IMG/VR virus record: IMGVR_UViG_3300042371_000255
Location: 1-32,162 of that record
Direction: 5' to 3' (one strand)
DNA length: 32,162 bases
From: a virus
How positions within the stretch are numbered: the first letter of the stretch is position 1; every line of letters starts with the position of its first letter. The position numbers were made by a program, and so were the translations under genes. The notes beneath the pieces are model-generated. The model had not been told where the DNA came from. It saw nothing but the letters and a program-made list of their open reading frames with translations, and searched no databases. Positions 1 to 32,162 of the stretch are shown piece by piece.

Positions 1-186
1 GGGCAAGAAGGTCGAGGGACTGTAGACCACGTTTGGCGAGTGTTTGAAAATGACTTTGAATACCTATGCAAGCATGTGAATATTAACGTCTCGTCACGTA
101 GTGAGCGTACCGGAGACGATTGGAACATTGCGTGTGAGGGCACAATGACTATAGACAAAGAAACATCAACTATAAGTATTAACTAA
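1..186 (+). CDS. C-terminal end of an unknown phage protein (partial)
   Basis: An open frame enters from the left edge in frame 1 and stops with TAA at 184-186, giving the last 61 residues of a protein whose start lies outside the window. The visible part is polar with several Trp, Asp and Glu residues (VDHVWRVF, DDWNIACEG) and ends in a Thr/Ile-rich strand-like tail. There is no membrane segment. The next gene starts 1 nt after this stop and lacks a clear Shine-Dalgarno, so the two are probably translationally coupled. Function not recognised; a virion or tail component is a guess from position only. Confidence 0.7.
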   Translation, partial: GQEGRGTVDHVWRVFENDFEYLCKHVNINVSSRSERTGDDWNIACEGTMTIDKETSTISIN

Positions 187-187
187 T

Positions 188-670
188 ATGAAAACACTTA
201 CATATCTATTACTAGGTCTTTTACTCGGTGGGTTTTTAGCCGTAGGAGTATCGTATGCGGACGAAACAACAATTAATTATAAAGGTCAACCTGTCCCCAG
301 TGCTATGGCTCCTTCAATGTCGGCTTTCAGTCAAGATGTTTGCGGTATTGGTGTCAGCGGTGCTGTTAACGGGGGCGTATTTTCTGTAGCGGGTGGTACT
401 ATGATTACCGATAATAACTGCGTTCGTTTGCGTTGGGCTAAGTTCTTAAGCGACAGCGGCTTGAAGGTTGCGGCAGTATCTCTTGCTTGTGCAGCTACGC
501 ATGAAAACTGGGTTGCGATGGAAATGTCGGGTTCGCCCTGCCCTATAGGGGGTGCTATTGGTGATGCAGCAAGGAAGGCGTGGTATGATTTACACCCAAA
601 ATGGTTTGAGGAAATTTATGGTAAAGACTTCGTGCTTATCACTCCTCTGCCTGATTCTTCTAAGGAGTAG
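188..670 (+). CDS. Exported small protein with signal peptide and four cysteines
   Basis: The 160-residue product starts with a classic Sec signal peptide: MKT, a Leu/Gly-rich core, and a likely signal peptidase I site after S-Y-A at about residue 25. The mature part has four cysteines (near residues 52, 78, 100 and 118), which suggests one or two disulfides in the periplasm or on the cell surface. The ATG sits 1 nt downstream of the preceding stop with no obvious ribosome binding site, so coupling is likely. Its last 53 nt overlap the start of the next gene in another frame. It lies just upstream of the lysis genes, so a role in lysis, superinfection exclusion or a host-envelope function is possible. 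I do not recognise the family. Confidence 0.8.
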   Translation: MKTLTYLLLGLLLGGFLAVGVSYADETTINYKGQPVPSAMAPSMSAFSQDVCGIGVSGAVNGGVFSVAGGTMITDNNCVRLRWAKFLSDSGLKVAAVSLACAATHENWVAMEMSGSPCPIGGAIGDAARKAWYDLHPKWFEEIYGKDFVLITPLPDSSKE

Positions 671-1613
671 TTATGTTTATGCATATTGTTACGCAACTCA
701 GTGGGCAGATTACGGCCCTGTTTACTCAAGCCTTGGCGTCGCTCAAGGCACTACTATGCAAGCTTGTCAACAACTTGCGTGTCAATATTACCCGGGCATA
801 CCAGAATGTGGTCAGCCTGTTCAGCCCCCTTGTGTTGACATTGTCGAAAATCAAAGCCTTGTTTGTGAACCTAATTACTCAGGTGCAATTAATCAAACAA
901 GGACTAAAACTTGTAGTAACAACCAGTGGACAGATTGGGTCACAACTTCTAACAACTGTACGCCAAATCCCCCAAGCTGTAATCCAAGCGTTCAAGAAAG
1001 GCCAGTAGCATGTCAGGACGGGTTTGTAGGGACGATAACAGAACAACAGACAACGGCTTGCCCTACGCCATACAGTCCGCCTGTGATATCGCCTTGGGTG
1101 GAAACAATGAACTCGTGCGTCAAGAGCCCCACCAACGTAACGAACATGAGCAGTCCGTTGAATCCAGTCAGTCCATTAGCGCCAGCGATGCAGGAAGCAG
1201 CGCCACAACAACCAGAGCCACCAACGATGGAAATGCAGAGCATACAAGCTTCCCCTGCGCCCACTGCAACGACTACGACCCAAGAGACATCAGCTCCGCC
1301 GACTACATCGAGCGGGACTACGCCGAGTACATCGCAGCCACAAGTGCCAGCAGGGAAAACACTTGTTCCGGGGTTTGGGATAGTGATGAGCCTAGAAATT
1401 TTAAACAAGCCGATGCAGATTCAGGAGATTCAGTTGAACGACGCATTGGCATACCAGCAGGAGTTACCATATGAACTTAGAGGAAACCAAGGAATCTTAC
1501 TCGAACTACTCAGCGAAAACGCTATTAGTAGTGGTTTTTGGGATATTAGCGCCACTAGGTGGGACAGTCTACGTAGGCATAACGACCTACAACCGAGTTA
1601 TAGCGGCGACTGA
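618..1613 (+). CDS. Exported Cys-rich repeat protein with Pro/Thr-rich linker
   Basis: The frame is open from 552, but ATG 618 is the better start. GAGGA lies 6 nt upstream, and the protein then begins with a signal peptide (MVKTSC, Leu core, cut after V-Y-A at about residue 22). The 331-residue product has two similar Cys modules at about 77-114 and 125-167. Each reads C-x5-G-x-I, a middle Cys, an aromatic W-x-x-W or P-W stretch, then N-x-C (C83/C99/C114 and C132/C148/C167). A Pro/Thr/Ser/Gln-rich linker at about 175-265 and a charged C-terminal region follow. The modules remind me of short disulfide repeats seen in phage and pilus-tip adhesins; this is memory, not a search. The gene overlaps its neighbours out of frame by 53 nt and 143 nt. 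Probably envelope- or surface-exposed. Confidence 0.75.
   Translation: MVKTSCLSLLCLILLRSSYVYAYCYATQWADYGPVYSSLGVAQGTTMQACQQLACQYYPGIPECGQPVQPPCVDIVENQSLVCEPNYSGAINQTRTKTCSNNQWTDWVTTSNNCTPNPPSCNPSVQERPVACQDGFVGTITEQQTTACPTPYSPPVISPWVETMNSCVKSPTNVTNMSSPLNPVSPLAPAMQEAAPQQPEPPTMEMQSIQASPAPTATTTTQETSAPPTTSSGTTPSTSQPQVPAGKTLVPGFGIVMSLEILNKPMQIQEIQLNDALAYQQELPYELRGNQGILLELLSENAISSGFWDISATRWDSLRRHNDLQPSYSGD
673..1008 (+). CDS. Possible overprinted ORF, strongly basic, no acidic residues
   Basis: A 111-codon ATG frame lies wholly inside the 618-1613 gene in a different frame. AAGGAG (662-667) sits 5 nt upstream of its ATG, directly after the stop of the 188-670 gene, which is the position expected for a normal downstream gene. 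The predicted product has many Leu, Val and Ile residues and about a dozen Lys/Arg, but no Asp or Glu at all, and could form amphipathic helices. The SD-like bases also encode the last Ser-Lys-Glu codons of the upstream gene and may be coincidental. The 618 frame, with a signal peptide and Cys repeats, is much more protein-like, so this is only a candidate dual-coding gene. Confidence 0.2.
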   Translation: MFMHIVTQLSGQITALFTQALASLKALLCKLVNNLRVNITRAYQNVVSLFSPLVLTLSKIKALFVNLITQVQLIKQGLKLVVTTSGQIGSQLLTTVRQIPQAVIQAFKKGQ

Positions 1614-1941
1614 AGCCATTGAAGCTAACAAGCCCTACGACGACGTTGAGTTAAAAGCCGAAGTAAACGCACTTAAGGTTCAACTGTCAGCACAACAAGC
1701 TTCAGTAAACGTAGTTAAAGACTCAATGGTGCAAACATCTAACCAATTAGTATCAATGCAAGAGAAGGTGTCTAACGCTATAGGCACAGCTAACGAGGCT
1801 AAAGCTATCACTAACGGTAACGTGCGTGAGACTGCAGCGTCTTTGATGGGCGTACGCGAAGAAATGAAAGCGACACGCGAAGGTATTGAATCACAACTTA
1901 AAGCACTAAAACGTGCTACCAGCAACCCACTAGGAAATTAA
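1471..1941 (+). CDS. Single-TM coiled-coil protein, i-spanin-like by position
   Basis: The 156-residue product has a short polar N-terminus, one hydrophobic segment at about residues 17-40 (TLLVVVFGILAPLGG), then a long polar helical region to the C-terminus with heptad-like Leu/Val/Met spacing and no Cys. AGGAG lies about 7 nt before the ATG, supporting this start even though the first 143 nt overlap the preceding gene in another frame. An N-terminal membrane anchor plus periplasmic coiled coil immediately before holin and endolysin is the architecture of inner-membrane spanins. However, no outer-membrane lipoprotein partner with a lipobox is visible. The gene is clearly real; the spanin role is inference. 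Confidence 0.75.
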   Translation: MNLEETKESYSNYSAKTLLVVVFGILAPLGGTVYVGITTYNRVIAATEAIEANKPYDDVELKAEVNALKVQLSAQQASVNVVKDSMVQTSNQLVSMQEKVSNAIGTANEAKAITNGNVRETAASLMGVREEMKATREGIESQLKALKRATSNPLGN

Positions 1942-1943
1942 TT

Positions 1944-2441
1944 ATGTTATCTATTATCTCAGGTTTATTAGGTATCGGGTCTTCTGCCCTACCAAGTATC
2001 TTAGGCTTCTTCCAACAAAAGGGAGACCAAAAGCACGAAATGGCTATGGCCAGGCTACAAACAGAACGCGAAGCTGCTATGGCTGCAGCAGGATTTGCAT
2101 CACAAGAAAAGATTGAAGCTATCAAGTTAGATGGTATAGAGATGCAGACTTACACCCAAGAACGAGAAGCGTTATATGCGCATGACATGAAAATCATGGA
2201 CAAGGCTTCTCAAGCTACCGTAGATCTAAACGCAAAAGTACGTCCTATAATAGCGTTTACTTTTGTTGGCTTGCTTGTATTAGTAGACCTTGTTGGCTTA
2301 GGCTGGGCAATATATACTGGTGTTGAGTTTACGACGGCAATGAGCTTAGTCTTTTCTGATGATGAAATGGCAATTGTAAGTAGCATAATTGGCTTCTACT
2401 TTGGTTCTCGTCAATGGGAAAAGCACCGTGAAGGCAAGTAA
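1944..2441 (+). CDS. Holin of the GTA-type three-TM family
   Basis: The 165-residue product would form the membrane lesion that times lysis and releases endolysin. Hydrophobic segments occur at about residues 2-22, 101-124 and 141-155. A long charged helix lies between the first two (KHEMAMARLQTEREAA). The second half carries R-P-I-I-A-F near residue 100 and an S-D-D-E-M-A stretch before I-G-F-Y-F-G-S-R-Q-W, which I recognise as typical of the GTA_holin_3TM family. AGGAAA precedes the ATG. The stop overlaps the start of the endolysin gene, as in many lysis cassettes. The third TM (the N-terminal one) is weaker than the others. Confidence 0.85.
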   Translation: MLSIISGLLGIGSSALPSILGFFQQKGDQKHEMAMARLQTEREAAMAAAGFASQEKIEAIKLDGIEMQTYTQEREALYAHDMKIMDKASQATVDLNAKVRPIIAFTFVGLLVLVDLVGLGWAIYTGVEFTTAMSLVFSDDEMAIVSSIIGFYFGSRQWEKHREGK

Positions 2442-2922
2442 AGAACTATTTAAAATGCTTAAACACCACGAGGGCGTTCGGTACAAACCGTATCAATGCC
2501 CTGCAAAACTTTGGACGATAGGCGTCGGGAGTGTGCTGTATCCAGAACAAGCAAAAATACCGTCAAGTATAGATGGTATGGAAAGGCGCAAGGCGTGGCC
2601 TGTTAAACCAGAAGATAATCGTAGATGGAGTGAGGAAGAAGTTGACAAGTTATTGGCTAAGGATGTCGCACGATTTGAACGAGGGCTTGCCCGTTATTTA
2701 CCTATACGACTTTCACAGAATGAATACGATGCTATTCTTAGCTTTTGCTTTAATCTTGGTCTTGGTACATTTCAGCGGTCAACCCTCCGTCAAGCGCTTT
2801 TACGCGGGGATAAAGTCATGGCTATGCAAAGTCTTCTCAAGTATAATAAAGCCGGTGGTAAGGTCTTGAAAGGACTAGATATACGCCGCAAAGACGAAGC
2901 AGCACTGTTTAGGAAAGAATAA
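2428..2922 (+). CDS. Endolysin, T4-like lysozyme (glycoside hydrolase 24)
   Basis: The protein hydrolyses the MurNAc-GlcNAc bond of peptidoglycan. Counted from GTG 2428 it has 164 residues, the usual length for the family. The catalytic signature Glu-8aa-Asp/Cys-5aa-Thr is present as E15, C24 and T30, with Cys in the middle position. Y-D-A-I-L-S-F-C-F-N-L-G-L-G further on is the conserved core helix. There is no signal peptide or signal-anchor, so it should stay cytoplasmic until the holin fires. The frame stays open to a TTG at 2389 within the holin gene, but that start has no good binding site, whereas GGGAAAA precedes the GTG. The overlap with the holin is 14 nt. Confidence 0.9.
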   Translation: MKASKELFKMLKHHEGVRYKPYQCPAKLWTIGVGSVLYPEQAKIPSSIDGMERRKAWPVKPEDNRRWSEEEVDKLLAKDVARFERGLARYLPIRLSQNEYDAILSFCFNLGLGTFQRSTLRQALLRGDKVMAMQSLLKYNKAGGKVLKGLDIRRKDEAALFRKE

Positions 2923-2923
2923 C

Positions 2924-4870
2924 ATGCCATTATCCAAACTTGTATTTAAACCAGGGATTAACAAAGACCAGACTAACTACGCCTCTGAGGGTGGTTGGGC
3001 GGATATGGATAAGGTTCGCTTTCGTTCAGGCTACCCTGAAAAGATTGGCGGTTGGTTAGTGCAGACGTTCCAACAATATGCTGGCGAAGCACGGCTATTA
3101 TTTCCTTGGGGTTTAACTACCGGCGCGTCAATATTATGTATAGGCACAAACGAAAAAATATACGTCACGCTAGGCACTACGCTATATGATATTACCCCGA
3201 TCCGTGAGACCTTCACAACCTCTACAACTCCATCAACTGACAATTGCTTTGGTACAACTAACGGCTCTACTACAATATTAGTTACACTTGCGGGTCACGG
3301 CGCTGACGAAGGCGCGTATGTTACGTTTAGTGGCGCAGCTGATGTGGGTGGAGTGCTAGCCGCAGAATTAAACCTAGAGTTTAAGATTAGCAATGTTACA
3401 ACAAATACTTTTGAAATTACGGTAGCCACTGCAGCAACGTCAACAGTAGCAGCGGGCGGCGGCACTGCCATAACAGCAGCGTTCCAAATCAATATTGGTT
3501 ACTCAATGGTCACTGCTGGTTATGGTTGGGGTACGGGAACTTGGGGTCGCGGTACTTGGGGGTCAAGCTCAACAGTACCTGTATTTAACGATGCCCGACT
3601 ATATTCTGCGGACAATTTTAATGACGATTTGATAATTAGCGTATCCAATGGAGACGTATACTATTGGGCATATGACTCTAACTTTAATACCCGTGCAGTT
3701 TTAATGTCGTCACTAGGCGGAGCAGTTGCAGTACCACAACAAGTAGGCACCCTAATATTTGCACCATCAGGGCATTTAATTGCGCTTAGCTGTACGGAAT
3801 ACGATGCTGGTGCCGCTTCTCCTGATTACTTAGGCGCTCTTAACCAGTTATTAATTCGATGGGCAAATGTATCTCCGGATACTGGACCAGACCCAACAAA
3901 TTGGAAACCAGAGTTAACTAATACTGCTGGATTTTTGTACTTGCAATCTGGGACAAGTATTATTACTGCATTCCACGCTAAACAAGAAACGCTAGTTTGG
4001 ACAGATATCTCGCTATCATCAATGCAATTCTTAGGCACTGCAGAGGTATTTGGCGTTCAAGAAGTCGCTAATGGTATATCAATTATAGGTGGCAATGCTA
4101 TTGCTTCGGCTAACAACGTTATCTATTGGATGGGCAACGATAAGTTCTATACCTATAACGGACGGGTTGATACGCTACCTTGCACTATAAGACAGTTTGT
4201 ATTTGAGAATATTAACCGCCAACAAGGGCAGATATTCTTTGCGGGTACTAATAATCAGTTTAATGAGATTATATGGTTTTATTGCACGGCTAACGCAGTC
4301 GAAATTGACAGGTACGTTATATATAACTATGCAGACAACATTTGGTACTATGGCAATATTAATCGAACCGCTTGGGTTGATGCTGGTGTGTTTAATTTCC
4401 CCCTTGCCGCACATGATGGCTGGGTCTACACACATGAATCAGGTAATAACGACGGGCAACCGCTAGGTGCACCCCCTGTAGGCATGGACTCGTTTATTCA
4501 ATCGGCTGACGTTGATATTGAAGACGGTGATAAGTTTATGTTAGTTCGTCGGGTTATTCCAGATATTAACTTTACAAGCTCAGAAACTACTAACCCAGTA
4601 ACTGGCGCACCTATAACCCCTGAAGCCACTGTTACTGTTGGGGTACGGAACTTCCCTGGAGCTGCAAGTTCAGACATAAACGCATCGGGTGTAGCAACTG
4701 ATAGGCCGATTATCACCACCACCGCTACGGTTAACCAATATACAAACCAAGTATTTATTAGGGCTCGTGGTCGTCAGATGAACTTTAGGATTGAGTCTAG
4801 TGGCGTTGGTACGCAGTGGCAGTTGGGTATGCCTAGAGTTGATGCACGCCCAGATGGGACAAGGGGATAA
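2924..4870 (+). CDS. Virion protein, tail/DNA-stabilisation (P22 gp10-like) candidate
   Basis: The 648-residue product has no signal or membrane segments and is rich in beta-forming Thr, Val, Asn and Gly, as expected for a structural protein. Its N-terminus (FKPGINKDQTNY, then G-G-W, K-V-R-F-R-S-G and E-K-I-G-G-W) is the signature of a podovirus virion family that I associate with P22 gp10-like packaged-DNA stabilisation or tail-hub proteins. Residues about 195-212 form a Gly/Trp repeat (GYGWGTGTWGRGTWG), also typical of that family as I recall it. A Thr/Ala-rich insertion at about 95-190 looks like an Ig-like or decoration domain. It starts 2 nt after the endolysin stop. Virion role fairly sure, exact assignment not. 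Confidence 0.7.
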   Translation: MPLSKLVFKPGINKDQTNYASEGGWADMDKVRFRSGYPEKIGGWLVQTFQQYAGEARLLFPWGLTTGASILCIGTNEKIYVTLGTTLYDITPIRETFTTSTTPSTDNCFGTTNGSTTILVTLAGHGADEGAYVTFSGAADVGGVLAAELNLEFKISNVTTNTFEITVATAATSTVAAGGGTAITAAFQINIGYSMVTAGYGWGTGTWGRGTWGSSSTVPVFNDARLYSADNFNDDLIISVSNGDVYYWAYDSNFNTRAVLMSSLGGAVAVPQQVGTLIFAPSGHLIALSCTEYDAGAASPDYLGALNQLLIRWANVSPDTGPDPTNWKPELTNTAGFLYLQSGTSIITAFHAKQETLVWTDISLSSMQFLGTAEVFGVQEVANGISIIGGNAIASANNVIYWMGNDKFYTYNGRVDTLPCTIRQFVFENINRQQGQIFFAGTNNQFNEIIWFYCTANAVEIDRYVIYNYADNIWYYGNINRTAWVDAGVFNFPLAAHDGWVYTHESGNNDGQPLGAPPVGMDSFIQSADVDIEDGDKFMLVRRVIPDINFTSSETTNPVTGAPITPEATVTVGVRNFPGAASSDINASGVATDRPIITTTATVNQYTNQVFIRARGRQMNFRIESSGVGTQWQLGMPRVDARPDGTRG

Positions 4871-4872
4871 TA

Positions 4873-5103
4873 ATGGCATTAAAATCATTTGCTCCACCTA
4901 GCTTTCCATTACCCCCAACTGAATACTCCCCACAGTATTTTGACCAGCTAGTGCGTTCATTAAACTCGTATTTTAGGCAATTAGGCTCGACAAACCCCAT
5001 TGTTGTTGATAGTATTACACTAAATAATTTACCAACCAGCGCAACAGGATTGCCCGTCGGAAGTGTTTGGAACGATGCCGGCACTTTAAAGATAGTTACT
5101 TAA
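4873..5103 (+). CDS. Small conserved virion-region protein
   Basis: The 76-residue product has a Pro-rich start (APPSFPLPPTEYSPQYFDQL), a short amphipathic helix and a C-terminal part with LPTSATGLPVGSVWNDAGTL. That last element is common in phage tail and fibre-associated proteins as I know them. GGGGAT lies a few bases before the ATG, and the gene sits between the stabilisation-like protein (2-nt gap) and a large virion protein, so it is probably a minor virion or assembly component. No enzyme motif is visible. Confidence 0.7.
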   Translation: MALKSFAPPSFPLPPTEYSPQYFDQLVRSLNSYFRQLGSTNPIVVDSITLNNLPTSATGLPVGSVWNDAGTLKIVT

Positions 5104-5112
5104 GGATATAGT

Positions 5113-7170
5113 ATGTCAGGACATCAATTAGCACAAGGGGTAGCAAGCCTAGGTCGTAATGGCGAGTCAATGCTTGTGCACATGCAGCCACGGGAAGTGG
5201 CGGGTCTTCAGGCTCTTGCAATGCAAGGTGGTGGTACATTAACTATTAACCCCGAAACAGGTTTACCAGAAGCAGGTTGGTTCGGCGATATCCTAGGTGC
5301 AGTTGCACCTATTGCGTTAGGTGCGTTCTTAGGCCCAGCAGGGTTAGGCATGAGTGCTTTAGGTGCGGGTATGACTACCGGCGCACTAGGGTTTTTAGCT
5401 ACCGGTGATTTAATGTCTGGTATTGGCGCGGGCTTAGGTGGGTACGGTGGTAGTAATTTAGCCGGTAATTTAAGCGCGTTTGGCTCAGCTCCAGCCGTAG
5501 AAACAACTAAACTCCTTCCAAATATTGCAGAAAGTGCTACTACCGCAGCTCCAGATTATCTTGCAGCTCAGGCATCAAGCGGACTAGGTGGTATGCAAGC
5601 GATACCACAAAACTTAGTTGGTACAGTAGGCGGTAATACCCTAGGTGCAATGCAAGCTATTCCTGATAACTTAGTTGGTTCTATAGGAAACGTAGGGGAA
5701 AGCACTCTAGGTGGCTTGAAATCAATACCACAAAACTTAGTTGGTACTGTAGGTCAATCTGTTGGAGAAGCAGCGGGTACAGGTTTAATGTCTACAACTC
5801 CCGTAGGTATGGGTGGTCTAACTCAAGGTGTAGCTGATACTACCATTAACTCAATAGGTAACGTAGCCCAAACAGGCGCAATGGATAACATTGGTTCTGG
5901 CGTAAGTAAATTAATGCAACCTGGCGGGATGGGTAACTATTCAGATTTCTTAAAGGCTGGGTACAAGGACGCAGCGGGCAATCTTATTCAAAATTCACCT
6001 TGGATGGATGCTCTTACTGTTGCGTCTCCGTTATTAGCTATTCAACCAGACGTGCCAGGCGTTCCAGAAGATACCAGTTACCAAATGAAATATGAAGGTC
6101 CGTACACTGCACAAGACCGTGGCCCAAGAACGTTTACAGAACAAGAACTATTAGCTAATCAGGCAGCAGGCTCTCCAGAGCTTTCTTATTTTAATGACGC
6201 TAACCCATACCCAGGTTTCAACAAAGCGCCAGGCTATGCTCAAGGTGGGATGACTACTGGCGGGGTTGCAAATTTATATAGTAGCCCAGACGGTACAGCG
6301 GCACAAAACACACTAAACGAAGGTTACGGCTTAGGTCGACTAAATAACCTAGCGTCAGCAGCAGCTACAGAAAATGCAAAAGTAGTTGGCTTCGATGTAG
6401 GTGGCGCAGTTCCTTATATGCCTGGTGCTGCTTCTTATGGTATTGCTCCAACCGATTTATCACAAGTAGCAGCTATACCAACTGCTGGAGGGGCAGAAGC
6501 AAGTACACCTAGCGGGCTTAGCTCATTATTAGGCAATGCAATTACTGACCCAATGGGTAGAACTACTAACGATACGCGGGGTGGTATGGACGGTAAAGGC
6601 GGCCAAGACATGACTCCAGGAGGAATGGCTTCTTTTGCAATAAATGGGTTTAATAGAAATAACACTGCTAACCCATCCGTTGCGGCACTTACTATGCAAG
6701 ACTACATCAACGCAGCCCAACGAACATATAACCCAGCGGCCTCCGTGATGACAGGCTCAATGCCTGGTGCAATAGAGCAAGCACAATTCTCTAACATCAA
6801 CCCACAACAACCTACCATGAAAGCGGCTGGCGGCGGGTTAAAAGATGGCGGCTTTGTAGTTCCAGCAGACGTGGTTAGTCACTTAGGTAATGGTAGTACT
6901 GATGCAGGTTTAGCAGCTTTACAAAAACGCCATAATGCTCGTCCTATCCGTGGTGCAGGTGATGGCATGTCTGATTCAATTAAAACTACGATTGACGGTC
7001 GACACCCAGCTCGCGTTGCAGACGGCGAAGCATATATACCACCAGAGCAAGTAAAACGCAGTGGCGGTGCTAAGAAGTTCTATGCAATGATGGATAAAGT
7101 TCGTAAAGAACGTACAGGCTCTAAGAAACAAGGTAAGAAAATTAACCCTAATAAATACATGACCGCCTAG
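5113..7170 (+). CDS. Large Gly/Ala-rich internal virion or ejection protein candidate
   Basis: The 685-residue product has a long Gly/Ala/Leu-rich hydrophobic stretch at about 55-125 (GAVAPIALGAFLGPAGLG, then several Gly-Leu-Gly repeats), which could insert into a membrane. Three near-identical 16-residue repeats follow at about 158-214. Gly motifs such as Y-A-Q-G-G-M and G-G-G-L-K-D-G-G occur later. The C-terminus carries T-T-I-D-G-R-H-P-A-R-V-A-D-G-E-A-Y and a strongly basic tail suited to nucleic-acid contact. I recall this C-terminal signature from environmental podoviruses. AAGGAT precedes the ATG. A role in genome ejection is inferred from composition and from position before other ejection-like genes. 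Confidence 0.7.
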   Translation: MSGHQLAQGVASLGRNGESMLVHMQPREVAGLQALAMQGGGTLTINPETGLPEAGWFGDILGAVAPIALGAFLGPAGLGMSALGAGMTTGALGFLATGDLMSGIGAGLGGYGGSNLAGNLSAFGSAPAVETTKLLPNIAESATTAAPDYLAAQASSGLGGMQAIPQNLVGTVGGNTLGAMQAIPDNLVGSIGNVGESTLGGLKSIPQNLVGTVGQSVGEAAGTGLMSTTPVGMGGLTQGVADTTINSIGNVAQTGAMDNIGSGVSKLMQPGGMGNYSDFLKAGYKDAAGNLIQNSPWMDALTVASPLLAIQPDVPGVPEDTSYQMKYEGPYTAQDRGPRTFTEQELLANQAAGSPELSYFNDANPYPGFNKAPGYAQGGMTTGGVANLYSSPDGTAAQNTLNEGYGLGRLNNLASAAATENAKVVGFDVGGAVPYMPGAASYGIAPTDLSQVAAIPTAGGAEASTPSGLSSLLGNAITDPMGRTTNDTRGGMDGKGGQDMTPGGMASFAINGFNRNNTANPSVAALTMQDYINAAQRTYNPAASVMTGSMPGAIEQAQFSNINPQQPTMKAAGGGLKDGGFVVPADVVSHLGNGSTDAGLAALQKRHNARPIRGAGDGMSDSIKTTIDGRHPARVADGEAYIPPEQVKRSGGAKKFYAMMDKVRKERTGSKKQGKKINPNKYMTA
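5584..5754 (+). repeat. Three in-frame copies of a 16-residue repeat
   Basis: Within the 685-residue virion protein, units begin at about 5584, 5641 and 5707 and read L-G-G-M-Q-A-I-P-Q-N-L-V-G-T-V-G with small changes (Asp for Gln and Ser for Thr in unit 2; Leu-Lys-Ser in unit 3). Spacers are 3 and 6 codons. The nucleotide copies have diverged at silent sites, so the repeat is kept at protein level and is not a recent slip. Confidence 0.85.
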
Positions 7171-7173
7171 GAA

Positions 7174-7596
7174 ATGCAAGTATCTTTTGTACCTTTAGAA
7201 TACTTAGAAGTAGTATGGCCTCAAATTGAAGGTTATTTAGACGGAGCCGCTAGGTACTCGTATGGTAGGTTTAAAGTAGAAGATATTAAGCACGGCATTG
7301 AAACTAAGCCACAGCAGTTGTGGGTAGCATATGAAGATGAGTTTATTTACGGTGCAGTAGTAACAGAAGTTGTGGCGTACCCACAGATGAAAGCATTAGA
7401 TACCCATTTTACTGGTGGAATTGAGCTACCGAAATGGAAAACACCTATGTTAGAAGTATTGCAGAAGTTCGCAAAAGATAACGGGTGCAAAATTATTGAG
7501 AGCTACGGACGCCCAGGTTGGGAAAAAGTATTTACGGATGATGGATTTAAAAAGCGGTTCATGTTTTATGAATTGCCTGTGGAGAAAGAAGCATGA
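7174..7596 (+). CDS. GNAT-fold-like protein in the virion gene cluster
   Basis: The 140-residue product has the length and layout of a single GNAT-like domain. There is a central strand pair (LWVAYEDEFIYGAVVTEVV), an amphipathic helix (MLEVLQKFAKDNGC), a strand (KIIESYG), and a late R-P-G-W-E-K-V-F segment with D-G-F-K-K-R-F-M-F-Y-E-L, resembling the end of acetyltransferase folds. The classic Q/R-x-x-G-x-G/A acetyl-CoA loop is not clear, so enzyme activity is uncertain. Proteins of this type sit beside internal virion protein genes in T7-like phages (gp13 region), which fits the context. The stop overlaps the next ATG by 4 nt. Confidence 0.65.
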   Translation: MQVSFVPLEYLEVVWPQIEGYLDGAARYSYGRFKVEDIKHGIETKPQQLWVAYEDEFIYGAVVTEVVAYPQMKALDTHFTGGIELPKWKTPMLEVLQKFAKDNGCKIIESYGRPGWEKVFTDDGFKKRFMFYELPVEKEA

Positions 7597-8720
7597 GATA
7601 TAACCACCTAGAGATGTTGCCAGAAGAGGCATTCCAGAAAGTTGGTAAAACTATTAAGTTATACGGCAAGGGCGGCGGTGCACCAGCCCCTACTAACCAA
7701 ACGGTTACGCAAACTAACTTGCCTGAATACGCTCGTCCGTATTTTGAAAACTTATTAAATCGTACACAGGCACAATCATACCAAGGGTACCAACCATACG
7801 GGGCTGCTCGTGTAGCGGGCTTTACTCCTGAACAACAAGGTATTCAACAAAACTATTCTAACTTGAGCACACCAGGTCAGTTTGGTCAAGCAACTCAAGG
7901 TCTTAATGTAGCTGGTGGCATGGGTATGGCTGGTGCAGGTGCGGGTTTAAGTCAAGCTCTAGCATATCAACCTACCAACTATAATGCACAACAAGTAGGG
8001 ACTCAACAATTTGGTCAAGGCGCTGCGGATTACTATTCAAGCCCGTACCAACAAAACGTTACTAACATTGCCTTACGTGAAGCACAACAAAAAGGTGCCC
8101 TAGATAAAAACGCATTGATGAGTGGTGCTATTGGCCGTGGTACATTTGGTGGAGCTAGGAACGCGCTATTACAGGCAGAACAAAACCGGGGCTTAAATCA
8201 ACAACTTGGTGATATCCAAATGCAAGGTAGCCAACAAGGCTATTTAAATGCACAACAACAATTCAACGCAGACCAGGCTCGTGCACAACAAGCAGCACTA
8301 GCTAACCAACAAGCAGGCCTATCTGCAAACCAACAAAACGTACAAGGCCAACAATATGCGGCTGGTTTAGGGCAACAACTATACGGTACAGGTTTGAGTG
8401 GTATTCAGCAGGCTGCGACTGGCTTAGGTGCATTAGGTTCTACACAACAAGCATCTGATTTAGCTCGTCTAGGCGCACAACAAAGTTCAGCCGCACAACA
8501 ACAAGCATTGCAACAAACACAACTTGATACTGCATACCAAGACTTCTTACGTCAACGTGACTACCCACAAGAACAACTTGGCTTCTACAGTAACATTCTC
8601 CGTGGATTACCTGTACAATTGGCGTCTACTACTCAATCTTATCAAGCACCTCAAAGTATTGGTGCACAGATTGGCGGTTTAGGTTTAGCAGGCTTAGGCT
8701 TAGCTAACGCATTAAAATAA
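7593..8720 (+). CDS. Gln/Ala-rich virion or ejection protein
   Basis: The 375-residue product is very rich in Gln, Ala and Gly, with long helical stretches (QQQFNADQARAQQAALANQQ) and a conserved-looking end containing Y-Q-D-F-L-R-Q-R-D-Y-P-Q-E-Q-L-G-F-Y, then a Gly/Leu-rich hydrophobic C-terminus (IGGLGLAGLGLANAL). I recall that R-D-Y-P-Q-E-Q segment from marine podovirus virion proteins. Its start overlaps the previous stop (ATGA). The basic N-terminus ends in G-K-G-G-G. Together with its neighbours this points to an ejection or internal core protein able to cross membranes; no enzyme motif is seen. Confidence 0.7.
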   Translation: MRYNHLEMLPEEAFQKVGKTIKLYGKGGGAPAPTNQTVTQTNLPEYARPYFENLLNRTQAQSYQGYQPYGAARVAGFTPEQQGIQQNYSNLSTPGQFGQATQGLNVAGGMGMAGAGAGLSQALAYQPTNYNAQQVGTQQFGQGAADYYSSPYQQNVTNIALREAQQKGALDKNALMSGAIGRGTFGGARNALLQAEQNRGLNQQLGDIQMQGSQQGYLNAQQQFNADQARAQQAALANQQAGLSANQQNVQGQQYAAGLGQQLYGTGLSGIQQAATGLGALGSTQQASDLARLGAQQSSAAQQQALQQTQLDTAYQDFLRQRDYPQEQLGFYSNILRGLPVQLASTTQSYQAPQSIGAQIGGLGLAGLGLANALK

Positions 8721-8729
8721 GGATAAGAT

Positions 8730-10313
8730 ATGCAACAGAACATGCGCCCCATTACTAAACCGGACTTAAACAGTATTTTTGAATCTATGCTTGCTATCCC
8801 TGCAAATGTTAGGGCCCAGCATGTTAATGCTTATTTATTGACGGGTTCGCCTGAACAAAAACTAGCAGCGGCAATGATTAAAGATATGCCTCAAAGTCAA
8901 GCACCAGCTGCACCTGCTCAAGCTCCAACACAAACAGTTATAGACCAAAAATTAGCCCAAGTAGAACCAGGCATTGCTGCACTTCCAGTAGCCGAAGGTA
9001 TGTTTGATGGTGGCGCTTATGCAGGTGGTGGCATAATTGCATTTGACGATGGTGGTGATGTTCCTGGGTATGCAACTCAAGGTGAAGTAAAAGCAGCATC
9101 TCCAGTGGGTCGTTGGTGGGAAGGTAGACAAGCTGTTGGTGATGAGTACTTACTAGCTGAAAAATTACGTGCTGACCTCCAATCTAAATATGGTCCTAAA
9201 GCTGGGCTAGGTGGGTTATTCATGGAGCAATCTGACGTAGAACGTGAACAGGCACAGGCTATATCTGAAAGACTACCTAAAATGTCTCTATCAGAATTGC
9301 AATCATTAAGCCAATCTGGAACATTATCACCAGTTGCAGCAGCACCTGCACAAGCTAAACCAATAGCCGCAATGCCAGCAAGAGATAAAGTACAAGAAGC
9401 AGCTGATGCAGCCGCGCCAGTTACTAAGTCCCAATCATTCTCTTCTAAACTAGGGGATTTGGATTGGACTAACATAACGGACAATAGCTCTGAATATGAA
9501 AAGTTAAAACAAACAGTACGAACTCCTGAAGCACTAATCGCAGAGCGTGCAGGTTTAATCGGTATAGACCCTAACCGAGCCAGAAATGATGAACGGTTAA
9601 AAGCCATGGAAGAAAAAACAGGTAAGGCTGAGGAAGCTGCACCGTGGATGGCATTAGCACAATTTGGCTTGGGTATCGCTGGCGCTAGAAAAGGCCAAGA
9701 AGGCGAAGCTATTAGCAAGTCAGGTATTAATGCGCTACAAGGTCTTTCAGTAGCTAAAGATAAAGTAGAAGCTGCACGTGAAAAACAATTCGATTTATCT
9801 ACTCGTCAAGCACAAGCTGACCGTGCTGAAAAAGTAGCCGCTGCTGATTACGGTATACGTAGTAAAGAACACACAGAAGCACAAAACCGCGCTGCAGAAC
9901 TTGCTAAGATTGGATATAAAACTGACCTTGAAGTTAAAAATGCTACCGGCGCGTATGATGCTAAGAAAGCTAAAGTTGCAGCTCAATTAGATTTGAAAAA
10001 ACTAGACCAAGCAGCCGCACAACATTCACAAACAATTGCTATGTATGAAAAACGAATGAAATCTGCGGATGCGGCTACAGCAGCTAAACTAATAGCAGCT
10101 AAACAAACAGTCATGAAGAACATGCAATCAGACCCTGCATATACGGACGCATATCTTGCGCTTAAAAAGAAGTATAATAATGACGTAGGGAATGAAATGT
10201 TTAAAGGCGAGTTAGCACTCTTACGAAACGGTTACGTTGCTAATGCATTAGGTCAAGTTCTAGAAGCGGATGAGGGGATTAAAACTGCTGATTCTCTCTT
10301 GGCTGGGGACTAA
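8730..10313 (+). CDS. Coiled-coil virion or ejection protein with GGG...DDGG motif
   Basis: The 527-residue product has a short N-terminal helical domain, a Pro/Ala/Gln linker at about 55-70, then the motif A-G-G-G-I-I-A-F-D-D-G-G-D-V-P-G-Y near residue 92. This motif is a recurrent feature of phage virion proteins from aquatic samples, by memory. From about residue 280 it is a long charged helix-rich region with Ala/Lys/Gln/Glu heptads, probably coiled coil, with a hydrophobic Ala/Gly patch near 305-315. AAGGATAAG precedes the ATG. It directly precedes the 2102-residue protein, so the two are probably partners in the ejection apparatus. Confidence 0.7.
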   Translation: MQQNMRPITKPDLNSIFESMLAIPANVRAQHVNAYLLTGSPEQKLAAAMIKDMPQSQAPAAPAQAPTQTVIDQKLAQVEPGIAALPVAEGMFDGGAYAGGGIIAFDDGGDVPGYATQGEVKAASPVGRWWEGRQAVGDEYLLAEKLRADLQSKYGPKAGLGGLFMEQSDVEREQAQAISERLPKMSLSELQSLSQSGTLSPVAAAPAQAKPIAAMPARDKVQEAADAAAPVTKSQSFSSKLGDLDWTNITDNSSEYEKLKQTVRTPEALIAERAGLIGIDPNRARNDERLKAMEEKTGKAEEAAPWMALAQFGLGIAGARKGQEGEAISKSGINALQGLSVAKDKVEAAREKQFDLSTRQAQADRAEKVAAADYGIRSKEHTEAQNRAAELAKIGYKTDLEVKNATGAYDAKKAKVAAQLDLKKLDQAAAQHSQTIAMYEKRMKSADAATAAKLIAAKQTVMKNMQSDPAYTDAYLALKKKYNNDVGNEMFKGELALLRNGYVANALGQVLEADEGIKTADSLLAGD

Positions 10314-10331
10314 ACCATTTAAGGAATTGTT

Positions 10332-13300
10332 ATGATTGTTAATTTACCTAAGTTAGGCCCAGTCAAGTTTAGAGACGACCTAACGCAAGAGCAATTTCTA
10401 GCCCAAGTACAACAACTATCAGAAAAGCATGATTTTAAACTCCCAGGACCTGATTATGGTCTAATGGGCTCGTTTACTAAAGGTGTATCCCGCGGGGCAA
10501 CTCGTATGGGCGAAACCTTTGGAGATATCCTCCCTGCCCTAGGTGCAAGTGCATTGGGTTTTGATGACTATGCTAAAGCTCAAATGGCAGAAGCTAAAGC
10601 TACTGAAGAGCAACTAGCCCGAGAAAACCCCGCACAGTTTGAATCCTACAAGCAAGTTGAAGGCGTGGGCGACGCTGCTAGATACGCGCTAGAAACATTA
10701 GGGGAAGTAACTCCTGATATGGCAAGTATGTTGGTCCCCGGCGGTATTGGTGGAGCAGTAGCTAAACGAGGTGCCGCTAAACTTGCAGAAAAAGAATTAG
10801 CAGGTATAACTCCGGGACTTGTAGAGACAGGTGCCTCTGCTGAAGAATTAGCGCATGTTGCTGGTCGTGTCGGTGCAGAGAATGCTGCGAGGCAGCAGGC
10901 TAAAGGTCAAGGGGTTGGTGTATACCTCGGTTCATTTGCAATGAACACCCCTGAAGTATTTCAAAGTATCTATCAAGACTCCGGACAATTAGCTCCCGGC
11001 GCGTCATTATTATTCGGGTCAGTTAGTGCTGCACTAGATTCTGTTCTGCCTGCCACAGTATTGAGGTCACTATCCCCCGCAGGTAAAGCGGCTATCACTG
11101 GCAAAATATTAGAGCAGTCTGGCATGCGTCCGGGCTTAGCCAAAAACATTACCAAGTCAGCGCTTTCAAGTCTAGGTACCGAAGGTCTAACTGAAGGTGC
11201 TCAAGAAGCACTAAATATTGCGGCCGAAGGGTTTGTAAATGAAAACCGTGATATGTGGACTGATAAAGACTTTAACCGTATCGTTGAGAGTTCAGTTCGT
11301 GGTGCTATTGCGGGTACTCCGTTTGGTGCTATCCAAGGTGCAGCTAAAAATGCGCAAGAGAAAGCCGTAGAACAACAAGGTATTGCTAGAGAAGAAGCAG
11401 CTAGACAACAACAAATAGATGTAGCAATGGCAGAACGTCAACGTCAAGCTGACATGGTAACTCAAGCACAACAAGCACAAGAGCAAGCAGCCGCACAAGC
11501 AGCACAACGTTCTCAAGCAAATCTACCTATGGACTTACCGGGTATGGAACCGGTTGCGGGTTTTACTCAAGGTGAAGTTGGCCCTGCTATGCCTACGGAA
11601 GAAACTGCACAAGCGGAACAAGTTGCTGCAGGGCAAGAGTCTTTATTTGGCGCAACAGGTAAACCAACTCCTGAAGCACTTTCATCTGTGAAGATGGCGG
11701 CGCAACAACAAAAACAAGCGGAAGCGCAAGCTAAAGTAGACCAAAAGCAAGCACTAGCGGAGTTAGCTCCTAAACAATTTGACATCATGCAGAACGTTCG
11801 CATGAAAGAAAGCAACTTATCGCCTACATCTCCGCTACAACAACTAATAGCACAAGCTTCTGACTTCGGCCCTAAAGTAAAAGCAAAACAAATAGAAGCT
11901 GCACGTACCGAGCCTACTTCAGTTACATCCGACCAAACATGGAAAGACCTAGGTGTTGGCCCTACAGCTATATTGCGCAAAGAAGGCGCTTTAAACAACT
12001 TAGATATTACCAAACAGGAAGATGTTGATAGATTACATGCGGGCCTTGATATCTACTTAGCCCAATCTAGGTTGAGCCCTAAGTTACAGGAAAGCGTAAC
12101 TAAATTTAAAGCCGCGTTGCCTCCTGCAATAGTAAAAGAAACCGCCCCAGTTGTAGCCGAAAAAGCTACGACCGAAGCCCCTTTAGAAACACTTCAAGCA
12201 AAAGAAGCACTACAGGCAGAACCTATTGAAGAGACATGGGATAATTTTGATACCGGCGTAGCGTTCCAAGACATGCCTAAATACTTGCAAGAAGAAGTAG
12301 TGTCTTTACATGGCAAAAACAAATTGACTCAAGAAGAAGCTGACTTCTATGCAAGCGAAGCTAAACGTAACGAGCCTGAAGACATAGTTGAAGAAGCACC
12401 GGTAGAAGAAGCTGTAGCTGAAGAAGCGCCAATTAGTAAAAAAGAAGCCGAGGCTAAAGTTGCAGGAAATAATTTAGATGACGCAATGGAAAAGTTTGAA
12501 ACACTTCTAAAAGATGAGTCTGCTACCCCAAAACAAATTAAAGCCGCAGATGATAAAGTAACCGCTGCTAGAAAAATATACAATAAAGCAACGTATTTAG
12601 ATGAATCTGAACCGGCAGTAGAACCAGCACCCGCGCCAAAAGCGGCTAAGAAACCCAAAGCTAAAGCTAAGAAAGTAACTCAGGCCGAAGTAAATAACTC
12701 TACAGATATGGTCGAGGCAGTGCATGCTGCAGTAGAGGCCGAACTTACTCCGGAAGAACTATCTAGGGTTAACGAACACTATGGCACTACGGATTCTAAT
12801 GTTGCCCTAGATAAGTTTACTGAAGACTTTACTGACTGGGTATTCGCAGGCGCAAAGAACGCGCAGCATAAATTAGCTGACCTATTTAATAAAGTATGGC
12901 TATCTGTTAAACACGGCATGTTGTCCGTGGCGATGTTGGTGAATCTCAATCCTGCCAATACTCAAATACATACTGTAAATATACCGGTAACAACCTATAC
13001 AATAAAACAAACAGTTGAGCGTCCGAAGGTAGACTTTAAAAACGTAGCTGTTCCTGGCTATATTCAACAAGTCGCCGATAACCGCATGAGGGCTAACCCA
13101 AATAAACCTATTGCAATTGTAGATAAGCAAATGGGGTTGACCTATGTGATTGATGCAAACGGCGTACTAGCTGGTAAATCTGCGTCTCTTACAGGTAAAA
13201 CTAAAGGGGATGTTAGGTCCGAAGCAGCTAAAAAGACAGCGAACGTAGAGTCAATAGCAGAAAAAGATAAAGTTACTGAAGCAGGGATGTTTGATGCGAG

Positions 13301-16300
13301 TGTAAAAAATGTTCCTCACTACGGTAATGTTATTACACTGCAAATATTTGATAACTACTCTATCGCCATGCATCCAACCTATTTAGGTGCACCAGCTGAG
13401 CAACGCCAAGCACGTTTAGAATCTGCTACTCCTGAAGATAACCGCATCTCTTTTGGCTGTATCAATGTGCCTAACGAGTTTATGCAAAACGTAGTATTTA
13501 AAGTTATCCCTAAAGGGGTAAAAAGCTTTCCTATAGTTGTAATACCAGAGTCAAAATCAATTCAAGAGTTCTTCCCAACAGAAGACTTCGCAAGCTCTGA
13601 AACTAAGTATATAACTAAAACTGCACAAGGTACTGCCGCAAGCACGCCCGATAAAACAACCCCTAAAATGGCTGCTACTCGTGAAGAGCTAACTAGAGAA
13701 CAAGCTGCTGCTAACTTAGGTGCTGCCTTATCTGCTATATTTGAAACTAAATTTAATATCGTTCCAGGTGAAACTCCGCCTGACATATTAAAAGCAATCA
13801 CTCAAATGATTGAAGTACTTATCCGTGATGGCGCACGTTCTCTTGGTGAAACAGTAGCTGCTATTCGTAAGGACTTAGGCGAAGCCGCATTCCGTAGAGT
13901 AAACAAAAAAGATATTGCTCGCATATACAGAGAGAAATCTAAAGAGCGGGAAAAAACTAGGAAGACTGCTAACGTTAAACAAAAAGCCCAAGAAGCTTCA
14001 AGTGAGATTGGAATTGCAGATACTGTACTAGATAACTTACCTGAGCCAAAACCAGCAATAATAGAAGGTGCCTTAAATGCGGTATCAACCGTACCAGACT
14101 CGCTCAGGAAGGGCGCTTTAGGGTTTATGAGCCTACCTAACCTAGTCGAAGTTTTTGGCAAAACTTTCCCTACATTAAAAAATCTTTTGACAGCGGTTGA
14201 ATACCGTGGTGCTCGTAGTATTGAGTATCGTGAGCAAGTTTCTAGAATTGTTAATAAAGGGTCTAAGCTTATTAAGGCAATGACACCTGCACAGGTGAAG
14301 CATTTTAACGACCTTATACTAGATATCTCTCGTCTTAAACTTGACCCACGCCCTAAAGCATTGGAAAAAGACCCTACCTTAGTTAATAATCCTTTAATTA
14401 AACAGTTCAAAGCTTTACCACAAGCACTACAAGACTACGCAATAGAGCTTGCTGACCAATACGAAGCATACGGCAATAAGTATTTAGATTTACTAATCAA
14501 TCAAATCCCTCAGCAAAACAACAGGGAGTATTTGACTTTAGTAGAGAAGATGAAGGCTAAGTTTGAAGCTGGCCGCATACCATTCTATTTGCCATTGCTA
14601 CGTTCCGGGGAATACTGGGTTTCGTTTACTGATACTAATGGAGAACGTGTAGTATTTGCTAGAGAGTCTAAACGACAACTAGACGAGGTAGTAAGCGCCA
14701 TCGAAAAAGCTGGTGGGACTAATATTCAAAGATATACCCAGATAGCGCAAATTACTCACCGTTCTGCACCACCTACCGGATTTATGGCGGGTGTTATTTC
14801 AGACCTACAAAAAGCTAAAGTAAACGATGAAGTAATCAACGACATCTATAGGTCTTACCTAGACTTGTTCCCAGCTGAATCCTTGAAGCAACAGTTCCAA
14901 ACCCGTAAAGGGGATAAAGGGTACACATCAGATGTAGTTCAGGGCTTTGCTGCAGTTGGTAGTCGTATGGCGCATCAACTTGCTAACATGGAGTATGCAC
15001 CTGATATTGGGAATGCTATTAAAGGCGTCAAGTCAGTATACGAAGCTAACCCTTCAATGGCTAACCGTGACATATACGATAACATTGCATCTCAAGAACA
15101 GTTCCTAAGCAACCCAACTGCGGCACCTTGGGCATCTAGGCTTTCTTACTTCAGCTACCTATCTTACATTACAGGTAACGTTTCTTCTGCAGTTATCAAC
15201 TTAACTCAGTTACCCATCGTTGTTTACAGCTTACTAGGTGGTAAGTATGGGTTTGGGGAAGCCGCTAGTGCAATGTCTAGAGCTACTAAGATGTACTTTG
15301 CTGGCGGCCTAGATAACAACTCCGAGTTTATGCCTGACCGCACTTTTGGTACTAATGCCAAAGGAGAATACGCAGACTTATATAAAGTGGCCGTAGACCG
15401 TTCTGCTATACGTCGTGGTGTTGGCTATGAAATGACTGAAATGCGTAAGGTAAGCACTGAAGACTATACCGGCATTCGTTCTAAGGTTGAGCATGGCCTT
15501 GGGTTCTTGTTCCAAAACTCAGAGCGCTTTAACCGTGAAGTAACATTAATTGCCACCTTTGACCTAGCTAGAAAATCAGGCATGTCTAAAGAAGAAGCAA
15601 TTGAAGAAGCTATCCGTGTAAACACATCTGCACATAGCCATGCGCTAACTGATGCAGGTCCTAGGTTCTTCCAACAAGGCTGGGGTAAAGTTATGTTTAC
15701 CTTCAAACGCTTTGCTCAGGCACAAATTTATTTAGTAGGTCGCTTAGCTCAACAAGCATACGCAGGTGAATCTAAAGAAGTTAGGGATATTGCACGTAAA
15801 CAACTTACCGGTATCTTTGGCATGGCCTACTTATTCGCTGGTGTTCAAGGCATGCCTCTATATGGCGGCGCTACTTTAGTAGCATCTACGTTAAATGCGG
15901 CTTTGGGTGATGATGACGAACCGTTTGATGCAGATGAATCTGTGCGTACTGCCATTGGTGATTTAGGTTACAAAGGTCCGCTCAATCAGTTGCTCAACAT
16001 CGACATCGCTTCTCGTACTGGTTTCAATGGTATGTTGTGGCGTGACGATAAAAAACGTTTGGCAGATGTTGGTCCACTTATCTACGCTATCGAACACATG
16101 ATGGGCCCAGCTTATTCCGCCTTAGTTACGAACCCATCTCGTGCACTTGACGAGCTACAAAAAGGCCACAACGAACGAGCCATTGAAGCGGTAATGCCAT
16201 CCTTTATTCGTAACGGTATGAAGGGTATTCGCTATGCAACTGAAGGCGCACTCAACTCTAAAGGCGCTCCGATTGTAGAGGATATCAACGCATATAACCT

Positions 16301-16640
16301 AGCAATGCAAATACTTGGGTTTACCCCCGCTACTCTTAGTGAAGCGTATGCTCGTGCTGGGTCTATGAAACAGGCTGAAAAATATATCGGAGAAAGAAGG
16401 GGTGCGTTACTAGATAACTTATACCTCGCACGTACTACCGGAGATACGGATGGTATGATGGATATAAATGAAAAAATAGCTAACTTCAACTCAATCCACC
16501 CTGAACCTGGAATTAAAATTTCACAAGATACTATCAATAAATCGTACACTGCACGTGAGAATGCACTTAAAGATACGGTAGATGGCGTTCGTTTAAATCC
16601 AAAAATGAGACCATACTTAGTAGAAAACTTTGGTTCATAA
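10332..16640 (+). CDS. Giant ejection-type virion protein with internal L,D-transpeptidase-like domain
   Basis: The 2102-residue product is the largest gene here. The N-terminus (about 1-40) is a small domain (IVNLPKLGPVKFRDDLTQEQ). Residues about 45-320 hold Gly/Ala-rich hydrophobic helices of the kind found in giant phage ejection proteins. Residues 337-396 are Gln/Ala coiled coil, and about 655-785 are Glu/Ala then Pro/Lys/Ala linkers. Residues about 922-1080 resemble a YkuD-type L,D-transpeptidase: an I-A-I-V-D-K strand opening, H1014 in A-M-H-P-T-Y-L-G, then D-N-R-I-S-F-G-C-I-N-V-P with C1043 as candidate nucleophile. The C-terminal half is long and helical, with N-L-T-Q-L-P near 1620 and a hydrophobic stretch at about 1825-1858, recalling large PLxRFG-type polyvalent proteins. 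AAGGAA precedes the ATG. Confidence 0.8.
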   Translation: MIVNLPKLGPVKFRDDLTQEQFLAQVQQLSEKHDFKLPGPDYGLMGSFTKGVSRGATRMGETFGDILPALGASALGFDDYAKAQMAEAKATEEQLARENPAQFESYKQVEGVGDAARYALETLGEVTPDMASMLVPGGIGGAVAKRGAAKLAEKELAGITPGLVETGASAEELAHVAGRVGAENAARQQAKGQGVGVYLGSFAMNTPEVFQSIYQDSGQLAPGASLLFGSVSAALDSVLPATVLRSLSPAGKAAITGKILEQSGMRPGLAKNITKSALSSLGTEGLTEGAQEALNIAAEGFVNENRDMWTDKDFNRIVESSVRGAIAGTPFGAIQGAAKNAQEKAVEQQGIAREEAARQQQIDVAMAERQRQADMVTQAQQAQEQAAAQAAQRSQANLPMDLPGMEPVAGFTQGEVGPAMPTEETAQAEQVAAGQESLFGATGKPTPEALSSVKMAAQQQKQAEAQAKVDQKQALAELAPKQFDIMQNVRMKESNLSPTSPLQQLIAQASDFGPKVKAKQIEAARTEPTSVTSDQTWKDLGVGPTAILRKEGALNNLDITKQEDVDRLHAGLDIYLAQSRLSPKLQESVTKFKAALPPAIVKETAPVVAEKATTEAPLETLQAKEALQAEPIEETWDNFDTGVAFQDMPKYLQEEVVSLHGKNKLTQEEADFYASEAKRNEPEDIVEEAPVEEAVAEEAPISKKEAEAKVAGNNLDDAMEKFETLLKDESATPKQIKAADDKVTAARKIYNKATYLDESEPAVEPAPAPKAAKKPKAKAKKVTQAEVNNSTDMVEAVHAAVEAELTPEELSRVNEHYGTTDSNVALDKFTEDFTDWVFAGAKNAQHKLADLFNKVWLSVKHGMLSVAMLVNLNPANTQIHTVNIPVTTYTIKQTVERPKVDFKNVAVPGYIQQVADNRMRANPNKPIAIVDKQMGLTYVIDANGVLAGKSASLTGKTKGDVRSEAAKKTANVESIAEKDKVTEAGMFDASVKNVPHYGNVITLQIFDNYSIAMHPTYLGAPAEQRQARLESATPEDNRISFGCINVPNEFMQNVVFKVIPKGVKSFPIVVIPESKSIQEFFPTEDFASSETKYITKTAQGTAASTPDKTTPKMAATREELTREQAAANLGAALSAIFETKFNIVPGETPPDILKAITQMIEVLIRDGARSLGETVAAIRKDLGEAAFRRVNKKDIARIYREKSKEREKTRKTANVKQKAQEASSEIGIADTVLDNLPEPKPAIIEGALNAVSTVPDSLRKGALGFMSLPNLVEVFGKTFPTLKNLLTAVEYRGARSIEYREQVSRIVNKGSKLIKAMTPAQVKHFNDLILDISRLKLDPRPKALEKDPTLVNNPLIKQFKALPQALQDYAIELADQYEAYGNKYLDLLINQIPQQNNREYLTLVEKMKAKFEAGRIPFYLPLLRSGEYWVSFTDTNGERVVFARESKRQLDEVVSAIEKAGGTNIQRYTQIAQITHRSAPPTGFMAGVISDLQKAKVNDEVINDIYRSYLDLFPAESLKQQFQTRKGDKGYTSDVVQGFAAVGSRMAHQLANMEYAPDIGNAIKGVKSVYEANPSMANRDIYDNIASQEQFLSNPTAAPWASRLSYFSYLSYITGNVSSAVINLTQLPIVVYSLLGGKYGFGEAASAMSRATKMYFAGGLDNNSEFMPDRTFGTNAKGEYADLYKVAVDRSAIRRGVGYEMTEMRKVSTEDYTGIRSKVEHGLGFLFQNSERFNREVTLIATFDLARKSGMSKEEAIEEAIRVNTSAHSHALTDAGPRFFQQGWGKVMFTFKRFAQAQIYLVGRLAQQAYAGESKEVRDIARKQLTGIFGMAYLFAGVQGMPLYGGATLVASTLNAALGDDDEPFDADESVRTAIGDLGYKGPLNQLLNIDIASRTGFNGMLWRDDKKRLADVGPLIYAIEHMMGPAYSALVTNPSRALDELQKGHNERAIEAVMPSFIRNGMKGIRYATEGALNSKGAPIVEDINAYNLAMQILGFTPATLSEAYARAGSMKQAEKYIGERRGALLDNLYLARTTGDTDGMMDINEKIANFNSIHPEPGIKISQDTINKSYTARENALKDTVDGVRLNPKMRPYLVENFGS

Positions 16641-16663
16641 AAGAAAACCCCGCCGAAGCGGGG
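16639..16663 (-). terminator. Rho-independent terminator with UUCG loop for the leftward operon
   Basis: On the minus strand the stem CCCCGC-TTCG-GCGGGG (16663 down to 16648) is followed at once by TTTTCTTTT, the layout of an intrinsic terminator with an extra-stable C(UUCG)G tetraloop. On the plus strand the stem is followed by TCTGAGG, so it is not a good terminator for the rightward genes. The T-tract overlaps the stop codon of the giant gene. Confidence 0.85.
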
Positions 16664-16862
16664 TCTGAGGGGGTACTAAGCGACGGGGAATCGCAAAAGC
16701 ATCCTATACTAAATTCGCCAAACGCGCAAGCCATATATGTCGTTTTCTACGACAAATTTAATAACTATTCGGAACTTCAATCTTTGTGTAACCTTAGTTA
16801 CGTAGTTCGCTACGGGCACCCTATTGATACATGGGATAAAAATAGAAGTGCCCACATCAAAC
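16664..16862. other. Convergent intergenic region with four small hairpins
   Basis: No convincing gene lies between the two convergent operons. Besides the terminator, inverted repeats are seen at 16680-16694 (GCGA/TCGC), 16738-16754 (TGTCG/CGACA, 7-nt loop), 16801-16814 (CGTAG-TTCG-CTACG) and 16814-16853 (GGGCAC plus CTATT pairing with AATAG and GTGCCC across a bulge). These may be further 3'-end structures of the leftward transcript, or a structured site of another kind. Confidence 0.6.
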
Positions 16863-19712
16863 TTAGACCACTGTATCTCTATCGGCAGACCCAGTACTGA
16901 TAGCATCTTCTAGCGCCTTTTCATCAAAGTTAGGAAGTTTAGTAGCATCGAAGTGAAGTACCGCAATGCCGTTCATTGCACTAAACGAAGTACCTGCACC
17001 CAATCGTTTCTTGTTCTCATCAGAGATTAATGCATTTGATTTCTTGTGTGGGCGTAGAGATTCGTCGAACCCAATTTGCAACTTCTGACAATATTGACGG
17101 TATGCCGCGGTTGACACATATAGTGCCTTGGTATCAGGCTCGTACCTAATAGACATAACCTTACCGCGTGGCTCACGTATAGCCTGTGAATCTAAGCTAG
17201 TGCGTTTGTCTTTAATACCGTTAGCGATAACCATTTCATCTAAGTGACTGTACAAGTAAGCTGATATGCTTTCTGCGGGGTCGGCAATAAATTTCTTAAC
17301 GCTTACACGTGACGCCTTGATGTGGTCAACAATAAAATGCATTACAGGTATATGGTCGATATCGTGTATGCCTAGGCGTCTTGAGATAATACCCGCGGTA
17401 ATTGCTACGGATGCCATCACTAACCAAAAACGTTCTGATGGTTGAGCGTCTGATAACTTCTCTATGCGCTGTTGCACTTGCTCCATCAAGTCCTTTACTC
17501 CCTCTAGGTTAGCTACAAGGTATTGAGCGAATGGACGAATAGCATGCCCGTAGTTGTCGTATAGTTTACCGAAGTGAGTACGTGACCATGTTGGGTCTGC
17601 ATCTTCATCCTTCTCAATATAGAACTCTAGTAAACGGTTTAGCTCACCATCAGGGATTGCTTTAAGTGATAGTAAGTCATCTACTAACGAACTGTTGCCG
17701 GTACTAATCAGTGCTGTTTCCCATGAAGTTGTATTCACTCGGATACCGCTTTCCTGTGCTTTTGCCTTGTGCTTAGCACGGCCTTGTGTTGCTTGATAAA
17801 CTACGTCTGACTTCTCAAGCGGAGGCATGTTAGTAATCTCATCAAACAATGCAGGTAGGTTATGCAGTGTACCCATGATTTGCATCTTGGAGTTTTGCGT
17901 ATCCTTAGCGTTAACAATCTGTGGTTTCGGATTACCATAGATACTTGCGATAGCGTGTAGGATTGTAGACTTACCTGAACCCGATGCGTTACTCATCAAG
18001 TGCAATACAAAACCTTCTACGTTAGTATGACGGACTAATAGTGAGCCAAACCCTAAGAAGAATGCAAATGCACGAGGCTCCATACCCGCCTTACCGTATA
18101 CATTAACTACTTCTTTCCACACATCAAAGCTACCTTTAATTTGGTACGTAGGTATGAACGCTAAGGTTTGTGTTGTTGGAGGGCTGTGCCTAATTTCTGT
18201 TGCTCGTATTTCATCACTCCCGATAATAATTGCGTCGTTTTCCGGAGTCCACCCGAACTGAGTACGGGCATGTTCTAATTCATTGGTTGTTTGCATTTGC
18301 TCAACCCATTTTGCTGCATATGACATAAGTAAATCCACCTGTTTTGGTAATACTGCCATCCCATGATGTGCAAGAGTATCTCGGAATTTATCCCTAGACA
18401 TAATAGATGCTAGGGGTGCCGCAAACTCTATAACACCATCTTTTGGCGAGTGTAGTTTAAAGACTATTGTGTGCCCCAGTTCGGGGTCCTTAATTCGTTG
18501 TGTTGCATAGAAGTCGTGGGTATAAACTAATACATCCGGCTCATCCTCATCGCCCTTCTTGTACACGCCACCTAACTTGCCCCTAACAAATGGGAATGGG
18601 TACGGCGGTATTGTGTACGTTACTTGCTCTTTTGTTTCTTTATCTGTTGTTACTACAACATTGTCCTCAGCGGTAGCTTCTATAACTGATGAATCTAGTT
18701 TTAATGGTGTCGAGATTTTATGTGGACATCCCTCGCACCCAATAGGGTTTAGCTGTTTAAAGGTATCGCAGTAATGGGGTTTAGTATCTGCGGCTTTAGC
18801 TAACGCTGTTTCTCTGTTGTAGTCATGGTGTTTCTCAGAGATTTTAATGATTGCGAACTCTCTATCTACGCACTTATCTGCAATAGATAACCCTGCTCGC
18901 CATAAATCGTAACTAATAGTTTCTTGATTTTCGTATATGTATTTTAGTTGGTTACATCCCTCTCCCTTCATGCTCTTCTGCATGATGCGTTTAAACGAGT
19001 GCTCCATGTTACCCATTGCTCGTTTAGTAGTTTCGTCTAACGCACCGTAGTTTAATCGTTTACCTGCAATAGCAAGACCGCCGCTATCCGATGGGAATAG
19101 TTCTTTAAATACGCTGAACGGACTAACTACACCGTCTGTAACAATCGATACAGGTAGTGGGTTGTTCGGGTCTTTCAAATGCATAGTTCCCGGGATGCGC
19201 AATACCCTCGCACCATCTGCAGGTACACTTAAATCAATATCAAACTTATGCGCGATACATGATTTCTTAAATGCTTCTGCGTGTGGTATCCAGTCGTTAT
19301 ACGACACAGCTTCTGTAAACGGCCAGTATGCATGTAGTCCGCGGCCTGATGAAACCACCGTAGGTTTGGGCATACCAACTTGCTTGCAGTACTGGCGTAA
19401 TGCTTTCATACCATCCACAGCATTGGCATAGGGCTTTCCTTCCCCACAATCAATGTCTAGGTAGTAAGACTTTAGTTCGTTTATATTGGCAACAATACGG
19501 GATTTGGTTGTTTTAAAAGACGCCAATGCGAAGAACGCATCAAACCCTTTCTCTACAAACCCTGCTGACTTCTCCAACAACTCATCAATAGTTTCAATGC
19601 CTATTTGACGTACTGTGTTAGAGGCTTCCCCGTCCCCTTGCTTTATTCCAAACAGAAAGTATTTACCACCTGCGGGCAATACTGATTCTAAAAATTCCTT
19701 TGGAGTATTCAT
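16863..19712 (-). CDS. PrimPol-type primase fused to a DUF927-like helicase
   Basis: The 949-residue product would prime and unwind DNA at the phage fork. The N-terminal part has archaeo-eukaryotic primase features: D86-I-D88 after a beta strand, S-S-G-R-G-L-H127, and D160 then R-V-L-R-I-P-G-T-M-H178. A Cys cluster follows (C315, C326, C329, H331 in C-E-G-C-P-H), a likely zinc site. The C-terminal half has a Walker A motif N-A-S-G-S-G-K581-S-T, a Walker B-like L-F-D-E625 and N-T-T-S-W-E-T-A-L-I-S-T-G-N-S sensor region, as in DUF927/SF3-like ATPases. GAGGA lies 5 nt upstream of the ATG. It is the last gene of the leftward operon, preceded by an HTH gene and followed by the terminator. Confidence 0.85.
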   Translation of the reverse strand: MNTPKEFLESVLPAGGKYFLFGIKQGDGEASNTVRQIGIETIDELLEKSAGFVEKGFDAFFALASFKTTKSRIVANINELKSYYLDIDCGEGKPYANAVDGMKALRQYCKQVGMPKPTVVSSGRGLHAYWPFTEAVSYNDWIPHAEAFKKSCIAHKFDIDLSVPADGARVLRIPGTMHLKDPNNPLPVSIVTDGVVSPFSVFKELFPSDSGGLAIAGKRLNYGALDETTKRAMGNMEHSFKRIMQKSMKGEGCNQLKYIYENQETISYDLWRAGLSIADKCVDREFAIIKISEKHHDYNRETALAKAADTKPHYCDTFKQLNPIGCEGCPHKISTPLKLDSSVIEATAEDNVVVTTDKETKEQVTYTIPPYPFPFVRGKLGGVYKKGDEDEPDVLVYTHDFYATQRIKDPELGHTIVFKLHSPKDGVIEFAAPLASIMSRDKFRDTLAHHGMAVLPKQVDLLMSYAAKWVEQMQTTNELEHARTQFGWTPENDAIIIGSDEIRATEIRHSPPTTQTLAFIPTYQIKGSFDVWKEVVNVYGKAGMEPRAFAFFLGFGSLLVRHTNVEGFVLHLMSNASGSGKSTILHAIASIYGNPKPQIVNAKDTQNSKMQIMGTLHNLPALFDEITNMPPLEKSDVVYQATQGRAKHKAKAQESGIRVNTTSWETALISTGNSSLVDDLLSLKAIPDGELNRLLEFYIEKDEDADPTWSRTHFGKLYDNYGHAIRPFAQYLVANLEGVKDLMEQVQQRIEKLSDAQPSERFWLVMASVAITAGIISRRLGIHDIDHIPVMHFIVDHIKASRVSVKKFIADPAESISAYLYSHLDEMVIANGIKDKRTSLDSQAIREPRGKVMSIRYEPDTKALYVSTAAYRQYCQKLQIGFDESLRPHKKSNALISDENKKRLGAGTSFSAMNGIAVLHFDATKLPNFDEKALEDAISTGSADRDTVV

Positions 19713-19794
19713 ACCGTCCTCAACCGTTAAAATTATAGGGGCAAAGCACGACGGCAGTGCTCTTTTGGTGGCTAACCTAGCCCCCCATTACTTG
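19713..19794 (-). promoter_or_regulatory. Leader with possible -10 box and small dyad upstream of the primase
   Basis: On the minus strand TATAAT (19737-19732) lies 20 nt upstream of the primase ATG, and an inverted repeat AGCAC/GTGCT (19745-19749 with 19757-19761) sits just above it. No good -35 hexamer stands at 16-18 nt. The upstream neighbour encodes a small HTH protein that could bind here. A promoter is possible but weakly supported. Confidence 0.25.
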
Positions 19795-20043
19795 CTAACC
19801 TGCTACATGCAATTCATGAAGCAGAACATTAATCTTCTCATGGTGTCGTCTAGGGACGTTGCTTTCCCCTTTGAACCATGCGTAGACGGTAGTACGAGAT
19901 ACCCCAAAGTGCTTGGCTATTTTCATTACTGGAACATTTGACATAATACAGGCAAGGGCTAACTGCACCCCCACCATCGTATTATCTGCCGCGTTAACGT
20001 CGTCGATGAATCCCGTAGAATAGCCTCGTGTAGAAGCTACCAT
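19795..20043 (-). CDS. Small helix-turn-helix DNA-binding protein
   Basis: The 82-residue product contains one helix-turn-helix at about residues 38-60 (VMKIAKHFGVSRTTVYAWFK), in which G-V-S-R-T-T-V-Y is the turn and recognition helix, followed by a basic patch (P-R-R-H-H-E-K). It has no ligand or dimer domain. GAGGAG overlaps the stop of the SSB-like gene just before its ATG (2-nt gap), so the two are coupled. Candidate targets are the leader of the downstream primase gene or the 27.8 kb dyads. It could also be an accessory replication protein that marks an origin. Confidence 0.75.
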   Translation of the reverse strand: MVASTRGYSTGFIDDVNAADNTMVGVQLALACIMSNVPVMKIAKHFGVSRTTVYAWFKGESNVPRRHHEKINVLLHELHVAG

Positions 20044-20045
20044 GA

Positions 20046-20945
20046 TTACTCCTCATCATCCCAAGTGCTTAGGATAGAAGACATATCTGCTTTTGGTGCA
20101 GGTGCTGCTTCTTCTTTCTTAGCCTTGACTACGACTGGCTCGGACTCTGCTGCCTCAACTTTTGCTTCCGGTGCTGGTGCAGGGGCCGCTGTTGGTTTAG
20201 GGGCTGCGATAGCTGCTTGGGCCGCTTTTGGTGGAGCTACAGTCATCGTGACACAACGCTTAGCCGCTTCTGATTTGCCTTTCTCCATGGCATTCATGAA
20301 CGCGTCGTTATCTAGATAGCTGATAGGTTTGAAAGTAAGTTTCGGTGTATCTGCATTAATATCAAACTTCATTTCAGTAACCACTGCAGAGACAGGCACA
20401 CCTTGCGCACCTAAGTAACGGCCATACGCTTGTAAAGGCATACGACCATTATCTGCATCACCGAAGATTGAAGTAGCTGATAAGTCTAATTGATACACAT
20501 CGCCGCGTGGGTCATTCTCTAACAACACAGCAACACGTTGACGGTAACGGCAAGCACGTGAACCATTGGAACCGGAACCACCGACGTTTTGTTTGCAGTC
20601 CATACACTTCGTAGCTTGCGCATTGTTTGCTTTTGCATCAGGTGTTATGCCGTCAGCCGACCAACAATCAGGTGGGGTAGCTTCTTTACTAGGGTCATAT
20701 GCGCCTTCGTAGAATGTACGTGATATGTGCTCTGCCGCCGCAACGATGATTACGTTCATGGTATTTGATTCACTAGCCGCAACTTCTTTACCACCTGAAA
20801 TCATGCGGAATACACGACCACGGATAGATATACGATGATTGCTAGAACCCTCGCCGCCCATCAATGCTTTTGTAGTTGCATCTAGTTCGAACTTTTGTAA
20901 GTGAGCCGGTAAGGGCATGTTTGATAATGCTAAATCTGTAGACAT
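20046..20945 (-). CDS. Probable single-stranded-DNA-binding protein with zinc-like Cys set and acidic tail
   Basis: The 299-residue product has a beta-rich N-terminal domain (HRISIRGRVFRMI, then MNVIIVAAAEHISRTFY) with four cysteines at about 94, 114, 117 and 132, arranged like a zinc site. From about residue 238 it is an Ala/Pro/Lys linker. It ends in S-T-W-D-D-E-E, an acidic tip like the C-terminal tails of SSB proteins that recruit partners. Position between an HTH gene and a helper protein in the replication block supports an SSB role. It lacks a recognisable bacterial SSB OB signature, so the assignment rests on the tail and context. AGGAGATAC precedes the ATG. Confidence 0.6.
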   Translation of the reverse strand: MSTDLALSNMPLPAHLQKFELDATTKALMGGEGSSNHRISIRGRVFRMISGGKEVAASESNTMNVIIVAAAEHISRTFYEGAYDPSKEATPPDCWSADGITPDAKANNAQATKCMDCKQNVGGSGSNGSRACRYRQRVAVLLENDPRGDVYQLDLSATSIFGDADNGRMPLQAYGRYLGAQGVPVSAVVTEMKFDINADTPKLTFKPISYLDNDAFMNAMEKGKSEAAKRCVTMTVAPPKAAQAAIAAPKPTAAPAPAPEAKVEAAESEPVVVKAKKEEAAPAPKADMSSILSTWDDEE

Positions 20946-20954
20946 TTGTATCTC

Positions 20955-21356
20955 CTATTTTTTAGTAATAACTACTGCGTATCTGCTGTTTACGTTTAAC
21001 CCCGGTGGGTGCAGGTCGGGATAATCCTCTAGGAATTGAGTCATGTTTCCTTGGCTAACTCGCTTCTCTAATAAATCTAATGCATCGTGCTCTTTAATGA
21101 AGTTATGGAATGAATACCAATCGTTCGTGTCGTAGCGTTTGTAAATCCGCTTTGTAACCGTACCAAATTCCGTACGCATACTTTCAGCGCCCATCGTTTT
21201 AAGTATCTCTAGAAGCTCATTATTGATTACATCTAATTGGCTTTCTAAAGCTTTATCTTCCTCTTCATAAGCCGCAGAAATTGCTCTGCGTTTGTCCCTA
21301 ATTTTTACGTAAATCTTAACCAACTTCTTAGCTAAGTCTACTTTTTCTTCTGACAT
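20955..21356 (-). CDS. Conserved helical replication-block protein of unknown function
   Basis: The 133-residue product is mostly charged helix in its first half (KLVKIYVKIRDKRRAIS, then E-E-E-D-K-A-L-E), followed by a segment with T-E-F-G-T-V-T-K-R, D-W-Y-S-F-H-N-F-I, and an end reading P-P-G-L-N-V-N-S-R-Y-A-V-V-I. I recall that ending from phage proteins encoded beside recombination or SSB genes, but not a function. A perfect AAGGAGGT stands just before the ATG, the strongest ribosome binding site seen here, so high expression is likely. Confidence 0.7.
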   Translation of the reverse strand: MSEEKVDLAKKLVKIYVKIRDKRRAISAAYEEEDKALESQLDVINNELLEILKTMGAESMRTEFGTVTKRIYKRYDTNDWYSFHNFIKEHDALDLLEKRVSQGNMTQFLEDYPDLHPPGLNVNSRYAVVITKK

Positions 21357-21365
21357 AGTACCTCC

Positions 21366-21386
21366 TTATATCCAGTGAAATTCCAT
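21366..21386 (-). CDS. Possible six-codon leader ORF (MEFHWI)
   Basis: Between the helicase stop and the next gene, AAGGAG (21396-21391) is followed after 4 nt by ATG and six codons, M-E-F-H-W-I, then TAA. That stop overlaps the AAGGAGGT of the next gene. It may deliver ribosomes to, or attenuate, the downstream gene, or may be chance in a 53-nt gap. Confidence 0.25.
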   Translation of the reverse strand: MEFHWI

Positions 21387-21409
21387 CTTACTCCTTATGT
21401 TTAACAATG

Positions 21410-22957
21410 TCAACCTTCTTCTATAACTGTTTTATACAAATCAATCATTCGAGAGTGGATGTCGACTTTCTCGTCTAACATCTTGTACACGCGGGCCTCT
21501 ACGGGACTGCCTTGTAAGTGCACTACAGTTACTGGGTTTCGTTGTCCTGCGCGATGTACGCGGGCATTGGCTTGCAAGTAGGTCTCGATAGAAGTAATCG
21601 GTGCCCACCATACAATTACGTTTGCCGCATGAAGTGTTACCCCGTGTGCCGCGGCTTGTGGTTGAATGACTAGTACCTTCGGGTCTTGCGTATCTTGGAA
21701 CTGTGCAAAGATTGATGTCCGTTTAGTAGCAGATACTTCCCCATTGATGATAGCGTTACTAATCCCACTTGCCGTTAGCTCATTTGAAATCTGATGAATA
21801 ACATGTTTGAACGGAGCAAAGATTAGTACCTTGTGACTAGCCTCTTCTATAACTTCTTTCAGAGCACTCATACGCTCAGCGCAATCGAACGCCACGACTT
21901 CTCCACTATCCGAGTAGACTGCACCTGCGCTTAACTGCAATAGTTTGTTTAGATTGGCGGCCGCATTGACTGTGGTTATTTCTTCCCCTGCCGCTACAGT
22001 AGTCATCTGTTTGCGTAGTAGCTCGTAGTATTTTACTTGTTGCTTAGATAGTGGGGTCTCCCTAAATACATGGGTAACTTCGGGTAAGTCTAAGCATTCT
22101 TCCTTGGTAAAACGTATGGCTGGTTGAAGTGCTTGGAATACAATATCCTCTGACCTTGCACGGGGTACCCACTTGAACTGCGTTAGGCGTTGCATCACCA
22201 TGTCCCTAAACCCACCGAAGAACTTAGGCACTGAAGTAGGACTGACTAGCTTAGCTAACCCAAAGGCATCTGTGGGGGATTGTGCCGCTGGAGTACCTGT
22301 CATCATCCATAACCAAGTATCAGGCTTTACTAGGGAGTTCAACACTTTCCATCGTTTAGTCTGTGGGTTCTTATAGGCATTGGCTTCGTCTACTACAATC
22401 AAATCAAACCCACTCTTTGCCACTTCCTCACCAATAATCTCTAGCCCATCGAAGTTGCATATAACAAAGTCGGCGTCACTGTGGATAGCCTTGATACGTT
22501 TCTCTCGGGAATGACTATGCGCAATCACACATGTACGGTGGAGCGCGAACTTAAAGATGTCGTTTTGCCATGCGGACTGCATGATTGATAGTGGGCACAA
22601 TACTAAAACACGTTTAACAGCACCTATGTTCATTAGGTAGTCAGCCGCCCATATAACACTGCCTGTTTTACCTGTACCCATCTCACTAAAACAAAATGCT
22701 TTGCGATGCAGGGTTAGGAAGGCCGCTGTTGTCTTTTGGTGGTTGAACGGCTTGTACAGGCCAGGCCACTGGTAGTGTCCCAAAATGGGACTAGGTACGC
22801 TTTTATAGCGTAAGTTTTTAAGCACTTGAGATTCTTCTAAACCCCAATGTACTAACACTTCACCTGAATCTAATAGCTTGCTTTTTGGTATGACCGTTGT
22901 AATTTTTTGTGGGTCACGCACTTTCAATAGCAATGCTTTGTTGTCAATAATTTGCAC
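21410..22957 (-). CDS. SNF2-family DNA helicase/translocase
   Basis: From GTG 22957 the product has 515 residues and both RecA-like lobes of a superfamily 2 SNF2 ATPase. Lobe 1 has F-N-H-Q near residue 71, Walker A G-T-G-K-T at 94-98, Walker B D-E-A-N at 190-193 and T-G-T-P at 220-223. Lobe 2 ends with the arginine-finger motif Q-A-N-A-R-V-H-R-A-G-Q at 462-472. It probably remodels DNA or strips proteins during phage replication or recombination. The frame is open to a TTG at 23068, but the extra 37 residues look non-coding and lack a binding site, whereas a G-rich stretch precedes the GTG. No nuclease domain is fused. Confidence 0.9.
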   Translation of the reverse strand: MQIIDNKALLLKVRDPQKITTVIPKSKLLDSGEVLVHWGLEESQVLKNLRYKSVPSPILGHYQWPGLYKPFNHQKTTAAFLTLHRKAFCFSEMGTGKTGSVIWAADYLMNIGAVKRVLVLCPLSIMQSAWQNDIFKFALHRTCVIAHSHSREKRIKAIHSDADFVICNFDGLEIIGEEVAKSGFDLIVVDEANAYKNPQTKRWKVLNSLVKPDTWLWMMTGTPAAQSPTDAFGLAKLVSPTSVPKFFGGFRDMVMQRLTQFKWVPRARSEDIVFQALQPAIRFTKEECLDLPEVTHVFRETPLSKQQVKYYELLRKQMTTVAAGEEITTVNAAANLNKLLQLSAGAVYSDSGEVVAFDCAERMSALKEVIEEASHKVLIFAPFKHVIHQISNELTASGISNAIINGEVSATKRTSIFAQFQDTQDPKVLVIQPQAAAHGVTLHAANVIVWWAPITSIETYLQANARVHRAGQRNPVTVVHLQGSPVEARVYKMLDEKVDIHSRMIDLYKTVIEEG

Positions 22958-23172
22958 TAAATGCCCCCGTCGGCGATAGAGAATTGCACCATATCGATGT
23001 TTCGATTGGCGTTGTAAGTGACCCGTCTCGTGGGTCAGTCGATTAAATCGTAGCGCGGAGTCATACAATACGAAAGGTTTGCACTACTTCAATTGGTGTT
23101 GTTTGCCATGAACCGATTTATCGCGGCTCTCTAATCCCACTCACACCTAACGGACTAGAGACTTGTCGTAAT
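22958..23172 (-). other. Gap upstream of the SNF2 gene
   Basis: About 215 nt with no convincing gene. On the minus strand TTGAAG and TATTGT about 16 nt apart form a weak promoter-like pair near 23055-23085. I tested both strands for a tRNA T-loop and cloverleaf and found none. Confidence 0.35.
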
Positions 23173-23421
23173 TCATTTTTTTACTGTTTTCTTTTTATAG
23201 TTTCTTGCTCGATTCTTACTCGGCTCTTCTAAGTAGTAGCCATCTGAGTTTGAACCACCCTTGCTTAATGCTTTTACATGACTTACGTCTTTACCCGTGC
23301 GGTCAACCCCTTTTTTATCTAGGGCTCTACGTGCACGTTGGCGTTCCATGCGGTTAGGTAACTCGCCGCGTTTCTGTTGCAATTCATAGTCTTGCTTGTA
23401 ATCTCGTTTCTTTGTAGCCAT
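23173..23421 (-). CDS. Small basic HNH-like protein
   Basis: The 82-residue product is very basic. It contains G-K-D-V-S-H-V-K-A-L-S-K-G-G-S-N-S at about residues 43-59, then E-P-S-K-N-R, a pattern like the beta-beta-alpha core of HNH nucleases (D/H-V-x-H-...-G-G-x-N-...-N-R). It lacks the usual second zinc or metal residues and is short, so it may be a minimal DNA-binding or nicking protein. It starts after a clean GGAG, 2 nt downstream of the Cas4-like gene. Other phages have similar proteins, by memory, without a known role. Confidence 0.6.
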   Translation of the reverse strand: MATKKRDYKQDYELQQKRGELPNRMERQRARRALDKKGVDRTGKDVSHVKALSKGGSNSDGYYLEEPSKNRARNYKKKTVKK

Positions 23422-23423
23422 AG

Positions 23424-24089
23424 TTAACTCCGTGTATTATGGTGACAGTCTACTACTGGGCACCAACCTTTGCAAGTGAAGTTAGGTTTCGGGCTCCATG
23501 CCTCTTTCTCAATCGAGGCTTCTAAACGCTTGGTGTCTTCCAACCATTTCATCCAGTATATATGTTGCTTGTCATTTGTAAAGTCTGTTTTTACAAAATC
23601 ATTTGCCACTACAAACATCAAGCCCGCTTTAATCTTTTTAACGTCGGGGAAGTGTTTAAACACAGCTAAAGATAATATTTCTAACTGCTTAGTGTCTGCA
23701 TACTTACTGTTCTTGCTCGTCTTGTAGTCTACTAAGAACGCCTTATCTGCACGAATAATCAACAAGTCAGCTACGCCACGCCACCAAACTTCAGGGTCAT
23801 AGAAGTCACAGGGGGTTAGGTCTTCCTTCAAGCCCATCTTATGTTCACAGTATCTATCGCCCTCTATCTGTTCTAAGGGTCTTAGTTGTTCTTGCAAGAA
23901 TATAAACTTCTCAGGTATCGGCGTACCATCTCGCATGTATAGTTCAGCGGCCTCGTGCACCATCGTCCCATATAGCAAGTGGTCTGCGGGTGGTTCTACT
24001 ATGTCTTTCTTAATTCTAAGCCTGAAGTACTTGTGCGGGCATTGCAAAAACAAATTCAAACTACTATACGACCACGTGTACTTAGCCAT
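23424..24089 (-). CDS. PD-(D/E)XK nuclease of the RecB/Cas4-like type with Fe-S cysteines
   Basis: From ATG 24089 the product has 221 residues. The nuclease core shows G-T-M-V-H45-E, D108 in G-V-A-D, D121-Y-K123 and Q135, the RecB-family metal site. Four cysteines frame it, C17 in F-L-Q-C-P-H and C206, C210 and C215 at the end, the pattern of the 4Fe-4S clusters of Cas4 and AddB. Family members are 5' to 3' exonucleases. No cas1 or CRISPR array is near, so a role in replication or recombination end-processing is more likely than adaptation. The ATG shares one base with the polymerase stop; an upstream in-frame TTG is less likely. Confidence 0.85.
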   Translation of the reverse strand: MAKYTWSYSSLNLFLQCPHKYFRLRIKKDIVEPPADHLLYGTMVHEAAELYMRDGTPIPEKFIFLQEQLRPLEQIEGDRYCEHKMGLKEDLTPCDFYDPEVWWRGVADLLIIRADKAFLVDYKTSKNSKYADTKQLEILSLAVFKHFPDVKKIKAGLMFVVANDFVKTDFTNDKQHIYWMKWLEDTKRLEASIEKEAWSPKPNFTCKGWCPVVDCHHNTRS

Positions 24090-25915
24090 TAACAATCACC
24101 ATAACTCTCCCCAATACCTGATTCACAATTTAAAGGTAGGCCAGTGGCCCACTTCGGTATCCAACGCATGCATTCTTCTACGTAAGTCTGTGCTTCTTTT
24201 GCTTCTGCGACGGGCGCAATCACGCCGATAGCATCGTGAACTGTTAGTACAACCCGATACTTTTTAGCAATCAATGCCATCTGTTCTGCAATAATGCACC
24301 TAGCAAGTGCTTGGCATATATTCTCTATAAGCTTACCACCGTACAACTTAACTTGGCCTTTGCGAGTCTTGTATGAAAACTCAGGGTACCCTTCTTTGTT
24401 AGTGCCCTGCCTAATAGTATCATACCGTTGCCATAAGCCGTTGGGTAATTCGAAGCCTTTCATGTCGGGGTCAAACCTAATTACACCTTCTCGGCCTAGC
24501 GTACATGCACTGCCTGATATCATCGCCTCAATACATAGTTGGGCTTGGCGCCACAATGCTGGAATCTTCGAGTAGGTTGCACGGTACACCGAGATAATAC
24601 GTTTGCACTCTTGCAAGTCTAGTTCTGCGCCTGACGTAATTAGCTGACCGTGAAACTTATCTCCACCCATGCCATACCCTGAGCCTAGAATTGTGGTCTT
24701 ACCCACAAAGCGTTCAAAGCTTTCTATTTCTTCTACGGGTTTAGAGTAGATACTACTTGCCATAATCTTGTATACATCCTCACCCTTAGCGAACGCTTCT
24801 ACTAAGTCGTCCTGTCCTGCTAACCATGCAAGTACCCGTGCTTCAATCTGTGACGAGTCACAGTCAATCATTACGTAGCCTTCGGGGGCTTTGATAGACT
24901 TCTTCAATTTGTTTGCGTTTTGTCCGCGTGATGGCAAGTTTTGTAGGTTTACTTTGTCGTCACCACCCCACCGTCCCGTGTGCGCGGCGTAGTATCTTAG
25001 GGGTACTGGCATCAATCCGCGGTTGGCTATTCCCATGAAGCGTTGAGTTCGAGACTCTTCCAGAGTAGATTTATTTCCGAGTCTGGCTGCCACTAAAACT
25101 TGAACACGTAAGTCAGGGTGGTCTAGTAGTTCTTTGAACTCTTCATCGCTCTTGGCAAATGCATAGGTAAGTTTGCCCGTGGTTGGGCTCGTCTTCATTG
25201 GGGGGTCTACCTGTAATTGGCGTAGTAGTCCTGCGAACTTTTCGTTAGACATCAGCATTTCTTTTTCTGTCTCGCAAGCCGCGAGTAGCTTGGCTTTCTT
25301 GTCGCAGACAATGCGCATGTGTTGCTCTAACATCAGTGCATCTAACTCAAGCACAGGCTCGGTAAACATCTTTAATGTAAGGTCAATTACTTTTAGTTCT
25401 TTGGGTGGGAATTTGGCAACTAGGATTTGGAATAGGTCGTAGGTAAGCACCACGTCATTGACGCAGTATTCGGCATAGCGCTCGAGTTCTTCCGTGCTAA
25501 AGTCTGCGCGGTGTTTGCCCATAGCGTTGATAACCTCGTTGCCCTTAACCCCAATCTCGTACCGCTCAGCCAGTGCTTTAAGGGAACCGCCTGCCTCAAC
25601 CCCATGCAATGCACGAGCCATACATAATGTATCTAGTAAGACTTTGGGATGGCAGTCAAATACAAATGATAGTATCGCACCGTCAAACATAGTATTGTGT
25701 GCGAGTAAGGCGGAGTTAGCCCAGTCAAGGGATTGTAATTGTGATTTCATTTCATCCCGAGTGCCCGTAATCCAGTAAGGCTTCTCCTCATTGACTTTAA
25801 CCCCGCACATGATGGCCTCGAAGCGATGGCTACGGATATACTCCTCGGTAGTAACTTTAGTTAAAGACCAATCCCTATCGTAGAAAGTCTCGAAGTCTAG
25901 TGTGATTATGTTCAT
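24089..25915 (-). CDS. Family A DNA polymerase with 3'-5' exonuclease; Leu at the 762 position
   Basis: The 608-residue replicative polymerase has an N-terminal proofreading domain: Exo I D7-F-E9, Exo II N74 to D78 and Exo III Y150-x3-D154. Its polymerase domain has motif A D353-S-S-Q-I-E-A-R360, motif B R402-x3-K406-x3-L410-x3-Y414-G and motif C V-H560-D561. The residue matching E. coli Phe762 is Leu410, a class that the literature on viral PolA links to slower or lysogeny-prone phages. No 5' exonuclease domain is present. ATG 25915 overlaps the previous stop by 4 nt, and the stop overlaps the Cas4-like gene by 1 nt. Confidence 0.95.
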   Translation of the reverse strand: MNIITLDFETFYDRDWSLTKVTTEEYIRSHRFEAIMCGVKVNEEKPYWITGTRDEMKSQLQSLDWANSALLAHNTMFDGAILSFVFDCHPKVLLDTLCMARALHGVEAGGSLKALAERYEIGVKGNEVINAMGKHRADFSTEELERYAEYCVNDVVLTYDLFQILVAKFPPKELKVIDLTLKMFTEPVLELDALMLEQHMRIVCDKKAKLLAACETEKEMLMSNEKFAGLLRQLQVDPPMKTSPTTGKLTYAFAKSDEEFKELLDHPDLRVQVLVAARLGNKSTLEESRTQRFMGIANRGLMPVPLRYYAAHTGRWGGDDKVNLQNLPSRGQNANKLKKSIKAPEGYVMIDCDSSQIEARVLAWLAGQDDLVEAFAKGEDVYKIMASSIYSKPVEEIESFERFVGKTTILGSGYGMGGDKFHGQLITSGAELDLQECKRIISVYRATYSKIPALWRQAQLCIEAMISGSACTLGREGVIRFDPDMKGFELPNGLWQRYDTIRQGTNKEGYPEFSYKTRKGQVKLYGGKLIENICQALARCIIAEQMALIAKKYRVVLTVHDAIGVIAPVAEAKEAQTYVEECMRWIPKWATGLPLNCESGIGESYGDC

Positions 25916-26346
25916 TGGTTATTTTTTTCTTTCGCAAGTTTCTTTATCATAGCAAGCTCTGTTGAGTTTAGTGTTACCTTACCCAGCGATAGCGTTGAGG
26001 CTGTAGTTGGCAGTCGGAGAGCGTTAATTGCCGCCTTTCTATTTTTGTCGTCGTATGTTAAGTCGTAATCCTCGGCCGCATGCACTATGGTCTTAAGTAT
26101 AGACTGCCTAAGTTCATTTCGTTTTAGTTCGGCTAGTTTATTATGCAGGGCACGGTATTCCCCTACGGTAAACGGGGACTCATCTTCACCGTCGTCAAGA
26201 GCCTGTCTAACTTTATACCATTTATTGTTTAGCCTGTCTTCAATAAACTCCTCGGGGAATTTATCCATGCGGTCTAGTAATGCCCTAACTTCTTCGCATA
26301 TATCAGACTTGTACTCTCTAAGTAATGCTTCAACTTTATCGTGCAT
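25912..26346 (-). CDS. Unknown helical protein coupled to the polymerase
   Basis: The ATG 26346 start is favoured because GGAG lies 9 nt upstream and it overlaps the preceding wHTH stop by 11 nt; upstream TTG and ATG codons lack spacing. The 144-residue product is charged and helical (EALLREYKSDICEEVRALLD), with no Cys cluster or enzyme motif. It ends in K-K-L-A-K-E-K-N-N-Q. Its stop overlaps the polymerase ATG (ATGA), so it may be a polymerase-associated factor; not recognised. Confidence 0.65.
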   Translation of the reverse strand: MHDKVEALLREYKSDICEEVRALLDRMDKFPEEFIEDRLNNKWYKVRQALDDGEDESPFTVGEYRALHNKLAELKRNELRQSILKTIVHAAEDYDLTYDDKNRKAAINALRLPTTASTLSLGKVTLNSTELAMIKKLAKEKNNQ

Positions 26347-26581
26347 GAACGTCATCTCCAACTAATGAATAAAAATTAACGGGGTGTTTTGAAAACCTCG
26401 TAGGCTCAGACCGAGCCACTACAATATACCCCTCCTCTAACAGCCAATTTAAATGTCGGCTTGCCGTGCGTTGGGATATATCAAATTCTTTAGCCACTGT
26501 TCTAGCAGTAGCCGCGCCGCGTTTCTTTAGAAACATGTATATCGTTTCTCTACGCCCTTCTGATAGTGCTACGGTTCTCAT
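26336..26581 (-). CDS. Winged helix-turn-helix DNA-binding protein
   Basis: From ATG 26581 (GGAGGG 3 nt upstream, ATGA overlap with the VRR-NUC stop) the product has 81 residues and is one compact wHTH: an M-F-L-K-K-R-G-A helix, then A-R-T-V-A-K-E-F-D-I-S-Q-R-T-A-S-R-H-L as helix-turn-helix, then L-L-E-E-G-Y-I-V-V-A-R as the wing. It resembles the DeoR/MarR-like N-terminal HTH without an effector domain. An extra in-frame GTG at 26608 is less likely. It may regulate the leftward operon or mark a replication site. Confidence 0.75.
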   Translation of the reverse strand: MRTVALSEGRRETIYMFLKKRGAATARTVAKEFDISQRTASRHLNWLLEEGYIVVARSEPTRFSKHPVNFYSLVGDDVHAR

Positions 26582-26880
26582 CGTCCCTCCATAATCCTTG
26601 TAATGCACTGCTGTAAATCCTCGATGTTATCCTCGTTTATGATAAGTGAATACCCACCATTCTTTGAGATAGACGCTAGGTTCTTAAGCTGTAATGCAGT
26701 AGGCACGTTCTTTCCGGCTTTGCACTCTATGCCTATGAACTTACTCTTGAAGCATGCAACAACATCAGGTACACCCGACGCACCATACCCGCCCGATACA
26801 GGGTAAAAGTAATAGGCGCCCGCTTCCTCTAAAATCTTTACTACTTTTTGTTTTACTTTCTTTTCCGGTGTTACTGCCAT
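26578..26880 (-). CDS. VRR-NUC domain nuclease
   Basis: The 100-residue product is a stand-alone VRR-NUC fold, a PD-(D/E)XK nuclease. The active-site elements are G-V-P38-D39, E52-C-K54 and Q64, with a basic N-terminal helix (TPEKKVKQKVVKILEEAGA). Family members cleave branched or structured DNA, as in phage resolvases and FAN1. Placement beside the polymerase, SNF2 protein and Cas4-like nuclease supports replication or recombination. It starts 1 nt after the preceding stop. Confidence 0.9.
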   Translation of the reverse strand: MAVTPEKKVKQKVVKILEEAGAYYFYPVSGGYGASGVPDVVACFKSKFIGIECKAGKNVPTALQLKNLASISKNGGYSLIINEDNIEDLQQCITRIMEGR

Positions 26881-26881
26881 G

Positions 26882-27127
26882 TTATGTTCCTAATAGCTTA
26901 CCGACTTCGGTAAGTTCTTTCTTTGTTACGTCTAAAAATATGTAATTCGGATTAACTTTAAACCCTTTCAAGTGTACTAAATCACCCTTCCCATCTAACA
27001 TCCTAAGCAATGCTATCCGTTCCCTTAGCCAACTAGGGTAATCACCGCGTATATATTGTGGTTCCTTCTCTCTCTGTATTGAGGTTATATTACCCGTATC
27101 ATCTAGATGAACTACAATCATGCTCAT
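26882..27127 (-). CDS. Small unknown protein
   Basis: The 81-residue product has an alternating strand-helix pattern (MSMIVVHLDDTGNITSI, then R-G-D-Y-P-S-W-L-R-E-R and F-K-V-N-P-N-Y-I-F-L). No motif is recognised. The AGGGGT leader and the ATGA overlap with the preceding gene support the start. Confidence 0.65.
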   Translation of the reverse strand: MSMIVVHLDDTGNITSIQREKEPQYIRGDYPSWLRERIALLRMLDGKGDLVHLKGFKVNPNYIFLDVTKKELTEVGKLLGT

Positions 27128-27348
27128 ACCTTACCCCTAGTGCAGTTAGTCGTCATCCACCTAGCGAACGATGCCTTGTCATTTGTAGGCACTACCATCT
27201 TTTCTATATAGACATGATGTAGCTTAATGTCTGCCTCGTACTTCCTGTACATGTCATGCCTTTGTTTCCGTGCATCTGCAGTGGTTGTACCCCAAGCAAG
27301 TAATTCCCCGTGCGTTGGATGTACCACTGATATTTTATATAGCACCAT
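27124..27348 (-). CDS. Small unknown protein
   Basis: The 74-residue basic product (LYKISVVHPTHGELLAWGTT, then many Lys, Arg and His) is a likely alpha-beta domain of unknown role. GAGGAAACAT precedes the ATG, whose first base is the last base of the preceding stop. Confidence 0.65.
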   Translation of the reverse strand: MVLYKISVVHPTHGELLAWGTTTADARKQRHDMYRKYEADIKLHHVYIEKMVVPTNDKASFARWMTTNCTRGKV

Positions 27349-27593
27349 TATGTTTCCTCGTAATGTAATCCTTCGTTGCCGTTCGGACCAATAATATCAA
27401 TTCTAGTCTCGTCCCAGTTAAGGGGGCAACTCGTCCACGCACACTCTTTAGTGCCTGCCAAACTCTTACCGCACACATCACACAGTGGGTCTTTGGGGTT
27501 CTTTCTAAAGATGTTATCGAAGTTGTCCTCAAACTCTTTACTGTTTACCCTGCTCTTGATTGCATCCCCCGTTATATCATTCTTGCTCGCCAT
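27348..27593 (-). CDS. Small protein with a four-Cys zinc-ribbon-like motif
   Basis: From ATG 27593 (GGAGAAGAAAG leader) the product has 81 residues. The middle reads C-D-V-C-G-K-S-L-A-G-T-K-E-C-A-W-T-S-C, a C-x2-C-x8-C-x4-C set that should bind zinc, ending in an acidic tail. The frame extends to 27620 but without a better start. The gene overlaps the 59-residue gene upstream by 17 nt. A regulator or nucleic-acid binder is possible; I recall the C-A-W-T-S-C-P-L-N-W motif from phage genomes without a function. Confidence 0.7.
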   Translation of the reverse strand: MASKNDITGDAIKSRVNSKEFEDNFDNIFRKNPKDPLCDVCGKSLAGTKECAWTSCPLNWDETRIDIIGPNGNEGLHYEET

Positions 27594-27756
27594 CTTTCTT
27601 CTCCTTCTCCCTTTTAGCAAGTGTAAGCCCTCGCATTATTAACCGCTCAAAGCCCAACTGCATGAGGTACTGCTTGCCTTCCTCATCTACATCCAGCTGG
27701 GCTATGGCACTGCCATCGGGTTGGTCAATTAAGTCGCCAATCAATTCTATTTTCAT
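27577..27756 (-). CDS. Small 59-residue protein, first gene after the control region
   Basis: Read by hand on the minus strand: ATG at 27756 with AGGA 7 nt upstream, stop TGA at 27579-27577. The product begins M-K-I-E-L-I-G-D-L and contains Q-L-D-V-D-E-E-G-K-Q-Y-L and Q-L-G-F-E-R-L-I, ending in a Lys/Glu-rich tail. It resembles a short phage protein type known to me from aquatic phages. It directly follows the dyad-bearing control region. Confidence 0.7.
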   Translation of the reverse strand: MKIELIGDLIDQPDGSAIAQLDVDEEGKQYLMQLGFERLIMRGLTLAKREKEKKDGEQE

Positions 27757-27909
27757 ATCTGTATCCTATGGTTTACATTTTTGTCTGTTTGTACACTATG
27801 TGAGCGCTTTTAGTTCAAAACTAAACTAATAGTGTAGACTTGTGTGTAATTTTAAACCGTTTATTCAACACAAACTTTTTTGTCTATTACGAATTAAACG
27901 CAAAAAAGT
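27757..27909 (-). promoter_or_regulatory. Control region upstream of the replication block
   Basis: The largest non-coding space among the leftward genes, AT-rich. It contains a T-tract following the dyad at 27910-27933, TAAAAT near 27855 on the minus strand, and the nested dyads listed separately. I see no -35/-10 pair with proper spacing. It probably separates two transcription units: the small-gene cluster on its right and the replication genes on its left. Confidence 0.45.
27793..27835. promoter_or_regulatory. Nested dyad, possible operator
   Basis: An inner perfect 7-bp inverted repeat TTTAGTT-CAA-AACTAAA (27809-27825) lies between the halves of a second perfect 7-bp repeat ACACTAT (27793-27799) and ATAGTGT (27829-27835). 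Such nested symmetry 37-80 nt ahead of a start codon suits a repressor or activator site, perhaps for one of the phage HTH proteins. Confidence 0.5.
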
Positions 27910-27933
27910 GATATATCAAATGTTTGGTATATC
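27902..27933 (-). terminator. AT-rich dyad with T-tract, terminator-like or operator
   Basis: GATATATCAAA (27910-27920) and TTTGGTATATC (27923-27933) are inverted with one mismatch and a 2-nt centre. On the minus strand the dyad overlaps the stop of the Cys-rich TM gene and is followed by AC and six T. The stem is too AT-rich to be a strong terminator, so a protein-binding site is equally possible. Confidence 0.4.
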
Positions 27934-28150
27934 AAACAGTCTTACCTATATAAGTTGCCTTAACGTTATCTTTGAACTGCAAAGTCACAGCGCACTCTTG
28001 CCCTTTGTTTCCATTAAAAAGTTTATAAACTCCAAATCCCATGGCAAGAATTGCAATGGTCAGTAGGGTTGCCACGATTACTACTGCTCTATCTCCACTA
28101 CGGTCGCAGTTGCACTTGCGCCCTTGCTCACAGTTTTGATTACACGGCAT
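27932..28150 (-). CDS. Small membrane protein with Cys-rich N-terminus
   Basis: From ATG 28150 (GGGAG upstream) the 72-residue product starts M-P-C-N-Q-N-C-E-Q-G-R-K-C-N-C, four cysteines in 14 residues. A strong single membrane helix follows at about 28-50 (VVIVATLLTIAILAMGFGVY), then a short basic tail. The Cys set could bind a metal in the cytoplasm. ATG 28153 or 28174 are alternatives. It is the last gene before the control region; function unknown, possibly acting on the host membrane. Confidence 0.6.
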   Translation of the reverse strand: MPCNQNCEQGRKCNCDRSGDRAVVIVATLLTIAILAMGFGVYKLFNGNKGQECAVTLQFKDNVKATYIGKTV

Positions 28151-28343
28151 CATCTTCTCCCGTAAAGTATTCAATTACTGTATCCAATGCCCCTATTACT
28201 TTGGTGTCATACTCCACGTCGTCGGGGTGGGTTGAGTGCCAGTCAACAATCTGTCTCCTACTTGACTTCAAGTGTGCGCCTACTATGGCATCCAGTATCT
28301 CAGCTAACTGCGTTGAATCTGATAAGTCTAATGTGATTTTCAT
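28140..28343 (-). CDS. Small acidic unknown protein
   Basis: The 67-residue product is acidic and helical (MKITLDLSDSTQLAEILDAI), with no motif recognised. Its start overlaps the upstream stop by 4 nt (ATGA), and its end overlaps the next gene by 11 nt. Confidence 0.65.
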   Translation of the reverse strand: MKITLDLSDSTQLAEILDAIVGAHLKSSRRQIVDWHSTHPDDVEYDTKVIGALDTVIEYFTGEDDAV

Positions 28344-28567
28344 TCTATGTCCTCTCTGAAGAATTCTTCCTCATCTATTATGATACGGTGAGCGTCAGCT
28401 TTCATTTGGTCTAGCACTTCGATGATACCCTCAAAGGTATCGCTTGCTACGGTTGCATCACAGAACCCCATGAGCGAACCATCGCGGTTGTAATATACTT
28501 CTTTTACCTCATAGTATGGCTCATCAAACGCACCTTCAAACTTAACTACTCGATAGTTCCAGCTCAT
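28340..28567 (-). CDS. Conserved small protein (W-N-Y-R-V-V-K type)
   Basis: The 75-residue product opens M-S-W-N-Y-R-V-V-K-F, followed by Y-Y-E-V-K-E-V-Y-Y and a C-terminal acidic helix with L-D-Q-M-K-A-D. I know this opening from many phage and prophage hypothetical proteins, always without a function. ATGA overlaps on both sides show tight coupling. Confidence 0.75.
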   Translation of the reverse strand: MSWNYRVVKFEGAFDEPYYEVKEVYYNRDGSLMGFCDATVASDTFEGIIEVLDQMKADAHRIIIDEEEFFREDIE

Positions 28568-28740
28568 ACCTCAACCCCATCGTTGTGCAAGTCAAGTTCG
28601 TCGATGTCTATCTCTGACTCTTTACCGCTAGGCAGTTTACCTATGATGGATGTCGGGAAGTGGCCTGTCTTTAGCACTTCAACTACACACTCGCCCTTTT
28701 TCCACCATACCCATCGTGGCATTGTTCGTTTACTTGTCAT
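28564..28740 (-). CDS. Small 58-residue protein, Trp-rich N-terminus
   Basis: Found by reading the gap: ATG at 28740, TGA at 28566-28564 overlapping the next ATG by 4 nt. The product has W-V-W-W-K-K-G near its start, then strands, and an acidic end (D-I-D-E-L-D-L). No family recognised. Coupling on both sides and an AGGG leader support it. Confidence 0.7.
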   Translation of the reverse strand: MTSKRTMPRWVWWKKGECVVEVLKTGHFPTSIIGKLPSGKESEIDIDELDLHNDGVEV

Positions 28741-28741
28741 A

Positions 28742-28939
28742 CTAGTGCCCTTTCTTTGGTTGTCTGAATCCGTCGGGTACTTGTCCTGCTGTTAGGTTTT
28801 GCATTACCAACATCATCTGCTCGATTACTTTTTGGTGGTCATCAAGTCTAGCCTGCATACCTAGTAACCCCTCGTGCATTGCCTTTAATGTATCGCGTAG
28901 TTCTGCGTCTGTTAGTGGTATTCCTGCGCCTTGTGTCAT
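28742..28939 (-). CDS. Small coiled-coil protein
   Basis: From ATG 28939 (GGGAGA 6 nt upstream) the 65-residue product is a single amphipathic helix region (LTDAELRDTLKAMHEGLLGM, then Q-K-V-I-E-Q-M-M) with a basic end. It probably oligomerises. In-frame codons upstream to 29011 have no binding site and run into the previous gene. Confidence 0.65.
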   Translation of the reverse strand: MTQGAGIPLTDAELRDTLKAMHEGLLGMQARLDDHQKVIEQMMLVMQNLTAGQVPDGFRQPKKGH

Positions 28940-28949
28940 GTCATTCTCC

Positions 28950-29171
28950 CTAGTGTTTTGATTGCCTAGTATTGCTACCAAATTTATCCCAACTTTTCGA
29001 TAAGTTATCAATAAAGTCTTCTTTTTTTACTCTCATTTGCTTTGCAGACATAACCAATGACAACGATAGAGCCGTCATCGCATCGGGAAATTCTACCCCA
29101 TCGTTATTAAAATCAAGCATTATCCTTGCGGCAAGCATACTAATTTCTTCTCCGGTACGTAAAGCCATCAT
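28950..29171 (-). CDS. Small unknown helical protein
   Basis: The 73-residue product is helical with a central hydrophobic stretch (AMTALSLSLVMSAKQ) and a basic end. Two adjacent ATG codons (29171, 29168) could serve; GGAG is 4 or 7 nt upstream. It overlaps the DUF3310-like stop. Confidence 0.6.
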   Translation of the reverse strand: MMALRTGEEISMLAARIMLDFNNDGVEFPDAMTALSLSLVMSAKQMRVKKEDFIDNLSKSWDKFGSNTRQSKH

Positions 29172-29455
29172 TCATCTCCATATTTAGTTTGTAATAATAA
29201 TTCGCAGTAGTGTATCGCTTTCTTGATATCCTCTGCGCCGTTCTTAGCGTGGTGCCTGCAAACGTATTTCACGATGTTGCCTTCGAGAAAGCCCAGTTCA
29301 TTAGCCACTATAAATATCACTGGCTGTATAGGCATTTCGGCGTAGTGATTACCACCCACCTGCTTATTCAATGCATTAGTAAGGCGTATGTTCTCAGCCC
29401 TTGCTATCTCCTCAAGTATTTCATCTTCCCTCATGTCGCACATTCCGTCGCTCAT
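29168..29455 (-). CDS. DUF3310-like protein
   Basis: The 95-residue product carries the recognisable signature Q-V-G-G-N-H-Y near residue 32, then M-P-I-Q-P-V-I-F-I-V-A-N, F-L-E-G-N-I-V-K-Y-V-C-R and K-N-G-A-E-D-I-K-K-A-I-H-Y. This is the DUF3310 pattern, found in many phages and sometimes described as nucleotide-kinase-like, though its biochemistry is unsettled. AGGAGA lies 7 nt before the ATG. Confidence 0.9.
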   Translation of the reverse strand: MSDGMCDMREDEILEEIARAENIRLTNALNKQVGGNHYAEMPIQPVIFIVANELGFLEGNIVKYVCRHHAKNGAEDIKKAIHYCELLLQTKYGDE

Positions 29456-29534
29456 TCCATTCTCCTATTAAAAACATGCATGCCATACCCAATGTAAACG
29501 ATACCCAGTAGCACTGAATATACTCAATCACCAT
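29421..29534 (-). CDS. Possible 37-residue membrane protein
   Basis: A short frame fills the only sizeable gap here: ATG 29534, TGA at 29423-29421. The product has one hydrophobic helix (YWVSFTLGMACMFLIG) and a basic tail, positive-inside. It overlaps the flanking genes by 11 and 35 nt. The binding site is weak, so it is a candidate only. Confidence 0.4.
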   Translation of the reverse strand: MVIEYIQCYWVSFTLGMACMFLIGEWNERRNVRHEGR

Positions 29535-29706
29535 GTTTGCCATTAGCCATGTCCCTTGCATCTCGTTCTGCTTCTATTTGAAAACGTAGGTATATGTTCT
29601 CAATCAAAGTGCCTAAGTTATTGTTTGATGTATTAGGCACGCTAAGCACTATCCTACGCACGGCTTCCCCAAAACTTTCACGGTTCTTATCGTCTAGTTT
29701 TTCCAT
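29524..29706 (-). CDS. Small charged unknown protein
   Basis: From ATG 29706 (GGGAG 6 nt upstream; one base shared with the previous stop) the 60-residue product is helical and charged (DDKNRESFGEAVRRIVLSV). No motif recognised. Confidence 0.6.
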   Translation of the reverse strand: MEKLDDKNRESFGEAVRRIVLSVPNTSNNNLGTLIENIYLRFQIEAERDARDMANGKHGD

Positions 29707-30167
29707 CACCAACTCCCGAACATCTGCATGCTACTGCCAATGGCAACACTTTTAGAGGAACGTCTAAGTCTTTCTCGTTCTTCCTTAGTCCTAGGCTCTT
29801 GAGGCCTATCCATTAGATTAATTACCCTAGTAACACTTTGCACAAGTTTGTCGTCCTTTGTGGGCAGGGTGGCAGGTAAGTCAGATATAGGTTTTATATA
29901 CGGTATTGCCGCGTTGTATACATATAACCGTTTGCCGCCTATTGTTCTTTTATCCCGAGTCAAGTGTCCGCGCAGTGCTAACCACTCTAAGTAACACTTA
30001 CCTTTATTAAAGAACCCCAACTCCTCTACGCATTCTTTACCTGATACATCTTTACGAGCGGCGATATAGTTATACACAATCTCTTTGTTATTGTTTACTT
30101 CAGCGTCTATCTCAGCTTTCTTTCTAGCCGACCGCTCTCTTTCTCTTTCATTATCGCGCAGACTCAT
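29706..30167 (-). CDS. HTH-like DNA-binding protein candidate
   Basis: The 153-residue product begins with a very charged Arg/Glu helix. Residues about 28-80 then read like a winged HTH: I-V-Y-N-Y-I-A-A-R-K, G-K-E-C-V-E-E-L-G-F, C-Y-L-E-W-L-A-L-R-G-H-L and T-I-G-G-K-R-L-Y-V-Y as wing. The rest is linker with a basic stretch. It could regulate early phage genes. Its start overlaps the 54-residue gene by 17 nt. Confidence 0.6.
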   Translation of the reverse strand: MSLRDNERERERSARKKAEIDAEVNNNKEIVYNYIAARKDVSGKECVEELGFFNKGKCYLEWLALRGHLTRDKRTIGGKRLYVYNAAIPYIKPISDLPATLPTKDDKLVQSVTRVINLMDRPQEPRTKEERERLRRSSKSVAIGSSMQMFGSW

Positions 30168-30315
30168 CTTGTTTTTCCTTTTCGTTCATCATTGCATTTG
30201 CTATCTCGTAGCTGAATTCCGCGTATTGTTTTGTGCTACAACCATACCCTTTACTGGATATCAGTCCGTTCATAGCCATCATGGCAAATAAATCTCTTAC
30301 ATTAAGGTCGTCCAT
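30151..30315 (-). CDS. Small 54-residue unknown protein
   Basis: Read by hand: ATG 30315 with GGAGAG just upstream, TAA at 30153-30151. The product (M-D-D-L-N-V-R-D-L-F-A-M-M-A) is mainly helical with Q-Y-A-E-F-S-Y-E-I-A and a charged end. It overlaps both neighbours by 14-17 nt and fills what would otherwise be a gap. Confidence 0.65.
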   Translation of the reverse strand: MDDLNVRDLFAMMAMNGLISSKGYGCSTKQYAEFSYEIANAMMNEKEKQDESAR

Positions 30316-30484
30316 TCAATCTCTCCACAGGCTTAGCCAGTAAATACTTATCACCCATCGATTCAATTACGGCTCTCACTCGGCGCTCACGATTCGGGTC
30401 GGGCTCAACTTTCAACCCATACATGCTCTTTACTATCAGTCCATGCCCATATTCGTCAAATATCTTTTCTATATAATCAAACAT
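30302..30484 (-). CDS. Small unknown protein
   Basis: The 60-residue product (M-F-D-Y-I-E-K-I-F-D-E-Y-G-H-G) is charged with a central strand and basic end; no family recognised. GGAG lies 9 nt before the ATG. Confidence 0.6.
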   Translation of the reverse strand: MFDYIEKIFDEYGHGLIVKSMYGLKVEPDPNRERRVRAVIESMGDKYLLAKPVERLNGRP

Positions 30485-30525
30485 AAACTTATTCTCCAGT
30501 CCTTAACAATGTACACCCTATCGGA

Positions 30526-31377
30526 TTAAAAGTCAAACGATTTCAGTATGTCGTCTACTTTGCGCTTAACATCGGTACGTAGTATCGAGTCCTCACGTAA
30601 GTCAGTAGCATCTATACCCATCAGTGTGCTCTCGAGTTTGCGACGTGCATCCTCAAGCTTTGGGTCATTAGTAACATTTAAGTTACTCAACATACTGCAG
30701 ATGTCTAGGGCATTACTAACCAACGTATCCCTAAATATCTTTCTCGTCTTATCGTCGGCGTAGTCTAGGCGCTCACTCAACTTACTCATGCAGTCATGCA
30801 ACCTATCCCACATGTCCTGCATAGCATCGTCTAGCTTAGCCTTGTAGTATCCCTCGAACTGAGACTGCAACTCATCTTTAATCTCAGTCCCTACATCGAC
30901 GCGGAAGTCCCCCATCTCGGGGATGGGGAGAAACACATACCTAAACTTAAACCGCTCGGCTATGGTTGTTGCGTCAGGGAATTCGTTTCGGTCAAACAAA
31001 TCGCCAAGCTGAAACGCCGCCGCTGATACCAGTAGCGGATACTGCCTAACGAAGTCTGCCACCAAGTCATTGAACTCCTGCTCGAACTCCCCTAGCTTAG
31101 CCTTGTAGTCAAAGAATACTTTCATAGGCAGTAGGCGTGAGCCACCATCAGACCAAGGCAACGATTGCTCGTAGTGCCAAGACCTAATAGCGGCCGCGTG
31201 TTTCTGTATCTTAGCCAGTGCATCATTACCTGCTAACAAGTGCTTAGATACCGATGCCGCATTTTTACTATGCGCGGACTTTGCGACTACGACCTCATCG
31301 GATGTTTTCTTGTCCATCTTGCGACCAGTCCACACCGATAAGTTTAAGTCTACCAATACTGCTGAGTTCTGTATCAT
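30526..31377 (-). CDS. DUF3150-like protein
   Basis: From ATG 31377 (GGAAGA leader, ATGA overlap) the product has 283 residues. It starts M-I-Q-N-S-A-V-L-V-D-L-N and continues with S-V-W-T-G-R-K, W-H-Y-E-Q-S-L-P-W-S-D, G-S-R-L-L-P-M-K, V-S-A-A-A-F-Q-L-G-D-L-F and R-F-K-F-R-Y-V-F-L-P, which I recognise as DUF3150. The second half is helical. In other phages this family sits with a CobS-like AAA ATPase and a CobT/VWA-like protein, a MoxR-type pair; none is seen here, but the right flank is cut off. No catalytic motif is visible. Confidence 0.8.
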   Translation of the reverse strand: MIQNSAVLVDLNLSVWTGRKMDKKTSDEVVVAKSAHSKNAASVSKHLLAGNDALAKIQKHAAAIRSWHYEQSLPWSDGGSRLLPMKVFFDYKAKLGEFEQEFNDLVADFVRQYPLLVSAAAFQLGDLFDRNEFPDATTIAERFKFRYVFLPIPEMGDFRVDVGTEIKDELQSQFEGYYKAKLDDAMQDMWDRLHDCMSKLSERLDYADDKTRKIFRDTLVSNALDICSMLSNLNVTNDPKLEDARRKLESTLMGIDATDLREDSILRTDVKRKVDDILKSFDF

Positions 31378-31562
31378 TCTTCCTCTCCTTCGTTTAAGTA
31401 ATTCATATCCCAATTTCCATTTTCATAATCCTCTAGTTCTTGGATATAAGTCTGGAGTTCCGTCGTTACTACATCGGGGATGTCTCCCCCGTATAATTGC
31501 TCAATAGTGCCGTCGTCCCACTCTACCTGCACGAACCATTTAGCTACTTTCCGCTCACTCAT
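31374..31562 (-). CDS. Small acidic unknown protein
   Basis: The 62-residue product (K-V-A-K-W-F-V-Q-V-E-W-D-D-G-T) starts with a beta-like segment and becomes very acidic (G-E-E-E end). It is tied to both neighbours by ATGA overlaps, so it may work with the DUF3150-like protein. Confidence 0.65.
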   Translation of the reverse strand: MSERKVAKWFVQVEWDDGTIEQLYGGDIPDVVTTELQTYIQELEDYENGNWDMNYLNEGEEE

Positions 31563-31993
31563 TCTGTCTCTCCTTCAGTGTCCATTGTTGTGAATGTTTC
31601 TAGGTAGTTAAGGGCTTGGATTACACCCGATATTTGATGCGGTTCGCAATAGTATTCTTTGCCTTCCTCGGTTGTAAGATTGACGTTACCCTCGTAGATT
31701 GATATCAACAACTTGTTAGTAACAGATAGTTCTACAACTGATTTAAGTGCATGCTCAAGATTACTTGGACGCCCTTTGCTACGACCTTGGGATACTGTAT
31801 ATACCATATCTGCTAATTCTGCAGGGGCTTCTACCTCTACTTGCTCTGCCTCTTTCATTGCCTTACGGATTTTATACACGATTGCTAAGTCGCATTTAGC
31901 CTGAGTCGCTATTTCTTTTGCAGTCATTTCAGGGTGTTTAGCGCAAAGTTTGCGTGCATGTGCTGTTTTATTTACTTTAAGTGTTTTAGTCAT
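31559..31993 (-). CDS. HTH-type DNA-binding protein
   Basis: The 144-residue product has an N-terminal helix-turn-helix at about residues 22-46 (MTAKEIATQAKCDLAIVYKI), in which E-I-A-T-Q-A precedes the turn. A linker and an alpha-beta C-terminal domain follow (NKLLISIYEGNVNLTTEEGK), ending acidic. GGAG lies upstream of the ATG. It may be a regulator of the early small-gene cluster or a replication accessory factor. Confidence 0.7.
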   Translation of the reverse strand: MTKTLKVNKTAHARKLCAKHPEMTAKEIATQAKCDLAIVYKIRKAMKEAEQVEVEAPAELADMVYTVSQGRSKGRPSNLEHALKSVVELSVTNKLLISIYEGNVNLTTEEGKEYYCEPHQISGVIQALNYLETFTTMDTEGETE

Positions 31994-32029
31994 TTTTAAA
32001 TCTCCAATATGTAAACTACGGTTTATAAA

Positions 32030-32162
32030 TTAAGCTACTTCTTTATCCCATTCGTTACTCTGAATGGTTTCCCACACAGCCTCATCACTACATAGATACT
32101 CGTATTCTTGCATTAGAGTTCTATACAGGTCTTTGGCATGTTCATATAGCGCGTCTTTAACG
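32030..32162 (-). CDS. C-terminal end of a small conserved phage protein (partial)
   Basis: On the minus strand a frame enters from the right edge and stops with TAA at 32032-32030. The last 43 residues read D-L-Y-R-T-L-M-Q-E-Y-E-Y-L, then S-D-E-A-V-W-E-T-I and N-E-W-D-K-E. The E-Y-E-Y-L-x-S-D-E-A-V pattern is common in phage hypothetical proteins as I recall them. Confidence 0.65.
   Translation of the reverse strand, partial: VKDALYEHAKDLYRTLMQEYEYLCSDEAVWETIQSNEWDKEVA

Follow-up and report, generated by a model that had tools for sequence, protein, structure and literature searches.

The window, i.e. the whole stretch of 32,162 nucleotides that was analysed from the virus record IMGVR_UViG_3300042371_000255, holds a giant open reading frame (ORF) of 2102 residues. 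The initial annotation had given its length and coordinates correctly, with residue 922 falling on base 13095. The genes and features of the locus are listed below, where LDT stands for L,D-transpeptidase.

2924..4870, + strand: virion structural protein, encoded in the gene block of the giant (phrog_3287, E 1e-58)
7593..8720, + strand: gene for a DNA ejection protein, two genes upstream of the giant (phrog_4287, E 6.6e-9)
8730..10313, + strand: 527-residue ORF between the ejection protein gene and the giant (listed by position only)
10332..16640, + strand: giant 2102-residue ORF, read as a large ejection/polyvalent-type protein with an LDT domain (ORF reading, C-terminal profile matches)
12672..12911, + strand: helical module directly upstream of the domain, residues 781-860 (aligned across 18 giants; AlphaFold2 helices of moderate confidence)
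12918..12956, + strand: short hydrophobic segment MLSVAMLVNLNPA resembling a signal peptide or anchor, residues 863-875 (position kept across 18 giants)
13011..13589, + strand: YkuD/L,D-transpeptidase-fold domain, residues about 894-1086, core 922-1080 (AlphaFold2, Foldseek, VIA, homology to bacterial LDTs)
13371..13373, + strand: putative catalytic His1014 (invariant in four alignments, including one of 59 sequences)
13443..13445, + strand: Arg1038, five residues before the cysteine (E. coli LdtB, LdtC and LdtE also have Arg here, DpaA does not)
13458..13460, + strand: putative catalytic Cys1043 in DNRISFGCINVP (invariant in four alignments; in every giant inspected)
14583..16607, + strand: C-terminal PLxRFG / tail-700 / DarB-like region, residues 1418-2092 (NF032893, E 6.6e-132)

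The giant lies within a late, virion gene block, as is characteristic of polyvalent and ejection proteins. Its C-terminus, in addition to NF032893, matches the DarB-like phrog_10089 (E 3.1e-82) in the PHROG search, and the polyvalent-associated domain LPD38 occurs in 7 of 14 LDT giants. An ejection gene of the phrog_4287 family directly precedes giants in four records, other LDT phages among them. The 527-residue ORF had no family match in profile searches including PHROG. The giant is probably packaged in the virion and ejected.

The LDT domain was modelled with AlphaFold2 at a pLDDT of 92.3 and a pTM of 0.89, and Foldseek ranks 1-30 against the PDB were all LDT/YkuD-family enzymes. VIA Z-scores of the model were 12.8 for Csd6, 12.6 for Ldtfm, and 11.7 for YkuD, with Pgp2 close, and were tied between hydrolases and transpeptidases. 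Csd6 and Pgp2, which are carboxypeptidases, fit the domain fold as well as the transpeptidases do. The motifs named from the letters alone were all present, i.e. IVDK at 929-932, TEAGMF at 982-987, His1014, and SFGC(1043)INV. The proposed extent of about 922-1080 held as the core of the domain, whereas its limits are slightly wider (about 894-1086). By fold and by the catalytic His and Cys, conserved in 59 aligned domains and in the giants, the domain belongs with the PF03734 family, and its LDT fold and homology are practically certain.

Profile searches recovered this relationship unevenly. The window copy alone had no LDT match in Pfam or NCBIfam, and a PHROG search of the window protein returned nothing named as an LDT, only phrog_38499, an uncharacterised family, at E 9.7e-6. 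In the suggested Pfam check against YkuD (PF03734), the window copy itself was not detected and 19 of 59 aligned relatives matched, the best at 2.1e-8. The resemblance is well outside chance expectation: a relative on a viral contig aligned with the window domain by blastp at E 8e-20, with 34% identity across 163 columns of the alignment. PDB sequence searches with the window domain or profiles gave no useful LDT match (NHL-repeat noise, and a 1zat motif at E 0.52), hhalign against two E. coli LDTs aligned the Cys motif alone at a probability of 2.9%, and tblastn of the window, L012, and L010 domains against annotated phages gave no match.

The published signature hGhHG(S/T)-X10-(S/T)XGChR(M/L) is matched in part by the window domain. 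While the (S)XGCh portion is present, Asn stands for Arg after the Cys, HP for HG, and the spacing between His and Cys is longer, with 29 residues compared to 16 in LdtB/C/E (about 16 in the textbook motif). An aromatic residue replaces the second His two positions before the Cys. These departures are common to 59 of 59 subfamily members, and because the full signature is absent, the domain is assigned to a divergent subfamily of the fold family rather than to the canonical LDTs. Since the subfamily departs from the textbook motif, we infer its activity rather than regard it as demonstrated.

The bacterial DNRIS[YFW]GCINV subgroup, which the initial annotation had named, does exist: at least 595 genome stretches matched the pattern and at least 562 of them were confirmed. 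Among bacteria, the nearest relatives are for the most part secreted LDTs with one domain and a length of about 230-350 residues, and the secreted bacterial genes show the same motif deviations as the phage domains. Integrated giants were sought in 399 genomes of the taxonomic order of genome G001, where only standalone LDTs were found.

Among phages, the same domain lies mid-chain in giants of 2,100-4,400 residues, which come from about 30 uncultured phages. It also occurs mid-chain in a 2318-residue protein of an E. coli phage-plasmid. The His and Cys are present in every giant inspected and in all 42 long viral ORFs of a second tally. Compared with a sister phage, the window has 27 synonymous and 0 nonsynonymous changes in the 193 codons of the LDT domain; the domain is under purifying selection, and in divergent giants it is the best conserved part. 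In the tree, 17 phage domains form one clade (100/99) against 42 standalone domains. The E. coli phage-plasmid giant exceeds the PF03734 cut-off (27.2 against 23.4 bits), its placement inside the phage clade is unsupported (SH-aLRT 19), and its LDT may be a separate capture. The phage-plasmid gene had no match at the DNA level in E. coli genomes. The central claim of a YkuD/LDT-fold domain inside a giant ejection-type protein is borne out by the fold and its homologues, by the conserved catalytic residues, by the signs of purifying selection, and by the neighbouring genes.

Upstream of the domain, the distance from the hydrophobic segment to the VDK strand is 67-76 residues in 17 of 18 giants. 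In the window, the segment is modest, exceeding 72% of the other blocks of the protein in hydrophobicity, and AlphaFold2 confidence is low at residues 863-875. Its phage-plasmid counterpart resembles a signal peptide: KALIRKIRNALAAALVGITLWNAQPVADVHA. A transmembrane helix was dropped as a statement of fact, and the segment is described only as signal- or anchor-like.

The giant is likely an ejection (polyvalent) protein of large size that has captured a secreted LDT and uses it on host peptidoglycan at entry. It would be the biggest of the ejection (polyvalent-type) proteins in a podovirus-like phage, with a complete YkuD-fold LDT and the signal-peptide-like segment captured from a secreted proteobacterial LDT. 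Once packaged, it would be expelled into the envelope, where the hydrophobic segment could help put the domain in the periplasm. His1014-activated Cys1043 would attack host tetrapeptide stems at their mDAP-D-Ala bond and would pass the acyl group to an amine acceptor, i.e. an adjacent mDAP, a D-amino acid, or an amine of a protein. Local re-linking of the wall might follow, or a tethering of the ejected protein at the entry channel. Resealing, anchoring, and action on host wall variants, as put forward in the initial annotation, are candidate functions. The domain has a high probability of being catalytically active on peptidoglycan, and transfer, rather than plain hydrolysis, is somewhat favoured as the main reaction. 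A tentative extension is that a podovirus-like lineage injects a peptidoglycan-linking enzyme within an ejection protein, which, rather than only cutting the wall, might covalently re-link it or, while the DNA enters, tether the phage's trans-envelope channel to the peptidoglycan of the host.

The domain could also be mainly a hydrolase, i.e. an L,D-carboxypeptidase, an L,D-endopeptidase, or a DpaA-like amidase that eases passage by trimming stems or releasing proteins linked to the wall, a rather unlikely reading that amounts to an ejection-associated lysin on the YkuD fold. Csd6 as top VIA match with Pgp2 close behind is consistent with it, but the tied Z-scores do not separate the two activities. 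The giants of cultured relatives hold hydrolases: among 73 cultured phage records that have the giant's C-terminal region in common, SLT (Pavtok) or Hydrolase_2 and Peptidase_M15_3 (POI1126) are found instead of an LDT. LdtCd2, an L,D-carboxypeptidase/endopeptidase, and DpaA, an amidase that releases Lpp, are both YkuD-fold enzymes (PMC12729407), yet DpaA lacks the Arg five residues before the Cys, which the window domain has as do LdtB, LdtC, and LdtE (its equivalent is not strictly kept across the wider phage set). One phage-plasmid, moreover, has a separate GH104 gene adjoining the giant, and hydrolysis may therefore come from elsewhere.

An injected effector of later purpose, which would hold back competing phages or the growth of the host through D-amino-acid exchange or altered crosslinking instead of serving the entry channel, is improbable. 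It has a precedent in the T6SS effector Tlde1a, which is injected, has the LDT fold, and acts both as a carboxypeptidase and in D-amino-acid exchange (PMC9638812). Polyvalent proteins enter the cell by injection and combine several effectors (Iyer et al. 2017, PMC5512222), and SNF2, methylase, RadC, and InPase domains occur in the LDT giants of some phages. However, a single ejected set of molecules per virion would be few for whole-cell effects, and the ejection-gene neighbourhood and the replacement of SLT/hydrolase domains favour a role in entry. A catalytically dead or merely structural relic, e.g. a peptidoglycan-binding module, could explain the deviations from the canonical motif, but the His and Cys of every giant inspected, the 0 nonsynonymous against 27 synonymous changes, and the same deviations in secreted bacterial genes make it very improbable. 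A chance motif resemblance, to which the missing Pfam/NCBIfam match of the window copy might have pointed, was dropped on the fold, homology, and tree results, which leave it next to no probability. Against the favoured reading of a captured LDT stand the lack of a Pfam/NCBIfam match for the window copy, the motif departures, the modest hydrophobic segment, and the equally good fit of carboxypeptidases. In Tlde1a, moreover, changing the His two residues before the Cys reduced crosslinking and left D-amino-acid exchange (PMC9638812), and crosslinking by the window domain cannot be assumed for this reason.

As the arrangement is common to about 30 uncultured phages and an E. coli phage-plasmid, phages may remodel the wall at entry and not only cut it. 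To our knowledge, virion-associated wall enzymes cut peptidoglycan, as do those of the polyvalent-protein survey. The significance rests on a conserved, apparently active enzyme of a link-forming class within the probable ejection protein of about 30 phages, where it replaces the SLT/hydrolase domains of cultured relatives. If this is true, wall sealing, anchoring, or chemical marking at the entry site would be part of infection, and the old question of how the DNA-entry hole is kept small or repaired would become directly testable; the phage-plasmid homologue offers an enzyme from a well-studied host.

Compared with known systems, B. subtilis YkuD, E. faecium Ldtfm, LdtMt2, and E. coli LdtB-E have the fold (Z about 11-12.6), the order of His then Cys, and the S-x-G-C motif in common with the window domain, and LdtB/C/E also the Arg at Cys minus 5. 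Canonical LDTs have GC-h-R, whereas the window domain has GC-I-N and an aromatic residue at Cys minus 2 and is embedded in a 2102-residue phage protein. Secreted proteobacterial LDTs with DNRIS[YFW]GCINVP belong to the same subfamily with the same motif and spacing (about 28-36% identity to the window domain by alignment), but as standalone proteins fall outside the separate clade of 17 phage domains. T7 gp16 is the largest of three ejection proteins and carries a wall-active (lytic transglycosylase) domain. The window locus resembles this arrangement in its three-gene order and differs in that no SLT was found in the 11 LDT-phage records searched.

Polyvalent proteins and DarB-like/PLxRFG giants (Pavtok, POI1126, Klebsiella phages) share the giant size, the homologous C-terminus, and the late-gene context, and some LDT giants have LPD38 and DNA-acting domains as polyvalent proteins do. 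The wall-active domains in the polyvalent-protein survey are lysozyme, SpoIID-like, or DD-peptidase, and the terms 'transpeptidase' and 'YkuD' are absent from it (PMC5512222). In a literature search of incomplete coverage, no title or abstract described an LDT in a phage ejection protein. Tlde1a likewise is an LDT-fold domain that a machine related to phage tails delivers into another cell (PMC9638812), while it is a small dedicated toxin outside any virion and is likened to the window domain at the level of fold class.

Each motif named in the initial annotation, which had proposed a domain of the YkuD fold family (PF03734) of L,D-transpeptidases (LDTs) at residues about 922-1080, was found at the residue given within the 2102-aa ORF. 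The location of the domain held, while its extent was slightly wider. The features concerned are:

10332-16640, + strand, giant ORF of 2102 aa
13011-13589, + strand, LDT domain, residues about 894-1086
L113 (E. coli pSTEC648_2, CP061838.1) 8755-15711, LDT giant of 2318 aa, annotated only as hypothetical protein

At the domain position, the window protein had no match in Pfam or NCBIfam and a single one in PHROGs, the unannotated 117-aa family phrog_38499. This match covers 13317-13487 (residues 996-1052), the LDT catalytic core, and this PHROG of unknown function is probably an LDT-core family. Relatives were recovered by a DNA motif scan, and the domain was aligned with a small secreted-type protein on a viral contig (E 8e-20). 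In an alignment of 59 sequences drawn from these and from bacterial genomes, Asp38, Lys39, Thr89, Gly92, His121, Arg132, Arg135, the DNRI stretch, Gly149, Cys150, and Asn152 were invariant, with His1014, Cys1043, and Asn1045 of the window among these columns. PF03734 was matched by 19 of the 59 members (best 2.1e-8). The AlphaFold2 model built with this alignment reached a pLDDT of 92.3 and a pTM of 0.89, and its best 30 Foldseek matches in the PDB were LDT/YkuD-family proteins. VIA-align Z scores were 12.8, 12.6, 12.3, and 11.7 for Csd6, Ldtfm, M. smegmatis Ldt, and YkuD, respectively, over 110-148 residues. The proposed identity is thus borne out by the relatives and the predicted structure, and the modelled LDT/YkuD fold is considered secure.

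The published LDT signature has (S/T)XGChR(M/L) at its end and places Cys about 16 residues after His (PMC12729407), a spacing also seen in E. coli LdtB, LdtC, and LdtE. In contrast to the canonical Arg and spacing, the 59 domains carry Asn after Cys, an aromatic residue (Tyr, Phe, or Trp) at Cys-2, and a spacing of 29 (30 in one). Known LDTs can do without a second His, since Cys-2 is Ser in both LdtE and LdtC. Secreted bacterial genes show the same departures, which are therefore subfamily traits and not signs of decay in the phage.

The sister virus IMGVR_UViG_3300037493_001368 is 88-93% identical to the 32-kb window record across their common gene block. Between the two, the LDT domain differed by 27 synonymous and 0 nonsynonymous changes over 193 codons, and it was also the most conserved stretch among 14 divergent giants. 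Residues 401-780 ahead of it (11532-12671) are fast-evolving, with 107 nonsynonymous and 86 synonymous differences. Along the giant gene (10332-16640), synonymous divergence dropped from about 0.55 (5' end) to 0.15 (3' end), which suggests recombination inside the gene.

In two viral scans and ORF tallies, about 30 distinct uncultured phages had the domain in the middle of a giant ORF (2,100-4,400 aa). The second tally counted 42 long ORFs, near-duplicates and contig-end fragments included, and His and Cys were kept in each. A library of predicted viral structures added two giants annotated as polyvalent-type or gp88-domain (TM 0.91 and 0.84). In bacteria, most of the relatives are short genes encoding a single domain, and the giant version occurred in 0 of 399 genomes of one bacterial genome's (G001) order. 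Several small genomes of that order (L129-L135 and related) hold a shorter LDT-like family of 143-160 aa ORFs, matching profile positions about 78-155 only. In the maximum-likelihood tree, a branch with support 100/99 set 17 phage domains on one side. Small standalone LDT genes on three viral contigs (L005, L015, L025) fell among the bacterial ones and may be morons or host DNA.

The pSTEC648_2 record (60 kb) is filed as a plasmid, but its terminase-like region, holin, lysozyme, GH104, and ParB make it look like a phage-plasmid. Its giant matched YkuD above the Pfam cut-off, plus LPD38, and the LDT in it may represent a separate capture. A short hydrophobic stretch precedes the domain in 18 giants, and in 17 of the 18 it lies 67-76 residues ahead of the VDK strand, at a position equivalent to the signal peptide of bacterial LDT genes; in pSTEC648_2 this segment (KALIRKIRNALAAALVGITLWNAQPVADVHA) is strongly signal-peptide-like. 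We infer that a secreted LDT was captured together with its export signal. Against this, the hydrophobicity of the window segment is no more than moderate, and AlphaFold2 modelled the segment with low confidence, behind a helical module.

In the established LDT reaction, Cys attacks the mDAP-D-Ala bond, with an amine as the acceptor of the transfer (PMC12729407). Ejection would bring the domain into the periplasm. Possible roles there are renewed linkage of stems around the channel, tethering of the ejected protein, D-amino-acid exchange, and hydrolysis. Both exchange and carboxypeptidase activity are within reach of an injected LDT-fold enzyme, as Tlde1a shows (PMC9638812). Transfer is favored over hydrolysis by only a modest lean, and the fold scores do not separate the two.

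The C-terminal 700 residues of the window giant matched NF032893 (E 6.6e-132) and a DarB-like PHROG. The proposed LDT domain is confirmed, and the reading of the giant as a polyvalent/ejection protein with a putative LDT as wall-active module is supported as regards domain and carrier. A DNA-ejection family gene lay a short way upstream of the giant in 4 of 11 records; a search for SLT in 11 LDT-phage records found none. Elsewhere in the window, 16863-25915 (-) holds a replication block (PHROGs: primase/helicase-like, DNA helicase, exonuclease, DNA polymerase), and a 295-aa ORF at 30526-31413 (-) matched DUF3150 below threshold (E 3.3e-5).

The papers searched gave no description of an LDT within an ejection protein. 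The domain itself is already tagged, as UniProt labels at least one uncultured podovirus protein automatically as "L,D-TPase catalytic domain-containing protein". The window giant belongs to the class named polyvalent proteins, for which lysozyme, SpoIID-like transglycosylase, and DD-peptidase were reported as wall-active domains, in a paper that contains neither "transpeptidase" nor "YkuD" (PMC5512222). Giants of cultured phages carry the window-type C-terminus at about 24-30% identity (73 records). Among these, Erwinia phage Pavtok gp27 (5007 aa) has an SLT at 58-157, and Ochrobactrum phage POI1126 gp30 (4841 aa) has Hydrolase_2 and Peptidase_M15_3 near its N-terminus, followed by methylase and helicase.
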